From Deltaproteobacteria bacterium (GTDB taxonomy: Bacteria; Desulfobacterota; Desulfobacteria; Desulfobacterales; JAFDMD01), in assembly GCA_019306065.1 (NCBI GenBank), contig JAFDMF010000005.1, positions 64,843 through 128,842 on the forward strand: a DNA stretch of 64,000 nucleotides, read 5' to 3'. The notes beneath the pieces were generated by a model, which saw only the letters and a program-made list of their open reading frames with translations, was not told the DNA's origin and made no database searches. This document shows, in pieces, positions 1 to 64,000 of the stretch. Position 1 is the first letter of the stretch; each line of letters opens with the position of its first letter. Position numbers and translations under genes: made by a program.

Positions 1-1008
1 GGATAAAAAAGCGTCTGCAAATTCCAAACTATGAGAGGTAAGCATAATCTGATTATTATACTCTTTTGAATATTTTAAAAGCAAAGGCGCAAGCTTATGT
101 TGAGATTTCGGATGAAATGTGGAATCTATCTCTTCAATACAATGAATAGCGTTTTGAAAAGTTATCATGTTGCCGAGAATATAATACCATCTTCTTAATC
201 CGTCTCCGAAGGCATAAAGAGGTAGTATTTTATTTTCATTTGTAATGACCGAAATAGGCGCTTTGTTACTATCAGAGTAAGGTATGTAATCTATATCTTT
301 TATTATAGGAAAAGCCTCTTTTATTTCTTTGACAAATTCTTTTAAAATACCATATTTTTTTAAATGAGAAAAAATTATTACGTCTGTTTCCGGAAATCTA
401 TGAGTTAATATATCGTGTAAAACGGCAGAATAATATTGGGTTTGTTTTCCCTTAATAGAAGTTCTCGGAAACTTATACTCAATTTTTATTTCTTTAGAAT
501 GATCTTGTATTTCAAATGAACCGATAAACTTATTATTGATTTCATTTGCCAATATCCCGAATAATCTTGTTAGTTGATTTAATTCGCCGTCGGTATCCGA
601 AGTATATGAACTGGAAAATGAAGGGTCAAAATATCCTTCGCTTCTCGGATCAAACATAGACAAAAGTTCCGGCGAGGGTTCAAAATTGTAATTGATAGAA
701 TGATAACCTTTGTTATCAACTTCAGCCGAAATAGAAAATTTATAAGGAGGCGATTCGGTAGAATAAAATAAGGTTCTTATCTGATTTCCTGCGTCATAAG
801 CGCCGGTTGGCGGATTAAAACGCCTGCCGTTAATAACTTTTTTATTAAAATTATTAAAATTCAAACCGCAAGCATGGGTATAAAAAGCCTCTAATATGCT
901 TGATTTGCCTGTATTATTTGGACCCAAAAAAAGGTTTACGGCTCCGAGGTCGTCAATTTCAAAATTGTCGAACTGCCTAAAACCTTCAATTTTTATGGAT
1001 TTATACAT
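1..1008 (-). CDS. AAA (SMC/OLD-like) ATPase, truncated by window edge
   Basis: The reading frame starts with ATG at 1008 and stays open to base 1, so the C-terminus lies outside the window. The N-terminus (MYKSIKIEGFRQF) leads into a Walker A motif GPNNTGKSS near residue 30. Near the visible end are a Walker B-like segment IEEIDSTFHP and a switch motif LTSHSLEF, the layout of RecF/OLD-type ATPases such as the DUF2813 and AAA_21 groups. Many of these belong to phage-defence or repair loci, but no nuclease or partner domain is visible here. It is the first gene of a minus-strand pair with the small gene at 1112-1354, which lies upstream. The fold is well supported; the role is unknown. Confidence 0.85.
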   Translation of the reverse strand, partial: MYKSIKIEGFRQFDNFEIDDLGAVNLFLGPNNTGKSSILEAFYTHACGLNFNNFNKKVINGRRFNPPTGAYDAGNQIRTLFYSTESPPYKFSISAEVDNKGYHSINYNFEPSPELLSMFDPRSEGYFDPSFSSSYTSDTDGELNQLTRLFGILANEINNKFIGSFEIQDHSKEIKIEYKFPRTSIKGKQTQYYSAVLHDILTHRFPETDVIIFSHLKKYGILKEFVKEIKEAFPIIKDIDYIPYSDSNKAPISVITNENKILPLYAFGDGLRRWYYILGNMITFQNAIHCIEEIDSTFHPKSQHKLAPLLLKYSKEYNNQIMLTSHSLEFADAFLS

Positions 1009-1111
1009 ATTTTTTTTCTTATTGATTAAAAATCCGTCAATTTATTAAGAAACCGGTCAATTGCTTCTTAATTTTTGGATTTTATCTTTTTTTTAGCTTA
1101 GAATGAATTTT

Positions 1112-1354
1112 TTATACCCATTTTTTAGATTGATCTACTGTTTTTACTTTCCATCCTGCTTCAAGCCATAATTGCGTACAAGGATGTTTGCCGTCGGATG
1201 TTTTATGATTTGACCACCATGAATGATGCTTATATGCGCTTGACGGCAATTTATTATTAATAATTTCATCTATCTCATCAAATGTTAAAAATTTTTCGGA
1301 AACATCCGAAGGTATTTTTGTAAGATAATCGTATAGCGGGTCATATTTACTCAT
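1112..1354 (-). CDS. small DUF7662-like protein
   Basis: This encodes an 80-residue soluble protein beginning MSKYDPLYDYLTKIP. Its centre carries LTFDEIDEIINNKLPSSAYKH followed by the tryptophan-rich HHSWWSNHK and later WLEAGWKVKTVD. I recognise this arrangement as a widespread uncharacterised family (DUF7662), often found in accessory or restriction-related islands. It lies about 100 bp upstream of the AAA ATPase on the same strand, so the two could be cotranscribed. No catalytic motif is evident and no function can be assigned. Confidence 0.65.
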   Translation of the reverse strand: MSKYDPLYDYLTKIPSDVSEKFLTFDEIDEIINNKLPSSAYKHHSWWSNHKTSDGKHPCTQLWLEAGWKVKTVDQSKKWV

Positions 1355-1404
1355 AGAAGATATTCCTTATTAAAGATGGTTAAACACAAAAAGGAAACTT
1401 TGAA

Positions 1405-1441
1405 AATAATGAAGAGCCTGACAATCAGACTCTTCATTATT
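1405..1441 (-). terminator. intrinsic terminator of the acs operon
   Basis: Two 12-bp arms (1405-1416 and 1430-1441) are perfectly complementary and are extended by a few inner pairs. On the minus strand the stem is followed by TTTTC. It lies about 30 bp past the acsE stop codon, as expected for the end of the acs transcript. Confidence 0.7.
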
Positions 1442-1470
1442 TACGTTTAATGCTTTAATAAAAAATATAA

Positions 1471-2373
1471 TTACACTTCAAGCCACGAATCCGAATAAAG
1501 ACTATTTCCGAGAATTACGTTTACGGTTTTGGCATATCTTGCCAACTCATCCGAAAGGCTTGAAATATCCGGTTGGTTTCCGTCCATTATTCCATAAATC
1601 AGATCAACTATATCCTGACGTTTTCCTTTTGCGATAGCTATAAGTCCGTCGTCAAGAGGATCCGCTATTACGGAAACCATACCATATTTTTCAAGCATGA
1701 CCATATAGGTTTGGTTTAAAATCGGACGCAGATGTTCAGGCGGTCCATTAGAGATATTGGAAAGCCCGCAGGCGCTTTTTGCGCCGGGAGCCATATCCTG
1801 AATCATTCCCTGAAATTCCATAAGGCTTATTAATTGAGGCTGCTGGATATTTACAGGAGTTACGATGCCGTCAACCCATATTTTTTCGTTGGGAATTCCT
1901 GCTTCGTTGGCAAAATATAAAAGCTCTACGCAAAGAGCGGCTCGCTCGTTTTCGTCTCTTGGCAGCCCTTCGGGTCCCCACATTAACGCTACAAAATCAG
2001 CGTCATATTCCGCTGCAAGAGGAACCATTTTTTCATATCTTGCAGGACGGCACATAATCGAGTTTATTATGTGAGACTGCGCCGGATTATAACCGATCTC
2101 TTTTATTTTTTTTAAAGAGGCTTCGATAGCGCCAATGTTGGAAGTATCCAGAGCCAAAGGCATATCAGGAACCACTTCAAAAACTTTTTCTACAACCCAA
2201 GGCATTAATTCATGCCCGTCTTTTTTAGCCGGACCAAGATTAATATCTATGTAGTCCATCCCTTTTGATTTTTGAAAAAGCGCTTCTTCCTGAATAGGTT
2301 TAGGGTCGCGTTCTTTATAAGCTCTGCCTATTTTTGTTGAAATAACATTTAAACTTTCGCCAATTAACAACAT
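1471..2373 (-). CDS. acsE: methyltetrahydrofolate:corrinoid/Fe-S protein methyltransferase
   Basis: This 300-residue pterin-binding TIM-barrel protein transfers the methyl group of 5-methyl-tetrahydrofolate to the cobalt of the corrinoid iron-sulfur protein in the Wood-Ljungdahl pathway. The start MLLIGESLNVI, the segment YIDINLGPAKKDG and the strand LALDTSN are typical of the pterin-binding family. Length matches characterised AcsE proteins (about 260-300 residues). It is the last gene of the acs operon, 11 bp after acsC, and is followed by a hairpin terminator. Operon context separates it from dihydropteroate synthase and methionine synthase domains. Confidence 0.93.
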   Translation of the reverse strand: MLLIGESLNVISTKIGRAYKERDPKPIQEEALFQKSKGMDYIDINLGPAKKDGHELMPWVVEKVFEVVPDMPLALDTSNIGAIEASLKKIKEIGYNPAQSHIINSIMCRPARYEKMVPLAAEYDADFVALMWGPEGLPRDENERAALCVELLYFANEAGIPNEKIWVDGIVTPVNIQQPQLISLMEFQGMIQDMAPGAKSACGLSNISNGPPEHLRPILNQTYMVMLEKYGMVSVIADPLDDGLIAIAKGKRQDIVDLIYGIMDGNQPDISSLSDELARYAKTVNVILGNSLYSDSWLEV

Positions 2374-2384
2374 AAAATACCTCT

Positions 2385-3725
2385 CTATTTTGATTTAAGA
2401 AACGCGGGAAGATGAGCGGCTTCTCTAGGACCTACTATAATTTTCCAATCCGGAAGCTCCTCTTCAACTTCGCCCGCTATTGCCGCGGCATAACCGGGGA
2501 TAATAAGCTCTTTATTCTTTATTTTATCGGTTATGCCGGATTTTTTAACGAATACTCCTACCTCATCTCCGGCGAACTTGCCGGCAGCCCATGCCGTCAT
2601 AACAGAGAGGCCTTCGGAATCTTTTATTAAAAGCCAAGCTGGAACTCTGCTTGCCTCTATCTCGCCGGAAACTATAAAATATGTTAACGCAAAGTTTGTA
2701 GTTACCATAATCGGAGAATTTTCATCCGGATTACCTATAGGATATATTCCTTCGGTAACTGTCATTGGCCTTTGCGGGTCTGTAAAAACATTTAATCTTT
2801 CCAAAAGAAGCGGGAATAAACTAGGCGGCTCAAAGTCGGACATTACGACTATGCCAGCGTATTTTGCGACATGCATTGCGGCAATAAGAGCTTCCATATC
2901 AATAGTAGAAGACATTTCACACGGGAAAGTAATAGTTGGAAATCCTAAATCTTTATTGCTGTCTTTTAATGCAGAGCGCCTTATTGCTACCATATCTTCA
3001 AGAGATTGTTTAATTTCTCTTGAACCCGGATCCATTACAATATCTTTTAAACCCATACCCGTAAGCCTCTTTGTTAAAGACATAAGCCCTTCAACGGAAG
3101 AAGCATAAACTGCCAACGGCAAATTGTTATCTTTTGCAAGTTTTCCATATTCGTCTATATTTTTTTCCGTAGCTGCATAAATAAGAGGACGTTTAAACCC
3201 CGAAGTTTCTATTCCAGCCTTTATTACATTGGCATTATCAGAAATAAGGATAAGGTTAAATTCCGAATTTTTAGCTACTGTTCCGCAGGTATCCGCAAAA
3301 GCTTTCTTATCGCCGTTGATATCTTTTATTGCAATTATTTCGGGACATAAGTTTAATCCTACTCTTTCATATTGAAAAGCATTCCAGATTTTAAGCTTTG
3401 TTTCAATCTTTTTTTGATCCGAATCCGCAAGAAGCATAGCCGCAAAAGCAGTTTTATTATAAAAGGTTTTTTCATGCCTGTATAAAACGGTCTCGCCTCC
3501 AGTCGTAAACTTTCTAACTCCTTTTCCTATGGCAACTGGGCGAATCGGAGGAGCCGAAGCTTCTGCAAGCTGCTCTTTTGCCTCGTCGGAAACATAGGGG
3601 CAACTATCAAGTTCAGCTTTTCCGGAAGCCAAATTCATTGCAAAAGCAAGACAGGTAGGTACGCCGCATTCTTTACAGTTTGTTTTAGGCAGCATTTTGA
3701 ATATTTGCATTCCTGTTAATGCCAT
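2385..3725 (-). CDS. acsC: corrinoid/iron-sulfur protein large (gamma) subunit
   Basis: This 446-residue protein carries the [4Fe-4S] cluster and most of the corrinoid-binding site of the methyl carrier that feeds acetyl-CoA synthase. The N-terminal cluster ligands are visible as C17, C20, C25 and C42 (TNCKECGVPTC then DSCP). A TIM-barrel region and a C-terminal corrinoid-binding domain (about residues 320-446) follow. Length is normal for AcsC/CdhE. It lies between acsB and acsE, with a 33-bp inverted repeat in the acsB-acsC gap that could tune expression. Confidence 0.94.
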   Translation of the reverse strand: MALTGMQIFKMLPKTNCKECGVPTCLAFAMNLASGKAELDSCPYVSDEAKEQLAEASAPPIRPVAIGKGVRKFTTGGETVLYRHEKTFYNKTAFAAMLLADSDQKKIETKLKIWNAFQYERVGLNLCPEIIAIKDINGDKKAFADTCGTVAKNSEFNLILISDNANVIKAGIETSGFKRPLIYAATEKNIDEYGKLAKDNNLPLAVYASSVEGLMSLTKRLTGMGLKDIVMDPGSREIKQSLEDMVAIRRSALKDSNKDLGFPTITFPCEMSSTIDMEALIAAMHVAKYAGIVVMSDFEPPSLFPLLLERLNVFTDPQRPMTVTEGIYPIGNPDENSPIMVTTNFALTYFIVSGEIEASRVPAWLLIKDSEGLSVMTAWAAGKFAGDEVGVFVKKSGITDKIKNKELIIPGYAAAIAGEVEEELPDWKIIVGPREAAHLPAFLKSK

Positions 3726-3750
3726 TTTTATCTCCTTTGAACATATAGAT

Positions 3751-3783
3751 AAAGGACTACCGTTTATAAAACGGTAGTCCTTT
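3751..3783 (-). promoter_or_regulatory. stem-loop between acsB and acsC
   Basis: Arms of about 14 bp pair almost perfectly around a very short loop in the 73-bp gap after acsB. The 3' side is AT-rich but not a clean U-run, so it may be a weak terminator or an RNA-processing or stabilising structure that sets the ratio of upstream to downstream acs products. Confidence 0.6.
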
Positions 3784-3798
3784 ATTAATTTTAATTTC

Positions 3799-6015
3799 TC
3801 ATCCTGCTATAATCGAATCCATAGATAAAGCGGGATGCCCTTTTTTCTTGAGGAACTCAAGTACCTCTTCTTCGGTAATTCCTACTGTTTCGTCGGCAAT
3901 CATATCGTAAAAATTAGGGTAGCCGAATTCTTCGCCTCGTTTTATCAATCTTTCTTTTATTTCTTCTTTTAAAATTTTAGGCATCCATACCATACGGAGA
4001 AGTCCGCCGTCTCCTTTAACAAATTTACCCTGAGTTATATTAAACTTGGAATGCCCTATAAATCCCGGCGAAGAAGCGCCGCCGCCCATAACTCCCGCAA
4101 GAGTCGTGAATTTCATACCGCAGGGAGTCTCGCCGCTATAATCTCTGTTTACGGTCATAATACCGTTACATAAGGGTAAAGTAGCCGCGATACATTCGCA
4201 ACATCCGCAGGTTGTCATAGGATCATGAATTAAAGAATAGAAGTTATAATGAGTTACAGCTCCTCTTGAGGCTTTATATACAAAATCATTTACTCCTTTC
4301 CACTGTCCAAGTTTAGGATCAATGCATTCCCCTTTTTCAATCGGCTGATTTGGACCGGTAGGATTGATCTCGAAAGACGCTTTGCAGTCCATCCAGTTGT
4401 AAGCTCCGCAAAGTCCTGTTCTTTCAGGGCTTACGCTACATACATGATTGGGAGCAAAAGACTGGCATAATGTGCATGAATAATATGTTTCCACATCTTC
4501 ATCCCTCATTTTTTCAACGCGCTCGTCTCTTGTTTTATATTCTTTTCTGGCTCGTTTTGTAAGCTCTTCAACATCTTTTTTATTGGTATAAAAAGTTATC
4601 TGAACTTTATCCACGATTTTCTGGAAATCCTGATGGAATTTCGCATGAAGCACCGCGCCTATATCTTTTAAGGTAAATCCTTTCTCTCTTGAGGCTTTAC
4701 CTATACGAATCCAAGAGATATCTCTTTGTCCTATATGCATTACGCCTTGTATATAATTTACAAGATGATGAATTTGTCTTTCTATAATCGGCTCGAAATC
4801 GGTCTGAAATTCTCTTCCGGCTATCTGAACATAGATGCCGAGAGGAAATGTCCCGCCTTCTTTTATATCCTCAATATTGGGACCGACGATATTTATTTTG
4901 CCGTCTTCTATTTCATTCATATCCGCCATTTTTACGAGCTCTGTACATTGAGTCTTGCCTCCGCCACACTGGCAATGAAGATCCGCGCCTCTGACTCGTT
5001 CTCCTTCATAAGCGGGACCGAATGAGCACGGAATATCAATTTCAGATACCGTAACTTTTAGTCCTCTTACTTCTACCGATCTTTGACACATTTCTTCATG
5101 AGTAACATTTGCAATTACATGCTCATAGGTGCATATGCCAGTAGGAAGTATTTCAGGAATATCAGTATCCGCCAAAGTCGGAAAACCCCAGTTGACGCAT
5201 CCTGCGGCAGCTACCGCCCATTCTGTTCCAACGTCGCCGAGAGCATTTACAAAAGCGAATATTCTATCTTTATTATAAAGAAGAATTTTTTTGTAATCTC
5301 CGGGCTGCACTCCGCCGAAAGCCATAGCCGCTCTGTTTGCAAATCCGAGCGCAAATACGGCGGATGATATGTCGTAGCCGAAAGGAACTATTCTTGTATT
5401 CCAGCCTATCTGAACTCCGGCTTTTATAAGCTGATCTATTAATGTTGTGCCGTTATGGTTTGCCGCGCAGAATATATAAAGGCTTCGTTTTTGATAATCT
5501 TCGACTATCATTTTTGCTATTTCCGGATTAGGAGCAGCTCCTACTATAGCGGCAAAACCTGGAGCTGAGCCGTCAACAAACTCGACTCCTCTTTTTCTTA
5601 ATATAGTATCATCAGCCGGACCTACCCATATTTTACCCGCTTCTATATCAGGATCTTCCTGAGGAAAATAAAAATCCGGATCTATTAAGCTACGAATGGC
5701 TTCTTTTACTTCATAAGCAAAGATGGCAGCCATACCCGCATCCAGAAGAGGTCCTAAGTAAGGAAGATGATTTTTACTTTTAATATGCGGGGGTAAAAGC
5801 CCCTTGGCAAATTCTATCGGTTTTCTCAAATCTTCCAGCGTCTCGCATTTTATCCCCGTAAGAGAATAGATAACAGGCAGATAATACGCGGTATTCGGAA
5901 ACCCTATTTTTGTGTCTGCGTTATATGAAGCAAGAGCGTTATTCAATTCTCCTTCTACAGACGAAACAACTTTGTAGCCGCCTTGTATGGCAGCAAATGC
6001 TACTAATTTAGACAT
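3799..6015 (-). CDS. acsB: acetyl-CoA synthase (CODH/ACS alpha subunit)
   Basis: This 738-residue enzyme condenses CO, the corrinoid-bound methyl group and CoA into acetyl-CoA, or runs in reverse. The A-cluster ligands are all present: C514, C517, C526 and C536 for the [4Fe-4S] cubane, and the C603-G604-C605 motif for the distal nickel within TTCGCCECIAA. These are offset by a constant eight residues from the Moorella enzyme (506, 509, 518, 528, 595, 597), so the active site appears intact. The N-terminal domain that docks on CODH is complete. It follows the CODH gene by 39 bp. Confidence 0.97.
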   Translation of the reverse strand: MSKLVAFAAIQGGYKVVSSVEGELNNALASYNADTKIGFPNTAYYLPVIYSLTGIKCETLEDLRKPIEFAKGLLPPHIKSKNHLPYLGPLLDAGMAAIFAYEVKEAIRSLIDPDFYFPQEDPDIEAGKIWVGPADDTILRKRGVEFVDGSAPGFAAIVGAAPNPEIAKMIVEDYQKRSLYIFCAANHNGTTLIDQLIKAGVQIGWNTRIVPFGYDISSAVFALGFANRAAMAFGGVQPGDYKKILLYNKDRIFAFVNALGDVGTEWAVAAAGCVNWGFPTLADTDIPEILPTGICTYEHVIANVTHEEMCQRSVEVRGLKVTVSEIDIPCSFGPAYEGERVRGADLHCQCGGGKTQCTELVKMADMNEIEDGKINIVGPNIEDIKEGGTFPLGIYVQIAGREFQTDFEPIIERQIHHLVNYIQGVMHIGQRDISWIRIGKASREKGFTLKDIGAVLHAKFHQDFQKIVDKVQITFYTNKKDVEELTKRARKEYKTRDERVEKMRDEDVETYYSCTLCQSFAPNHVCSVSPERTGLCGAYNWMDCKASFEINPTGPNQPIEKGECIDPKLGQWKGVNDFVYKASRGAVTHYNFYSLIHDPMTTCGCCECIAATLPLCNGIMTVNRDYSGETPCGMKFTTLAGVMGGGASSPGFIGHSKFNITQGKFVKGDGGLLRMVWMPKILKEEIKERLIKRGEEFGYPNFYDMIADETVGITEEEVLEFLKKKGHPALSMDSIIAG

Positions 6016-6054
6016 ATTTCCTTTCCTCCTTCGTTGAGGATTTATATTAATAAA

Positions 6055-8079
6055 TTAAGCGTCCAATGCCTGACGCGCGGCCATATCCATAAGAACTCTT
6101 TCTCTGGCTTTGTCTATACCGAGATCTTTTCGTTTTTTATCAATATGCGCAATCATTAATTGTGCATGTTTGATCGGATCGGCTTCAACATCCCATTTTC
6201 CGCCATATAATTTTTCTATTTCTTTGCTTATATAGTCATGAAATACCGGAGCTCCCGAAGTCGGCAAGTGAAGTCCGAAAACGGTATAAACTCCTGATAC
6301 AACAAAATAATGCCCTATGCTTATAGCTTTTTCGCTCATCCACTCTGGAGCGCTGCCTGCAGCGGGAAGATCGGATATATCGTTTCCGAGTCCTCCGGCT
6401 TTTACTACTTCCGTAGCCGCAAGGAGTATTCTGCTATTATCGACGCATGAACCGAGATGCAGAACAGGCGGAATACCTACTGTTTCGCAGACTTCCGCAA
6501 GTCCGGGTCCGCAATAGACCGCCGCGCTTTCGGGAGTTAAAAGACCTTCCATAGCGCAGGCAATGCCGTTGCAGCCTGTAGTAAGAACTATTACGTCATT
6601 TTTAATAAGCTCTTTTACTATGGTAATATGAGCTTCGTTATGTCTTGTTCTCGCATTATTGCAACCTACTACGCCGGCTATTCCTCTTATTCTACCGTTT
6701 ATAATATTATCATTTAACGTATAATAACTTCCTCTATATGTTCCGCCGAGATGATATTCTATTGATTCTACGCCAAAACCTGCCACCTGTAAAGATTTGT
6801 GTTTAGGAATCATAACTTCGGTTTTTCTATTTTGGAAGTTATCAATAGCTATTTTAATTATTTTTTCGGCATCCTGTAACGCATAATGTTCATCAAATTC
6901 GATATGAATAACGTTATTTTGCTCCATTTTTGCTATCGGATGCGTCGTAATTAATTTAGTGTGAAAACATTTTGCTACATTGGCGACATTTTGGAATATA
7001 CATTGAATATCTACTACCATAGCGTCGCATGCGCCCGTAATAATAGCGAGTTCTTGCTGTAAGAACGTGCCTACTGTAGGCACTCCGTGACGCTGCAGCA
7101 TTTCATTCGCGGTACAGCAAATTCCGCCGAGCTGTATTCCTTTTGCTCCTTTGGATTTTGCATATTCTATAATTTCCGGTTTTTGAGACACAGCTACTAT
7201 CATTTCGGATAAAACAGGCTCATGACCATGAACTATTATATTTACATGATCTTCTTTCATCACCCCGAGATTTGCTTCTGACTGAATCGGCGTAGGAGTT
7301 CCGAAAAGAACATCCTGAATATCGGTCGCAAGCATAGAACCGCCCCACCCGTCGGCAATAGCAGATCTTGTACATTGTTTGACAATGTTTTTATAATCCT
7401 GATCTACTCCCATGTGGGTTCTATGCATTATTTCAACTATTTCGCGGTCTATATTTCTCGGAAGCACTCCGTTTTTCTTCCATTTTTCATATAGAGGTTT
7501 CGGAGCTCGTTTTACAGAATATAGTTCGCCTTCGGGTTTACCCCACTCGTTTATGACTTTTTCGGCGACTTCAAGAGCGATTTCGTCAATTTTTCTATCA
7601 ACTTGCTTGCCATCGACTTCTACTGTCGTAGCAACGTCAAAATCCGGAGCAATTGCTCTTAATTTAACGGGATCTTTTATTTGATAAGCATCCGTTTCTT
7701 TTCTTGCCACAGATAAGAAAACTTCGGCTACGCAACGTCCATGATCCGAATGAGCTGCCGCTCCTCCCGCGACCATTCTTGCAAAGTTACGAGCCGCGAT
7801 AGTATTCGCGCTTGCTCCGCACAAACCTTTTCGGACTTCTATATCATCTTCTTTAATGCCATCTTTCGGTAAAGGAAGACGACATGGTCCCATTGAGCAG
7901 TTTTTGCAGCATGTTCCCTGTATTCCTATAACACAAGGTTTCATATTAACCGCTCTGTCAAAAACAGTCTCGACTCCGAGCTCATGGGCGCGAGCTATCA
8001 TCTCCTGAGTTGCAGGGTCAATGGAAGCTGCAACCGGATCTGCAAGTTTTACGGCTTTTTCTTTTTTAACATCTGACAT
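6055..8079 (-). CDS. cooS/acsA: Ni-Fe carbon monoxide dehydrogenase catalytic subunit
   Basis: This 674-residue CODH interconverts CO and CO2 and supplies CO to acetyl-CoA synthase through an internal tunnel. B- and D-cluster cysteines are at C49, C57, C58, C61 and C66 (CVIGIQGTCCKNCSMGPC). C-cluster ligands are recognisable downstream in HGHEPVLSEM, GGICCTANEM, GVVGCNNAR, TTGCNGIAC and LHLGSCVDNSR. Length is that of the ACS-associated beta subunit. The start is supported by a GAGGAGGAACCTCT-like ribosome site. No cooC or cooF maturation genes are in this window. Confidence 0.97.
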   Translation of the reverse strand: MSDVKKEKAVKLADPVAASIDPATQEMIARAHELGVETVFDRAVNMKPCVIGIQGTCCKNCSMGPCRLPLPKDGIKEDDIEVRKGLCGASANTIAARNFARMVAGGAAAHSDHGRCVAEVFLSVARKETDAYQIKDPVKLRAIAPDFDVATTVEVDGKQVDRKIDEIALEVAEKVINEWGKPEGELYSVKRAPKPLYEKWKKNGVLPRNIDREIVEIMHRTHMGVDQDYKNIVKQCTRSAIADGWGGSMLATDIQDVLFGTPTPIQSEANLGVMKEDHVNIIVHGHEPVLSEMIVAVSQKPEIIEYAKSKGAKGIQLGGICCTANEMLQRHGVPTVGTFLQQELAIITGACDAMVVDIQCIFQNVANVAKCFHTKLITTHPIAKMEQNNVIHIEFDEHYALQDAEKIIKIAIDNFQNRKTEVMIPKHKSLQVAGFGVESIEYHLGGTYRGSYYTLNDNIINGRIRGIAGVVGCNNARTRHNEAHITIVKELIKNDVIVLTTGCNGIACAMEGLLTPESAAVYCGPGLAEVCETVGIPPVLHLGSCVDNSRILLAATEVVKAGGLGNDISDLPAAGSAPEWMSEKAISIGHYFVVSGVYTVFGLHLPTSGAPVFHDYISKEIEKLYGGKWDVEADPIKHAQLMIAHIDKKRKDLGIDKARERVLMDMAARQALDA

Positions 8080-8127
8080 TAGAGGTTCCTCCTCATAATT
8101 ATTTTATTTTTAGTACGATTGTCTTAT

Positions 8128-9660
8128 TTAGTACAAAGGAATTTTTCTATGTAATCTGTTCAGTTTATCCAAAATTTTACCATTCTGATCCAGTTGTATC
8201 GAGGCAGGCGTCATAGAAACTTTTCCTGTCTTTTTTTCCACTTTTTGTACCGATTTCTCTTTTTCTTCGGCTCGTTTTAATCTTAATTCATTATCTTCCT
8301 GATCTCGTTTTGCTCTCGCGTCTGTTTCCTCTTGCGCTTTGGCTTTGGCTTCTGCCTTTAACTTCGCCTCTGCTTTGGCTTTTGCATTAGCTTTAGCCTC
8401 GGCTTCCGCTTTTAATTTAGCCTCTATTTTTGCTTCAGTATCGATTTTTTCTGCGGCAACCGCTTTTACTCCCTCTTTTTTTGGCGCTGCCGCGGGCGCT
8501 ACTTTTTTAGCCGGAGCTACCGCTTCAGTAGCCGCTTTTACTCCCTCTTTTTTTGGCGCTGCCGCGGGCGCTACTTTTTTAGCCGGAGCTACCGCTTTAG
8601 GAGCCGCTTTTTTATCTTCTTCTATTGTAAGATCCAGCGCTGGAGAAAGCGAAATATAATCAATATCAACATCGTCGCATTTTTTTGTAATACCGCTGAC
8701 TTCTTGCGCGTTGCCGCCAGTCATTGCAAGATTTATAAAAGATTTAACGAGAGTTATGGCTTCGGGGTGTCTCATTATCAAAATATCCGAGCCAGCCATA
8801 AGATATGATACAGCGCCTACCGCTTCCATTAATATTGCTCTTCTTTCGGGATCTCCCAAAGAAGGCGCCTCTTCTACGGTCTGTTTTGCCTCTTTGCATT
8901 TCCACACTTCGTTACCGAGATTGTTTATCATAGGAAGTTGAAGCTTATCGTCTCCCTGAGACATAGCCGCCATTCTCAAACGTTCCATAACCGAGTATGA
9001 ATATTCCATTCCGTAACCGAGCCCGCCGGTAGTAGGATCGATTATTACTTTATCCATAGGCATGCCGAGATTTTCAAGCAGGATGTTTACCTGTTTTGCA
9101 AGGTTTACGTCTATAGGAGAAGAAGATATTATAGTATGTCCGTAACCCATGGCGCTCGCGCCTATACCTTTATGATTTTTATCTTCTACCGGTCCTATTG
9201 TAAGATTTGCTCCCTGACATTCTTCGGCTATTTTTTTAAAAATTTCTTCGTCTTTCTGAGGATTTGCGGTTCCCCATACGATCAAAGGAACATTTATCGC
9301 GTCAAGCACTTTTTTTACCGTTGACGTAACATCAGCGGCGCTTGCATCTTTACTATTTGGATCAGCGCTTTTTAATTGAAGAACGATTAACTCTGCGCCG
9401 TAAGTATCAACGCATTTTTTTGCCCATGCCGCTGGATCCGAAACTACGTCTTTAAAAGGCGCTAAAGCGGCTTGGGGCCAATCAACCGGCTCCATATCCC
9501 AAACTTCCATAGCAATTTTAGGCAAGCAAGGCATTTCTCCTTCGAACAAATAGAAAGGATAACAGCTTTCGCCGCCTACCGTTACAGCCTTATCGCCTTT
9601 GCCGAGGGTAATCTTTTTGATCGACCCGGCATATGATTCTTTAAAAAATTCCAGGCTCAA
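8128..9660 (-). CDS. acsD: corrinoid/iron-sulfur protein small (delta) subunit with long Ala/Lys/Glu-rich tail
   Basis: Residues 1 to about 347 form the TIM-barrel small subunit that partners AcsC in methyl transfer (for example IIDPTTGGLGYGMEYSYS near 206-223). Characterised small subunits end near 310-325 residues, but this one runs to 510. Residues about 350-405 hold two identical AVAPAKKVAPAAAPKKEGVK units with a 24-residue period. Residues 406-470 are a charged Ala/Lys/Glu stretch likely to be helical or coiled-coil, and the last 30 residues return to normal composition, ending LDKLNRLHRKIPLY. No frameshift separates core from tail. It is the first gene of the acs operon. The tail's role is unknown; a docking tether is possible. 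Confidence 0.92.
   Translation of the reverse strand: MSLEFFKESYAGSIKKITLGKGDKAVTVGGESCYPFYLFEGEMPCLPKIAMEVWDMEPVDWPQAALAPFKDVVSDPAAWAKKCVDTYGAELIVLQLKSADPNSKDASAADVTSTVKKVLDAINVPLIVWGTANPQKDEEIFKKIAEECQGANLTIGPVEDKNHKGIGASAMGYGHTIISSSPIDVNLAKQVNILLENLGMPMDKVIIDPTTGGLGYGMEYSYSVMERLRMAAMSQGDDKLQLPMINNLGNEVWKCKEAKQTVEEAPSLGDPERRAILMEAVGAVSYLMAGSDILIMRHPEAITLVKSFINLAMTGGNAQEVSGITKKCDDVDIDYISLSPALDLTIEEDKKAAPKAVAPAKKVAPAAAPKKEGVKAATEAVAPAKKVAPAAAPKKEGVKAVAAEKIDTEAKIEAKLKAEAEAKANAKAKAEAKLKAEAKAKAQEETDARAKRDQEDNELRLKRAEEKEKSVQKVEKKTGKVSMTPASIQLDQNGKILDKLNRLHRKIPLY
8460..8597 (-). repeat. two-unit 72-bp tandem repeat inside acsD
   Basis: Bases 8460-8525 recur without visible mismatch at 8532-8597, a period of 72 bp (24 codons) that keeps the acsD frame. 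It encodes the doubled Pro/Ala/Lys linker of the tail. The identity at DNA level suggests a recent duplication or strand-slippage expansion. Confidence 0.9.
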
Positions 9661-9928
9661 TGTTTCCTCCTTAAAGTGATCTAAATAAATGTGTTAAAAA
9701 TTAAAAACACCTTAACCAAAAGAATTAATACTGCCTCCTTTCCTTATTTTTGAATTTATATTTTTTATCTTAACTTGTAACTAATAATAATTATTTAAAT
9801 TTTTTTAAAAATTTCATTTTAAAAATATATAACTTATTTTTTATATATTGAAAATTTTTTGTTGTCAATCATAATAATAGATATCTATAAGGCGTATCTC
9901 ATAGCGTTTTCTATAACCTCTTTTTAAG

Positions 9929-10012
9929 TGTTATGCTCAAAATTTTAATACTCGAAATGACTGTGTTTAAAATTTTCGTATGTCTTAAAATAAACAAAAT
10001 TATTTGTTATGC
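9929..10012. repeat. degenerate copy of imperfect palindromic repeat family
   Basis: The core matches the other copies: GTTATGCTCAA, then AATTTTAA, CTCGAAAT, a central gap, TTTAAAATTTTCG and a tail ending in TTGTTATGC. Arm complementarity is reduced compared with the copies at 17121 and 38780. Confidence 0.55.
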
Positions 10013-10090
10013 AATAGGATTATTTGAAAAAACGTTATTATCGTCTATCAAGATACGGTTATTTACTTTTAAATATCTTTTTATTATAGC

Positions 10091-10114
10091 TTGACATACT
10101 AATCTTTAAAAATC
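10091..10114 (+). promoter_or_regulatory. candidate sigma-70 promoter for the methyltransferase gene
   Basis: A perfect -35 hexamer TTGACA (10091-10096) is followed after about 18 bp by TTATAT, which resembles a -10 box. It lies roughly 90 bp upstream of the ATG at 10201. The prediction rests on motif match only. Confidence 0.4.
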
Positions 10115-10200
10115 TTATATTAACTCTTTTTTTACAGATACTATCGGCAAAGAAGAGAACCGCTTGAAGAAAGAATTAAAAAAAATAAGGAGAAAATAGA

Positions 10201-11199
10201 ATGAGTAAAATAGAATGGAATCCGGGTAAAATTATGGAGGTTTCCGGTTTTTATTGGAAAACCTGCGTCCTTCATACAGGAGTAAAATTAGATGTATTTA
10301 CGGCTATAGGCGACAAAGGGCTGAAAAGCGAAGATGCAGCGGATAAAATAAAAGCGGATAAAGATGCCGTTTACCGTCTTCTTAACGCTTTAACCGCTAT
10401 GGAACTGCTTGAAAAAAAAAAGGATGCTTTTTTTAATACCGAGGCAAGTAGAAAGTTTCTTTCAAAAGATTCCGATTCTTATTTGGGATTTATGATTTTG
10501 CATCATCATTATATATTAGAATCTTGGGAGCGTTTGGATACTTCGGTTTATACCGGAAAACCTGTAAGAGCCGAAGCGTCTTTTGAAGATGAGAAGCAAA
10601 GAGAAGCTTTTCTTATGGGTATGTTTTATACCGCTTCCGGAACTGCGCCGGAGATTGTAAAAGAATTTGATCTTTCCGGCTACAATTCTTTTTTAGATTT
10701 GGGCGGCGGACCCGGAACTTATGCGATTCATTTTTGCTTAAATAACCCGAAATTAAAAGCTTGGGTTTATGATCTGCCTACTACGAAGCCGTTTGCCGAA
10801 AAAACAATCGCTAAATTCGGTTTAACGGATAGAATCTCTTTTCTAAAAGGAGACTTTGTTAATGAAAATATTGAAGGCGAATACGACGTAATTTGGATGT
10901 CTCATATCTTGCACGGAGAAGGAGAAGAAACCTGCCGAAATATTATTAAAAAAGCGGTAAATGTATTAAACCCTGGCGGTATTGTAATGATTCATGAGTT
11001 TATTCTTAAAAATAATAAAACCGCTCCGTTATTTCCGGCGCTTTTTTCTTTAAATATGCTTGTAGGAACCGAAAATGGACGGGCTTACTCGGAAGCGGAG
11101 CTTACGGATATGTTAAAAGAGGCGGGTTTAAAAGATATAAGCTTGTCTTCTTTTTTCAGACCTAATGAGTCAAGGGTGATTATAGGGAAAAAGAGTTAG
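10201..11199 (+). CDS. SAM-dependent O-methyltransferase family protein
   Basis: This 332-residue protein has the two-part build of small-molecule O-methyltransferases of the hydroxyneurosporene/acetylserotonin type. An N-terminal winged-helix dimerisation region (about 15-90) is followed by a Rossmann methyltransferase domain with SAM motif I FLDLGGGPGTYA (about 166-177). Later motifs are DVIWMSHILHGEGEE and NPGGIVMIHEF. It lacks the corrinoid-substrate features of MtaA/MtrH enzymes. The start follows an AAGGAGAAAATAG ribosome site. It is a single gene divergent from the acs operon; the substrate is unknown. Confidence 0.85.
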   Translation: MSKIEWNPGKIMEVSGFYWKTCVLHTGVKLDVFTAIGDKGLKSEDAADKIKADKDAVYRLLNALTAMELLEKKKDAFFNTEASRKFLSKDSDSYLGFMILHHHYILESWERLDTSVYTGKPVRAEASFEDEKQREAFLMGMFYTASGTAPEIVKEFDLSGYNSFLDLGGGPGTYAIHFCLNNPKLKAWVYDLPTTKPFAEKTIAKFGLTDRISFLKGDFVNENIEGEYDVIWMSHILHGEGEETCRNIIKKAVNVLNPGGIVMIHEFILKNNKTAPLFPALFSLNMLVGTENGRAYSEAELTDMLKEAGLKDISLSSFFRPNESRVIIGKKS

Positions 11200-11375
11200 G
11201 CTTAACCTGTGTGAAAATGATAATATAGTATAAATATAAAACGGTCTTCTTTTTTTTATTAAAGTAATTAATAGACTTATCAAAATATTATCAATTAATA
11301 TCTTGAAGAAAACTATTATGATATAGCAACAAAGCAATTTAAAAAATAATTCGAAATCATAATAAAAAGGTGAAT

Positions 11376-13057
11376 ATGAAATATGCAATTGTCCATATAG
11401 CAGACATTCATTATCGTAAAGAAGAACTTCAACTGTCATAGATGCATTTATTGAGGATTTGAGAAAACAAAAAGAACTATTAGCAGGATATAAAATATAT
11501 ATAGCTATTACAGGAGATATTGTTTTTGCCGGTAATGATAATGAATCGTATTCTAATTTTGACAGCGAGTTTAATCAGAAGCTGAATGATATTGGTATAA
11601 CAAAAGATTTTAGGCTGATAGTGCCAGGTAATCACGACATTGATCAAAATATTAAGGTTAGTAAAGATAAAATACATAAAAATATAACATATGAACAGAC
11701 ATTTAATAATTTTATTAGCGACGGGAAATATCAAAATGATTTTTTTGAAAATTATATATTATTCAATTTAGAGTTTGCAAAGTATGGTATTGGTTATTCC
11801 CCTGAAGGTAAAGGTTGGGTTATAAATGATAATCTGGGTGTATATTGTCTTAATACTGCCCTATGCTCATTTGGCGGTATAAAAAATAATATAGATGATA
11901 AAAATCAATTAGCTATATATACAAGAGGAATAGTTGATTGGTGTAAAAAAAATAAAACAACCCAAAATATATTATTGATGCATCATCCTATTACTCATTT
12001 AAATGAATGGAGTAAAAAAGAACTAATACAACTTATTGAAAAGAATTTCTTTTTGTGCCTTTGTGGACACAACCATGAACAAGACATCTATTACAATAAA
12101 ATTTCACATAAATCATTAATATGTTTAACTCCTCAATTATTTACAAATAAAAAAGACTTGCTTGGCTACGCTATAATTCCTATCGAAAGAGATTCTATCA
12201 ATAGGATTATATATAGAGAATATGTAAAAGGTAAATTTCTAAAAGGCTCAAGGCTTTCGGAAAATGATGAAGGGACTGTTCATATACAAAATAACTACTC
12301 TAATCACCTTAACGTTTTAAAATTGAAATTAAAAAATGCGATAGCGTTTTTTAAAGATCAACCGGAAATTTTTATTAAACCAAAGCTTGCAAAAGATAGA
12401 GAGTTTAATAATGAAAAAAATTTGCTTGATCAAATAATAAAGGAACCCAAGCCGACAATTATTGTTGCACAACCTCAGTTTGGCCTCACATGTTTATCTC
12501 ACTATATGAGATTAGAAGCATTTAAATTAAATAACTTTTGGATATATTTGAATGCAAAGCATATAAAAGCAAGAAACATTCAAAATAAAATTGAAGAACA
12601 ATTACAAAGCGTTGATAAAAAGCCTGATGATATTAAATGTATCATTATTGATTCATGGAACAGTTCCATTATTGACCATTCCAATATTCCAAAAAATATA
12701 AATAATGATTATAAAAATATGCCAATAATTGTAATGTCAAATTATTCTAATATGTACTTTGAGTCAAGTTTCGACCTTTCCAAGTTAAATATAGATTTCA
12801 GCATATTACATTTACAAGCTCTTCAAAGAAATAAAGTTAGAGAATTAGTATCCAAATATAACCAGCAAAATAATATTGCGAATGACGATATAGTTGTAAC
12901 AAAAGTTGTTAAAGATTTAGAAGCATTAAACGTACATAGAACGCCATTCAATTGTTTGACGCTTTTAAAAGTATTTGAAAAAAATTTTAATGAAAATTTA
13001 GTAAATAGAACAAAAATGATTAAGGCTGTTTTATTTTTTTTAAAAAAAATTAGATAG
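11376..13057 (+). pseudogene. metallophosphoesterase with degenerate P-loop C-terminal domain, frameshifted
   Basis: Translation from ATG 11376, after an AAAGGTG ribosome site, gives MKYAIVHIADIHYRKEELQ and hits a stop. The rest continues in another frame (TVIDAFIEDLRKQKELL), so one small indel near 11415-11432 separates the parts. Together they contain all metallophosphoesterase motifs: DIH, GD in AITGDIVFAG, GNHD in VPGNHDID, HH in LMHHPITH, and GHNH. The C-terminal half resembles a P-loop NTPase, but the expected GxxxxGK loop reads IIVAQPQFGLTCLS without Gly-Lys; a Walker B-like CIIIDSWN follows. A truncated protein could start at TTG 11459 but would lose the first metal ligands. Decay or a base-call error are both possible. 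Confidence 0.75.
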
Positions 13058-13064
13058 TTTTCAA

Positions 13065-13466
13065 CTAATTCTTTAACTGTTTCTTTATCCATTGTCTTAA
13101 CTCTTTTATTTTACATAACCATGTTTTAGTAAATTTTTCCGAACATGTTTCATAAAACTCGGACTTATAATCGTCGTATCTTGTCCTAATATTAAAGGTT
13201 GTAATGGTTATTAACGAATCTTTTTGCTTTTCGCTTAATGGCAATTCTGCTTTTTAGGCAATTCTCAATAAGTTATGAATAAAAGGCGGGGTATGATTAA
13301 TATTTTTTACATAATAAGCTTTTAATAGTTTTTCGAGAACCAAATGCCACATAAATAAAGACCATGTATAATGTTTTTTTCAAACAGATCTTCCATTGCC
13401 GAAAAATCTCTATCGGCGCTATTAACCCAATATGTTATTATATTTTTTCCGATTACAAAAAATTGT
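13065..13466 (-). pseudogene. HEPN-domain protein remnant
   Basis: The minus strand encodes YWVNSADRDFSAMEDLFEK, then after a frame change at an A-run HYTWSLFMWHLVLEKLLKAY and HTPPFIHNLLRIA. A TAA stop sits where lysine is expected, followed by KAELPLSEKQKDSL, RTRYDDYKSEFYE and a C-terminus ending KKQLKN. This order matches four-helix HEPN proteins that pair with MNT nucleotidyltransferases. One frameshift and one nonsense codon inactivate it. No intact nucleotidyltransferase partner is next to it. Confidence 0.7.
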
Positions 13467-13609
13467 CTTTTATAATACTCTAATTAGATAGTAAATCAAT
13501 ATTTCTTTTGAAATACCTTTGCATATCAAAATATGTTTTTTTAAATTTCGCTTGAATTATGAAATGGTTTGAGATATTATTTTTATAAATAAAAAAAGGA
13601 GGTTTAAAA

Positions 13610-13933
13610 ATGGGAAATGGAGTAATGGCTATAAAAAATAATCCTTTTTATTCCTTTGATACATTATCCTTTTCAAAAAGATTAATTCAAGTCGGCGTTC
13701 CCGATAAACAAGCCGAAGTTTTTGCAGAATTGCATAAAGAATATTTTGATTCAATTAAAGAAACTCTATCTACAAAAGAAGAATTAAATAATAAACTAAA
13801 AGAATTAGAATTGAATTTAAAACATGATATTAAAATTTCCGCCTTGCGGTTAAAAAATGATCTGACTATGCGGCTCGGACTTATGATAACCGCCGGAATT
13901 GGAATTTTCGCTACATTAATCAAGATATTATAA
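13610..13933 (+). CDS. DUF1640-like coiled-coil protein with C-terminal membrane helix
   Basis: This 107-residue protein has the signature FDTLSFSKRLIQVGVPDKQA followed by a predicted coiled coil (about 45-85) and one hydrophobic helix at the C-terminus (LGLMITAGIGIFATLI). The layout is that of the DUF1640/CCDC90 family found in bacteria and mitochondria, whose bacterial role is unclear. A strong AGGAGG site lies 8 bp before the ATG. It is intact although both neighbours are pseudogenes, so it may be under selection. Confidence 0.75.
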   Translation: MGNGVMAIKNNPFYSFDTLSFSKRLIQVGVPDKQAEVFAELHKEYFDSIKETLSTKEELNNKLKELELNLKHDIKISALRLKNDLTMRLGLMITAGIGIFATLIKIL

Positions 13934-13999
13934 ACCTATTTTCGTATTTACAAACTTTTTAACAGAAACTAACCCCACTTGATTTGAAGTTTTTTGTTA

Positions 14000-14391
14000 T
14001 TAACAGCGCAGTCTCGCAGATAAAGATTGATAAGCTGTTGATAAGTAAACCCCATAAGCCTTTTTTTCTTCTTTGTTTGCTTTTCTTGCCGAAATTATTC
14101 TGATAAATAAAACGATAGTCTTGTCTTTACTTCCATAAGATATTTTGAAATCAGAAGACCCGCGCCCGTCATTTACTTCTGTACTTACATATGAGACTAC
14201 AAGTATCCTTATTTTAAAACTTATGCCTAATAAAATGATCGTTCCTTCTTCCAAAGAATGATCAGGATCGTCATATACGACTGCATCTTGGTCATAAAAC
14301 GCGCTTCTGGCTTCTTCAAAAGATACTTTATGTTTTTTTTGATTCGATTTATTTTTTGCTCGTCCCGAATAAAGTCAATTTTTTCATACAT
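14000..14391 (-). pseudogene. brnT: BrnT-type toxin, frameshifted
   Basis: From ATG 14391 the product begins MYEKIDFIRDEQK; the frame then shifts to NKSNQKKHKVSFEEARSAFY, DPDHSLEEGTIILLG and finally IRIISARKANKEEKKAYG. These blocks are those of BrnT, the RelE-fold ribonuclease toxin of BrnTA modules. A single indel in the AT-rich stretch near 14340-14355 breaks the gene. No BrnA antitoxin was seen next to it. Confidence 0.7.
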
Positions 14392-14673
14392 ACATTGTAT
14401 GTAATAAATAATGAATGTCGAAAAGTATAACAACAAATACCTAAAAGTTTTAACTTGTCAATTTTTTTTCTTTTTTTTAAATAGATTCTATATAGTCCCT
14501 GTAGAAAATACGTCATTTTGTTTGAGGTTACGGAGGATAACAGGTTTAAAACAAGATGGGCTTATAATTAATAATAGAAATTATTCGAGTTGATCATCGT
14601 AAAAAAATTTATAGAGGATTCAAATAAAAATAAATAGTTGTATGATTAAAGTTTAAGTGAAAGGAAGACAACA

Positions 14674-15417
14674 ATGAAAGAAAATTTTGATTCCAAAGTA
14701 TCGGAGCGTTCCGGTATTGCCGGTATTTTAGAATCAATGTTGAGACGCTTCAGAATAGCGACTTATTTAATTTTATTGATTCCGATATATTTGATTGCAG
14801 TTTTAGTAATGAGTATATCCGCCGCCCCCAGCGTCTTTTTTTTTAAATTTATGTTAGAACAAGCCAATAACATGTCGGAGGTTTTTTATTATCTTTTTAT
14901 TGGTTTCGGATTGGTCGGCGGTTATTTTATTTATGGCATAACATTAATATTTGTAGCTCCTTTATTCAATCTTTTAATTCTGTTTCATATCAAACCGTTT
15001 AGGTGTATATTTTATTCTCTGCCTGTAATTCCGTGGTATCTTCACAATGCGCTAACATACATTGTAAGATATACCTTTTTAGAATTTGTTACGCCTACTC
15101 CGATTAATCTGTTATTTTATAAGATGATGGGTATGAAAATTGGTAAAGGGTCTCATATCAATACTACTAATATTTCGGATCCTTGTATGATTCAGATCGG
15201 CAATAATGTTACTATCGGAGGTTCGGCTCATCTTTTTGCGCATTATAATTCTCATGGATACTTGATTGTAGCGCCTGTTAAAATCGGCAACAGAGTTACC
15301 ATAGGCTTAAAAGCAACGATAATGGGAGATGTAGAGATCGGAGATGGCGTAATTATTCCGGCTAATGAAGTGGTTTTTCCGAAATCGCGTATTGCTTCCG
15401 TAAAAAAGCCGGAATAA
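14674..15417 (+). CDS. membrane-anchored hexapeptide-repeat (left-handed beta-helix) transferase-like protein
   Basis: The N-terminal half of this 247-residue protein has three hydrophobic segments (about 29-60, 66-100 and 105-135). The C-terminal part has imperfect hexapeptide repeats such as IGKGSHI, IQIGNNVTIGG, VKIGNRVTIGLKATI and GDVEIGDGVII, which build a left-handed beta-helix as in acetyltransferases. A histidine-containing stretch HLFAHYNSHG sits between repeats. The build resembles membrane acyltransferases attached to some NRPS-like proteins. The start follows a GAAAGGAAG site. The substrate is unknown. Confidence 0.7.
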   Translation: MKENFDSKVSERSGIAGILESMLRRFRIATYLILLIPIYLIAVLVMSISAAPSVFFFKFMLEQANNMSEVFYYLFIGFGLVGGYFIYGITLIFVAPLFNLLILFHIKPFRCIFYSLPVIPWYLHNALTYIVRYTFLEFVTPTPINLLFYKMMGMKIGKGSHINTTNISDPCMIQIGNNVTIGGSAHLFAHYNSHGYLIVAPVKIGNRVTIGLKATIMGDVEIGDGVIIPANEVVFPKSRIASVKKPE

Positions 15418-15428
15418 CCGCCGTAAAC

Positions 15429-15452
15429 TCAAAAACAATAAAATGTTTTTGA
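15429..15452. terminator. weak AT hairpin between convergent genes
   Basis: Nine-bp arms TCAAAAACA and TGTTTTTGA flank a 6-base loop between two converging genes. The stem has few GC pairs, so it is a weak candidate bidirectional terminator. Confidence 0.35.
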
Positions 15453-15515
15453 ACCTATTTAATTAGAAAAAGATTTATCAAGTTTCTTGTCTTTTTATTT
15501 TAAATTATAATCGTA

Positions 15516-17078
15516 TTAAGTTTGGGCGGTTCGCAACTCTTTTTTTAATATTTTGCCGGTGCCTGTCATAGGAAGCGATTCGTATATCCGGATAATTCTC
15601 GGATATTTATAAGCTGACATCTGAGTTTTGGACCATTGCCTAATCTCTTGTTCCGAAACTTTTGCCCCTTTTTTTAAAACAACGCAGGCTTTTATCTCTT
15701 CTCCGTATTTTTGATCCGGAACTCCTATGACTGCAACTAATGATATTTCCGGATGGGTCATCATTACTTCTTCTATTTCTCTGGGATAAACGTTAAATCC
15801 GCCGCGTATTATCATATCTTTAAGCCTGTCAACTATGTAAATATATCCTTCCTCGTCCGCTTTAGCCATATCGCCTGTATGAAACCAGCCGTTTTCATCT
15901 ATTGCTTTTTTTGTAGCTTCCGGCTTTTTGTAGTATCCTTTCATAACATTATGTCCGCGGACAACTATTTCGCCTATTTCGCCGCATGGAACTTTTTTAT
16001 TATTAATATCAACCACTTTCAGCTCCACTCCTAATATGCCGGTTCCGATGGAGCCGGGTTTTCTTTTTTTATTTAAACTGCCGAAAGTAACTAACGGACT
16101 TGTTTCGGATAAGCCGTAACCTTCGATTATCGGTATGCCGTATTTTTTCTCTATTCCTTTTAATATTTCCAAAGGCAAAGATGCGCCTCCGGAAGCTCCG
16201 AGCCTGATGGATTCGGCAACTTTTTTTATTATCGAAAATTTTTGATTATCTTCATAATTGAGCAGCGCCCAATACATCGTAGGAACTCCCGCAAATATAG
16301 TAGCTTTTTCTTTAACTATTGCTTGAAGAACTGCTTCGGGAGTAAAACGAGGTATTAATACTATTGTAGCTCCTTTTGCTAAACTTGCATTCATTTGAAC
16401 GGTTTGTCCGTAAGAATGAAAAAGAGGCAGAGCGACTACTTGAATATCATTGAATAATAACTCCAAAATATTTTGGCTTATAAAAGCGTTCATAACCATG
16501 TTAAAATGGCTTAATTCCGCCCCTTTAGGATACCCTGTTGTACCGGATGTATAAAGGATTACTGCGGAATCTTCCGATTCGGTTGCTACCGTATCAAAGC
16601 GCTCCGACTCCTCTGCAATAAATTCTCCCATAGTTGTTGTATTTTTAAGCGGAGACGGATCTTCGGGCGAGTTTGTTATTGCTATAAAGTTTTTGCATAA
16701 TTCGGCTTCCTTAAAACCTTTAAAGCCTTCTTCCGCCATTGGCAGCTCCGAAGTTCCTTGAAAGCAGAAATAGGCTTTTGCGTCGCTGTCTTTAAGATGA
16801 TAAGCTATCTCTTTTGACTTTAATAAAATATTTAGAGGAACTACTATGGCGCCTGTTTTTAGTATGCCGTAATATATAATAGGAAAATAAGGAAGATTAG
16901 GGCAGCTTAAAGCCACTTTATCCCCTTTGTTAATTCCTGCTTTAACTAATCCGTTTGCAATTTTGTTTGAAAGCGCATTTATTTGTTTGTAAACAAATTT
17001 TTGATCATTGAATATCACCGCTGTTTTATCAGGAAAATTTCTTGCGTTGGATTCTATTATTGTTGAGAGATTTAACAT
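15516..17078 (-). CDS. acyl-CoA synthetase (AMP-forming, FadD-like)
   Basis: This 520-residue ANL-superfamily enzyme activates a carboxylic acid to its acyl-CoA through an acyl-adenylate. The AMP/phosphate loop YTSGTTGYPKG is at residues 176-186, followed by YGLSETSP, GWFHTGD and the C-terminal catalytic lysine K509 in GTGKILKKEL. Length and motifs match medium- to long-chain acid:CoA ligases; aromatic acids cannot be excluded. It is the last same-strand gene of the qhp locus, 291 bp beyond qhpE with a palindromic repeat between, so it may have its own promoter. It could activate the acid derived from the QHNDH aldehyde product, but that link is inferred from position. Confidence 0.85.
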   Translation of the reverse strand: MLNLSTIIESNARNFPDKTAVIFNDQKFVYKQINALSNKIANGLVKAGINKGDKVALSCPNLPYFPIIYYGILKTGAIVVPLNILLKSKEIAYHLKDSDAKAYFCFQGTSELPMAEEGFKGFKEAELCKNFIAITNSPEDPSPLKNTTTMGEFIAEESERFDTVATESEDSAVILYTSGTTGYPKGAELSHFNMVMNAFISQNILELLFNDIQVVALPLFHSYGQTVQMNASLAKGATIVLIPRFTPEAVLQAIVKEKATIFAGVPTMYWALLNYEDNQKFSIIKKVAESIRLGASGGASLPLEILKGIEKKYGIPIIEGYGLSETSPLVTFGSLNKKRKPGSIGTGILGVELKVVDINNKKVPCGEIGEIVVRGHNVMKGYYKKPEATKKAIDENGWFHTGDMAKADEEGYIYIVDRLKDMIIRGGFNVYPREIEEVMMTHPEISLVAVIGVPDQKYGEEIKACVVLKKGAKVSEQEIRQWSKTQMSAYKYPRIIRIYESLPMTGTGKILKKELRTAQT

Positions 17079-17120
17079 AGCAGCCTCCTTGTGTTTGGTT
17101 TTATATGTTTAAATTTCACT

Positions 17121-17244
17121 GTATAACAAACTACTTTGCCCGTTTGCGGCGTTATGTTCAAATTTTAACCCTCGAAATACTTCATGTATTCCTGCGGTTA
17201 AAATTTTCGCAAGCCTTACAAACGAACAAAGTAGTTTGTTATAC
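17121..17244. repeat. 124-bp imperfect palindrome, best-preserved repeat copy
   Basis: The ends are a perfect 18-bp inverted repeat (GTATAACAAACTACTTTG and its complement). Inner complementary blocks include CGTTTG/CAAACG, AATTTTAACC/GGTTAAAATT and GAAATAC/GTATTCC. It encodes no protein and belongs to the same family as the copies near 9929, 38780 and 62432. Confidence 0.9.
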
Positions 17245-17369
17245 AACGAAATTTTTTTGTATATTTTTATTATCATTTACTTCCCTTTTTTTGCTGATAT
17301 ACAAATTAATATATCCCCTTTCCAATAGATGTACAAAGGGGGGATAAGCATTTTTTTTTATGTCCTGAT

Positions 17370-18059
17370 TTATTCATAGACGTTTATACTTTCAGCCGTC
17401 AATTCTCTTTTTACGCCTTTTATATTCGCATTAGAATTTTTTTTTAATTTTGAAGCGATTATTCCGCTAATATGAGCCGCAGCAAAGCTGGCGCCTGAAA
17501 AATTTAATTCCTGCGGCAGTCCAGGGATAGCCCGCGGCATTCCGCAGGCTCCGAATTCTATGGAATTCTTCGGATAATAAGCAATTGTATCTTCGTTGCA
17601 ATCCGGGTTTTTGCAAACGCCGATTACCGTATTAAAAACTGCCGGAAAGGTAATATCTAAAATGTGTTTTGCCGAAGATACTATGAAGATGTTTTTTTTA
17701 TAAGCTTTGGCGCAAATCTGTTCTATGGCTTTTTTATATTTTAAAAGTTTTGTGCCAAGACTTAAGTTGACGATTTGCATTCGGTTGTCTATAGCCCAGT
17801 TTAATGCGGCTATTAAAACCGAAGCGGAAGCCGTAAGTTTTTGATTAAAGATTTTAACCGCATACAGTTTTGCAAAAGGAGCTTTTTTTTTTATTATTCC
17901 CGCAATTGCAGTGCCATGTCCTACTATGTCGGTAAAATCGCCGGATTTCATTATCTGTTTTTTATCGTTTAAATAAAATCCCAATCCTTTTTCTATCCCG
18001 TCAACATGGAAATGATCAGGATTTATTCCGCTGTCTATTATAGCGATTTTAACGCTCAT
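17370..18059 (-). CDS. qhpE: QhpE-like subtilisin-family protease
   Basis: This 229-residue S8 serine protease resembles QhpE, which removes the leader peptide of the QHNDH small subunit in the cytoplasm. Catalytic residues are D9 (IAIIDSG), H48 (GHGTAIAG) and S191 (FSGASFAAAH). There is no signal peptide, which fits cytoplasmic action. The oxyanion-hole Asn usually found in an AGN motif is not obvious (VSSAKHI). ATG 18059 is preferred because AAGGAAAGG lies seven bases upstream and the protein then begins directly at the first catalytic strand; a longer frame opens at 18098. It overlaps the qhpF stop by 11 bp, implying coupling. Confidence 0.85.
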   Translation of the reverse strand: MSVKIAIIDSGINPDHFHVDGIEKGLGFYLNDKKQIMKSGDFTDIVGHGTAIAGIIKKKAPFAKLYAVKIFNQKLTASASVLIAALNWAIDNRMQIVNLSLGTKLLKYKKAIEQICAKAYKKNIFIVSSAKHILDITFPAVFNTVIGVCKNPDCNEDTIAYYPKNSIEFGACGMPRAIPGLPQELNFSGASFAAAHISGIIASKLKKNSNANIKGVKRELTAESINVYE

Positions 18060-19719
18060 AAACCTTTCCTTTCTTGCAAACCAGTATTGTATCGGCATTT
18101 TTTATGCTAAGACGATGGTGGCTTACTATTATAATAGTGCGGTTTTTCATTAACTCGCTAACGGTTTTTTTCAAACGCTGTTCCGATTGGGTATCTATAA
18201 AAGCGGTTGCTTCGTCTAATATAAGGATTCTCGGTTTTATTAAGACTGCTCTTGCTATGGCAATTCTTTGTTTTTGTCCGCCGGAAAGCATGGCTCCTCT
18301 ATCGCCTATAACAGTATCGTATCCATTGGGAAGAGATATTATAAAATCGTGGATACAGGCTGCTTTTGCGGCTTGAATAATTTCCGCATCACTTGCGCCT
18401 TGTTTTGAAAATCTAATATTTTCGATTATAGAGGTATGAAACAAAAACGCATCCTGAGAAACAAACGCTATCTGTTTTCGCAGCAAATTTATTTCTATAT
18501 TTCCCAGATTTATATCATCTATGGTTATTATGCCAAAATCCGGAATAAAAAGTCTTGTTATCAGATGACAAATAGTTGTTTTGCCTGCTCCGCTTGCTCC
18601 TATTATAGCGGTTGTTTTGCCTGCCGGAATTGAAAAAGAGACATTGGTTAAAACAGGCTCTTTTTTTTTATATGCAAAGGATATGTTTTTAAAAACTATA
18701 TCTCCGCGCAGGCTCCTTTTTTTAAAAACAGTATTTTCTTCTTTATTGTGTTCTGGCAAAATATCTAATATTTCTTTTACTCTTGCCAAAGATACTTTTG
18801 TGTTTTGTATTGATAAAAGTCCGTTTATCAGCCCTTGCAATGGAGTAAAGACGCGTCCTTGATAGATGGAAAAAGCTACAAGCCCGCCGATTGTCAAGCT
18901 GCCGTTTATAACCAGAATTCCGCCGTATCCGAAAACTATTATTATATTTATAATAGTAAACATTACCGGTATTACGCCTGTAACCGCCCCCAAAATCTGA
19001 TATTTAAGAATATATTTTAAGATGCCGGAATGTTTTTCTTCCATTTTTTTTCGCTCGAATTTTTCGGCTCCGAAAGAACGTATTAAGCTTGCGCCGCTTA
19101 TGGATTCAAAAATAAAATGAGAAAGATCCGCATTTTTTTCCGCTGTTTTTTTCCCTATAATCAAAAGAATGGGACGGATTTTTATAATGATATAAGCGGC
19201 TATCGGCATAAATATAAGACTTGCAAGCGCCATTTTCCAATTAAGCCAAAAGAGTATTGCCGTCGTAATAACGCAGGTTAAAAAATCAAACAGATAATTT
19301 GGCAAAGTTGTGGTAACAAACCCTTGAACTTCCGCCATATCCGAAGAGATTCTATAATATATATCTCCTATTTTTGTTTTTGAAAAAAAGGTTAAAGGTA
19401 TTTTATGGAGATGATAAAACATATCTTCTCGCATTTTAAAAAGAAATTTTGCGCTGTAGCGGGTATATATGTAGTTATTTGCTATTCTTATTATAAAACC
19501 TACGGTTATGATAAGAATCATAATTATTAATATCGGCATAAGGAGTTTTTTGTTATTTGCAAGCAGGACTCTATCTATTATTATTTTTGCGAAAAGGGGT
19601 TGTATCATGCCGATTGCGGCGCTGATTATACTTAGAATAAAGGAGAATATAAGAACTTTTTTATGCTCTTTTATGTAACTGTATAAGTATGTTATTTGCG
19701 TAAAGATAGAGTTTTTCAT
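18049..19719 (-). CDS. qhpF: QhpF-like ABC exporter (membrane and ATPase domains fused)
   Basis: This 556-residue half-transporter has about six membrane helices in residues 20-300 and a nucleotide-binding domain with Walker A GASGAGKT (374-381), signature LSGGQ (478-482) and Walker B ILILDE (498-503). In characterised qhp operons QhpF exports the modified QhpC subunit to the periplasm. No C39 peptidase domain is present, consistent with leader removal by the separate QhpE encoded next to it. General lipid-exporter families share this build, so the specific assignment rests on position. Confidence 0.85.
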   Translation of the reverse strand: MKNSIFTQITYLYSYIKEHKKVLIFSFILSIISAAIGMIQPLFAKIIIDRVLLANNKKLLMPILIIMILIITVGFIIRIANNYIYTRYSAKFLFKMREDMFYHLHKIPLTFFSKTKIGDIYYRISSDMAEVQGFVTTTLPNYLFDFLTCVITTAILFWLNWKMALASLIFMPIAAYIIIKIRPILLIIGKKTAEKNADLSHFIFESISGASLIRSFGAEKFERKKMEEKHSGILKYILKYQILGAVTGVIPVMFTIINIIIVFGYGGILVINGSLTIGGLVAFSIYQGRVFTPLQGLINGLLSIQNTKVSLARVKEILDILPEHNKEENTVFKKRSLRGDIVFKNISFAYKKKEPVLTNVSFSIPAGKTTAIIGASGAGKTTICHLITRLFIPDFGIITIDDINLGNIEINLLRKQIAFVSQDAFLFHTSIIENIRFSKQGASDAEIIQAAKAACIHDFIISLPNGYDTVIGDRGAMLSGGQKQRIAIARAVLIKPRILILDEATAFIDTQSEQRLKKTVSELMKNRTIIIVSHHRLSIKNADTILVCKKGKVYER

Positions 19720-19740
19720 AAGTTTATATTAGTTTCCGTC

Positions 19741-19815
19741 CCAAAATGACTGTTTTGCCTAAAGTATTCCTACGGTTAAAATTGTTATCCGCTTAACCCG
19801 TATCGGTTATAAAGT
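19741..19815. repeat. partial remnant of the palindromic repeat family
   Basis: The segment keeps AAAGTATTCCTACGGTTAAA and a nearby CGCTTAACC block resembling the right half of the full copies, without clear terminal arms. It lies in the 167-bp gap between the UbiU-like gene and qhpF. Confidence 0.35.
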
Positions 19816-19886
19816 TGCAAAGAATTTTATCAAAATCTTAATCATAGTCTATCATAATAAATCATAATTCAGACAAGTTAACTTGA

Positions 19887-20888
19887 TTATTTGTCGGAGA
19901 TATTGCCTGCGCCAAAATAACATACATAACCTGTATCACAATATTTTTCGGTATTTCGCATTTTTTTGGCAAACTCGGCTATCTCTTTGTTTCCGGCTCC
20001 GCTTGCCGCTTTGTCTAATACGGTTTTAACCATTTTAAGACTTGTCATTTTTCTATAAAAAGAAGCTTCTCTGCCGACTATTTTTAACGCTGAAATTCCT
20101 ATATCTTTAAAATTTCCGAACAGGCAGCAAGAACATGGCCCGTTTGGAAATCCGTTTTTCTGATATGAAGAACCGCAGTTGTTTTGGTGCCATAAATAAG
20201 AATTAAGCTCTTTTTTAAGGTTTTTTAATTTTCTTTCTTCGGTTTTTTTTTTTGCAAATTCGCTGTTTTCAAGTTGATATTCGGTCATGCAAAAAGCTTC
20301 GGGAGTATGAGAGGTTAAACAAAAACCTTCTTCATAATAGCAGCCGTCATTTAGGGCAAATACTTCAAATTCGATTTTTTTGTCTGTATTTTTAACAATC
20401 TCTTTTATTTCGTAAAAATTAAGCTGCCGCGGCAATATTATTCTTTTTACCCCAAATTCTTTATAAAAAGCGGCTGTTTCGGAATTAAAACAGTTTCCCA
20501 AACTACTGATATGTATATTGATCGGAATTTTTTTTTTAAATAGAGCAATAAGCAAATTAATATCGCTTATTATAACGGAATCTATAGAAATCTCTTTTAT
20601 AAGTTTTTCGATAAGAGTTAAAAGGTATGAAATTCCCTCGGCGGTATAAAACGGGGAATTAAATGCTACAGATACTAATATATTATTTTTATGAGCGGTT
20701 TTAACTATACATAAAAGTTCCAATTCGGAATTGATGCAGGCGCCTTTGGGCTCTCTGCGGTTTATTTTGCAGACGCCGAATTTTTTTTGCCAAGTATCTG
20801 TATTAAAACCGCAATAAAGCTCATCTGCGCCGAGTTCTATAAGCATTTCAATCTCTTTTATCGAACTTATCGGAGCGGTAACCTTCAT
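19887..20888 (-). CDS. UbiU-like peptidase-U32-family protein in the qhp operon
   Basis: This 333-residue protein has the U32 N-terminus (MKVTAPISSIKEIEMLIELG then ADELYCGF). The family signature FEVFALNDGCYYEEGFC places C183 and C190 six residues apart, as are the first two cluster ligands of E. coli UbiU. Further cysteines (C200, C238, C252, C254, C255) could complete an Fe-S site, but their spacing differs from UbiU. UbiU works with UbiV to hydroxylate ubiquinone precursors without O2; related RlhA and TrhP hydroxylate RNA. ATG 20888 is chosen because the upstream gene stops at 20890 (TAA-A-ATG) and the conserved fold starts there. I infer hydroxylation of the QhpC tryptophan, since QhpG is absent. 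Confidence 0.82.
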   Translation of the reverse strand: MKVTAPISSIKEIEMLIELGADELYCGFNTDTWQKKFGVCKINRREPKGACINSELELLCIVKTAHKNNILVSVAFNSPFYTAEGISYLLTLIEKLIKEISIDSVIISDINLLIALFKKKIPINIHISSLGNCFNSETAAFYKEFGVKRIILPRQLNFYEIKEIVKNTDKKIEFEVFALNDGCYYEEGFCLTSHTPEAFCMTEYQLENSEFAKKKTEERKLKNLKKELNSYLWHQNNCGSSYQKNGFPNGPCSCCLFGNFKDIGISALKIVGREASFYRKMTSLKMVKTVLDKAASGAGNKEIAEFAKKMRNTEKYCDTGYVCYFGAGNISDK

Positions 20889-20889
20889 T

Positions 20890-21741
20890 TTAAAATATAT
20901 CTCCCTGATACACCATACGAATATTTTTATTTTTTGCTTTTTCAACAAAAGCTTCAAGCATTGAAGCCGGATAAAGATAAAAAACGGTATTTCCTTTTTG
21001 AAAAACAGAAAATAAAAAAGAATCGTTTTTTAATTCTAATAATCGGCTGCTACACGGCTTGGCGCATTTATCTGCAATAGCAAGAGCATTCGCTTTATTT
21101 TTTTGCAGCAAAGCGGTTAAACATACCCTTCCTGTTGTTATGTATCCGAAAGGAAAATAAAAACTTTGCAGCGTATCCTCTTTTATATGAAATTCGGAAA
21201 TATTTTGGTATGGAAGTATGTCTTGTTCCAGCCCGGATATGCCGAGGCTTTTTATTAATTTACAAAAATTCGGATTGTCAAAGGTTGAAGAGGTAAAAAA
21301 TTTATCTTTTTGGGTTTCGGATAAACGGGGGTCTTTAAAAGCTTTATTTAAAAGCCTGCCTGCCGAAATTTTTAATTTCGGATAGTTTTTTTTTATAAAA
21401 AGCAAAATTCCCCAATCGTTTACAACTACTTGGGGTTTATTAAATTTTATAAGATGATCAAGCAAATAAGCGCATTTTTTTAAACCTTTATTTGTAAGCG
21501 GAGGAGTCAATAGGGTAATTTTTGTATTTTTATCCTCTATTTTTTTTAATTCGTCAGCCGTAGGAAGAAGATGAAGGCAGAATTCATTTCCTATATAAAT
21601 TCCGCCCTCATATTGAAAAAATGCGTCATAATTATTATAAAGAGACTTGATTTTTTCGCCGTAAAACTTTTTTATATGCTTAAAAAAAAATTTCGGGTTT
21701 TTTATTTGCTTAAATTTTTTGAGATGAAAAGCAATCTCCAT
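20890..21741 (-). CDS. UbiV-like peptidase-U32-family protein in the qhp operon
   Basis: This 283-residue protein has four cysteines, C55, C207, C226 and C230, in the order and context of the four [4Fe-4S] ligands of UbiV (IYIGNEFC; GYITTGRVC; then CAKPC). Other shared segments are VVVNDWGILL and ISAGRLLNKAF, equivalent to the SDLG and GHALN regions of UbiV. The start is set at ATG 21741, one base after the cytochrome stop codon; a longer frame from 21789 would overlap that gene. It is coupled to the UbiU-like gene by a second TAA-A-ATG junction, so the two probably form a complex as UbiU and UbiV do. Overall similarity to UbiV looks modest, and the substrate is inferred. Confidence 0.78.
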   Translation of the reverse strand: MEIAFHLKKFKQIKNPKFFFKHIKKFYGEKIKSLYNNYDAFFQYEGGIYIGNEFCLHLLPTADELKKIEDKNTKITLLTPPLTNKGLKKCAYLLDHLIKFNKPQVVVNDWGILLFIKKNYPKLKISAGRLLNKAFKDPRLSETQKDKFFTSSTFDNPNFCKLIKSLGISGLEQDILPYQNISEFHIKEDTLQSFYFPFGYITTGRVCLTALLQKNKANALAIADKCAKPCSSRLLELKNDSFLFSVFQKGNTVFYLYPASMLEAFVEKAKNKNIRMVYQGDIF

Positions 21742-21742
21742 T

Positions 21743-22300
21743 TTAATTTTGCCGCTCGTCGGGAGCCTGTTTCGGCAAAACTTTTTCAAAAAACTTCTGC
21801 CCTTCTCTTATTTCATGATTATGGCAGTCTTTACACGGCTGGTTTGTAATATTTTTTATTAATTTGCCATGCACGGACGCTTGTTCTATCTGTTTATGAT
21901 TTTTAGCGGTTTTACATTGAAAACAACGGCTGTTCGGAACCAAACTCCAATAACCCGGCTCTTTCTCCGTATCAAGAAATAAGGGCTCTTCCGGCAGTTT
22001 GATCGGCTCTTCCGGATCCCGTTTAAAATGCTCAATCAACTGTCTAACCGCCGATTTATTCATTGCAAGCCATCCTGAAAGGTCATTTGTATAATGGCAT
22101 CCGGCACAATTGTTATGATTTAAAGCGGTTTCCGATTTTTTCCAGTTTTCTATAGGTTTTTGCATTTCATGACATACTACGCATGTTTTATCCTGAAAAT
22201 ATCTTATTGAAACTTCATGAAAACCCAAAACTAAAAAAAATAAACCTATAATTATTATACAAACTTTTAATCCTGTTTTCTTATTACTTTTTTTTTTCAT
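21743..22300 (-). CDS. NapC/NirT/NrfH-like membrane tetrahaem cytochrome c
   Basis: This 185-residue protein has a basic N-terminus and one membrane helix (about 11-29), then a periplasmic domain with four haem motifs: CVVCH (40-44), CAGCH (65-69), CFQCK (126-130) and CKDCH (156-160). The third ends in lysine, as in the active-site haem of NrfA, rather than histidine. NapC/NirT-family proteins link the quinone pool to periplasmic redox enzymes, so this is the likely electron acceptor of QHNDH. The gene lies between qhpB and the U32 pair and is coupled to both. Aerobic QHNDH uses soluble cytochrome c or blue-copper acceptors instead. Confidence 0.85.
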   Translation of the reverse strand: MKKKSNKKTGLKVCIIIIGLFFLVLGFHEVSIRYFQDKTCVVCHEMQKPIENWKKSETALNHNNCAGCHYTNDLSGWLAMNKSAVRQLIEHFKRDPEEPIKLPEEPLFLDTEKEPGYWSLVPNSRCFQCKTAKNHKQIEQASVHGKLIKNITNQPCKDCHNHEIREGQKFFEKVLPKQAPDERQN

Positions 22301-22339
22301 AATATTTCTTATCTACGAATAAATAAAATTAATTATCTT

Positions 22340-23365
22340 TTATAAAGTAAGGCGGTGAGCCACTAATCCGTCCGCTTCAAGAGTAATAACTCCAAGAAGT
22401 TTTAATGTTTTGGAGTCATATACGCTTATATCGTTTCCCGCAGGTCCTACATATATTTTTTTGCCGTCTGAAGTTAAGCTTATCGCATAATTGGTTCCTC
22501 TTTCAAGGGGAACCATTTTGACGGTTTCGCCTGTTTTTAAATCAACTTTTATTAATTCGTCCATAGCCCCGTAAAGATATTTTTTATCGGGGGATATAAC
22601 CGCCGAATATTCAAAAAAAACATCTTTGCCTTTAACTTCGCTTAGTTTGCCGTCTTTTGTATCTATAAGCAGATAACCCATGCCGGATGCGGTATAATAC
22701 GGAACGTTAAAAATTCCGTGATCCCCAGGAGTTAAGCTGTTCCATATTGCAAGAGCGTTTTTTACCTCTTTATCTTTTCCGGGATTTAACAGCCCGAAAT
22801 ATTTTTCGATTTTTCCGCTTTCAAGATCAAGCTTATAAAAATCCAGCCCTCCCAAAATTACGCTTTTATTGTCTTTAAGAGCAATAACAGTCATAACCCC
22901 GTAAGGTATTTGATAATTTTTTACCACTTTTTTATCCGCTATGTCATATACTACCAATTGAGGAGACAAAACGTTTAATTTTGGGATATTTTGCTTTTTT
23001 TTAGTAATAGAGCAGCTTAAATAGAATTTTTTGCTGTCTGCAGATACGGTAAAACCGAGTATATCCACTTTGCTTAATTCGGACGAGAATTTATAAGTAT
23101 CCGTAAGCTCGTTTGTAGCCGTATTTATTGCATATATGGAATGAAAAGCGTTTAAATAATATCTTTTTTTATTCGGCGAAAAAGCCGCTCCTGTAATGTA
23201 ATCGTTGTAATTAACGGTTTTGACTATAGTATCCGTATCGCAATCTATAACATGTAACGCATTGCTTACAGGCGCATAGATATAATCTTTTGCTATCGAC
23301 GCATGCGATACAATAAAGCAGAATATAATAGCTGAAAATAGTATTTTATATAATTTGAATTTCAT
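22340..23365 (-). CDS. qhpB: quinohemoprotein amine dehydrogenase beta subunit
   Basis: This 341-residue protein has a Sec signal peptide (about residues 1-25, ending near SHASIA). Repeated beta-propeller blades follow, marked by YAPVSNALHVIDCD, SPNKKRYYLN, SPDKKYLYGA and SDGKKIYVGP. The QHNDH beta subunit is a seven-bladed propeller of this length that helps enclose the CTQ subunit. It begins 23 bp after qhpC with an AAAGGAGG ribosome site. YVTN-type propellers have many roles, so the subunit assignment depends on the adjacent qhpC. Confidence 0.88.
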   Translation of the reverse strand: MKFKLYKILFSAIIFCFIVSHASIAKDYIYAPVSNALHVIDCDTDTIVKTVNYNDYITGAAFSPNKKRYYLNAFHSIYAINTATNELTDTYKFSSELSKVDILGFTVSADSKKFYLSCSITKKKQNIPKLNVLSPQLVVYDIADKKVVKNYQIPYGVMTVIALKDNKSVILGGLDFYKLDLESGKIEKYFGLLNPGKDKEVKNALAIWNSLTPGDHGIFNVPYYTASGMGYLLIDTKDGKLSEVKGKDVFFEYSAVISPDKKYLYGAMDELIKVDLKTGETVKMVPLERGTNYAISLTSDGKKIYVGPAGNDISVYDSKTLKLLGVITLEADGLVAHRLTL

Positions 23366-23388
23366 ATTAGTCCTCCTTTAGTCCGCCT

Positions 23389-23736
23389 CTATTTTTTAAT
23401 TACAAAATTTAAATTTCTCCAATCTTTTTCAATAGCCCTGCATTGATTTTGAAAATCCGGAAAGTTGGTAATATTATCCGGGGTTTGAGCGGGCCACCAG
23501 CATGGACCGGAACAGCTGGTAAAATCTCTGGCGCTTGAAACGCAGTTTCCTATAGGAGTTGTAGATCTTGGATTTGTTTCCCATCCCGTATCAAAAATGG
23601 TAGTGCAACCTATAGGCATGCTTGTAATAATATCTTCATCTGCCATACCGAATACCTCTTCTTCGGTTTTTTCGATCTGTTTGGCGCTTTTATTTAACGC
23701 TTTTACTCCTTTTATTTTATTTTTTTTATCTGTCAT
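23389..23736 (-). CDS. qhpC: quinohemoprotein amine dehydrogenase gamma subunit (CTQ-bearing)
   Basis: This 115-residue precursor has a lysine- and glutamate-rich leader of about 30-40 residues and then the CTQ core. In Pseudomonas and Paracoccus QHNDH, thioether links join Cys-Glu (9 apart), Cys-Asp (6), Cys-Asp (8) and Cys-Trp (6, forming CTQ). The same spacings occur here: C44-E53, C65-D71, C79-D87 and C75-W81, within CSGPCWWPAQTPD. An extra Cys at 99 is unlinked by analogy. There is no Sec signal, which fits cytoplasmic modification and export by QhpF. The start has an AAGGCGG site. Confidence 0.95.
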   Translation of the reverse strand: MTDKKNKIKGVKALNKSAKQIEKTEEEVFGMADEDIITSMPIGCTTIFDTGWETNPRSTTPIGNCVSSARDFTSCSGPCWWPAQTPDNITNFPDFQNQCRAIEKDWRNLNFVIKK

Positions 23737-23766
23737 TATTATCCGCCTTTCTTATAATTATTATGA

Positions 23767-23844
23767 GATTTCTCCTCGCTTTGCTCGTCAAAACGACACG
23801 GTAAAAAAAATTGCTTCCTGTCTTGTCGAGCGAAGCGAGAAATC
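23767..23844. repeat. 78-bp inverted repeat (GATTTCTC...GAGAAATC)
   Basis: Arms of about 25 bp (GATTTCTCCTCGCTTTGCTC and its near-complement) flank an AT-rich centre in the qhpD-qhpC gap. A half-copy lies at 25516-25551, and related half-sites occur in the direct repeats at 57146 and 58000. Confidence 0.8.
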
Positions 23845-23938
23845 CTTTTATTATTTTGGATAATCATCCTTTTGTGCGTTTAAATCTTTTTAGACATGAA
23901 TCTTTCCTCTGATTATAATTAAATTGCAAAGCAACAAA

Positions 23939-23966
23939 GTAGAGACGTTGCATGCAACGTCTCTAC
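23939..23966. repeat. 28-bp perfect palindrome
   Basis: The sequence GTAGAGACGTTGCA plus its exact complement forms a perfect 28-bp palindrome. An identical copy is at 52604-52631 and a diverged copy at 43399-43422. As RNA it would form a strong hairpin between qhpD and qhpC. Confidence 0.9.
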
Positions 23967-24013
23967 AGAAAACAAGAAGCAAAGCAAATACAATCAACTT
24001 AAAAATATGCGGT

Positions 24014-25453
24014 TTATATAATATGTCCGGTTACAGGAGAATGCCCTCTTAACATTGAAAGCTTATTTAGATAATCCGGATTTTTTAAAATAAGTTTCCC
24101 GTATATTTTAAGACCGTATTTAATCCATTCTTTAATCCATTCGCAATAATGCAGATTAGCTTTTGTAAGCTTTTTTTCCCGAATTAAAGCTTCATGATAA
24201 CATCCGCCTGCGCAGATATATCTTACTTCGCATAATCCGCACTCCGGTTTTGCGTTTAGTTCCGCTTTTTTTCTGAATTTTTTAACCGCCTCCGTATCAA
24301 AGCCGTCTGATAAATTTCCCATGCAAAAGGCTTTGTTTCCTATAAGACGCTGACAAAGATAAAGTTTTTCCTCTGCAGATACCGCAAAAAGCCCTAACCC
24401 GGCTCCGCATGGATAATTTTTTACTTCGCCTTGATGAAGCAAAACAAGAAGATCTATAATATTGGTAAAGCCGTAAAATTTATCCTCATCGGCATACCGT
24501 AAAAATTTATCCGAAAGCTCTTTGAATTTATTAAGCATTATTTTCATTTCGTCGGTATTAAGCTGATAAGCCGGATTATCTGTAGTTACTGGTCCAAAGC
24601 CTGCTTCCGCAAAACCGAGTTTTAACAGATGTTCTAAAGTCTGGGGCAGATGCGCCGCATTCTTTGCTACGGTTACTCTTGCCACAACAGGCTTTCCGCC
24701 TTTTGTTTGAAATTTATTGATAAGATTTTTTATCTTTGGAAGTATTGCCTTATATGAAGAGCCTCCGTCTGCAAATTGTCTGAATTTGTCATGAATTTCT
24801 TGGGGACCGTCTATGCTTACGGTAACTCCTATTTTATTTTGATAAAAAAAATCAATAACCTTTTCGGTTAAAAGGGTTCCGTTTGTAGTAATTGCAAATT
24901 CCGCTTTTTTTTGAAGCTTTTTCGCTTTTTTTTGAGCATAGCCGGTTATAAAGGTTATTAGATCAAAATTTATAACAGGCTCGCCTCCGAAAAAAACAAT
25001 CGTAACCTTTTTATTGGCGTCGGAATTATCAAACAGAAAATCAACCGCTTTTTCTGCCGTAGCAAAAGTCATACTATCGGTTTTTTCTATTTTATTATCC
25101 TTATTATGATAACAATAAAGGCAGCTAAGATTACATCTGTCCGTTATATTGAAAACAAGCGTTTTTAAAGGGATTTTATTATAAACGCAGGATATATTTT
25201 TTTTTTCTATCAAAGGCGTTAATATCCTGCGCTTTATAAGAGTATCTGCAATTTCTTGATAATTTTTAATGCCGGCATCCTTTATTTTTTTAAGAATCTC
25301 TTTTTTATTAGATTGTTCGGATTTATTAAAAAGCTTTATAGTTTTTTCGATTTTCGGCTCTATCTCGAAAATAGCGCTTTCGGATACCAAAAAAATAAAA
25401 ATATGATCCGATTCTTTAAAAATTATATGATCTGCTTGTTTGTATGTTATCAT
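24014..25453 (-). CDS. qhpD: QhpD-like radical SAM/SPASM maturase
   Basis: This 479-residue enzyme matches QhpD, which makes the Cys-to-Asp/Glu thioether cross-links in QhpC using a 5'-deoxyadenosyl radical. The radical SAM cluster motif is C107-x3-C111-x2-C114 (RCNLSCLYC). Other radical SAM blocks are VFFGGEP and VSIDGPQEIHD. The SPASM domain near the C-terminus has CGAGLGLFAVS, LYLCQRL, CGLCEVRYICAGGCYH and a last cysteine near HYCEWI, consistent with two auxiliary [4Fe-4S] clusters. An N-terminal region of about 95 residues probably recognises the peptide. It precedes qhpC by 277 bp that contain palindromic repeats. Confidence 0.93.
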   Translation of the reverse strand: MITYKQADHIIFKESDHIFIFLVSESAIFEIEPKIEKTIKLFNKSEQSNKKEILKKIKDAGIKNYQEIADTLIKRRILTPLIEKKNISCVYNKIPLKTLVFNITDRCNLSCLYCYHNKDNKIEKTDSMTFATAEKAVDFLFDNSDANKKVTIVFFGGEPVINFDLITFITGYAQKKAKKLQKKAEFAITTNGTLLTEKVIDFFYQNKIGVTVSIDGPQEIHDKFRQFADGGSSYKAILPKIKNLINKFQTKGGKPVVARVTVAKNAAHLPQTLEHLLKLGFAEAGFGPVTTDNPAYQLNTDEMKIMLNKFKELSDKFLRYADEDKFYGFTNIIDLLVLLHQGEVKNYPCGAGLGLFAVSAEEKLYLCQRLIGNKAFCMGNLSDGFDTEAVKKFRKKAELNAKPECGLCEVRYICAGGCYHEALIREKKLTKANLHYCEWIKEWIKYGLKIYGKLILKNPDYLNKLSMLRGHSPVTGHII

Positions 25454-25515
25454 AATATTTTCTTGATAAAAAATGTCCGCCGAATTTTATACAAATCACA
25501 GTTCGAATAATTACA

Positions 25516-25551
25516 AGATTTCTCCTCGCTTCGCTTGTCGAAATGACATGG
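25516..25551. repeat. half-copy of the GATTTCTC element
   Basis: It matches the left arm of the inverted repeat at 23767-23844 with a few changes and lies in the qhpA-qhpD gap. No right arm is present. Confidence 0.6.
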
Positions 25552-25686
25552 CAAAAAAACTCAAAGTTTAAGGAATGTTCAAAGTTTTTTTGCGTAGCGG
25601 CTATTATCCATGAGGAAACAAACTTAAATATCTCCTTTATAATTATTCTTGTTTGTGTTTAATATTACTTCATCAATAATGGGTTT

Positions 25687-27321
25687 TTATTTTATATGGG
25701 GTATAAAATCAGGAACCGTAACCGCCAATCTCGCCTTTGCTTTAAATTTTTCATATAGAGCGCTAACCCCTATAAGCCCTACTCCTTCTCTGCGCTGGGT
25801 TCGTTCTTCTATTGGTCCGTAAGTGGTTACAGGCGTATATAATCCGTTTGTAATCGGAGCCTTAAGATATTTTAAATCATCGTCGTTTTCTCTTGTTACA
25901 ACCTCTTCAAGAGACCATTTTACATCTACAGGTTCCAAAATAAGATCATCTGCCGTATTAGGCTTTCCGTCTTTGCCGAAATTGATTGCTCGCGCTACAA
26001 ATTGAACTCCGTGCGGAGGATAAGCAGCTCCGCTGCTTACTCTTGCTCTGCCTATTGCAGGAAAAATTTCAATGCCGTCTATTTTATTAAAAACCGTAAT
26101 TCCCTCGTTATATTGGGCATCTTTTACTTTAAGGGTTAATATTCTTTTTCCCGTTGCAGTTTTATTGTTTAACCTAAGTTCGCAGACTAATTTTGTATCG
26201 TCTATTCTTGCAAGTTTTTTTATTTTAACATTTGCATCCGAAAATGTAATATCGCCGGCTTTTATATTTTTCGGAAAACCGCTTCCTATTAACGTTAAAT
26301 TTTGAATTAAATCAGCGCTGTTTTTTAACGCCTGCGGATAATGAGCAATAACATTTAATTTGTCTGTAATTTTTACAAACTTTTCATCTCCGTAGCTGTT
26401 TGTATCCTGAATAACTGTCCACCATTTTCCCTTAAATTCGTTATTTCTATCATTTAAATCAAAAACCCCTTCTATTCTTCCTGTAAATGCAGACGGAGCA
26501 AGCGAGTATCTAATATGATATTCGCCGTAAAGAACAGCCTCGCCTTCGATTTTAAGCGTAATTCCGTTTTCGTATTTAACCTGTTTTGCAATAAGATATT
26601 CATCCTCTCCTTTTGCAGAATTCGGTTTAAAGGTATACATTCCTTCGTAATATCCTATTCCGGGCTGATAACCGGTTATTTTCCATTCTCCTGTAAGGTC
26701 TTGCTCTTTTCTATTTTTTAACCATGTTTTCCATTCTTCCGAATTAAAGGGAAACAGTTTTGAAAGCGGTTCGGTTAATTGATCGGACTCTTTGGGCCAA
26801 TCCATCTCCCGCATTTGAGGAACCGTAGTAGGATAATATCCAAGATGCAAATTTCTGTTTTCTTTCCACTGAGATAAGGTCATTCTGTGGGAGGCTATTT
26901 TCCCGTAGGTGTGGCATCTGACGCATGCGGTATAGATTCTTTTTTCTTCTTGATTTAAAGGTATTTCTCTATACTGGCTGTTTTCGTCGCTGTTTATATA
27001 GCTGATTTTTGCCATCTCCGCAGGAGATAAGCATAAGTATTTACTTAATTCTTTAACAAGAGGATAAAAACCGCTCTCTGTTACCGGAGCGCTGTTTAAC
27101 CTCATCATTCTAGTTATAACAACCTTCCATTCTTCCGGAGTTTTTCTTGTTTCCTCTATAACTTCAATAGTTCCGTTTGCACTCGCTTTATGACAAGCTC
27201 CGCATTGCTGCCTTATTATAGAAGATTTCGGAATTAAGGTTTCGGCATATCCGATTGAAGATATTAAAAAAATGATAAGCAGCGGTATTATATAATAATG
27301 TTTTGCAGATATTTTTTGCAT
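25687..27321 (-). CDS. qhpA: quinohemoprotein amine dehydrogenase alpha subunit (dihaem cytochrome c)
   Basis: This 544-residue periplasmic subunit has a signal peptide (about 1-26, ending IGYA). Two c-type haem motifs, CGACH (40-44) and CVRCH (133-137), form the N-terminal dihaem domain. Three beta-rich domains follow (about 190-300, 330-420 and 430-540). This order and length are those of the 60-kDa QHNDH alpha subunit, which takes electrons from CTQ. It is the first gene of the locus, and the order qhpA-D-C-B is the same as in aerobic bacteria. A terminator-like hairpin lies in its 5' leader. Confidence 0.93.
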   Translation of the reverse strand: MQKISAKHYYIIPLLIIFLISSIGYAETLIPKSSIIRQQCGACHKASANGTIEVIEETRKTPEEWKVVITRMMRLNSAPVTESGFYPLVKELSKYLCLSPAEMAKISYINSDENSQYREIPLNQEEKRIYTACVRCHTYGKIASHRMTLSQWKENRNLHLGYYPTTVPQMREMDWPKESDQLTEPLSKLFPFNSEEWKTWLKNRKEQDLTGEWKITGYQPGIGYYEGMYTFKPNSAKGEDEYLIAKQVKYENGITLKIEGEAVLYGEYHIRYSLAPSAFTGRIEGVFDLNDRNNEFKGKWWTVIQDTNSYGDEKFVKITDKLNVIAHYPQALKNSADLIQNLTLIGSGFPKNIKAGDITFSDANVKIKKLARIDDTKLVCELRLNNKTATGKRILTLKVKDAQYNEGITVFNKIDGIEIFPAIGRARVSSGAAYPPHGVQFVARAINFGKDGKPNTADDLILEPVDVKWSLEEVVTRENDDDLKYLKAPITNGLYTPVTTYGPIEERTQRREGVGLIGVSALYEKFKAKARLAVTVPDFIPHIK

Positions 27322-27664
27322 ATTTCACTCCTTGTTATTTCAATAGAGCCGTTAAAAAAGACGAGATAAAACATAATAATCATCCCGTCTGATAAAAATA
27401 CAGATGAATTATAATAAAAAAAAATAATTTTACTTGTTACCACCTTTTTGTTTTTATATTCAAGAAAAAAATCAAACCTATATTTTTTCTATTATAAAAT
27501 ATCTTGCGGAAAAGATTTGATATTATATAATATATTTTATTTGTAAAATTAAAAAAGAAGCAATAAATGTCGGATATAGAGCATGCAAAATTTGCAAGCC
27601 GTAAATTTAAATTAAAAATAAAATGATTAAAATAAAATGATTAAAATAAAATTATATAAGTAAA
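27322..27664. other. divergent intergenic region between qhpA and aroB
   Basis: These 343 AT-rich bases must hold the promoters for qhpA (minus) and aroB (plus). A terminator-like hairpin sits on the qhpA side. No regulatory gene such as qhpR, and no recognisable riboswitch, is present. Confidence 0.5.
27354..27390 (-). promoter_or_regulatory. terminator-like hairpin in the qhpA leader
   Basis: Arms AGACGGGAT and ATCTCGTCT (minus strand, one G-U pair) enclose a 14-base loop and are followed by six U residues. The structure lies about 33 bp upstream of the qhpA ATG. There is no upstream minus-strand gene to terminate, because aroB is divergent, so an attenuator is plausible. Confidence 0.5.
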
Positions 27665-28702
27665 ATGAAACAGATTAAAATAAAAAGTTCCGCAGGAGAT
27701 TCGGCTATATTTATAAACGAGAAGATAAAAAACGCCGATAAATATATCTGTGCGGAAAAAAGAATTATTATAACCGATTCTAACGTAAAAAGATATTATG
27801 AAGATATCTTTCCGTCTGCCGATATTATTGAAATTAAAAGCGGAGAAGCAAATAAAAATCTTGATACGATACAATATATTTATAATAAATTTATAGAGTT
27901 GGATGTAGATCGTTCATCCTTTATTCTATGTATAGGCGGAGGGGTTATAACAGACATTGCCGGATTTGCGGCATCTACTTTTGCAAGAGGCGTTAAATTC
28001 GGATTTATACCCACCACCCTGCTGGCTCAAATTGACGCGGCAGTCGGCGGAAAAAACGGCGTTGATTTTAGCGGCTATAAAAACATAATAGGAAATATTA
28101 ATCAGCCGGAGTTTGTTATTTGCGATTCTTATTTTTTGAAGACGTTACCGAAAAAAGAGGTTTTATGCGGGCTTGCGGAGGCGGTTAAAGCCGGAGCTAT
28201 AAAAGATGAGTCTTTATTTGCCTTTATAGAAAAAAATTATAAAAAAGCCATAAATCTTGATCCCGATGTTATAGAGCATATTATTTACGAATCTGTTCTT
28301 ATAAAAGCAAATATTGTAAATGCGGACGCAAAAGAAACGGGAGAGCGGAAACTTCTTAATTTCGGGCATACGTTCGGTCATGCCATAGAATTAATATATA
28401 ATATAAGACACGGAGAAGCGATAAGCATAGGTATGATAATATCTGCTCTTATCTCTGTAAAAAAAGGCTTGTTATCCGAATCTGATTTTTACAGGATAAA
28501 AAATCTGCTTATAAATTTAAATCTTGCGCCGGATAAATCGATTAAGTTTGATATGGAGCAGGCAATAGATTCTTTAAAAAGGGATAAAAAACGAGCCGGA
28601 AATAAAATAGATTTCATTCTGCTTAAATCTATAGGCAAAGCCGTAAGAGAGCCTATAGATTTAAATGAATTGGCGCATGCCGCCGAATTTTTGAACGCCT
28701 AA
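27665..28702 (+). CDS. aroB: 3-dehydroquinate synthase
   Basis: This 345-residue enzyme converts DAHP to 3-dehydroquinate, the second step of the shikimate pathway, using NAD and a divalent metal. Family motifs are the NAD-binding CIGGGVITDIAGFAAS, the loop IPTTLLAQIDAAVGGKNGV, the ligand region GLAEAVKAGAI, and NFGHTFGHAIE with metal-binding histidines. Length is typical. It is divergent from the qhp locus; a DAHP synthase-chorismate mutase gene converges on it from the other strand. Confidence 0.95.
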   Translation: MKQIKIKSSAGDSAIFINEKIKNADKYICAEKRIIITDSNVKRYYEDIFPSADIIEIKSGEANKNLDTIQYIYNKFIELDVDRSSFILCIGGGVITDIAGFAASTFARGVKFGFIPTTLLAQIDAAVGGKNGVDFSGYKNIIGNINQPEFVICDSYFLKTLPKKEVLCGLAEAVKAGAIKDESLFAFIEKNYKKAINLDPDVIEHIIYESVLIKANIVNADAKETGERKLLNFGHTFGHAIELIYNIRHGEAISIGMIISALISVKKGLLSESDFYRIKNLLINLNLAPDKSIKFDMEQAIDSLKRDKKRAGNKIDFILLKSIGKAVREPIDLNELAHAAEFLNA

Positions 28703-28847
28703 TTTCTTCAATTTAACGGAATTCCTATTAAACTCTCCAAAAGATCCGCTTTTCGCCTTTGTGTATAAATAAAAAATTCGCTGAAACATTTCTTTATTCC
28801 GGATGAGAAATTAAGAATATCCAAAATAGTTCGCCTTGTTTTTTTTA

Positions 28848-29918
28848 TTATTTTCTTTGAATGCCTATAGATTCCTGATGTATTTTGCTAAACAGCTTTA
28901 ACATAAATTCCTCCGAAAGATTATATTTTTTTCCGGCGGATATTCTGCTTTCCGCTATTGCATTCCATCTTTCAGGCTGAAATATCGAAACCTTTTTTAA
29001 CTTTTTCTTTTTACCTATAGTTTCAGAAAGTTCTCTTCTTTTAGCAAGAAGATCTATTATTTTGTAATCTACTTTATCTATTTCTTCTCTTACATTTTCT
29101 ATCTCAAGATAGAATTTTTTATCATTTATATATTCTTTTTTAAACTGTAAGTTATCTAAAAGGGTTTTAAGATCTTTGGGGCGCAGCTGCTGGGCAGAAT
29201 CGCTTAAAGCTACATCCGGGTTTATATGAGATTCTATCATTAAGCCGTCATATAAAAGATCCATTGCGATTTGAGAAACGGATGAAAGTAATTCTCGGTT
29301 TCCGCATATATGGCTCGGATCGCATATAATAGGAATCTGGGGAATTCTTCTTCTAAGTTCTACCACCAATTCCCATTCCGGTACGTTTCTGTATTCGTAT
29401 TGTTTAAATGAAGAAAATCCTCTGTGAATAGCCGCTATTTTTGTAATTCCTGCCCTATTAAGCCTTTCTATTGCTCCTATCCATAAATCAATATCCGGGT
29501 TTACAGGATTTTTAATCATTACAGGAATATCTATTCCTTTTAAAGAATCTGCAATCTCTTGAACAGTAAAAGGATTCACTGTTGTTCTTGCTCCTATCCA
29601 TAAAATATCTATTTCATTATCAAGCGCCTCTTTTATATGACCGCTGTTTGCAACCTCTACCGTAACAGGTAAATTAAACCTTTTTCCCGCTTCTTTAAGC
29701 CAGCCCAAACCGGCTTCGCCTACTCCTTCAAATGAATTAGGTCTTGTGCGGGGTTTCCATATTCCGGCTCTTAATACATTGACGTTAAATTTTGAAAGCT
29801 CTTCGGCAGTTTCCATAACCTGCTCGTAAGATTCCGCGCTGCATGGTCCAGCTATTATTAATTTCTCTTTTTTTTTTATTTTCCAGCTGTCTATATTATC
29901 TATTATTAAATTTTTCAA
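28848..29918 (-). CDS. bifunctional DAHP synthase-chorismate mutase
   Basis: Residues 1 to about 258 form a type I-beta (AroF/KDO8PS-like) DAHP synthase: IIAGPCSAES, LRAGIWKPRTRPNSFEG, MIKNPVNP and the metal site ICDPSHICGN. After a short linker, residues about 268-352 form an AroQ chorismate mutase helix bundle (VREEIDKVDYKIIDLLAKR, then KIHQESIGIQ). Such fusions join entry to the shikimate pathway with formation of prephenate and allow feedback control by prephenate or chorismate. The start overlaps the preceding 89-residue gene by 23 bp. Prephenate matters here because it is the proposed oxygen donor of U32 hydroxylases. Confidence 0.92.
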   Translation of the reverse strand: MKNLIIDNIDSWKIKKKEKLIIAGPCSAESYEQVMETAEELSKFNVNVLRAGIWKPRTRPNSFEGVGEAGLGWLKEAGKRFNLPVTVEVANSGHIKEALDNEIDILWIGARTTVNPFTVQEIADSLKGIDIPVMIKNPVNPDIDLWIGAIERLNRAGITKIAAIHRGFSSFKQYEYRNVPEWELVVELRRRIPQIPIICDPSHICGNRELLSSVSQIAMDLLYDGLMIESHINPDVALSDSAQQLRPKDLKTLLDNLQFKKEYINDKKFYLEIENVREEIDKVDYKIIDLLAKRRELSETIGKKKKLKKVSIFQPERWNAIAESRISAGKKYNLSEEFMLKLFSKIHQESIGIQRK

Positions 29919-30165
29919 AAAGTCTCCTTACCGCAGGCATTATATATATATTTTCCAGATCTACATCCGCCATATAAGCAGATAAAACATCTATTTTATT
30001 TTTCAGCTTTTTATGTTTGTCCATTATAAAGATATATTCTCCTTTTATTTTACATAAACCGCTTTTTACCCGTATGCCGGCTGTTTTTAAATTTTTCTCC
30101 TTTACCTTAATTCCAATCTGTTCGGCTATATTTATTAAATTGCTATATATTTCTTCGTTATTCAT
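29896..30165 (-). CDS. conserved-looking small soluble protein
   Basis: This 89-residue protein starts MNNEEIYSNLINIAEQIGI and contains KTAGIRVKSGLCKIKGE and YIFIMDKHKKLKNKIDVLSA. It overlaps the DAHP synthase start by 23 bp, which indicates a shared transcript. No motif is recognised, and nothing suggests membrane insertion or metal binding. The overlap is the main support for it being real. Confidence 0.6.
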   Translation of the reverse strand: MNNEEIYSNLINIAEQIGIKVKEKNLKTAGIRVKSGLCKIKGEYIFIMDKHKKLKNKIDVLSAYMADVDLENIYIMPAVRRLFEKFNNR

Positions 30166-30407
30166 TTTTAATATACAAAACTGCAGTTATTTATATTTTT
30201 TACAAAGCTGCAATCGACTTTCGTTGATAATATCAGGCGTAATATAAGTCAAGTTTTTAAGCATATTTTTTGCAAAAAGCTTTGGGCGGATTGGTTGAAG
30301 ATGCAGAAAAAACGGCAAAGCGTTTTTTTGCTTGTCTTTAAAAATAATGAAAACGTAGAACGTGAGCGCGAGTAAAGCGGGCATTCCTCTCAAACAACTT
30401 TTTATGT

Positions 30408-30620
30408 TTACTGGAACAGATATAAATCGGTTTTTTCGGGGTTGAGCCATAGCAAAATGCGATCATAAAAATGATTCGTCAGGAAAAAGAAAAAGCTAAA
30501 CCCTGCATATATAATAGTTTCTATCCCATAATCAAAAAACAAGGATATAAGCGCTATAATAAACATCAAACCGCCAAGCAGCTTTCCGAGTAATAGAAAA
30601 GGTTTTCTTAACCACATCAT
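30408..30620 (-). CDS. small two-helix membrane protein
   Basis: This 70-residue product has two hydrophobic segments (about 8-28 and 34-50) and an aromatic C-terminal part ending NPEKTDLYLFQ. It resembles short uncharacterised inner-membrane proteins. It has no clear operon partner. Its existence is plausible but not certain. Confidence 0.45.
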   Translation of the reverse strand: MMWLRKPFLLLGKLLGGLMFIIALISLFFDYGIETIIYAGFSFFFFLTNHFYDRILLWLNPEKTDLYLFQ

Positions 30621-30731
30621 TGGATAAAAAAAATATGGATTTTATAACTTTCATTTATTTACTTCCTTTGATCAATATAACGCCGTAAATCACAGACAGT
30701 TAAAAATAGCGAGAAGAACAAACGGCGCTTC

Positions 30732-31445
30732 TTACCGTTCGAGCGCATGTGATTGGTATGCAAAATTAGATAATTTTCTTATTTCAATTATTTTTTTTAT
30801 CACATACTTTGCTAAATATTTTGTATCGTTATTAGTTCCAGAGTAGCCAAATGACATTGCAATAGTGATTATTGAAGCATTTTGGATTAAACCACTACAT
30901 TTTTGAAAAAAATGATCTCGTTTTTCTTGAGGCCAAAGTTCTGATTCTAAATACATAACGCTGTTATTAAATATATCAATATCTAAGTCAAAAGCATATT
31001 GTTTTGACTTTTTTACAGCACACATATCTTCGATTTTCTGGCGAACATATTGCTTTGTATTGTAACTTTCTAAAAAGTCAGGTAAAAAAGCTATTTCAGT
31101 ATCTTCTTGGCTACAATAGAAGTGAACCTCATCAAATATTCCCTTGATTATTGCAGGAGCTATAAAACCATCCTGTGAGACATAGTTGTCCCTTACCATG
31201 TTAAATAAATCAGTTAATTCAAGCTGCGATATTTTAGATAATGATTTTTCACATTGAAAATCATTTATAGCATCCCAATGATAATCAACATGATATAGGC
31301 TCAATGGCGAGCTGATTTTCATCTGATCAATATAGCTAATCCATGCCCAAAAAGCCCATTTGTGATTATCCATGAGCCAAATATTTGGATATATTTCTTT
31401 GTAAAACGTATGATTATTAATAATATAATTGTCGAATTTTGTCAT
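30732..31445 (-). CDS. UPF0489 family protein
   Basis: This 237-residue protein has the features of UPF0489, which shares an arginase-like fold. The conserved blocks are IWLMDNHKWAFWAW, the metal-type motif YHVDYHWDAIND, YAFDLDIDIFNN and ITIAMSFGYSGT. It lacks a signal peptide or membrane helix. The biochemical role of the family is not established. It stands alone, next to a decayed transposase region. Confidence 0.8.
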   Translation of the reverse strand: MTKFDNYIINNHTFYKEIYPNIWLMDNHKWAFWAWISYIDQMKISSPLSLYHVDYHWDAINDFQCEKSLSKISQLELTDLFNMVRDNYVSQDGFIAPAIIKGIFDEVHFYCSQEDTEIAFLPDFLESYNTKQYVRQKIEDMCAVKKSKQYAFDLDIDIFNNSVMYLESELWPQEKRDHFFQKCSGLIQNASIITIAMSFGYSGTNNDTKYLAKYVIKKIIEIRKLSNFAYQSHALER

Positions 31446-31742
31446 AAATATAGCGATCTCATATGTCTAACAGTTGTTAATAGATAGCTGTTTTGTACAT
31501 CTATTTTTATATTATAATAAAAAAAATGGAAATATTGGCTATATCCCGCCTTTTTTCCAAAAACTTTTATTTTTCCATTTAATACCGTATCATATTTTTT
31601 TATACTGATAAGGTATAAGAAGCGCTTTAATATTACCGTAAAGTATTAAACAGAAAATTTTATAGGCAGGTTTCAACCGAATATTTCTAATAAAATTTCA
31701 GGTTACCCGCAAAACATTTCGTCCCTACGGGACTTTTGCGTT
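31446..31742. other. gene-free AT-rich stretch before IS remnant
   Basis: About 300 bp hold no supported gene. A short hairpin GTCCCTACGGGAC (31721-31733) precedes the transposase remnant and could be a relic of an IS200-type end. Confidence 0.4.
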
Positions 31743-32165
31743 TTTGCGGTTAAAGACAGAGCGTCCCTTATTAAATCAACATGGAAAGATGAATTATATA
31801 AATATATCACAGGTATTATCCAGAATAATAAATATAAATTAATCGCTATAAATGGCATGCCCGATCATATTCATATTTTTATATAATATAAGCCTCATCA
31901 ACTAATTCCCGATTTATTACAAGATATAAAAGGAGGTTCGTCAGGCTGGATAAATAAAAAAAAACTTACAATAGGTTGTTTTTATTGGCAGAAAGGTTAC
32001 GGCTGTTTCTTATATTCCCATTCTCAAATTAATAACGTAGTAAAATATATTATGAATCAAGAACAACATCATAAAAAGAAAACCTTTCAAGAAGAATATT
32101 TAAAATTATTGGAAAAGTTTAATGTCTCCTATGACGAAAAATATATATTAAAAAACGTTGTATAA
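31743..32165 (+). pseudogene. tnpA: IS200/IS605-family Y1 transposase remnant
   Basis: The frame lacks a start and an N-terminus. It reads FAVKDRASLIKSTWKDELY, then the HUH-type block LIAINGMPDHIHIFI followed at once by a TAA stop. The rest continues with IPDLLQDIKGGSSGWINKK, FYWQKGYGCF, QINNVVKYIMNQEQHHKK and TFQEEYLKLLEKF to a stop at 32163. These are the blocks of small single-tyrosine transposases. Missing N-terminus plus the internal stop show it is inactive. Confidence 0.8.
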
Positions 32166-32338
32166 TATTTCAATTTTTTATAAAGCATCAGGTTGTTAAC
32201 ATAAAAAATTCTATTATTATCAACAAAAGCGCTTATATTGATAATTTGTAGAATAAGATTCGGACAAAATTGAAATTAAAAGAATCTTTTGCAAGCAGAC
32301 ATAAAAAAAGCAATCAAATAAGCGCAATCTAATAATAA

Positions 32339-32441
32339 AAATCGGGACGCCAGGATAGAAACAAGCTACAAAACAGGAAAGCCGAATGGCTTAATTGGTT
32401 AGTCGCCGATATTGAAACAGGAAATATAAAGGCTTATGGAT
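32339..32441 (+). other. open C-terminal-like fragment overlapping murA start
   Basis: One plus frame is open for about 33 codons, reads NRKAEWLNWLVADIETGNIK and ends in TAA overlapping the murA start by four codons. The composition is protein-like, but no start codon or family is recognised. It may be the tail of a gene lost upstream. Confidence 0.25.
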
Positions 32442-33692
32442 AAAATAATAATAAAAGGCGGAAAATCTTTAAAAGGAGAGGTAAAAATAAGCGGCGCAAA
32501 AAATGCAGCGCTGCCTATACTTATATCCTCTCTTTTAACGGACGGAACATGCAAATATAATAATGTTCCGGCTCTTAACGACATTAAAAGCGTAAATTTT
32601 CTTTTGGAAAACCTCGGAGCAAAGGTAGTTAAAACCGGCGCTGGAAGCCTGTCTATAAATTCTGAAAATTTTAATAATCATAAAACCTCTTACGAACTTG
32701 TACGTAAAATGAGAGCCTCGATTCTGGTATTAGGACCTCTTTTGGCGCGTTTGAAAAAAGCGGAAGTGTCTTTTCCAGGGGGCTGCGCTATAGGAGCAAG
32801 ACCTGTAGATCTGCATTTAAAAGGTTTGGCGGCGCTTGGAGCGAAGATTGAAATTAAAAACGGTTATATAAAAGCCTTTTGCAGTCAACTGAAAGGAGCG
32901 GACATATATTTTGATTTTCCTACCGTTACCGGCGCGGAAAATCTTATGATGGCTGCAAGCTTGGCAAAAGGAACAACCGTGCTTAAAAACTGCGCAAAAG
33001 AACCTGAAGTAATAGAACTGGCAGATGTTTTAAATAAAATGGGCGCAAAAATAAAAGGAGCCGGAACCCCGACAATAGAGATTATAGGAGTAAAAGAATT
33101 AAAACCTGCAGAGGTTGCGATTATGCCGGACAGAATCGAAGTCGGAACCTTCATAATAGCGGCAGCTCTTACAAACGGAGATATTCTTATCAAAGGATGC
33201 GCTCCAAAACATTTGGAAGCGGTTATAAATAAATTGAAAGAAGCCGGAGCAGATATTATAGTGAAAAATAATAATATAAGAGCGATAGGAAATAAAGAGA
33301 TAAAAAGCGCAGATATAAAAACTCTTCCTTATCCGGGTTTTCCTACAGATATGCAGGCTCAGTTTATGGTTCTTATGTGTTTTGGAAACGGAGTAAGTAT
33401 GATTGAAGAATCTGTGTTTGAAAACAGACTTATTCATGTAAGCGAATTGAATCGTATGGGAGCAGATATTAAAGTTTCCGGCAATAAGGCTATGGTAAAA
33501 GGAGTTAAGTTTTTATCAGGCGCGCCTGTTATGGCAAGCGATTTACGCGCAAGCGCGTCTTTGGTTCTTGCGGGGCTTGCGGCAAAAGGCGTAACCGAAA
33601 TAAACAGAATCTATCATCTGGACAGAGGCTATGAAAATATAGAGGCAAAATTTTCGGCTTTGGGGGCTGATATAAAAAGAATCTCCGTTTAA
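32436..33692 (+). CDS. murA: UDP-N-acetylglucosamine 1-carboxyvinyltransferase
   Basis: This 418-residue enzyme transfers enolpyruvate from PEP to UDP-GlcNAc, the first committed step of peptidoglycan synthesis. The catalytic loop is FPGGCAIGARPVDLH with C117, equivalent to the fosfomycin-target Cys115 of E. coli. Other conserved segments are SGAKNAALPIL, ENLMMAAS and the late YPGFPTDMQAQF. It is full length and lies 10 bp before comEC. Confidence 0.96.
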   Translation: MDKIIIKGGKSLKGEVKISGAKNAALPILISSLLTDGTCKYNNVPALNDIKSVNFLLENLGAKVVKTGAGSLSINSENFNNHKTSYELVRKMRASILVLGPLLARLKKAEVSFPGGCAIGARPVDLHLKGLAALGAKIEIKNGYIKAFCSQLKGADIYFDFPTVTGAENLMMAASLAKGTTVLKNCAKEPEVIELADVLNKMGAKIKGAGTPTIEIIGVKELKPAEVAIMPDRIEVGTFIIAAALTNGDILIKGCAPKHLEAVINKLKEAGADIIVKNNNIRAIGNKEIKSADIKTLPYPGFPTDMQAQFMVLMCFGNGVSMIEESVFENRLIHVSELNRMGADIKVSGNKAMVKGVKFLSGAPVMASDLRASASLVLAGLAAKGVTEINRIYHLDRGYENIEAKFSALGADIKRISV

Positions 33693-33702
33693 AATAAATA
33701 AA

Positions 33703-36159
33703 ATGGATGAAATAAAAGGCAGACCTGCCGTTATTATTTTTGCAGGAATTATATTTGGCATTCTTGTAGGAGAAAAATTTTGCGGTTATAAAAATTCCAC
33801 TTTAATTTGTCTATCTTCTATTTTAATATACTCCGTTATAATTAACAACTTTATAAAACCGTTGTATAACAAAAAATTATGCAACGGTTTTATATTATTA
33901 ATTGCTATTGCTACACTATCGGGCTACCTTCTTATTCAGCCTTTTGTCTCCCCTATTCTGCCGAAAAATCATATTTATTATTATACTAATTTTAAACAAA
34001 AGCAGACTATTGTAGGAGTAGTATCTTCGGAGCCGTCATATATAAAAAAAAAATGCAAATTTGAGATTTCGGTCAATTTTATTGAAAAAAATAATAAAAA
34101 AATCCCCGCATCAGGAAAAATTATTGTTACTTGGATAACCGAAAAAGAAAAAAAAATATATCAGGGCGATTTAATAGAATTTAACGCGAAAATCAGATCT
34201 ATAAGAAATTTTTATAACCCCGGCAGATTTGATTACGAAAGGTACTTGGCTTTTAAAAAAATTTACGCAAGATCGTTTGTATATAAAAACAGGCTTAAAA
34301 TTATTAAAAAAAAAGCCGAAGAAGAATCAAAATATTCTATCTTGAAATTAAGAGAAAACTTTTGCAACTTAATAGAAAAACTGCCGTATAAAGAAGAAAA
34401 AAAGGTATTAAAAGCGCTTTTAACTGGAAAAAGAGATGAAATACCCAAAGAGATAAGGGAGGCTTTTAACAATTCCGGCACAAGTCATATTCTGGCAATA
34501 TCCGGTCTGCATATAGGAATAGCCGTATTTATATTCTTTTTTATTTTTACAAAACTATTCTCATTATTTAAAAGTTTTACGGAAAAAGGAACGGTTAAAA
34601 AAATTTCGGCTTTTCTTACCGTAATAATAGCGCTTATATACGGCTTTTTTGCGGGAATGTCTCCTTCCACTCAACGAGCCGTTATTATGACTGCGGTATT
34701 TTTATACTCTTTTATATTTGAAGAGGAGCCGGATACCTTAAACAGCCTTGCCGTATCCGGCATAATAATTTTAATAATTGAGCCGGCGTCTCTTTTTTCC
34801 GTATCTTTTACACTCTCTTTTACCGCAGTTTTTGCAATATCTTACGGACTTAAAAAAACCGGCGTAAAAGATAAAAATAGAATCCTTATATTTTTTCTCA
34901 TATCGGTTTTTGCAACGATAGGAACGCTGCCTATTATACTATACAATTTTAATACGCTTTGCGTAATAGGACCTTTTACCAATTTTATAATTATTCCTAT
35001 TATAGGTTTTATAGTAGTTCCTATAGGGCTAACTGCGGTGTTTATATATCCTTTAAGCTTAAATATATCCTTTTTTCTTTTAAAAATATCGGCAACAGTT
35101 TTATCCGGCGCAATAGAATTTATAAAATTAGTTTCATCCATACCTTATGTATCGGTTAAAACAATTACTCCTAACATAATAGAAATATTATCTTTTTATA
35201 TACTTATAATTTCGTTGCTTAATATTAAAAAATCAAACTTTGCCAAAAATACGGCTTTATTTGCGGCGCTTATTTTATGCGCGGACAGCGCATATTGGAT
35301 AAAAGAGAGATTTTTAAGCCAAGAGTTAAGAATTACCGTTATAGACGTAGGGCAGGGAAACTCGGCTCTTATAGAACTTCCAAAAGGGGAATGTATGTTA
35401 ATAGACGGAGGAGGCTTTTCGGACAAATCCGACTTTGACGCAGGCAAATCTATTGTAGCCCCCTTTTTATGGAAAAAAAAGATAAGAACAATTGAAACAA
35501 TAGTATTAACTCATCCGGATTCGGATCATATGAACGGATTAACCTATATAGCTGAAAACTTTTTTGTAAAAAACTTGTGGAGCAACAACGAAGCGAAAGA
35601 TACAAAAGGTTATAAATCTTTTGTAAACGCCGTCCAAAATAATAATATTAAAAATATTAATTTTCAAAAACTTCACGGCAGTAATGCCATGAACGGCGTT
35701 AAGTTAGATATACTTTATCCGGTTAAAAATTTTGCCGAACTTAAACAAAAGCAGTTATGGCGGGATACAAATAATAATTCGTTGGTTTTAAAAGTAAAAT
35801 ACGGCAATTTCTCATTTCTTTTTACCGGAGATATTAGAAAAAAAGCGGAAAAGGAGCTTGTAAAAACAGCCGGATCAAAACTTAAAAGTCAAATAATGCT
35901 TGCGCCTCATCACGGCAGCAAAACATCCTCTTCGGATATCTTGTTGAATGCGGCATCTCCCGCGCTTGTCGTAATATCCGCAGGTTTTAATAATAGATAC
36001 GGTTTGCCTCATACTCCGGTTATTAATAATTATAAAAAAAGAGGATATAAAATTTTAAGAACGGATATTAACGGAGCGGTAGAGATAAAAAGCTTCGGCA
36101 AAACCTTTAAATATAATACTTATGCCAGCCCGCCTTTTATTAACAAATGCGCAGGTTAG
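33703..36159 (+). CDS. comEC: ComEC/Rec2-family DNA-uptake channel protein
   Basis: This 818-residue membrane protein has an N-terminal helix pair, a DUF4131-like OB-type domain (about 90-200), the ComEC competence core with about eight helices (about 230-510, including SGTSHILAISGLHIG) and a C-terminal metallo-beta-lactamase domain (about 540-810). The last keeps DVGQGNSALIE, THPDSDHMNG, FTGDI and LAPHHGSKTSS. The family forms the channel that brings single-stranded DNA into the cytoplasm. All three modules are present, which suggests function. It follows murA closely. Confidence 0.93.
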   Translation: MDEIKGRPAVIIFAGIIFGILVGEKFCGYKNSTLICLSSILIYSVIINNFIKPLYNKKLCNGFILLIAIATLSGYLLIQPFVSPILPKNHIYYYTNFKQKQTIVGVVSSEPSYIKKKCKFEISVNFIEKNNKKIPASGKIIVTWITEKEKKIYQGDLIEFNAKIRSIRNFYNPGRFDYERYLAFKKIYARSFVYKNRLKIIKKKAEEESKYSILKLRENFCNLIEKLPYKEEKKVLKALLTGKRDEIPKEIREAFNNSGTSHILAISGLHIGIAVFIFFFIFTKLFSLFKSFTEKGTVKKISAFLTVIIALIYGFFAGMSPSTQRAVIMTAVFLYSFIFEEEPDTLNSLAVSGIIILIIEPASLFSVSFTLSFTAVFAISYGLKKTGVKDKNRILIFFLISVFATIGTLPIILYNFNTLCVIGPFTNFIIIPIIGFIVVPIGLTAVFIYPLSLNISFFLLKISATVLSGAIEFIKLVSSIPYVSVKTITPNIIEILSFYILIISLLNIKKSNFAKNTALFAALILCADSAYWIKERFLSQELRITVIDVGQGNSALIELPKGECMLIDGGGFSDKSDFDAGKSIVAPFLWKKKIRTIETIVLTHPDSDHMNGLTYIAENFFVKNLWSNNEAKDTKGYKSFVNAVQNNNIKNINFQKLHGSNAMNGVKLDILYPVKNFAELKQKQLWRDTNNNSLVLKVKYGNFSFLFTGDIRKKAEKELVKTAGSKLKSQIMLAPHHGSKTSSSDILLNAASPALVVISAGFNNRYGLPHTPVINNYKKRGYKILRTDINGAVEIKSFGKTFKYNTYASPPFINKCAG

Positions 36160-36160
36160 C

Positions 36161-36310
36161 CTAAACCGCCTCTTCTAAAAAACCGCCCGCATACTTATGA
36201 AGAATACTGCCAATTAAGGTTTGATAAGGAATTCCTTCAAAAGCCGCCTTTCTTTGCAGCGCTAAATCAAAAATATCAACGGGTAAGCTTTGTAAGATGC
36301 CATCCGTCAT
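36161..36310 (-). pseudogene. short antitoxin-like remnant (BrnA/CopG type)
   Basis: A 49-residue frame from ATG 36310 encodes DIFDLALQRKAAFEGIPYQT followed by LIGSILHKYAGGFLEE. The EGIPYQTLI...ILHKY pattern is that of ribbon-helix-helix antitoxins paired with BrnT-type toxins. The DNA-binding N-terminal strand is missing and the frame overlaps the 3' end of the neighbouring gene, so it is probably a relic. No toxin partner is adjacent. Confidence 0.45.
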
Positions 36311-36614
36311 TATAGGGGCATCTGTAAACTCTAAGCCGCTCTCCTTCTTCTTTTTTTAATATTACCGCTCTTTTTTCCGCATCTTTTTTTGTTTTATAAA
36401 GGGCTTTTCTGCAAATCCCGCATTCTATGCTGGGGGTTTGTCTGTTTTTGGGGGATAAATGCCATAATCCGCAGGTATGGCATCTATAGGGGATAAGATT
36501 ATTTCCGTATTCAATGTTGGCATAATCCGCTCCCTCCCGCGCATTCTGTTCAAAATTGTATTCCGTAAGCGGTTCGCCTGTTCGGCTAAAGCATGTGGCG
36601 CTTTTGAAGTTCAT
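36276..36614 (-). CDS. small zinc-ribbon-like protein
   Basis: This 112-residue protein contains a CxxC pair YRCHTCGLWHLSP, a second pair ECGICRKALY, and a C-terminal YRCPYNDGWHLTK that echoes the first. The cysteines and WHL histidines suggest zinc binding. I have seen similar short proteins in delta-proteobacteria but know no function. The gene stands alone and overlaps the antitoxin-like remnant at its end. Confidence 0.6.
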   Translation of the reverse strand: MNFKSATCFSRTGEPLTEYNFEQNAREGADYANIEYGNNLIPYRCHTCGLWHLSPKNRQTPSIECGICRKALYKTKKDAEKRAVILKKEEGERLRVYRCPYNDGWHLTKLTR

Positions 36615-36724
36615 TCTTTTTTTTCTCCGATTTATCAGATTTTTGATATTACAAGCAAACAGCCCCGCTTTTTTACTCTAAAAGCGCATTATATATTTTA
36701 TGTTCCGCTGCAAAAGGTTTGCTA

Positions 36725-37801
36725 TCAACTCCGATCCTGAGCTAAACTACCCTCACACATAACACACCCACAACAATATGAGCTTTCCAAGTTATATCCA
36801 GATCCAGCTATCAGGTCATTGCAGTATCCGCAATGACCATGTTCGTCAAGCAATTCTAAACAATTAAGACATAAATAGGAATCACCAAATGGTATAGCAG
36901 TAGGCTCGGCTGAATATTCACAGTTGCTACAATAAGCTCTTAAAGACTCTTCTTTAGGATCTTCATCAGGAGCTAATTCTTGAAGAAGAAAATTAATATC
37001 TGAAACAAACCCACACTTTTGACACTCGCCGAGCCCTAAATCTTCAACTTTAATGTCTGTCTCACATTTCGGACAAGCTATAACTAAAAAATTGCTGCGC
37101 ATATTACATATACGGCATGTGCAAGAAAACAATGGATCATAACTACCATCTACCTTTGCGGCATCAAAATTACAGAAATAGCATTTTTCATATTGAATGC
37201 CATTCGTTTTATCATTTAAAATAGCAGGTTTCATTTCTTCGTGTTTTGCGCTTAAATATTTTTTGTGGCGCTGCATTAAATGATTAAGTTTTTCAATTTT
37301 CTCTAAGTAATCTTTAAAAATCGGTTGCCATTTACTGATAAGTAGCGAATGAAGATAAAACCATGCCGCATACTGTTCCGGTATAACTTCGTCGAGAGTC
37401 GCATTGTCTGGTTTAACTATATATTTTTCATTAAAAAAATGGATAAGTTGGTTTCTATGATTTCTAACAATTTTAAAACATTGTTCCGCTTTATTTTCAA
37501 TCTTTTCCCCAGAAATATTTTTTAATCTATTGATGGCTTCATCCATACTGACTGAATTAAAATCGCCTGCTTTAAATTTTGAAAGTTGTGCATTCTCAGG
37601 CTTTTTAAATATTAAAGACCAATGTTCAACCAGAAGACGAGCTTTAAAAAATAGTTCTATGGCAGAACAAAAATGAATGACTGAATACTTTGGCGAATTA
37701 TCTAACTCGGTAACAGACTTTTCTAAAAAATCTATAGCATTGCAAGTTAAGCTATCAAAACATTTTTGTAGATTTATCGACATTTTTTTATTCATTCGCA
37801 A
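36725..37801 (-). CDS. HEPN-like domain fused to multiple zinc ribbons
   Basis: Residues about 10-175 are helical and contain RNQLIH (116-121), the RNxxxH motif of HEPN ribonuclease-type domains, preceded by HFCSAIELFFKARLL. Residues about 200-358 hold at least five CxxC units, for example CYFCNFD, CTCRICNMR, CPKCETD, CQKCGFV, CSNCEYS, CLNCLE and CGYCND. This suggests a nucleic-acid-binding zinc array joined to a putative RNase. No antitoxin is adjacent. HEPN proteins often act in RNA processing or anti-phage defence; its role is unknown. Confidence 0.65.
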   Translation of the reverse strand: MRMNKKMSINLQKCFDSLTCNAIDFLEKSVTELDNSPKYSVIHFCSAIELFFKARLLVEHWSLIFKKPENAQLSKFKAGDFNSVSMDEAINRLKNISGEKIENKAEQCFKIVRNHRNQLIHFFNEKYIVKPDNATLDEVIPEQYAAWFYLHSLLISKWQPIFKDYLEKIEKLNHLMQRHKKYLSAKHEEMKPAILNDKTNGIQYEKCYFCNFDAAKVDGSYDPLFSCTCRICNMRSNFLVIACPKCETDIKVEDLGLGECQKCGFVSDINFLLQELAPDEDPKEESLRAYCSNCEYSAEPTAIPFGDSYLCLNCLELLDEHGHCGYCNDLIAGSGYNLESSYCCGCVMCEGSLAQDRS

Positions 37802-37918
37802 TTTTCCGCTAACAAGTTATTGTGCATGTCTGTATATCTTGAATAATATTAATAATTTTATTGTCAAATATATAACCACATAGGTTAGGTTGCGCGAAGC
37901 GACGCCCGACCTACTATT

Positions 37919-38755
37919 TTATTTCTTTTTACTTTTTCGAATAATCTTCCTTTTGGCTTCGGATATAGAAGCCGGAACATCAACGCCTATTATTTCTTTT
38001 ACGGCATTAAAGCGTTCCGGGCAGGCTTTAATACAGGTTCCGCATTTTATACATTTTTCCTGATCTATTATGTGTATTAGATTTTTGCCGCCGTCTATTG
38101 CATCTACCGGACATTTTTTTATGCAGATATTGCAGGCTTGGCATTTATCAGGGTCAATGTAATATGAAGGGGCGCTATCAATTAACCGTTCTATTTCGTC
38201 CGTAGTAAAAAAATCTTTATATTGAGCGGGATCTTTAATAACGGTTTCAAGTTTTTCTTTTTTTGCTATTTTAATATAAGGGATAAGCTTTGAAATCTCT
38301 TTAAGTCTACTTTCAAGTATCTTTTGGTCTGTTTTTTCAGCTTTGCCGATTGGTCCTATCTCTTTTATTTTTTTTGTAAAATTATTGACAATTTCGGCAA
38401 ACAGGATGCCTTCGCCGGAAGACATAAATTCTATTTTTAATCTTTCGGGATTCATCCCTATGTATTCCATTATTTTTTTTAATAAAAGGGCTATGTTTAG
38501 GGCATGATAATTTCCATGCGTCGTATAGTTGCATTCGTTAAGACGGCATCCTCCTATAAAGACTCCGTCTATTTTATTTAAGAAGGCTCTTATTATAAAT
38601 TCCGGATCGACTCTTCCGGAACACATTACGCGGATGAGTCTGATTTCGGTATTATATTGTAATCTGGAAACTCCAGCTAAGTCGGCTGCGCCGTAAGCTC
38701 ACCAATGGCAAACAAAACCTAATATTTTCGGTTTAAATCTATTTTGAGCGCTCAT
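37919..38755 (-). CDS. selenocysteine-containing MvhD/BamF-like protein with C-terminal ferredoxin domain
   Basis: Reading through an in-frame TGA at 38699-38701 as selenocysteine gives one 278-residue protein starting at ATG 38755. Residues 1-130 are an MvhD [2Fe-2S] domain: FVCHWU (U19), AYGAADLAGVSRLQY, MCSGRVDPEFI and IGGCRLNECNY. Residues about 195-250 hold two [4Fe-4S] motifs (CQACNICIKKCP and CIKCGTCIKACP). MvhD passes electrons to HdrA; BamF in Geobacter is the counterpart. A 5-bp hairpin with a GUU loop begins about 22 bases after the UGA. Without readthrough the domain would lose its first cysteine. Confidence 0.88.
38664..38676 (-). promoter_or_regulatory. candidate bacterial SECIS hairpin in the MvhD/BamF-like gene
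   Basis: CTGGA and TCCAG pair around a GUU loop, placed 23-35 bases downstream of the UGA at 38699-38701. Bacterial SECIS loops lie about 16-37 bases after the UGA and present a G/U in the loop. The stem is short. Confidence 0.5.
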
Positions 38756-38779
38756 TTATATTTATATCTCCTTTATTTA

Positions 38780-38922
38780 AATTTCGGCGCATAACTTCAT
38801 AGTTTACCCGTTTGCGGCGTTGAAAAAAAATTTTTAATCCTCGAAATACTCCATATATTCCTGCGGTTAAAAATTTTTTTCGCCTTGCAAACGAACAAAC
38901 TATTTTATTATGCGCCAAAATT
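38780..38922. repeat. 143-bp imperfect palindrome of the shared repeat family
   Basis: Outer arms AATTTCGGCGCATAA and TTATGCGCCAAAATT pair with one mismatch. The interior matches the 17121-17244 copy closely (CCCGTTTGCGGCGTT, TTTTTAATCCTCGAAATACT, TATTCCTGCGGTTAAAA, GCAAACGAACAAA). It lies between the HdrA/BamE-like and MvhD/BamF-like genes. Confidence 0.85.
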
Positions 38923-39004
38923 CAATCATTCTTCTTTGTGATTAAATTTATTTAATAATGGATGTTTCCAATGACAAGCAAAAACCGCTCTTCTTGTCTT
39001 ACCA

Positions 39005-42000
39005 TTATGCAGCGGCGTCTATTTGACTTAAAATTTCTTTATCCGTAAAGTGTTTTAAAGATATTGCTCCCGTAGGACATTTTGCGTTACAAAGCCCGTC
39101 TCCTTTGCAAAGAACAGGATTAACAAAAGCTTTGCCGCCCTGTTTTGTTTTGCGTAATTCTATAGCGTTGTATGTGCATGCGGATATACAGGCTTCGCAT
39201 CCTATACATTTTTTTTCCTCCACTTCGCAAACCGAACCGGAAACCGTAACTATGTCGCGAGCAAGCAGGGTTAAGGCTCTGCCTGCGGCTCCGTAAGCCT
39301 GACTGATTGTTTCGGATATATGTTTCGGGTAATGGGCTGTTCCGCAAAGATAAACTCCGTCTGTTCCGAATTCTACGGGTTTTAATTTTACATGAGCCTC
39401 TTTGAAAAAATTATCGGGTCCTAATGGAACTTTAAATAATAGAGATATTTTTTTGTTGTCTTCGGGAGGAAGAACCGCTGCCGCCAAACTTATTATATCC
39501 GCATCTATAGCGATTTTTCTGCCTAATATATAATCGTATATGGCAACTCTTAAAATAGTTTTGCCGCTTTCGTCTATAGCCTTTACTTCAGGTTTTGCTT
39601 CCGGCTTGTAGCGGATAAATTTTATATTGTTCTCAGCCGCTTCTCTGTAATAATCCTCTTTAAAACCGTAAGTTCTTATATCTCTAAATAAAATATATAT
39701 ATCGATATCAGGGTTTATTTCTTTTAGTTTAAGTCCGTTTTTGATTGATTCGGAGCAGCATATTCTACTGCAGTAGTTTCTATCTTCATTCCTGCAGCCT
39801 ACGCACTGTATCATGGCGATATTTTTTGCGCTTATTACGGAGTTGTCTTTTTGAGCAATCAGATTTTCCAATTGAAGATTTGTTACTACTCTTTTATCTT
39901 TTCCGTAAAGGTATTCTTTGGGTTTATATTCCCGAGCGCCTATAGCGATAACTGCCGCTCCGTGTTTTATTTTTTCGGTTTGGTTTTTGTATCTTATTTC
40001 CGTCTCGAAATTTCCCACATAACCGTAAGCCCCTGTTATTTCAACCTCTGTTCTTACTCGGATTAAAGGATGTTTATAAACTTTGCTTATAAGGTTGTTT
40101 AAATGGGCGCTAATATCTAAGTTTTCTAATAAATAACGGATCTTTTTTGCAATGCCTCCGAGATCATTATTTTTTTCTATAAGATATACAGGATGGTTTT
40201 GTTCGGCTATGGAAAGAGCGCATGTCATTCCCGCTATTCCGCCGCCTATTATTAAAGCGGTTTTATTTACGGGAAGATCTATTTCTTGTAAAGGCTCAAG
40301 ATGCGCCGCGCGCGCCGCCGCCATTTTAATTATATCTTTTGCTTTTTGGGTTGCCTCCTCCTTTTCTTTGGAATGCACCCAAGAGTTATGCTCTCTTATG
40401 TTAGCCATTTCGCAAAAGTATTGATTGATTCCCGCCTCTTTTAAGGTATCTCTAAACAGCGGTTCAAGGGTTCTCGGAGAGCATGCGGCTATGATTACGC
40501 GGTTTAAGCCTTTTTCTTTTATTGCGTCTGTTATCTCTTTTGCGGAATTTGTAGCGCAGGAAAAAAGCTGTTCGCAAGCATAAACAACATTAGGCAGCGT
40601 TGAAGCGTATTGAACGGCGGAAGGCACATCTACAACTCTTCCTATGTTTGATCCGCAATGGCATACAAAAACCCCTATTTTCGGCTCTTCGCCGGATTGG
40701 TCAATTTCTTGCGGATATATTCTTTCTTTGGTAAGTTTATCTCTTCTGTAATTAAGAAGCTCGCCGCATTGAGAACCAGCGCCGCTTGCGCCAAAAACCG
40801 ATTCCGGAATATCGGAAGGTCCGCTAAACGCGCCGCTTATAAATATTCCCGGTCTTGTGGTCTGCATTGGATTGGAAGGGTCTGTTTTACAAAATCCATA
40901 AGAATTAAGCTTTATTTGAAATTTTTCGGCTATTTTAAGATGATCTGCCGGCGGGTTTAATCCTACGGATAATACTACCATATCAAATTCTTCCTCTTTT
41001 ACTTGGGAGTCGGAGGTGGCATATCTTATAATTATATTTTTGGTTTTTGGGTCTTGTCTGTCTATTGACGGGTAGCTTCTTATAAATCTAACTCCGGGAA
41101 GATTTTCGGCTCTTTGGAAGTATGTTTCAAAATCTTTGCCGTAAGAACGGATGTCATTATGGAATATTACGCATTCTGCATTAGAATCATGTTCTTTTGT
41201 TAAAATTACCTGCTTTTGAGCGTAGGCGCAGCATACCGCAGAGCAATACGGGTTATCTCCCGGGGTTACTCTTCTTGAACCTACGCACTGTATCCATGCT
41301 ATTTTACGAGGATGTTTTTTATCGGATGCGCGCAGTATTTCTCCTTCGTAAGGTCCCGTTGCGCATAAAATTCTTTCAAAGTCAAGGGATGTAACTACAT
41401 TTTGAAACTCTCCGTAGCCATATCTGCCTTTTATTGTAGGATCAAACGCCTCATACCCCGGACACAAAATAACGGCTCCTATTTTTATTTCTATTTTTTT
41501 CGGCTTTTGATAAAAGTCTATGGCGTCGTTTTTACAGACTCCCGCGCAGATAAGACATTTTTTTTCTTTAAGATAAAGGCAGCTTTCATCTATGTATGCA
41601 ATTAAAGGAATTGCTTGGGCAAAGTATATATGGATCGCTTTGTTTTCAGATATTTCCCGATTGAATTGATCCGGATATTGAACAGGGCAGTATTCCACGC
41701 AAACGGTGCAGCCAGTACATTTTTCTTCTATAATGTATCTTGGTTTTTTTATTAAAGTTGCTTTAAAATTTCCCGCTTCTCCTTCTATGTTTTCAACTTG
41801 AGTATAAGTTATAACCTCTATGTTAGGATGCCGGCCGACCTCGACCAGTTTTGGCGCCAGTATTCACATTGAGCAGTCGTTGGTAGGATAGGTTTTATCT
41901 AACTGAGCCATTTTGCCGCCTATAGCGGCGTTTTTTTCAACAAGATAAACCTTAAAGCCAGCGTCCGCAAGATCCAAAGAGGCTTGTATGCCGCTGATTC

Positions 42001-42091
42001 CTCCGCCTACGACCATTACGTCTGCGTAATCGCTTTTTTCGGTTTTACAAAGCTTTTGAATTTTTTCTTCTATCAATTGTTTGGTATTCAC
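39005..42091 (-). CDS. selenocysteine-containing double HdrA-like flavoprotein (BamE-like)
   Basis: Reading the in-frame TGA at 41864-41866 as selenocysteine (U76, in NDCSMU) joins two open segments into a 1028-residue protein. The first HdrA module has [32 protein letters not shown], the ferredoxin motif [11 protein letters not shown] and [11 protein letters not shown] second module starts near 400 ([16 protein letters not shown]) with its own FAD site [14 protein letters not shown] and [12 protein letters not shown]. Two C-terminal [4Fe-4S] motifs ([11 protein letters not shown] and [11 protein letters not shown]) end it. BamE of the class II benzoyl-CoA reductase complex is a large HdrA-like protein in the same gene order. 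HdrA is the electron-bifurcating flavoprotein of such complexes. Confidence 0.9.
41831..41848 (-). promoter_or_regulatory. candidate bacterial SECIS hairpin in the HdrA/BamE-like gene
   Basis: CTGGTCG and CGGCCGG form a 7-bp stem (two G-U pairs) with an AGGU loop, located 16-33 bases after the UGA at 41864-41866. Position and the GU-containing loop fit the SelB-binding element. Confidence 0.6.
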
Positions 42092-42181
42092 TTTAATCCG
42101 CCTTTATTTAAACTCCGCCGTATAACTTTTTTGTTATTCGACAAAATTTCTTTTTATATTTTTATTAAGAAATTTCTCCTG

Positions 42182-43333
42182 TTAAATTACTCGTTCAATA
42201 ATTTCGGCAAGCTCTTTAATTTCTATCTGTTCGCCGCCTTTAACCGTTAATTTGCTATCCTCGAAATTGGCGATACAGTATGGGCAGGCTGTAACTAGCA
42301 CTTCGGCTCCCGCGTTTATTGCTTGTTGTAATCTGATATCCGAAAATCTTTCCCCTTTTGGAGTCTCCATCCAAATTCTGCCCCCTCCGCCTCCGCAGCA
42401 AAGGCTGTTTTCCATTGTTTCTTCCATTTCGATTAACTCAAGCCCATGTATCTGTTTTAAAATTTGTCTCGGCTGGCTGTATATGCCGTTATGACGCCCC
42501 AAATAACACGGGTCATGATATGTAACCTTTTTATTGTATTCTTTTTGTAGTTTAAGTTTTTTGCCGTCAAGAAGTTTCCATAAATATTCGGATATATGTA
42601 TAACTTCAAAATTTCCCATAAGTTCCGGATATTCGTTTTTAAATGTATGATAACAATGCGGAGAGGATACAAGGATTTTTTTTACGCCATTCTCCACAAA
42701 GGTATTGATGTTTTGATACGCCAATTTTTTAAATAACTGCTCGTTGCCTGTTTTGCGGATGCTCTCTCCGCAGCAGCTCTCTTTTTGACCCAGTATTCCG
42801 AAATTTACTTCGGCTTTTTTAAGAATTTTAACCGTAGCTATAGCGGCTTTTTTTAATCTGGGGTCGTAGCTGAAATAGCAGCCCGTAAAATATAGCAATT
42901 CCGTTTCTTCGTCAAATTCTTTTACTCCAAGCTCTTTTGCCCAATCCGCCCTTTTTTTTCGTTCTTCGTTAAAAGGGTTGCCTTCGCCTGTAAGACTTCC
43001 GCTTATTCCGCGAATTGGAGCGGCGGAAGCCGGCAATATGTCATATTCGGTTGCAATTTTTCGCAGCGCTATTCCGGATTCTATTTGTTGAACGTCTCTC
43101 GGGCAATGCGTCGGGCATTTTCCGCAAGTGGTGCATAGCCATAGCTCTTCGCTTTCTATATCGGTAAAACCGAACGCCGCTTCCCGGACTATTTTGCGCA
43201 TACTAAAAGAGCGGACTTTATTCCACGGGCATACTATATCGCATAATCCGCATTGAAAGCATCTTTTAAAAGCGTCGCCCCCGCTTGCTTTTATCATATC
43301 TGATATTTCTTTATAGTCGGATAGATTTTCCAC
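42182..43333 (-). CDS. HdrD-like (HdrC-HdrB fusion) Fe-S protein, BamD-like
   Basis: This 383-residue protein begins with two [4Fe-4S] motifs (CFQCGLCDIVCP and CTTCGKCPTHCP), the HdrC part. Two CCG domains follow: FTGCYFSYDPR with ESCCGES, and YHDPCYLGRHNG with SLCCGGGGGR. Such CCG pairs hold noncubane [4Fe-4S] clusters in heterodisulfide reductases. BamD occupies the equivalent place between BamC and BamE. It would pass electrons between the HdrA-like flavoprotein and the ferredoxin or tungsten subunits. Confidence 0.9.
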   Translation of the reverse strand: MENLSDYKEISDMIKASGGDAFKRCFQCGLCDIVCPWNKVRSFSMRKIVREAAFGFTDIESEELWLCTTCGKCPTHCPRDVQQIESGIALRKIATEYDILPASAAPIRGISGSLTGEGNPFNEERKKRADWAKELGVKEFDEETELLYFTGCYFSYDPRLKKAAIATVKILKKAEVNFGILGQKESCCGESIRKTGNEQLFKKLAYQNINTFVENGVKKILVSSPHCYHTFKNEYPELMGNFEVIHISEYLWKLLDGKKLKLQKEYNKKVTYHDPCYLGRHNGIYSQPRQILKQIHGLELIEMEETMENSLCCGGGGGRIWMETPKGERFSDIRLQQAINAGAEVLVTACPYCIANFEDSKLTVKGGEQIEIKELAEIIERVI

Positions 43334-43398
43334 CTGCTTTTTTCATCCCTTTTTTATCTGTTTATATTTTAAAATACAAAGATACAAAGTTGCAAATT

Positions 43399-43422
43399 AG
43401 AGACGTCGCGTCCAACGTCTCT
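43399..43422. repeat. diverged copy of the GAGACGT palindrome
   Basis: AGAGACGTCGCG and TCCAACGTCTCT form an imperfect palindrome related to the perfect 28-bp copies at 23939 and 52604. It lies upstream of the BamD-like gene. Confidence 0.6.
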
Positions 43423-43494
43423 TTCATTTTTTTGTTCATTGTTTTTGCAAACAACTTTGAACATCTCTACGCATAAAATGAGCAAAATAAGAAA

Positions 43495-44037
43495 TTATGC
43501 AACGGAGTTATAGGAGATTCGGGTTACGGTATCTATTACCTGCTCTAATCCGTATTTGTCCGCTAACGCTTTTAATCCTATTTCCAAGTCGTTTTGATCT
43601 GGCATTTCTTCGATTTCTTCTTCCTTTTCTTCATAAATAAGGGCGTCTGTTATGCACCATTTAACGCATAAAGGTTCGTCTTCTCCTTCGCACATATCGC
43701 ATTTTAAAGGAAGTCCGGAATCCGGTTCTTTAAATTCTTCTCTCGACGGGCAGGATGCTCGGCAAAAAGCGCATTCCTCATATTCTTTTCCGTCTATTAT
43801 GTATTTGTCTCTGCCCGCGCATTCCGCCGGAGTATATTCGCCCGCATAAACGGGAACGTATATGTCCGCCAAAGGATCGCAGATTACTCTAATACGCGCT
43901 CTTGCCGGATTGTTGGAACTATATTTGGGCAAAGCGTGAAAAGCCGAACATATTACTTCGCAAGATCTGCAGCCGTTGCATTTATCAACGTCTATTTTTA
44001 TTGTTTTTATTGTTTTTCTTTTTTTTTCGCTGTCCAA
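43495..44037 (-). CDS. BamC-like polyferredoxin subunit
   Basis: This 180-residue protein has three [4Fe-4S]-type cysteine groups: CNGCRSCEVICSAFH near the N-terminus, CAFCRASCPS in the middle, and CDMCEGEDEPLCVKWC towards the C-terminus. This resembles electron-transfer subunits of AOR-family and molybdopterin enzymes; BamC is the electron donor to BamB in class II benzoyl-CoA reductase. It starts 17 bp after the BamB-like gene. The C-terminal 40 residues are acidic. Confidence 0.88.
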   Translation of the reverse strand: MDSEKKRKTIKTIKIDVDKCNGCRSCEVICSAFHALPKYSSNNPARARIRVICDPLADIYVPVYAGEYTPAECAGRDKYIIDGKEYEECAFCRASCPSREEFKEPDSGLPLKCDMCEGEDEPLCVKWCITDALIYEEKEEEIEEMPDQNDLEIGLKALADKYGLEQVIDTVTRISYNSVA

Positions 44038-44054
44038 GGTTTCCGTCCTCCGTT

Positions 44055-46040
44055 TTATTCGGTTGAATTGTTTTGACTTTTTGTATCGGGTAAAATTTTT
44101 CTTTTTATAAAGTCTTCGCTAACGTAATTTAAACCGAGTTCATTTAAGGATTCTTCCGTCGGAATGCCGTCGTTATTCCATCCTTTGAGTTTATAATATT
44201 CGTCTAACAGTTTTGTTTCAAGTTCCGGAAATCTTTTTTTCCAATGGTTTTTAGGCGGCTTTTCGTCTTTTCTTCTCATTCCTCTTCTTACATTTACGGC
44301 TCTTACCAGCGTTCTGTATCTTTTTGCGGCATTAGTCAGTTTTTCTTCGTCCATATCGATTCCGGCTCCGGCAGATATGAATTTGGGATAATTGTGTATA
44401 TGATAAGGAGGTTTTAACGGAAATGAGGATAAGCCGGCGCACATTCCCAAAGCGTCGTCTATGTAATGCATTCTTTCCTGCCAATCCACTATGTCGCAGG
44501 TCATTTCAGCTGTCGGATAATATGGTATGGAGTTTTCTCCGCGCAGTTCCCAGTCCAAAAAATATTGCTTGAATTTTTCGTCCGGAACTTGAAACCAGTC
44601 TTTTACAAAAGCTTCTCTGTGTTCTCTTTTCGGGAAGGGCGCTTGCGGAAACTGCCCTTCGATCTGAGTGATATTTATTTTTTCTCCGGTAGAATACATA
44701 AGAAAATATATGGGGTTTAGCATTGAAAGTTTAAGAGGCAGCTGCTCATGTTTTTTTATGTTGTTATGAGCGTATTCTTCTGCTCCGGCGCCAATTTTTT
44801 TTGCAGCCCAGTATGTTCCGTCCGCTAATATATCCCCTATTCCTTCTCTTTTTACTATTGCGTCAAGAAGCCAGTAGAATCTTCCTTCGTTATCTTCGGG
44901 CATACCCGGAAAATCTTCCCGTTTTAATATGCCGTTTTCGTAAAGTTCCAAGGCGAACGCCATAACCTGCGGAGCAGAGAATCCGTCAACTCCGTATTCG
45001 GTAGCCTTTTGAGCGATTTTTAAACCGAAATCCAAATCGGACATTGCAGCCATTGTATAGGTAAGTTTGGAAAAGCATTTCATCATGTATGTAGGCATAT
45101 CCGGAAGAGTAAGGGTGGCTCCGCATTTCATCGGGCAGTTGTAGCAGCTTATAAGCCTTGTTTGGGCGTCTTTCATTGTTTTTGTCCATGAGTTTGCTAT
45201 ATCTTCCGTCCAAAAACCTTTTCGTCTCGTGCGCGAGTTTCCCCACATAAAATTTTCGGTATGCCATTTTTCATCATGTATTTTCATTTCTTGCGGCGAG
45301 CCGAGTCCCGCTAATATCGGCATTACTCCGGGTATAGGGTTTTCATTTCGCCATTTTATATATTCGAGAACTTCGCCGCAAAGCTCCATAAATTCAGCGG
45401 GCTTTGCAACGTTTATATCTTTTGTGCCGCGAACGGCTATTGCCTTTAAACCTTTATCTCCCATAACAGCGCCCATTCCGCCTCGGCTTGCGCTTGATTT
45501 GCCTTGTTCGACGGATGCAAAAAACACTCTGTTTTCTCCTGCCAATCCTATGGACGTTACTTGGGCTTTCGGCTGGTCTAACTCTTTTTTGATTATCCCT
45601 GCCGTTTCTATTGCGCCTTTGCCTTTTAAATGAGAGGCGTCTCTTATTTCAACCTTGTCGTTATTTATCCATAAATAAACAAGTTTCGGAGATTTGCCGC
45701 GGACTATAACTTTATCGTAACCCGCGTATTTTAACTCGGGAGCCCAAAATCCTCCCATCATCGAAAACGCCATTAATTCGGTTTGCGGCGAGATTGTAGA
45801 AACTATGGTTCTATTGCAGCCTATGGCGGGAGTGCCGCATAAAAGCCCGGCGGAAAATATTAACAGATTATCGGGAGAAAAGGGTTTGACTTCCGGCGGG
45901 ACTCTTTCCCATAATATTTTGGCGTTTGTGCCGAGCCCTCCGAGATAAAGTTCGGTATCGGCAGGATCCGTAGCTACTCTTTCGATGTTTCCTAAGGTTA
46001 GATCAATTTCCAGATTAAACCCTGTTTCTGCATATCTCAT
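44055..46040 (-). CDS. BamB-like tungsten aldehyde:ferredoxin oxidoreductase-family protein
   Basis: This 661-residue AOR-family protein begins MRYAETGFNLEIDLTLG and continues with LYLGGLGTNAKILWERVPPE, AGLLCGTPAIGCNRT and SSASRGGMGAVMGDKGLKA, the region that binds the bis-metallopterin cofactor. HDEKWHTENF and ISCYNCPMKC supply candidate active-site and cluster residues. Length and wording are much closer to BamB, the active subunit of ATP-independent class II benzoyl-CoA reductase, than to true AOR enzymes. Syntrophs carry several BamB paralogues acting on other cyclic acyl-CoAs, so the substrate is unresolved. It heads an operon in the order bamB-C-D-E-F; bamGHI are absent. Confidence 0.88.
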   Translation of the reverse strand: MRYAETGFNLEIDLTLGNIERVATDPADTELYLGGLGTNAKILWERVPPEVKPFSPDNLLIFSAGLLCGTPAIGCNRTIVSTISPQTELMAFSMMGGFWAPELKYAGYDKVIVRGKSPKLVYLWINNDKVEIRDASHLKGKGAIETAGIIKKELDQPKAQVTSIGLAGENRVFFASVEQGKSSASRGGMGAVMGDKGLKAIAVRGTKDINVAKPAEFMELCGEVLEYIKWRNENPIPGVMPILAGLGSPQEMKIHDEKWHTENFMWGNSRTRRKGFWTEDIANSWTKTMKDAQTRLISCYNCPMKCGATLTLPDMPTYMMKCFSKLTYTMAAMSDLDFGLKIAQKATEYGVDGFSAPQVMAFALELYENGILKREDFPGMPEDNEGRFYWLLDAIVKREGIGDILADGTYWAAKKIGAGAEEYAHNNIKKHEQLPLKLSMLNPIYFLMYSTGEKINITQIEGQFPQAPFPKREHREAFVKDWFQVPDEKFKQYFLDWELRGENSIPYYPTAEMTCDIVDWQERMHYIDDALGMCAGLSSFPLKPPYHIHNYPKFISAGAGIDMDEEKLTNAAKRYRTLVRAVNVRRGMRRKDEKPPKNHWKKRFPELETKLLDEYYKLKGWNNDGIPTEESLNELGLNYVSEDFIKRKILPDTKSQNNSTE

Positions 46041-46371
46041 CTTTTTCCCCTTTATTAATAGAAGGTTATATAAAAAGTAACTATTTTATAGCTATATTGT
46101 ATTTACGTGTCAATAGTAAAAAGAAAAGATGTAAGGAGAGAAAAATAGCATGATTTATATGATTACAAAATAGGCATGCAATGTCTATACGAGCGGCGGC
46201 GGATAAAAGAATTGAAACGAAACCCGATAAACAAAGCAAAGCGCTCTTTTGCTTATGTTTGCCTCCTTATTAATTATAGGGTTAATTAATTTATAATAGC
46301 GCATACGTTTTTATCAATCGCGCATACGCAATTGATATTTCGAAAACGTAATCGAGAGTCGTCCGTATCCA
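46041..46371. other. intergenic region upstream of the bamB-like gene
   Basis: No intact gene is visible. It should hold the promoter for the minus-strand bam-like operon. Its far end runs into a decayed beta-barrel fragment on the plus strand. Confidence 0.45.
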
Positions 46372-46516
46372 ATTAGCGTTTTGGAAATGTATAATGCGGA
46401 ACTTGGATTAATAGTTTATAAAGGCAATAACTTTTCTTTATTTTTAAATTATGATTTGGGATTAAAAGAAGGCTATGTTGCTAATTCGGTTACGGGCGGC
46501 TTGAAATTTTATTTTA
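46372..46516 (+). pseudogene. C-terminal fragment of an outer-membrane beta-barrel (autotransporter-like)
   Basis: The frame reads LGLIVYKGNNFSLFLNYDLG and then VANSVTGGLKFYF, alternating hydrophobic strands that end in aromatic-x-F like the final strands of autotransporter barrels. Upstream sequence is not open, and the frame runs on into the fdhD 3' end with no stop at the expected place. It is probably a relic of a deleted gene. Confidence 0.35.
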
Positions 46517-46527
46517 TCCCAGCGCTT

Positions 46528-47349
46528 TTATCTTTTGTTTTGTTTAACTCTTTTATCTCCGCAAGAAACTATAAACCCGTCTGTTTTTTTGTCCATGTTT
46601 ATAATGGTCATATTGAGTTTTAATGCTATTTCAACCGCCATTGAAGTTGGGTTTGATAAGCTTATTAATATTGGAATTTTTGCCTGCGCGGTTTTTTGTA
46701 TTATTTCAAAGCTTATTCTAGAAGATAACGCCGCAAGCCGTATATCCGCCATTTTATTGTTAATGAGCAAAAAGCCTATTGCTTTGTCCATTGCATTATG
46801 ACGCCCTACGTCTTCTCCTTGCGAGATTATGTTAAGGCGGGAATTAAATAGCGCAACCGCATGGGTTCCTCTGGTTTTGGCATAATATTTTTGGCGGTTA
46901 AAAAACTTTTCAAGGATTATGTTAATCTGTTGAGGCGTTATGTTAAATTTATGGTCTGCAATATTAATATTTTGTGTAAGATCATTTATCATTTTTTCCG
47001 AAGATATTTCTCCGCTTAATTGATTAATAAACCTTTTTTTTTCTAACCGCTTGCGGATTTCTTTTTTATTTTTATCGGCAAGTTTAACGGTTATGCGGTT
47101 TTTATCGGAATTTATGCAAAAATCTATTGAGGCAATATCGCTATGCGATTGTATTATTCCTTCGGAAAGGCATAAACCCGCGGCAAGTTCGGTTTCGTTT
47201 CCGGGGGTTCTGATAAGGGTTGAATAGGGCGTATCTTCTATTGTTATAAGAAGCGGTTCTTCTAATACAAAGTCTTGCTTTTCTCTGCTTATGACGTTGT
47301 TTTGATAGCGGGTAATATCGTATGTTTTACAGGTTTTGTTGTTGTCCAT
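46528..47349 (-). CDS. fdhD: FdhD-like sulfurtransferase lacking the CxxC motif
   Basis: This 273-residue protein matches FdhD, which passes sulfur from IscS to the Mo/W-bis-MGD cofactor of formate dehydrogenases. Conserved blocks are RTPGNETELAAGLCLSEGII, SQGEDVGRHNAMDKAIG and LSNPTSMAVEIA. The usual CGxCG loop, with the cysteines that carry the sulfur, is replaced by a stretch reading NQLSGEISSE without cysteine. It lies downstream of the bam-like operon on the same strand side, with no formate dehydrogenase gene in the window. It could be a variant acting differently or a weakening copy. Confidence 0.85.
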   Translation of the reverse strand: MDNNKTCKTYDITRYQNNVISREKQDFVLEEPLLITIEDTPYSTLIRTPGNETELAAGLCLSEGIIQSHSDIASIDFCINSDKNRITVKLADKNKKEIRKRLEKKRFINQLSGEISSEKMINDLTQNINIADHKFNITPQQINIILEKFFNRQKYYAKTRGTHAVALFNSRLNIISQGEDVGRHNAMDKAIGFLLINNKMADIRLAALSSRISFEIIQKTAQAKIPILISLSNPTSMAVEIALKLNMTIINMDKKTDGFIVSCGDKRVKQNKR

Positions 47350-47357
47350 AAAATAGG

Positions 47358-47617
47358 TTAATCTCTATTCGGTATTTTTGAGGTATTTTGTATATCATAT
47401 ATAATTGTATCGGAGCTAAAATCCTGCTCTTTTGTCCATTTAATGCCATGATGAGCCTGACGAACAAGGCGAAAATATGATTTGTCGGCAGTTCCTTAAA
47501 AGCGCCGCCGTTCAAATATGGTTTTACATCGAAAATGCCGGAAATACCGCCGCTTGTAATTATTTCAATTTTATAATCGTCAAGAGGAAGCGCTTTTATA
47601 ATTTTATCCGTTTTAAT
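47358..47617 (-). pseudogene. DUF2442 protein, frameshifted
   Basis: The first part reads DKIIKALPLDDYKIEIITSG then GIFDVKPYLNGGAFKELP; after a frame change the product continues KSYFRLVRQAHHGIKWTKEQ and DFSSDT to a stop at 47358. These are the two halves of a DUF2442 domain. No ATG is visible, and it directly follows the nucleotidyltransferase gene. One indel near 47475-47485 inactivates it. Confidence 0.65.
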
Positions 47618-47920
47618 CTAAACTATTTTTATGCCTGTTTCCATTATTTCTTTTACAAAAGGGTTATCAATGGTAAAATCTTGCGGATTATACGGTAAGA
47701 TTTCCAAATCTTTACTTACGGATAAATTGATTTTTCTTATTTTACCTCTGTCAATAAAACGATCGCCTTCAAATATGTCGGAAACAATGGCAATATCAAT
47801 ATCGCTTGTTTCGGAATAGCTGCCGAATAGAATTGCCTGTTCTATAGGTATATTGTTTTCTTTTAAAGATTGTATATATTTTTCGACTATTCGTCTGACT
47901 TGATTAGGGATGTTAGCCAA
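47618..47920 (-). CDS. MNT-type nucleotidyltransferase domain protein
   Basis: This 100-residue protein has the minimal nucleotidyltransferase motif ILFGSYSETSDIDIAIVS, with the GS and DxD residues needed for NMP transfer. Such proteins act as antitoxins that AMPylate a HEPN toxin in MntA/HepT modules. No HEPN partner is next to it; a DUF2442 pseudogene follows instead. It may be an orphan antitoxin. The motif is convincing. Confidence 0.8.
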   Translation of the reverse strand: MANIPNQVRRIVEKYIQSLKENNIPIEQAILFGSYSETSDIDIAIVSDIFEGDRFIDRGKIRKINLSVSKDLEILPYNPQDFTIDNPFVKEIMETGIKIV

Positions 47921-48000
47921 TTGTAACTCTCCTTTATTTTACTAAAATAGTCTTCGGCTGTATAAAGAATCCCCTAATGTTAAATAATTTATTTGAATTA

Positions 48001-48270
48001 TTAAGGAAAATAGCGATAAAATTCGCGTCTATGTAAAACGCGCATTACTTCAATGTTATTATTATGAATTTCTACTCCCATACGATAATTACCGATACGA
48101 ATACGATAGCGGTTAGGATAACCTTTCATTGATTTCACTTCCGTAACTTCTCTTATGCTATCCGCATTAACTATGGCAGTAAAGGCAACATCAAAAATTC
48201 TATCATAATCAGGCAGGTTTTTTATTTTTTTTAAATCTTTTACAAATGATTTTCGATAAGATACTTTCAC
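48001..48270 (-). CDS. RelE/ParE-family toxin
   Basis: This 89-residue protein follows the RelE mRNA-interferase pattern: MKVSYRKSFVKDLKKI at the N-terminus, MKGYPNRYRIRIGNYRMGVE in the middle and VMRVLHRREFYRYFP at the end. The basic residues in the last two strands fit RNA cleavage. It lies 6 bp after its predicted antitoxin gene and appears intact. Confidence 0.88.
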   Translation of the reverse strand: MKVSYRKSFVKDLKKIKNLPDYDRIFDVAFTAIVNADSIREVTEVKSMKGYPNRYRIRIGNYRMGVEIHNNNIEVMRVLHRREFYRYFP

Positions 48271-48276
48271 TTGAAA

Positions 48277-48492
48277 TTAAGTCTCCAAAAATTTTAATGC
48301 TTCCTCTTTACTCATTAAAGGAGTTTTGCAAGCTTTATCCATTGCTTTATTTAAACAGTAATTTTCCATTGCTTCAGATAGTTTTTTATCCGAACATTCT
48401 TTTTTAGGAAAAAGGCTGTTCCATAAGTCAAGAGGAATAACAACCGCATTTGCTTTGCCGTTTGTATCCGTAAGATATTGAAGCGCCGCCAT
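48277..48492 (-). CDS. antitoxin partner of the RelE/ParE toxin
   Basis: This 71-residue protein starts MAALQYLTDTNGKANAVVIP, a Phd/YefM-like N-terminal segment, and ends in an acidic helix MSKEEALKFLET that could wrap the toxin. It precedes the toxin gene with a 6-bp gap, the normal antitoxin-first order. The start has an AAGGAGAGAC site. Confidence 0.8.
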   Translation of the reverse strand: MAALQYLTDTNGKANAVVIPLDLWNSLFPKKECSDKKLSEAMENYCLNKAMDKACKTPLMSKEEALKFLET

Positions 48493-48504
48493 AACTGTCT
48501 CTCC

Positions 48505-48669
48505 TTATTTAGGGTTTTGTAAGGTTATACCCGCCTTAATATGTTCAATAAATTTTTTAATTCTGTCCGATATATAAATAAGTAATGGTTTAAAGTCAAA
48601 TGCTTTGCTTAACCAAACTTCCAAAGCGATTAGTGAGTTACAGATTATAATTTTAGGATTAGAACCCAT
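48505..48669 (-). CDS. uncertain 54-residue open frame upstream of the antitoxin
   Basis: A frame from ATG 48669 reads NSLIALEVWLSKAFDFKPLL then YISDRIKKFIEHIK and stops 13 bases before the antitoxin ATG. The amphipathic composition is protein-like, but there is no good ribosome site and no family is recognised. It may be a leader or a remnant. Confidence 0.25.
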   Translation of the reverse strand: MGSNPKIIICNSLIALEVWLSKAFDFKPLLIYISDRIKKFIEHIKAGITLQNPK

Positions 48670-48686
48670 ATATCATTCTATATTTT

Positions 48687-49127
48687 TTAATTAGTAGGAT
48701 GGGTAAATATTTTAAATAAATCAGAAGTTATTTTATAAAAGCAAAAGACAGAGCCTAATAAAATCGGTAAAACAAATAAGTGTTTGCCTATAACGATAGT
48801 GGTTTTAAATAGATTAAATAAAAATATCTCTTCGGGTAAGATAAATAATGCTACAATCGCCAAAACGTCAAAAATTAAAGAATGTTTATAATAGTCCCTC
48901 AATCTATGTAATTCAGTCTGATATTTCCCTATCTTTCTGTCAAATAAAGTCTTTTTTAGAGGAGAATGAAACAGAATGGATAATGACGTAATTTTAAAGC
49001 CAATCATAATTGATAAAAAAGTAATAAGATCAGAATAACCGTCATATTTCTTATCATATATTTTAAATCCGCAAGCAAAAGATAGCAAGATAATTAAGAT
49101 GAAATAAAGCAAATCCTTTCCTTTCAT
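48687..49127 (-). CDS. four-helix membrane protein, second gene of an unrecognised pair
   Basis: This 146-residue protein has hydrophobic segments at about 5-22, 32-52, 84-108 and 112-132, with a charged loop of about 30 residues between the second and third. Its ATG overlaps the stop of the preceding gene in a TAATG junction, so the two are translationally coupled. No family is recognised. A small membrane effector next to a cytosolic partner is a common layout in abortive-infection systems, but that is inference. Confidence 0.65.
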   Translation of the reverse strand: MKGKDLLYFILIILLSFACGFKIYDKKYDGYSDLITFLSIMIGFKITSLSILFHSPLKKTLFDRKIGKYQTELHRLRDYYKHSLIFDVLAIVALFILPEEIFLFNLFKTTIVIGKHLFVLPILLGSVFCFYKITSDLFKIFTHPTN

Positions 49128-49954
49128 TACGCTATTTCCTTTAATAACGACTCTTTCACTAATTCCGGATTAAATTTGCCGTTTTTATCTTTATTCAATT
49201 TAATTAAAAATTTTTTGATAAAAGAATCATTATTAAAAATAATACTAAAATTATCTTCGTCGATTCCTCGTATGAACAAATTCTTTAAAGAATCTCTGGA
49301 TTTTGCATTAAATAAACGGGTTAAAAAAGATTTGATTTTATTTGTTGAATATTTTGCCGTAATTTTGAAGTCCTCAGGAGTATTTGTGCCTGTAAGGTCT
49401 CTTAAAGCTTTTCTCTCTTTACTATCATGATTAAATAAATTGCGCTCTTCGGAAAAAGATATTTCTTCAACACTTTTAATAATTTCAACAAACTGTTCTT
49501 TTGTTTTATAGAAATTCTCAATACTATAATTTCTTTTAGCTTTTTTTTTTAGAACGGTCTTGATCAATCCTTTTTTATTTAAATTTGATAGATATAAAAT
49601 TTTTTTTGAATAATGATATAAACAGAACAATTGATCTAAAAGTTCCGCTTCCGAAGTTTCTCTAGGATTATCTTTTTTATCGCCGGTTTCAATGTTTGTC
49701 AATTTATCATCGCGGGGATATGCCTTCCCATAATCAAAAAAAAACCAAATATAATCAGAATCTTTCTCTACCGAAACTTCGTAATAAATATCATCAACCA
49801 AAATTTTGAAAAATTCAGCAATAGCCATAAAACTATCGGCATTAGGATGAATAAAACGCTCCCCTTGCTGCTTGGAATGCTCTATTAATCTCATAAGACA
49901 GAATCCTATCTCACTTTTATTTTTTTTTATCTCCATAAGTAATCGTTTCTTCAA
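49127..49954 (-). CDS. unrecognised cytosolic protein (possible abortive-infection type)
   Basis: This 275-residue soluble protein is lysine- and phenylalanine-rich and mostly helical. Recognisable stretches are MRLIEHSKQQGERFIHPNAD, YIWFFFDYGKAYPRDDK and LLDQLFCLYHYSKKILYLSN. I weakly recall abortive-infection (AbiC-like) proteins with such histidine/tyrosine-rich helices, but I cannot assign it. It is coupled to the downstream membrane protein. Its neighbours are toxin-antitoxin genes, so a defence island setting fits. Confidence 0.6.
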   Translation of the reverse strand: MKKRLLMEIKKNKSEIGFCLMRLIEHSKQQGERFIHPNADSFMAIAEFFKILVDDIYYEVSVEKDSDYIWFFFDYGKAYPRDDKLTNIETGDKKDNPRETSEAELLDQLFCLYHYSKKILYLSNLNKKGLIKTVLKKKAKRNYSIENFYKTKEQFVEIIKSVEEISFSEERNLFNHDSKERKALRDLTGTNTPEDFKITAKYSTNKIKSFLTRLFNAKSRDSLKNLFIRGIDEDNFSIIFNNDSFIKKFLIKLNKDKNGKFNPELVKESLLKEIA

Positions 49955-50030
49955 AGAATATTTGTTTGCTTGTTATTTCATTCCTTTTTATTGCTTGACC
50001 AATACTCGTTGACAGATAACTATTTATTGA

Positions 50031-50075
50031 GCATAACGCCGCAAACAGGCAAGGAACGAAGTTATCCGCCGAAAT
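50031..50075. repeat. short remnant of the palindromic repeat family
   Basis: It retains GCATAACGCCGCAAACAGGC, then AACGAAGTTAT and CCGAAATTTTA, the outer blocks of the long copies with the centre deleted. Confidence 0.4.
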
Positions 50076-50076
50076 T

Positions 50077-52401
50077 TTATACGCCCATAAATTTTAAACT
50101 GGAGTCGTCTTGAAATTTCTCTATTTTTTTAAATATCTCTTTTAATATCTTTCTTTCAAGACGGGATAGATTGTCAGGATTAATATAATTATCTGGGGCT
50201 TTTTTTTCATAAACTATAGCTCTTACTTGCCGTACAAATCTAAGCTGCATCATAAAATCGTAAGATTGATCTATATCTTTATAATCCTGACGGGATAATA
50301 CTTTTTTATCATATATTTTACTAAGTCTTTCGTGTGTATTGGTTTCCCGAATTGAATTTTGCAAAGCATATATCCTGGCAAAGTCCACTATGGGAGTCAT
50401 TGCAAGTTTTATATCAAAAGAATTTTTATGTTCTCCTTTTGATTCGAGCTTAAACTGCCTGAAAAGATTAAGAGGCGGTTTAAAATAAAGAGCGTTTTCG
50501 GCAAGACGTCTGAAAAAACCGGACCAGTTTTTTAAAGAATCGAACAGAAAAGTTTTTAACTCGTTTATAAACCCGCTATATCCCCAGCCTTTTCTAAAAT
50601 CAAAAAATATGCCGGCGTGAAGAAGATCTTCCGGAGACGCCTCGTATATCCAAGAATTAAAATAGTTTTTCCATTGAGAAATAGAAGCGCATAATTTGGA
50701 ATTTTTTGCCATAATATTTCCTTTGCAAAAGGAATAGCCTGCTTTATCAAGCATATTGCATACTTTTTCGCCCATTTTTAAAAAATATTCTTTAACCTGT
50801 TTTTCGTCGTTTTTAGAAACATCTTCAAATATTATGGCATTATCCTGATCCGTTTTTAAGGTTTGCTCGTATCTTCCTTCGCTTCCCATGATCATAAATA
50901 CAAATTTTACGGGAGGCTCTCCTATATCGTTTATTGTAAATTCAATAAGTTTATCTAATATGGAACCGCTTATGGCGGAAACAAATTTTGTAATATGTTT
51001 TGCCTTTGCTCCTTTGCTTATAAAATCGTGGATTGTTTTAGGCAGCATATTATGGATTTCTATTATTTTTGTTAGGGTATCGGCTTTTGAAATATCTTCT
51101 ATAAATAAAAACGGAGATTTGCTTTGGGCGTTTAAGATATCTTTATGAGTTGCTATGCCTGCTATTTTTCCATCCGTATCGCTTACAATAACATGCCTTT
51201 TATTATCCTGCATACTTTTTAAAATAGCCTCGAAAATAAAAGAATGCTCGGATACTGTTATAAGAGGAGAAGACATTATAGAAGATGCAGGCATCAAAGC
51301 GTCGTATCCGGCGGCTACCACTTTATTTCTGAGATCCGTATCTGTTATTATGCCTATAAACTCCTGTTTATTGTTTCTAACAAGTATGGAACCGCAGTTT
51401 TTATCCTTCATTATAGACGCGGTTTTTTGAATGGCATCTTCTTCTTCGCAAAATATAAGGTTTCTATTGCAGATATTTCCTATGGTATTATGAAAGGCTC
51501 CGAGAACATCCTCTTCTACTCCCACGCTTCCGGCAATTAACGAGTAATAAGATTTTTTTAAAATTTTTTCTCCGAAAGTGTCGGTAAAATAGTCTCTTAC
51601 AATAGGAAATCTACTGCAAAGGTTTAAAAAATGCTCGCGCGCAAGCTTATAAAAAGAGGCATTCTCTTTTATTTTTATGTTTTCAAAAGCTATTCCCTTA
51701 TTTGCAAGTATCGAATAGCCTCCGAATATATCCCCTTTTTCCATAATCTCTTTGCTTTTCTTATTATCTTCTATCCTCGCCCTTGTTGCCGAACCGCTTC
51801 TTAGTATATAGATATGCTCTATTTTCGATTCGTCTTGAGTAAATAATAAAACGTTTTTGGGAAAATCCACTACAGATAACATTAAAGCGGTTTTGTTTAT
51901 ATCCTCTTTTTGCATAAAAGAAAAAGGAGCGGTATTTGTAAGCATTCTTTTTGCATGATCTGCCATTAAAACCGAAGCGTATTTTTTATTTTGTATTCTG
52001 GCTCCGTAGCTATCTACAAAATATTTATAAAAAGAATTATATCCGGCGCAAAGTTCCAAAAATTTCTTTTTGGGTATTACATATAAAACGGTATCTTTAT
52101 TTGCGCGGATATTACGCACCATTATGCCTGAATTCATAAGTATCGAAATGCCGCCTAATACATCCTTTTCTTTAAGATAACCTACTGTCTCTTTTTTGCC
52201 CTCTTTTTCAAAATAAAGCTCTAACTCCCCTTCTTTTACTATATACATTCCTTTTATTTCGCTTATCCCCTGCTTAAAAAGCATTGACCCTGCAAGATAT
52301 TCTTCTTCCATAACTGTTTCGGAAAGGTTTTCGATCTCTTTTTTAGGTATCGAAACAAAAGGCTGTAAATCGGATAAAAATCCTGTTATTTCTTTTTTCA
52401 T
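50077..52401 (-). CDS. cNMP-binding/CBS/DUF294 nucleotidyltransferase-like signalling protein
   Basis: This 774-residue protein has two cyclic-nucleotide-binding-type beta-barrels (about 10-130 and 160-280), a pair of CBS domains (about 315-435), a DUF294 nucleotidyltransferase domain with IMGSEGRYEQTLKTDQDN, and a C-terminal helical DUF294_C domain (about 630-760). DUF294 resembles the PII uridylyltransferase GlnD. Such proteins are commonly encoded beside acetate-activation genes and the PAS/exonuclease protein found here. A role in control of acetate metabolism by adenylate or cyclic nucleotide levels is likely but unproved. Confidence 0.88.
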   Translation of the reverse strand: MKKEITGFLSDLQPFVSIPKKEIENLSETVMEEEYLAGSMLFKQGISEIKGMYIVKEGELELYFEKEGKKETVGYLKEKDVLGGISILMNSGIMVRNIRANKDTVLYVIPKKKFLELCAGYNSFYKYFVDSYGARIQNKKYASVLMADHAKRMLTNTAPFSFMQKEDINKTALMLSVVDFPKNVLLFTQDESKIEHIYILRSGSATRARIEDNKKSKEIMEKGDIFGGYSILANKGIAFENIKIKENASFYKLAREHFLNLCSRFPIVRDYFTDTFGEKILKKSYYSLIAGSVGVEEDVLGAFHNTIGNICNRNLIFCEEEDAIQKTASIMKDKNCGSILVRNNKQEFIGIITDTDLRNKVVAAGYDALMPASSIMSSPLITVSEHSFIFEAILKSMQDNKRHVIVSDTDGKIAGIATHKDILNAQSKSPFLFIEDISKADTLTKIIEIHNMLPKTIHDFISKGAKAKHITKFVSAISGSILDKLIEFTINDIGEPPVKFVFMIMGSEGRYEQTLKTDQDNAIIFEDVSKNDEKQVKEYFLKMGEKVCNMLDKAGYSFCKGNIMAKNSKLCASISQWKNYFNSWIYEASPEDLLHAGIFFDFRKGWGYSGFINELKTFLFDSLKNWSGFFRRLAENALYFKPPLNLFRQFKLESKGEHKNSFDIKLAMTPIVDFARIYALQNSIRETNTHERLSKIYDKKVLSRQDYKDIDQSYDFMMQLRFVRQVRAIVYEKKAPDNYINPDNLSRLERKILKEIFKKIEKFQDDSSLKFMGV

Positions 52402-52771
52402 AATTTATATTATCTCCCCAAAAAAACTCTGTTAAGTTTATAACTTCTCCGTTATTAATACTTAAACGCAAAAAAAGATGATTATAATTCGGAGTAGCAT
52501 ATAACAAAGCCGGTTAAATTTAAGATACAGAGACACAAAGTTTTTGCCCGTTTTTTTATTATTTTTGTAACTCCGAATAATCAGGTTAAAGCTTCGAATT
52601 CATGTAGAGACGTTGCATGCAACGTCTCTACCGTTTGTTATATCTTCCGATAAAAAAATTAAACGCCGCTTTCTTTATCCATTATATTCTTTACATTTAT
52701 AAGAAAAACGCCTTTATTCTTTATAATCATTCTTTTTTGTGATTATAATTCGGATATATCCGAACTTAAAC
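52402..52771. other. intergenic region between DUF294 and exonuclease genes
   Basis: These 370 bp hold no gene. They contain the perfect 28-bp palindrome at 52604-52631 and AT-rich sequence. Confidence 0.5.
52604..52631. repeat. 28-bp perfect palindrome, second copy
   Basis: It is identical to the palindrome at 23939-23966 and lies about 28.7 kb away. Exact conservation of both copies suggests recent spread or selection on the hairpin. Confidence 0.9.
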
Positions 52772-54727
52772 TTAATACTTAAGCTTAGAATACAAAGTTT
52801 TTTTGGAAACCTCTATAGCGTCCTTTAATGTGAAAATATTCCTCTTTTCAAGCAGCGGAATCAGTTTTAAAAATATCTCGGCAGCAGCCAAAGCATCCCC
52901 TAACGCTGTATGACGCCCTTTTATTTTAACTCCTGCGAGTTCCGCTATACTTTTTAAATTATGCCTTTGATGAGCCGGATAAACTATCGAAGCGAGAATC
53001 ATAGTATCTAAAACCGGATTGTCAAACTTTACTCCGGTATTTTTTTCTTTCATTTGCAGCATCTTCATATCAAACCCTGCATTATGAGCTAATAAAACCG
53101 TATCTTCCGCAAAAATATAAAAACTATCCAAAATTTTTTTAATATTCGGCTTATCTTCTACCATTGACAAGTTTATTCCGTGAATTTTTTCCGCCTCCCA
53201 AGATATCGGGATTCCCGGGTTTATTAATTCGTCAAATTTTTCTTTATAAAGCGGTTTATTATTAACAATTCTGACTGCGGCTATTGAAATAATTTCGTCT
53301 ATTTGGGTATTAAGCCCTGTAGTTTCCGTATCAAATACGGTATAAGCAAGATCTTTAAGAAGATAATCGTTTAATTGCTGATGTTTGAAATGCCTTGCAA
53401 GAAGATCGAAATTATAAAACTCCTGTTTTTCGTTTGTAATATCAACGCTTTTTATAGTTTCCGGCTCTCCTATTTCAACTATGGGCATAAGAAGTTTAAG
53501 ATATGTTCTATTTAAAATACATGAAGAATCGATTGTAAGAAGCCCTTCGTTATAGTTTATAATTTCGGATAATGTTATTAATATCTTTTTATTATCCGCA
53601 GTTAATACAGGCTGGTTTAAGTTTGAAATAACCGTTTTTGCGGTTTCGTCGTCCTGAAGAATAAATAAAATCGCAAGCATATTTTTTTCTCTTGCAATTT
53701 TGCAATGAAAAAAAGTCAAGCCTGTTTTTTCGCGAAATTTAATAGCAATAAAAAGAAGCGCTAATATAAAGGAATAGCTTTCTACCTTAATCCAGTTTGA
53801 TTTTTGGGAAAATTCGGTTGTAATTCGGAGATTAAGCTGCTCTTTTGCTCTTTTACGGAATGTTGACATAATATCTCGGTCCGAAACCGTAATAAGAGGC
53901 ATTCTTTTTTTCATATAACCGAGATAACCCGCTTCGGATTCCATAGCCTCTTTTACCAAAGTAATTTCCGCCGTCATATCGTATAAAAAAAGAATAAATC
54001 CTATGTATCCTTTATGATTATCAATTATAGGAGAGGCTTGAACCTTTATTAACATTTCGCTGTCCGTTACCATAAAAAAGGAAGAAGATGCGGCAATATT
54101 ATCTTTATTCTGCCAAAGATTTACTTCATAAAGAGCATGTTCTATTAACTCTTTATCCATAATACCGAAAATCGATCTTCCTATTCCTATAAAATGGCTT
54201 TTGCTTTCTATAATTTTCGCCTCTTTATTAAAAAGAATTATCTGTCCTTCGGTATTACAGGCAAGCGCTCCGTAAGGAAGCTGTTCCATAAAAGAGGCAA
54301 GAATATTCTTTTCGTTTTCCACAGCGGCTTTTGAGGCCTTTATTTCTTGGCTTATATCCGTTTTTAACTTTTCGTGTTCGGCTGCCATTTCGTTTATAAA
54401 ACGCGCCAAATTCAATATAGATTTTCCGCCTTCGGTTTTTATTCTATGAGACGGATTAGAACTGATAATTAAGGCGGTTTCGTCTGTAATTTTATTTAAA
54501 GGAATAAAAAAATTATTTAATAACGCATCCGCTATAAAGCCGACTGCTCCGCAGAAAAGTAGAAAACAGATAAACAGATAACCGCCGTTTTCTTTTATAA
54601 TTTTAAAAAGAAAACGTTGTTCGTCTAAGTTAAGCTTATTCCAAAACAGAAGCGATATAAGCAGAAAGAAAACAAAGATAACCGCTACGGATAATAAGGT
54701 AAACCATAAAAATTTATTTCTTTTCAT
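52772..54727 (-). CDS. membrane PAS protein with DnaQ-like 3'-5' exonuclease domain
   Basis: This 651-residue protein has two N-terminal membrane helices (about 9-30 and 47-68), a HAMP-like linker, a PAS domain (about 135-260) and a C-terminal DEDDh exonuclease (about 465-640). Exonuclease motifs are VFDTETTGLN, LLAHNAGFDMKML and GRHTALGDALAAAE. This combination of histidine-kinase-like sensing with an exonuclease output occurs beside DUF294 proteins and acetate genes in many proteobacteria. What it cleaves is not known. Confidence 0.88.
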   Translation of the reverse strand: MKRNKFLWFTLLSVAVIFVFFLLISLLFWNKLNLDEQRFLFKIIKENGGYLFICFLLFCGAVGFIADALLNNFFIPLNKITDETALIISSNPSHRIKTEGGKSILNLARFINEMAAEHEKLKTDISQEIKASKAAVENEKNILASFMEQLPYGALACNTEGQIILFNKEAKIIESKSHFIGIGRSIFGIMDKELIEHALYEVNLWQNKDNIAASSSFFMVTDSEMLIKVQASPIIDNHKGYIGFILFLYDMTAEITLVKEAMESEAGYLGYMKKRMPLITVSDRDIMSTFRKRAKEQLNLRITTEFSQKSNWIKVESYSFILALLFIAIKFREKTGLTFFHCKIAREKNMLAILFILQDDETAKTVISNLNQPVLTADNKKILITLSEIINYNEGLLTIDSSCILNRTYLKLLMPIVEIGEPETIKSVDITNEKQEFYNFDLLARHFKHQQLNDYLLKDLAYTVFDTETTGLNTQIDEIISIAAVRIVNNKPLYKEKFDELINPGIPISWEAEKIHGINLSMVEDKPNIKKILDSFYIFAEDTVLLAHNAGFDMKMLQMKEKNTGVKFDNPVLDTMILASIVYPAHQRHNLKSIAELAGVKIKGRHTALGDALAAAEIFLKLIPLLEKRNIFTLKDAIEVSKKTLYSKLKY

Positions 54728-54784
54728 AAATCACAGCCAATCATAGTCAATTATACTTAATTTTATTATGCCTCATAAAAAATA

Positions 54785-54814
54785 TTGACTTGCATACAAT
54801 AAATAAGCTACATT
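54785..54814 (+). promoter_or_regulatory. candidate sigma-70 promoter for acetyl-CoA synthetase
   Basis: TTGACT at 54785-54790 and TACATT at 54809-54814 are separated by 18 bp. They lie about 130 bp upstream of the acs ATG. The prediction is by motif match only. Confidence 0.4.
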
Positions 54815-54944
54815 CATTAAAAGTGTCAATAAATAAAAAACTATGACAAGCTTTAGATATTAACCTTTTAAATTCAAAGCTTATCAGCCGTAAAACTAAA
54901 ATTGACGGCAAACCGTCTTACAATTAACAAAAGGAGAGAAAAAT

Positions 54945-56993
54945 ATGGCAGAAAATACAAAAGTTGACAAAGAAAATGTCGAAAGTTCCGAAAGTTCGAT
55001 AGCAGTTCATTGGCAGGAGGAAAAATATTTTTATGCTTCGCCAGGATTTATAGGGCAGGCAAATCTCACGGACGAAACAATATTCGACCGTTTTAGTCTG
55101 GATAATTTTCCGGATTATTTTACCGAATATGCAGACCTTTTAACATGGTATAAAGGCTGGGATACTGTTTTGGATACCAGCGACGCTCCGTGCTGGAAAT
55201 GGTTTAAGGGCGGGCTTATTAACGCAAGTTACAACTGTATAGACCGTCATCTTAAAGATAATAAAAACAAAACCGCAATTCATTTTGTTCCGGAGCCGGA
55301 AAATGAAAAAACAGAGCATATTACATATCAGGAATTATATGTGCGGGTAAATGAATTTGCGGCTCTTTTACGCGATTCGGCAGGGCTTAAAAGAGGAGAC
55401 AGAGTAACAATTCATATGCCGATGTCCGCAGAACTTCCTATAACAATGCTTGCCTGCGCAAGACTCGGAGTAATACACTCGGTAGTATTCGGCGGTTTTT
55501 CCGCAAGCGCATGCGCGGACAGAATTGTAGATTCAAACAGCCGCGTTTTAATCACAATGGATTCCTATTATAGATCAGGCAAACTTCTTAATCATAAACA
55601 AAGCGCGGACGAAGCCGTAGAAATAGCAAAACAAGGCGGACAAACAGTTGACGCGGTATTAGTATGGGAGCGCTACTCCGGCAAATATTCTTCCGAAACT
55701 CCTATAGTAAAAGGACGCGATTGTATTGTAAATGACGAACTTAAAAAATATTACGGCGTAAGAGTAGAGCCCGAAAAAATGCTTGCCGAAGACCCGCTCT
55801 TTTTAATGTACACAAGCGGAACTACAGGCAAACCAAAAGGATGCCAGCACGGAACAGGCGGTTATCTATCTTATGTTGCGGGAACCGCAAAATACATTCA
55901 AGACATTCATCCCGAAGATGTTTATTGGTGTATGGCAGATATCGGATGGATTACAGGACATTCTTATATAGTATATGGTCCGCTTTCTTTATGCGCTTCA
56001 ACGGTAATCTACGAAGGCGTTCCTACATATCCGGATGCGGGACGTTCTTGGAAAATAGCTCAGGAACTTGACGTAAATATATTCCATACCGCTCCTACCG
56101 CAATACGAGCTTTAAGAAAAATAGGTCCGGATGAACCGGCAAAATACAACTATAGCTTCAAACATATGACTACCGTAGGCGAACCTATAGAACCTGAAGT
56201 ATGGAAATGGTATCATAAAGTTGTAGGAAGAGGAAAAGCCGTAGTTGTAGATACTTGGTGGCAAACCGAAACAGGAGGCTTTTTATGCAGCACAGTTCCG
56301 GCATTAACACCGATGAAACCGGGCAGCGCGGGTCCTGCGGTTCCGGGTATTCATCCTATTATTTATGACGAAAACGGAAACGATATTCCTGCCGGCGCAG
56401 GCAAAGCTGGCAATATTTGTATAAAAAACCCGTGGCCAGGAGGCTTTCAAACAATTTGGGGAGACAGAGACAGATTTGTAAAAACTTACTATGCCAGATA
56501 CTGCAAAGATACTAACAGCAAAGACTGGAGAGACTGGCCTTATCTTACCGGCGACGCCGCTACGCAGTCCGAAGACGGCTATTACCGAATTTTGGGCAGA
56601 ATAGACGACGTTATAAACGTATCCGGGCATAGACTCGGCACAAAAGAGATAGAATCCGCAGCCCTTACCGTAGAAGAAGTTGCAGAAGCCGCTGTTGTTC
56701 CGGTTGCTCACGAAATAAAAGGAAAAGAGCCGGATTTATATGTTGCTTTAAAACCGGGCATAGCTTCTTCGGACAAGCTTGCAAAAAAGATTTCCGATGC
56801 AATATGTAATCAAATAGGTAAAATTGCAAAACCTCGTAAAGTATGGCTTGTTCCCGATATGCCTAAAACCCGTTCAGGTAAAATAATGAGAAGAGTTTTG
56901 AGCGCAATCTCAAACAAAGGAGATGTTGGAAACGTTATGACTTTGGCAAACCCGGAAATAGTTGAAGCTATAAAAAATCAGGTTCAAAAATAA
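54945..56993 (+). CDS. acs: acetyl-CoA synthetase (AMP-forming)
   Basis: This 682-residue enzyme makes acetyl-CoA from acetate, ATP and CoA. It has the N-terminal ACAS_N region (HWQEEKYFYASPGF), the phosphate loop MYTSGTTGKPKG, the acetate-pocket segment VVDTWWQTETGGF, YLTGDAATQSEDGYYRILGR and the C-terminal lysine loop MPKTRSGKIMRR, whose lysine is the site of regulatory acetylation in other bacteria. The start has an AGGAGAG site. It is divergent from the PAS/exonuclease gene. It probably lets acetate enter the CODH/ACS pathway. Confidence 0.96.
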   Translation: MAENTKVDKENVESSESSIAVHWQEEKYFYASPGFIGQANLTDETIFDRFSLDNFPDYFTEYADLLTWYKGWDTVLDTSDAPCWKWFKGGLINASYNCIDRHLKDNKNKTAIHFVPEPENEKTEHITYQELYVRVNEFAALLRDSAGLKRGDRVTIHMPMSAELPITMLACARLGVIHSVVFGGFSASACADRIVDSNSRVLITMDSYYRSGKLLNHKQSADEAVEIAKQGGQTVDAVLVWERYSGKYSSETPIVKGRDCIVNDELKKYYGVRVEPEKMLAEDPLFLMYTSGTTGKPKGCQHGTGGYLSYVAGTAKYIQDIHPEDVYWCMADIGWITGHSYIVYGPLSLCASTVIYEGVPTYPDAGRSWKIAQELDVNIFHTAPTAIRALRKIGPDEPAKYNYSFKHMTTVGEPIEPEVWKWYHKVVGRGKAVVVDTWWQTETGGFLCSTVPALTPMKPGSAGPAVPGIHPIIYDENGNDIPAGAGKAGNICIKNPWPGGFQTIWGDRDRFVKTYYARYCKDTNSKDWRDWPYLTGDAATQSEDGYYRILGRIDDVINVSGHRLGTKEIESAALTVEEVAEAAVVPVAHEIKGKEPDLYVALKPGIASSDKLAKKISDAICNQIGKIAKPRKVWLVPDMPKTRSGKIMRRVLSAISNKGDVGNVMTLANPEIVEAIKNQVQK

Positions 56994-57024
56994 CGAATAT
57001 TAATAATTAACCATTAATTTATTA

Positions 57025-57072
57025 AAAACACAACGCCTCGGATTATAGACATAATTCGGGGCGTTGTGTTTT
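57025..57072 (+). terminator. terminator downstream of acs
   Basis: The arms AAAACACAACGCC and GGCGTTGTGTTTT are complementary, extended by inner pairs around ATTATAGACATAAT. It lies about 30 bp after the acs stop codon, with a U-rich 3' arm. Confidence 0.8.
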
Positions 57073-57145
57073 AAGACCTTTGCACAACAAAGCATTTTGC
57101 CCGTTTTGTTATATAAAACAATAAACGGAAAAAAATCTTTTACCC

Positions 57146-57235
57146 CTTTTATATCTTGCAATTAAAAAATCAAAAAAAGGTTTTCAAAATAATTAAGGGA
57201 TTTCCCGCTTCGCTTGACATAAACGGCTTCTTATC
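57146..57235. repeat. left copy of an 88-bp direct repeat
   Basis: It matches 58000-58088 nearly base for base, including ATATCTTGCAATTAAAAAAT and GGGATTTCCCGCTTCGCTTG. The two copies flank the MntA/HepT pair in the same orientation. Confidence 0.9.
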
Positions 57236-57317
57236 CCTTTCTTCCTTGATAATAATATTGACTATTAATTACAAAACAAATAACAATGCCTTAATAAATT
57301 AAAAAAAAAAACATATT

Positions 57318-57608
57318 ATGACAAAAAATGAAATCCTTAATACTTTGGAAAAGTATAAAGAAAAAAATAAAAATAAATATCAGATACAGCGTATAGGAAT
57401 CTTCGGCTCTGCGGCAAAAGGGCAAATGAACAAAAAAAGCGATATTGATATTGTAGTTAAATTGGCAAAACAGGATTTGTTCAATCTTGTAGGAATTAAA
57501 CAGGAATTAGAAGAGGCATTATATTATCCTATTGATATTGTAAGCTACAGAACAAATATGAATCAATTTCTTAAAGGAAGAATAGATAAAGAAGCTATTT
57601 ATGTATGA
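57318..57608 (+). CDS. mntA: MntA-type antitoxin (minimal nucleotidyltransferase)
   Basis: This 96-residue protein has the nucleotidyltransferase motif IGIFGSAAKGQMNKKSDIDI followed by VV. MntA proteins neutralise HepT by adding AMP to a tyrosine near its active site. It overlaps the HepT gene by 8 bp. The motif residues GS and DxD are intact. Confidence 0.9.
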   Translation: MTKNEILNTLEKYKEKNKNKYQIQRIGIFGSAAKGQMNKKSDIDIVVKLAKQDLFNLVGIKQELEEALYYPIDIVSYRTNMNQFLKGRIDKEAIYV

Positions 57609-57969
57609 TAAAGAATTTTCTCTTGAAATTCTTCGCCGGCTTGACAGTTCGATAGAAACTATTATTAAACGATTTGAGCCGATTATATCTCCCGAAAATT
57701 TTACTTGCTCAGATGCAGGCTTGGAAAAGCTTGACGCTATTTGTATGCAATTAATTGCTATAGGAGAAGGGCTGAAAAATTTAGACAAAGTTACTAACAA
57801 CTCTTTATTACCGAATTATCCTGAAATTGAATGGAAAAAAATAAAAGGAATGAGAGATATTATTACTCATCATTATTTTGATTTAAACGCAGAAGCAATT
57901 TATGAAGTTTGCCAAAATCATATTGAACAATTAAGACATACTATTAAAAAAATAATTTCCGAACTATAA
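57601..57969 (+). CDS. hepT: HepT-like HEPN ribonuclease toxin (DUF86)
   Basis: This 122-residue all-helical protein has the RX4HXY active-site motif in MRDIITHHYF, including the tyrosine that MntA AMPylates. The rest (LEKLDAICMQLIAIGEGLKN) fits DUF86. It is coupled to mntA by an 8-bp overlap and appears complete. Confidence 0.92.
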   Translation: MYDKEFSLEILRRLDSSIETIIKRFEPIISPENFTCSDAGLEKLDAICMQLIAIGEGLKNLDKVTNNSLLPNYPEIEWKKIKGMRDIITHHYFDLNAEAIYEVCQNHIEQLRHTIKKIISEL

Positions 57970-57999
57970 TTTATATTGATAGGCTGTGTCTCTACCGCT

Positions 58000-58088
58000 C
58001 TTTATATCTTGCAATTAAAAAATCAAAAAAAAATTTTCAAAATAATTAAGGGATTTCCCGCTTCGCTTGACATAAACGGCTTCTTATC
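58000..58088. repeat. right copy of the 88-bp direct repeat
   Basis: It lies 31 bp after the HepT stop and matches 57146-57235. The only visible differences are a few bases, such as the length of one A-run and ATCTC against ATCCC at the end. Confidence 0.9.
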
Positions 58089-58097
58089 TCTCCTCGC

Positions 58098-58877
58098 CTA
58101 CTTAATAATTTTACTTCCGACATTCCACAAATAAAGCTTAACAAATGCAAACGCCAGTTTTAAAAGCGCCTCGTCATCCTTTTTTATTCTTCTTTTTAAA
58201 TCCGGTTTTATTTTGTATCTTTTTAAAAACGTAGAAGAAAACACAAATTCCCTAAACTTATCTATGTTGTATAACGCCATAAAAGAGGCTTTTAATTTGG
58301 GATTATCGGTATTATCCGGCGTCCAAGGCGGATATTGATAAAAAAGGCTTTTTATTTTAGACCATAATATTGTTTTGTTATTATATAAAACCGCATCCTG
58401 ATCTTTTATCCAAGTTTCGGGAGTCCATTCTTTTTTTTGATTTTTACCCATGCAAAATTCCGGCGGCTTAAAAAAATATACGGGCGCCGCCGTTTTTTTA
58501 TCTTCGTTATAAATAAGCCCTTGTTCCATAGGAAATGTTCTGCAAGCATAAGGGCGGGCATTATAAACGGAGCATCCGTTGTTTTGCAAAAAGGGGCATG
58601 TTTTTTGCCGGTTTTCCGCCATTTTAAGTAAAACTTCCGGAAAGCATGTTTCGGGTCTTATTATTATATCGGTATGTTTATCTATAAACTCGTCGGAAGA
58701 TATATTTAAAGCCTGTTTTAATTTTATAATGTCGTAAGGATATAAAAAAAGTTTTAGATTGCGGCAGCAGATATTAAAACAGGTTAAGTCTGGATGGCAT
58801 TCAAATAAAAAGGTTTCCTCTTTTTTTATAAGTTTTGCATCAAGCTGCCCGATTTCGGTATTTTTTAAGTATTTCAT
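58098..58877 (-). CDS. YkgJ-family cysteine cluster protein
   Basis: This 259-residue protein contains the CxnCC pattern of the YkgJ/UPF0153 family: ECHPDLTCFNICCRN, then CPFLQNNGCSVYNARPYACR followed by TFPM. The cysteines probably bind zinc or an Fe-S cluster. The C-terminal 100 residues are basic and helical. No function is established for the family, and there is no operon partner. Confidence 0.85.
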   Translation of the reverse strand: MKYLKNTEIGQLDAKLIKKEETFLFECHPDLTCFNICCRNLKLFLYPYDIIKLKQALNISSDEFIDKHTDIIIRPETCFPEVLLKMAENRQKTCPFLQNNGCSVYNARPYACRTFPMEQGLIYNEDKKTAAPVYFFKPPEFCMGKNQKKEWTPETWIKDQDAVLYNNKTILWSKIKSLFYQYPPWTPDNTDNPKLKASFMALYNIDKFREFVFSSTFLKRYKIKPDLKRRIKKDDEALLKLAFAFVKLYLWNVGSKIIK

Positions 58878-59340
58878 AAATTAAATTTCTCCGCTTTGCT
58901 GCAAATAATAAATACGGACGAACAAAGTTATATATAAGGCATTATTCTTTTAAGTTTACAAAATTAATCACTAACATCATTATATTAGGAATTAAATATA
59001 AAATAACCGAATAAACTTTTTTATTATGCAGAAATTTTTATGATTATTTATAATAATAAAGTATTACGGCGTTTTTTACAAAATAATGCGTAAAATATTA
59101 ATTACGAACTGGCTTTTGTTAATTTTTTACGCTGTTTTTTTAATTTCAGTGTGACTTTTGCCAATTGCCATACAACTTTTATAATTTCTGCGCTATTGTT
59201 GCGGTTTTTTATCTATTTTTATAAATTGTGGGGTTTTATTTAGGTTTTACCGTTAGATTAAGCGTATTTATCCGGTATATTCTTATTGTTACGAAAAAAT
59301 GTTTAAATCGAAAAAACTTTATATATTGCCTAAAGCCGGT
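58878..59340. other. AT-rich intergenic region
   Basis: About 460 bp without any supported gene or strong hairpin. A short block near 58918 resembles the end of the palindromic repeat family. Confidence 0.5.
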
Positions 59341-61395
59341 TTATAGTTTTAAGTAACACCGTAGTATATTTTTAAAAGCATTCACATAAGAAATAATAAC
59401 GGTTACCTGTTCATCCTGCCTTAAAAGGTAGGAATGCGAAACCGGAATATTGCATATAATCATATATTCGGTAAGAAGCACCGTATAATTGTTATATATT
59501 TTGCCCATAGCAAGCCCTTTTACCTGTTCTCCTGTTTTTGTTTCAAGGTATTTTAAAAGCCAGTAGCGGTTTCGGTCTTGTTGTATTTTAGATACGTTAT
59601 TCATAGGTTTTGCAAGATAATATATTATATTTTTTATTTCCGCGTTTGTATATGGAGTTTCCAAACCAAAAACCGCTCTTATTTGACGCTGATTTATAAG
59701 ATCGTAATATTTTCTTATGGGAGAGGTTGCGGTAATATATACTTCGGCTCCGAGCCCGGAATGATGCAGAGGAGTATCGCTTAAAATAAAAGGGCTTAAA
59801 TATCTTTTTTGCATCCAATTTTTAAATAGATTATCGGTGGATTTTATAAAAAATCTTCTATGCGGTTTCTGCTGTCCTCTGAATATAGCGGGGATATTAT
59901 TATTTTTTAAAAATTTACCCATTAACATGTTTGCTACAATCATTATCTCGGATACCAAAAGTCTTGAAGGGCTTTCTTTCTCTGTTTTATTAACCGTTAC
60001 GTTGTTAGCTTGGTCAAGCCGAATGTTTATTTCCGGCAGATTTATATACACGGCATTATCGGCAAGGCGCCTTTCCCGAAATGCCTCGCCGATTTTATAT
60101 AATGTTTCTAAATCTTTATCTATATTTATAATGAGGTTGGCATCATAATATGTTAAGCGTCTGTGAACTTTAATAATACCGAGAAAAATATCATATTTCT
60201 GAATACTAAAATTTTTATCAAGCTTAATCATTATGCTTATTGTATGAGATGTTTTATTCTCTTTTAAAGAGCATATGTCTTCTGCAATAATATTCGGAAG
60301 CATTGATATTTTTTGATCCGGCATATATATTGAGCTTCCTCGTTTTTGGGCTTCATTATCTATTATGCCGTTTTTTTTTATAAAATGTCCTACATCCGAT
60401 ATATGAATGCCGAGAATGTAATTATCATTATCCTCTTCAATGGTTATGGCGTCGTCAAAATCATAAGTTAAATTACCGTCTATTGTAACGGGGCGAAGCA
60501 TTGTAAAATCTTTTCTGTTATTATAATCTTTAAAGAGCAGGCTTTCGGATAGGTTTGCAATGTTTTCCGCATCTTTTTGAACATCTTTTGTAAAAGATAT
60601 AGGAATTTCGTATTTTAATAGATTAAGATTAATATTTTTATTCCATATTTTAAGCTTTATAAAAGCTCTGAATATGGCCTCTCTTCCTTTTATTTTAAAA
60701 ATGGCAAATTGATGATTTTCAATTTGGTCGTAACGTTTTAATATGTCTTTAACAATTTTATGATAAGAGCTTCTTTTCTCAAACAGATAAAAGGAGCTAA
60801 AGACTTTTATAAGCCGGTTGTTTTTATCTCCTTCGGTCATACTTTCTATATCGTTATTATCATTTAAATCCGTTCGGGTTAAAGCCTTATATAACCATAG
60901 CGAGGCATATTCTATAAATTTTTCTTCTTTTTTTTGCCTCTGTTTTTCTACTATTTTTGCCTCAATCTTTTTTTGGGTATTAGGAAAAAACAAATTTTTA
61001 TTAAACTGAAAATAAAGTCTGTCTTTAAAAAGAGCCCGTATAACCGCAGATTCGCAATCCGTATCTGGTTTGCTAAAGTAAAAAGCCGCTATTTTATTTG
61101 CGGATAACCAGATGCTTTGGCTTTTAAACTCTGCCCATATTTTTTCTATAGATATTTCTTTTGCAATATCTTCTCTCTTTTTTGCAATATTTTCAAGTTC
61201 ACGCGCTATTTCGGAATTATCGCCGGATAAATTAATATAAGTATTATGGTCTGCAAAGATTATTCTTTTTATATTAACGAATATAGATTCGTTAAGTTGA
61301 GTAAGCAGTTTTAATAAACTGCCGTCGCTTTCCAATACCACAGCCGTAACAATACCGGCTTTATTTATAAATTCTACTATGCTGCCCTGATTCAT
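59341..61395 (-). CDS. RNase II/R-family exoribonuclease
   Basis: This 684-residue protein has an RNB catalytic domain (about 285-600) with DGNLTYDFDDAITIEEDN, which carries the Mg-binding aspartates, and HISDVGHFIKKNG. Also present are SSIYMPDQKISMLP and the motif RKYYDLINQRQI. The N-terminal 280 residues lack the clear cold-shock domains of RNase R, and the C-terminus has only a divergent S1-like part. It is close to the RNase II-like group of delta-proteobacteria and cyanobacteria. It ends about 30 bp before fabH on the same strand side. Confidence 0.88.
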   Translation of the reverse strand: MNQGSIVEFINKAGIVTAVVLESDGSLLKLLTQLNESIFVNIKRIIFADHNTYINLSGDNSEIARELENIAKKREDIAKEISIEKIWAEFKSQSIWLSANKIAAFYFSKPDTDCESAVIRALFKDRLYFQFNKNLFFPNTQKKIEAKIVEKQRQKKEEKFIEYASLWLYKALTRTDLNDNNDIESMTEGDKNNRLIKVFSSFYLFEKRSSYHKIVKDILKRYDQIENHQFAIFKIKGREAIFRAFIKLKIWNKNINLNLLKYEIPISFTKDVQKDAENIANLSESLLFKDYNNRKDFTMLRPVTIDGNLTYDFDDAITIEEDNDNYILGIHISDVGHFIKKNGIIDNEAQKRGSSIYMPDQKISMLPNIIAEDICSLKENKTSHTISIMIKLDKNFSIQKYDIFLGIIKVHRRLTYYDANLIINIDKDLETLYKIGEAFRERRLADNAVYINLPEINIRLDQANNVTVNKTEKESPSRLLVSEIMIVANMLMGKFLKNNNIPAIFRGQQKPHRRFFIKSTDNLFKNWMQKRYLSPFILSDTPLHHSGLGAEVYITATSPIRKYYDLINQRQIRAVFGLETPYTNAEIKNIIYYLAKPMNNVSKIQQDRNRYWLLKYLETKTGEQVKGLAMGKIYNNYTVLLTEYMIICNIPVSHSYLLRQDEQVTVIISYVNAFKNILRCYLKL

Positions 61396-61425
61396 AACTT
61401 TATATTGATTTTCGTCCGCAAATAA

Positions 61426-62412
61426 CTATTTTGCCCAATTTAAAAGAACGCTTCCCCAGGTAAAACCTGCGCCGAACGCTGATAAAACTATTTTGTCCCC
61501 TTTTTTAATTCTTTTTTCATCATAAGCCTCGGACATTGCAATCGGTATTGTGGCGGCAGAAGTATTTCCATATTTTTGGACATTAACCATAATCTTTTCC
61601 GCAGGCAGTCCGATTTTTTCTCCTACCGCAGATATTATTCTGTAATTTGCCTGATGGGGTATAAAAAGATCTATATCGTCCGCAATAAGCCCGTTTTGTT
61701 TTATAAGTCTTAAAAATGTATCTGTTATACCTTTTACCGCAAATTTAAAAACTATTTTGCCGTCCTGATAAAGATAATGAAGTTTATTAGATACGGTCGC
61801 TATACTTGCGGGCATAATACTTCCTCCCGCTTTAAGATTTAAATACTGTGCGCCTTTGCCGTCTGTTCTAAGAATATAATCTTGAATACCGTATTGGTCG
61901 TCTTCGCCCGGCTCTAATAATACTCCGCCCGCTCCGTCTCCGAAAAGCACGCATAAATTTCTGTCTTCATAATCAACATAAGCGCTAAGTTTTTCTACGC
62001 CTATTATAATTATTTTTTTCTCTTTTCCTGCGGCTATAAATTTAGAAGCCGTAATCAAAGCGTAAATAAAGCCGGAACATCCTGCGTTAATATCAAAAGC
62101 CCAGCAGTTATTTGCCTTAATATTATTTTGAACCAAAGCGGACGCAGACGGAACATACATATCGGGAGTTGCCGTAGCCAGAATAATAAGGTCTATCTCG
62201 TCTGCGGAAATACCTCGTTTTTCAATAAGTTTTTCCGCAACTCTATTCGCCATATAAGATGCGCCCTTATCTTGATCTAAAATGCGTCTTTCTTTAATTC
62301 CGGTGCGGGTAGTTATCCATTCGTCGTTTGTATCAACCATTTTTTCAAGGTCTTTATTAGTAAGCCTTTTATCGGGAACATAATGAGCCGTCGCTGTAAT
62401 TATCCCTCTCAT
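61426..62412 (-). CDS. fabH: beta-ketoacyl-ACP synthase III
   Basis: This 328-residue enzyme starts fatty-acid synthesis by condensing acetyl-CoA with malonyl-ACP. The catalytic cysteine is C112 in DINAGCSGFIYAL, the histidine is in LFIPHQANYRII and the asparagine is in YGNTSAATIPIAM. The ending FGAGFTWGSVLLNW is typical. It is full length and lies just upstream of the RNase gene. Confidence 0.95.
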   Translation of the reverse strand: MRGIITATAHYVPDKRLTNKDLEKMVDTNDEWITTRTGIKERRILDQDKGASYMANRVAEKLIEKRGISADEIDLIILATATPDMYVPSASALVQNNIKANNCWAFDINAGCSGFIYALITASKFIAAGKEKKIIIIGVEKLSAYVDYEDRNLCVLFGDGAGGVLLEPGEDDQYGIQDYILRTDGKGAQYLNLKAGGSIMPASIATVSNKLHYLYQDGKIVFKFAVKGITDTFLRLIKQNGLIADDIDLFIPHQANYRIISAVGEKIGLPAEKIMVNVQKYGNTSAATIPIAMSEAYDEKRIKKGDKIVLSAFGAGFTWGSVLLNWAK

Positions 62413-62431
62413 TATATGTATTTCTCCTTTA

Positions 62432-62560
62432 TAAGCCCCATTTTGACCGTTTTTGGCGTTATGCTCAAGTTTTAATACTCAACTTATATTTAATAAGCCT
62501 GCGTTTAAAATTTTCGCAAGCCTTGAAAACGAACAAAATTCTTTGTTGTACAAGGGGCTT
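62432..62560. repeat. imperfect palindrome of the shared repeat family
   Basis: Ends AAGCCCC and GGGGCTT pair. The interior has GGCGTTATGCTCAAGTTTTA, GCGTTTAAAATTTTCGCAAG and ACGAACAAAATTCTTTGTTG in the order of the other copies. Confidence 0.75.
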
Positions 62561-62717
62561 TTTACAAAATATTAAAATAACTTTATTGCGCCGGTCTTGC
62601 GGTTATCTAACATATAAATTTATAAACGCAATAAAATATTAAAGGAAGGAAGAAAGAAAGAAAGGAAGATAGATACAAAGGAGGATAGGAAAAAAGATGC
62701 GGAGGAAGAAAAAAATT

Positions 62718-62745
62718 TTGACTTGATATATAAAATACTTTATAT
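62718..62745 (+). promoter_or_regulatory. candidate promoter for the toxin-antitoxin/TIR region
   Basis: TTGACT at 62718 is followed after about 16 bp by TTATAT. It lies about 60 bp before the antitoxin ATG. The prediction is by motif match only. Confidence 0.35.
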
Positions 62746-62799
62746 TTTTTATAATTATTATTAATGTAAATATTACAACCATTATAATAGAGGCATAAA

Positions 62800-62916
62800 A
62801 TGAGTAAAACAATCTCCGCAAGACTGCCAGATACATTAGCATCTTCAATCTCTTTAATAGCAAAGAAAACCGAAATGACCAAATCTTTTCATATACAAAA
62901 AGCATTGGAAATATAG
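62800..62916 (+). pseudogene. ribbon-helix-helix antitoxin fragment
   Basis: A 38-residue product MSKTISARLPDTLASSISLI then AKKTEMTKSFHIQKALEI has the N-terminal strand and helices of RelB/DinJ-type RHH antitoxins. It stops before the toxin-binding tail. The next frame is the C-terminus of a RelE toxin, so a deletion probably removed the end of one gene and the start of the other. Confidence 0.6.
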
Positions 62917-62917
62917 A

Positions 62918-63004
62918 GCCGGCAATTATCGTATAATTTATTCTATAATAGATGATACAATTCTTATATTAAGTATTAAACATAGAAAAGAAGCGTATAG
63001 ATAA
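62918..63004 (+). pseudogene. RelE-type toxin C-terminal remnant
   Basis: The 28-codon frame reads AGNYRIIYSIIDDTILILSI then KHRKEAYR and stops. This is the last strand pair of RelE toxins (GNYRIIY...HRKEAYR), with no start codon. It directly follows the truncated antitoxin. Confidence 0.65.
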
Positions 63005-63051
63005 CTGCTCAAAGACAATAAATATAAAATAGGAAAGGAGATTGAATATTT

Positions 63052-63588
63052 ATGTTAAATATTTTTATTAGCTATTCCACAAAAGATATAGATTATGTAA
63101 ACAATGTTCAATATTCTCTTGAGGGATTAGGAAACGGAATAAAAATATTCAGAGCGGATCAGTCTGTTGAACCCGGGGAATATCTTACGGATAAAATTTC
63201 AACGGCAATAACTAATTGTAATTTATTTCTTCTTTTTTGGAGCGAAAACGCCAAAAAATCAGAATGGGTTCCTTTGGAGGTAGGAAAGGCGCACTCATTG
63301 AAAAAGGAGATTCTCCCGCTTCTTCTTACACAACATCTTGAGCTGCCTCCTTTTCTTTACGGAATGAAGTATATTCCTTTGTATAAAAATTCTATCAACG
63401 GACTTAATCAGATCGAAAAATTAGTTCGTTATAAACTGTCCGATAACGAGTTGGCAAGAGATGCGCTAACTATAGGAGGAACAATAGTAGCGTTAAGCGT
63501 AGCAGCATTCTGTAGATTAAAAAAAAATATTGATAAAAAAGATGCCAATACTGCGGCAAAAGGAAAAAAATCAGATAACTACTCCTAA
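63052..63588 (+). CDS. TIR-domain protein with C-terminal membrane helix
   Basis: This 178-residue protein has a TIR domain (1-130): MLNIFISYSTKDIDYVNNV, the BB-loop-like region DQSVEPGEYL, LLFWSENAKKSEWVPLEVGK with candidate catalytic glutamate E76, and ILPLLL. Bacterial TIR domains often hydrolyse or cyclise NAD in defence. A hydrophobic segment (about 138-157) and a basic tail follow. It lies 57 bp before an ATPase gene on the same strand. The start has an AGGAAAGGAG site. Confidence 0.88.
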   Translation: MLNIFISYSTKDIDYVNNVQYSLEGLGNGIKIFRADQSVEPGEYLTDKISTAITNCNLFLLFWSENAKKSEWVPLEVGKAHSLKKEILPLLLTQHLELPPFLYGMKYIPLYKNSINGLNQIEKLVRYKLSDNELARDALTIGGTIVALSVAAFCRLKKNIDKKDANTAAKGKKSDNYS

Positions 63589-63645
63589 TTATTTTAGAAA
63601 CGATGGGTATCTATTATTAGTCATAGAAATAAGGGAAAAGATTTA

Positions 63646-64000
63646 ATGGAACAATACGATAAAAGAGCCGAAACTTTAGAGGAAGTAAATTCAGCGGCGC
63701 AGTTTAATATTTCGGTAGATTCGAATCATCCGTATTTTGTAGATTTTAGCGAAATCAGAGGCAATTTTGCCGAAAAACGGATTTATAAGGCTTTTAACGT
63801 AAAGCTGCCTGATTTTACTTATAACAACAAAATTCACTCTTTAAATAAAACCCTTCTTTTTTTGGGCGGAATGCGCGGCTCCGGCAAAACTTCCGAAATA
63901 GCAAAATATGTTTTAAAACTGGATAAGCCGGATTGTTTCTTTTGCGTTGTATGCAATATAGATAAAGAGCTTGATATAAATAACGTTGAATATATGGATA
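63646..64000 (+). CDS. P-loop ATPase, truncated by window edge
   Basis: The frame opens at ATG 63646 and remains open to the end of the window (118 residues visible). It contains FAEKRIYKAFN and a Walker A motif GGMRGSGKTSE after the strand KTLLFLG. The position behind a TIR gene suggests a sensor or regulator subunit of a TIR-based system. The class of ATPase cannot be fixed without the C-terminus. Confidence 0.8.
   Translation, partial: MEQYDKRAETLEEVNSAAQFNISVDSNHPYFVDFSEIRGNFAEKRIYKAFNVKLPDFTYNNKIHSLNKTLLFLGGMRGSGKTSEIAKYVLKLDKPDCFFCVVCNIDKELDINNVEYMD

Follow-up and report, generated by a model that had tools for sequence, protein, structure and literature searches.

A UbiU/UbiV-like pair of U32 proteins as a likely oxygen-independent replacement for QhpG in quinohemoprotein amine dehydrogenase operons

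To our knowledge, the formation of CTQ, a quinone that quinohemoprotein amine dehydrogenase derives from one of its own tryptophans, is known in this enzyme only as an O2-dependent reaction, and the possession of CTQ by anaerobes is therefore unexplained. The question is raised directly by the stretch of DNA analysed here (64,000 nucleotides, hereafter the window), which carries a complete quinohemoprotein amine dehydrogenase operon, composed of qhpA-D-C-B, a NapC-like cytochrome, a pair of U32 proteins, qhpF and qhpE. CODH/ACS genes, indicative of a strict anaerobe, were found within the same window and support the view of the initial annotation that the operon belongs to an anaerobic bacterium.

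All genes of the operon lie on the minus strand, at the positions first assigned to them. The diheme alpha subunit is encoded by qhpA (25687..27321; TIGR03908, 292 bits against a cut-off of 274; PF09098, PF14930 and PF09100), and the radical SAM/SPASM enzyme that forms the Cys-to-Asp/Glu thioether crosslinks of QhpC by qhpD (24014..25453), for which TIGR03906 is the best family at 419 bits, slightly under the cut-off of 453. The gamma subunit precursor, consisting of leader and core, is encoded by qhpC (23389..23736; NF037958, 124.7 bits against a cut-off of 50) and, like its relatives, carries equivalents of C37, W43, C41, D33 and D49, and with them the CTQ cysteine and tryptophan and the thioether partners. 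The beta-propeller beta subunit gene qhpB (22340..23365) is diverged, its product scoring 125 bits with TIGR03907, under the cut-off of 223, but it is 54% identical to the qhpB found at the same position in another locus (L013). Although QhpB and QhpD fall under the NCBIfam cut-offs, both are best matches in a conserved gene order. The ABC exporter for the modified gamma subunit, qhpF (18049..19719; PF00664, PF00005), is 53% identical to the same-position gene of L013, and qhpE (17370..18098) codes for the subtilisin-like leader protease (NF049966, 169.6 bits against a cut-off of 165), so that the three subunits occur together with QhpD, QhpE and QhpF. Between qhpB and the U32 pair sits a gene for a tetraheme NapC/NrfH-like cytochrome c (21743..22300; PF03264, 33.8 bits; motifs CVVCH, CAGCH, CFQCK and CKDCH), which is the probable electron partner. 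Homologues of this cytochrome were found at 17 loci, almost all at the equivalent position, and are limited to operons with a window-type QhpC, mostly in Desulfobacterota.

The flavin monooxygenase QhpG is not encoded in the qhp locus, as had been noticed at the outset, nor was one detected elsewhere in the genome, which is 93% complete: the best match there scored 25 bits against a cut-off of 240 and spanned some 30 residues belonging to a Rossmann motif. When other genomes were searched in this way, QhpG was recovered outside the locus in three of them (those of L086, L089 and L091). QhpG, a peptidyl tryptophan dihydroxylase (PDB 7ctq, NF049967), is an FAD monooxygenase of a non-U32 family that takes both oxygens from O2 and adds them itself (PMC7876137). 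It nevertheless shares with the U32 pair the gene neighbourhood and the partner QhpD, as well as the substrate QhpC and the step that we propose for the pair.

The first protein of the pair (20890..21741) was initially annotated as UbiV-like by its cysteines C55, C207, C226 and C230. That pattern, which matches C39/C180/C193/C197 of UbiV, held and is invariant in all 48 sequences compared, whereas the name UbiV itself could not be kept for a protein so diverged. The window protein matched no Pfam or NCBIfam family, and none of 29 UbiV-like members matched UbiV (NF047965, cut-off 275 bits). In profile-profile comparison the family matched a 31-sequence UbiV profile with a probability of 86% (E 4.7e-6), and the single E. 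coli UbiV sequence weakly (2.5%), which gives moderate support for a relationship with UbiV. Its predicted structure is alpha/beta barrel-like (pLDDT 87), with no PDB fold match at E < 0.001.

The second protein (19887..20888) starts one base past the stop codon of the first, and the TAA-A-ATG junction was as first described (...TTT TAA A ATG AAG...). It was rightly called UbiU-like, as it is a clear homologue of UbiU (profile-profile probability 99.9%, E 2e-34), so that each member of the pair matches its own counterpart. UbiU (NF047963) is also its best NCBIfam family, at 86 bits and far under the cut-off of 440, and all 28 UbiU-like members scanned matched UbiU below the cut-off. A U32 domain is recognised here by PF01136 (118.9 bits) and by fold, the best PDB match being the U32 protein 5d88, and in the UbiV-like protein by profile-profile comparison only; residues 185-201 of the UbiU-like protein are poorly predicted by AlphaFold. 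Eight residues are invariant in 43 of 43 sequences, namely E175, C183, C190, C200, C252, C255, C317 and C323. The UbiU-like cysteines match C169/C176/C193 of UbiU by alignment, and E175/C183/C190 are spaced exactly as E161/C169/C176 of UbiU and as E162/C170/C177, the essential residues of TrhP (PMC6599085). The four ligand cysteines and catalytic Glu of a U32 Fe-S hydroxylase can thus be recognised, the fourth ligand of the UbiU-like protein being uncertain since UbiU C232 has no firm counterpart. Four of the invariant cysteines (252, 255, 317 and 323) are extra, being absent from UbiU.

A search of 85 whole qhpC-bearing genomes found the U32 pair only in 54, QhpG only in 23, both in one and neither in seven, most of these seven being cases of contig truncation or operon decay. 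The mutual exclusion that the initial annotation had suggested testing is therefore almost perfect across the 55 genomes with the pair, which is not a peculiarity of one strain and takes the place of QhpG in several phyla: Desulfobacterota, Bacillota, Acidobacteriota and the alpha-, beta- and gammaproteobacteria. Fisher's test of the exclusion gives p 1e-13, but this value is not our principal evidence, given that the genomes share ancestry and that many were selected for a QhpC similar to that of the window. In draws from three phyla made without regard to similarity to the window, 12 genomes had the U32 pair, six had QhpG, none had both and one had neither (one-sided p 2.6e-4). The association is not phylogenetically independent, since about two changes of the U32/QhpG label suffice on the QhpD tree, where the window QhpD falls within the U32-type sequences. 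A further point against the proposal is that some bearers of the pair (Schinkia azotoformans, Terasakiella) are probably facultative and also meet oxygen.

In most loci qhpB lies on one side of the pair and qhpF on the other, and the order within the pair is fixed, V and then U. At one locus (L170) a D-V-U-F-E cassette is separated from A-C-B, and the pair therefore travels with the maturation genes and not with the structural ones. The UbiV-like protein co-diverges with QhpD (Mantel rho 0.78, p 0.001), and U32-type QhpCs retain Cys37, Trp43 and the crosslink residues, L021 being the only one changed at Cys37. In the one genome with both systems (L098, a Litorilituus MAG with the label ETNP), the operon is of QhpG type, its QhpD sharing 71% identity with the Haliea protein, and the U32 pair is of alphaproteobacterial type, which points to acquisition of the pair on its own.

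Comparative genomics thus shows that the U32 pair replaces QhpG, and we consider it quite likely that it does so as an oxygen-independent functional substitute. Oxygen-independent hydroxylation of tryptophan by the pair is the reading that fits best. QhpD would crosslink QhpC in the cytoplasm, after which a UbiU/UbiV-like Fe-S heterodimer would place two hydroxyls on the CTQ-precursor tryptophan (Trp43, P. putida numbering). The oxygen donor would probably be prephenate, which other U32 hydroxylases appear to use. QhpE would then remove the leader, QhpF would export the chain, and oxidation in the periplasm would complete the quinone. A DAHP synthase/chorismate mutase gene in the window (28848..29918, minus strand; PF00793 and PF01817) shows that prephenate can be made. 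The nearness of this gene and aroB to qhp was set aside as a link to prephenate because no homologues lie at the other qhp loci examined.

Such chemistry has precedents. UbiU-UbiV (YhbU-YhbV), the O2-independent ubiquinone hydroxylases, are likewise encoded by adjacent U32 genes, one of each type, and stand in for an O2-dependent flavin monooxygenase as the qhp pair is proposed to do; UbiUV hydroxylate aromatic rings without O2 (PMC6747719, PMC10470549). The qhp pair differs in lying within qhp with V before U, in scoring far under the UbiU and UbiV cut-offs, in forming separate branches in both trees, and in its proposed protein substrate, and UbiT is not among the identified operon genes. 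TrhP and RlhA, which are prephenate-dependent RNA hydroxylases, also belong to the U32 family and have the Glu/Cys/Cys motif with identical spacing, but they act on RNA and are not encoded in qhp. TrhP has an O2-dependent alternative, TrhO, as the pair has QhpG.

The invariant extra cysteines, which suggest redox chemistry beyond that of UbiU, could mean that the pair is needed for CTQ but does part of QhpG's job, such as the first hydroxylation, the second being left to another redox protein or to the hemes of QhpA, much as TTQ formation relies on MauG. TTQ and LodA/GoxA biogenesis do use different processes for the two hydroxyls (PMC7876137), and one lineage has a gene for a NapC-like cytochrome close by. 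That cytochrome is missing from most U32-type operons, however, while the replaced enzyme, QhpG, introduces the two oxygens by itself and UbiUV serve several ring hydroxylations between them, and we regard this division of labour as rather unlikely.

Since the characterised U32 enzymes work on ubiquinone precursors and RNA, and related pairs occur in genomes without qhp, the pair might instead hydroxylate another target (a lipid quinone, RNA or a small molecule for amine catabolism) and be tied to qhp by shared physiology, with the tryptophan hydroxylated by another enzyme. We consider this improbable, as it gives no reason for exclusivity with QhpG, the pair lies inside the maturation cassette, no alternative hydroxylase family was found among the recurrent neighbours identified at the U32-type loci, and a Burkholderiales genome (G407) keeps a true UbiV separate from its qhp pair. 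The Pfam name, Peptidase family U32, would point to a peptidase or chaperone that processes QhpC; this function was rejected because complete operons already have the leader protease QhpE and because it leaves the invariant Fe-S ligand cysteines and the TrhP-essential Glu unexplained. The hydroxylase would moreover still be missing, and we give such a role very little credence.

The proposed dihydroxylation of QhpC by the pair need not be the only activity of this family. The UbiV-like family matches 38 of 395 Desulfobacterota genomes, including all nine with QhpC, which rules out that it is exclusive to qhp; the viral contigs searched held no relative of the UbiV-like protein. Because close relatives of the pair occur in other Desulfobacterota without qhp, the pair studied here is one branch, the one tied to qhp, of a larger UbiU/UbiV-like family that is uncharacterised and whose activity as a family is therefore not CTQ-specific. 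It is conceivable, at somewhat short of even chances, that the pair represents the older, oxygen-free route to CTQ, acting as a peptidyl-tryptophan dihydroxylase that depends on prephenate and carries two Fe-S clusters in its UbiU-like subunit, that QhpG is a later aerobic substitute for it, and that the wider unrecognised family has further substrates.

No earlier report of a U32 pair in CTQ maturation was found in the literature searched. If the proposal is true, O2-independent U32 hydroxylases would extend from lipids and RNA to proteins, the pair being the first to act on a protein, and UbiIHF/UbiUV and TrhO/TrhP would be joined by a third natural case in which an O2-dependent enzyme and a U32 enzyme serve a single step. 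QhpC would also offer a small soluble protein substrate for U32 chemistry in vitro, for which the ubiquinone precursors are too hydrophobic.

One frequent neighbour cluster in GC-rich loci resembles spurious reading frames. The recurrent neighbours identified in U32-type loci are sigma-54 regulators, DUF1302, DUF1329, YCF48, MMPL, AOR and an acyl-CoA ligase; aldehyde:ferredoxin oxidoreductase, which like the CODH/ACS genes of the window speaks for an anaerobic setting, lies close to qhp in 12 loci, none of them QhpG-type.

The qhp operon (27321 to 17370, minus strand) comprises qhpA, qhpD, qhpC, qhpB, a NapC/NrfH-like tetraheme cytochrome gene, the UbiV-like gene (20890-21741), the UbiU-like U32 gene (19887-20888), qhpF and qhpE, with a single base between the stop and start of the two U32 genes (TAA-A-ATG). 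The CTQ cysteine, the tryptophan and the thioether partners are all present in the encoded QhpC. One heme motif of the cytochrome (21743-22300) varies among homologues: the majority have CXXCK, the remainder CXXCH. The initial annotation had noted that the locus lacks a flavin monooxygenase, and no QhpG is present in the whole host genome (1.97 Mb, 93% complete), where the search for it returned nine matches of at most 25.5 bits over ~30-60 residues, against a cut-off of 240. The genome has only one other PF01136 U32 gene, distinct from the pair. That the host is an anaerobe is well supported, since CODH/ACS subunits above their cut-offs and an AOR-family protein are encoded in the window. At 39005-46040, consecutive genes code for an AOR-family protein, a ferredoxin-like protein, a CCG protein and an HdrA-like protein, an arrangement resembling BamB-BamE of the class II benzoyl-CoA reductase.

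In the aerobic system both CTQ oxygens come from O2 via QhpG, which acts on crosslinked QhpC inside a QhpC-QhpD-QhpG complex (PMC7876137). An organism that lives without O2 but retains the CTQ residues therefore needs another means of adding these oxygens. The CWW motif was present in every full-length QhpC from operons with the U32 pair (U32-type), and the CTQ cysteine was retained by all those seen, with the sole exception of locus L021 (5704-6024, genome G344). In the latter, Thr replaces Cys37 and one residue is inserted ahead of CWW; the usual CTQ formation would thus be impossible, and perhaps a different tryptophylquinone is made.

Bearers of qhpC were surveyed by scanning genome contigs with a QhpC alignment, which gave 77 named loci, and by a QhpC family search in draws of 300-400 genomes each from Desulfobacterota, Bacillota and Pseudomonadota. 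QhpG was recognised by NF049967 and PDB 7ctq and sought in whole genomes, while the UbiV-like gene was sought at the locus and, for QhpG-type, unclear and phylum-draw genomes, genome-wide. The suggested test of whether the U32 pair and QhpG exclude each other came out positive, with one exception: 54 genomes had the U32 pair only, 23 QhpG only (including two with partial or just sub-threshold QhpG, L074 at 189 bits and L096 at 236 bits), one both and seven neither. The 55 bearers of the pair span several phyla, so that U32 genes with qhp are not peculiar to this strain. The phylum draws alone gave 12, 6, 0 and 1, respectively (one-sided p 2.6e-4). Off-locus QhpG genes came to light in three genomes (those of L086, L089 and L091) and off-locus U32 pairs in two (G077 and G445), showing that the searches could detect genes away from qhp. 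Flavoprotein matches of 77-105 bits in a few U32-type genomes fell well below the QhpG cut-off. Among the seven with neither, L030 is a decayed chromosomal operon, L029, L039, L069/L077 and G592 are contig ends or incomplete MAGs, and L082 and L083 are Bryobacterales loci holding only A, C and B, with no qhpD, QhpG or U32 pair seen at the locus and no UbiV-like gene or over-cut-off QhpG in the genome. No report of U32 genes within qhp was found in the literature covered, mainly papers from outside subscription journals.

The U32 type of operon is spread over Desulfobacterota, Burkholderiales and further beta- and gammaproteobacteria, Terriglobia, Alphaproteobacteria (Terasakiella, Telmatospirillum, an Acetobacteraceae MAG) and Bacillota (Schinkia azotoformans, Calidifontibacillus, Brevibacillus, Planococcaceae), and the QhpG type is found in Azospirillum, Paracoccus, Pseudomonas, Azoarcus, Haliea and Binatota. 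Most deep branches of the QhpD tree are of the U32 type, and about two changes explain the labels on it, implying few independent swaps. The exclusivity is thus strong in counts, yet rests on few evolutionary changes. The one genome with both, an ETNP-labelled Litorilituus MAG (L098:13854-16926), has qhpG and an adjacent, foreign-looking U32 pair in convergent orientation; its QhpD is of the QhpG type, yet among U32 pairs its own comes nearest to those of Alphaproteobacteria, suggesting acquisition of the pair alone. This natural dual-route operon is suited to testing O2 control. In five Binatota loci (L080, L081, L087, L090, L091) a second A-C-B set adjoins the first with a single qhpD at the locus, and one maturation set apparently serves two amine dehydrogenases.

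With V and U denoting the UbiV-like and UbiU-like genes, the order at the majority of U32-type loci is A-D-C-B-(cytochrome)-V-U-F-E; that of Bacillota is C-A-D-B-V-U-F-E and that of Alphaproteobacteria A-D-C-B-F-E-V-U. In L170 a D-V-U-F-E cassette is separate from A-C-B, and in L035 V-U-F-E lies ahead of A-C-B, indicating that the U32 pair travels with maturation functions. The UbiV-like protein and QhpD also co-diverge (rho 0.78).

Judged by profile comparison, each protein pairs with its own counterpart, the UbiU-like protein with UbiU (99.9%, E 2e-34) and the UbiV-like protein with UbiV (86%, E 4.7e-6, as against just 8% with UbiU). The spacing of E175, C183 and C190 in the UbiU-like protein equals that of E161/C169/C176 in UbiU and of E162/C170/C177 in TrhP, which are essential residues in the latter (PMC6599085), and C200 aligns with UbiU C193. 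Unlike UbiU, the UbiU-like protein has four extra invariant cysteines (252, 255, 317, 323), which we would guess hold a second cluster. The CXnCX18CX3C of the UbiV-like protein is similar to the CXnCX12CX3C of UbiV (PMC6747719). The best structural match of the UbiU-like predicted model was the U32 structure 5d88; the UbiV-like model had a confident alpha/beta barrel-like fold, for which comparison with the PDB gave no close relative. A second family of such pairs, with the same UbiV-like cysteines, lies outside qhp in many Desulfobacterota (L238-L257; for example L254:2447-4263, L240:9745-11572 and L238:9527-11508), often with two UbiV-like copies per genome; these related pairs without qhp show that the role of the wider family goes beyond CTQ.

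UbiUV makes no use of O2 in hydroxylating the benzene ring, even when air is present (PMC10470549), and according to a review the oxygen of the hydroxyl comes from prephenate when ubiquinone is made anaerobically (PMC11574389). By analogy with UbiUV, the qhp U32 pair would take its oxygen from prephenate and put two hydroxyls on Trp43 with QhpC held by QhpD. The DAHP synthase/chorismate mutase encoded in the window shows no more than a capacity to make prephenate.

At 12 loci, some untyped and the others U32-type but none of the QhpG type, a gene for aldehyde:ferredoxin oxidoreductase was found no more than ~10 kb from qhp. In the window, an acyl-CoA ligase gene comes after qhpE. An anaerobic route from amine through aldehyde and acid to acyl-CoA fits this picture. 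A conserved DUF1302-DUF1329-YCF48-MMPL gene set, seen at none of the QhpG-type loci examined, is found near qhp at ~13 U32-type loci (L035:7885-14664, L044, L061, L067 and others) and perhaps serves in amine uptake.
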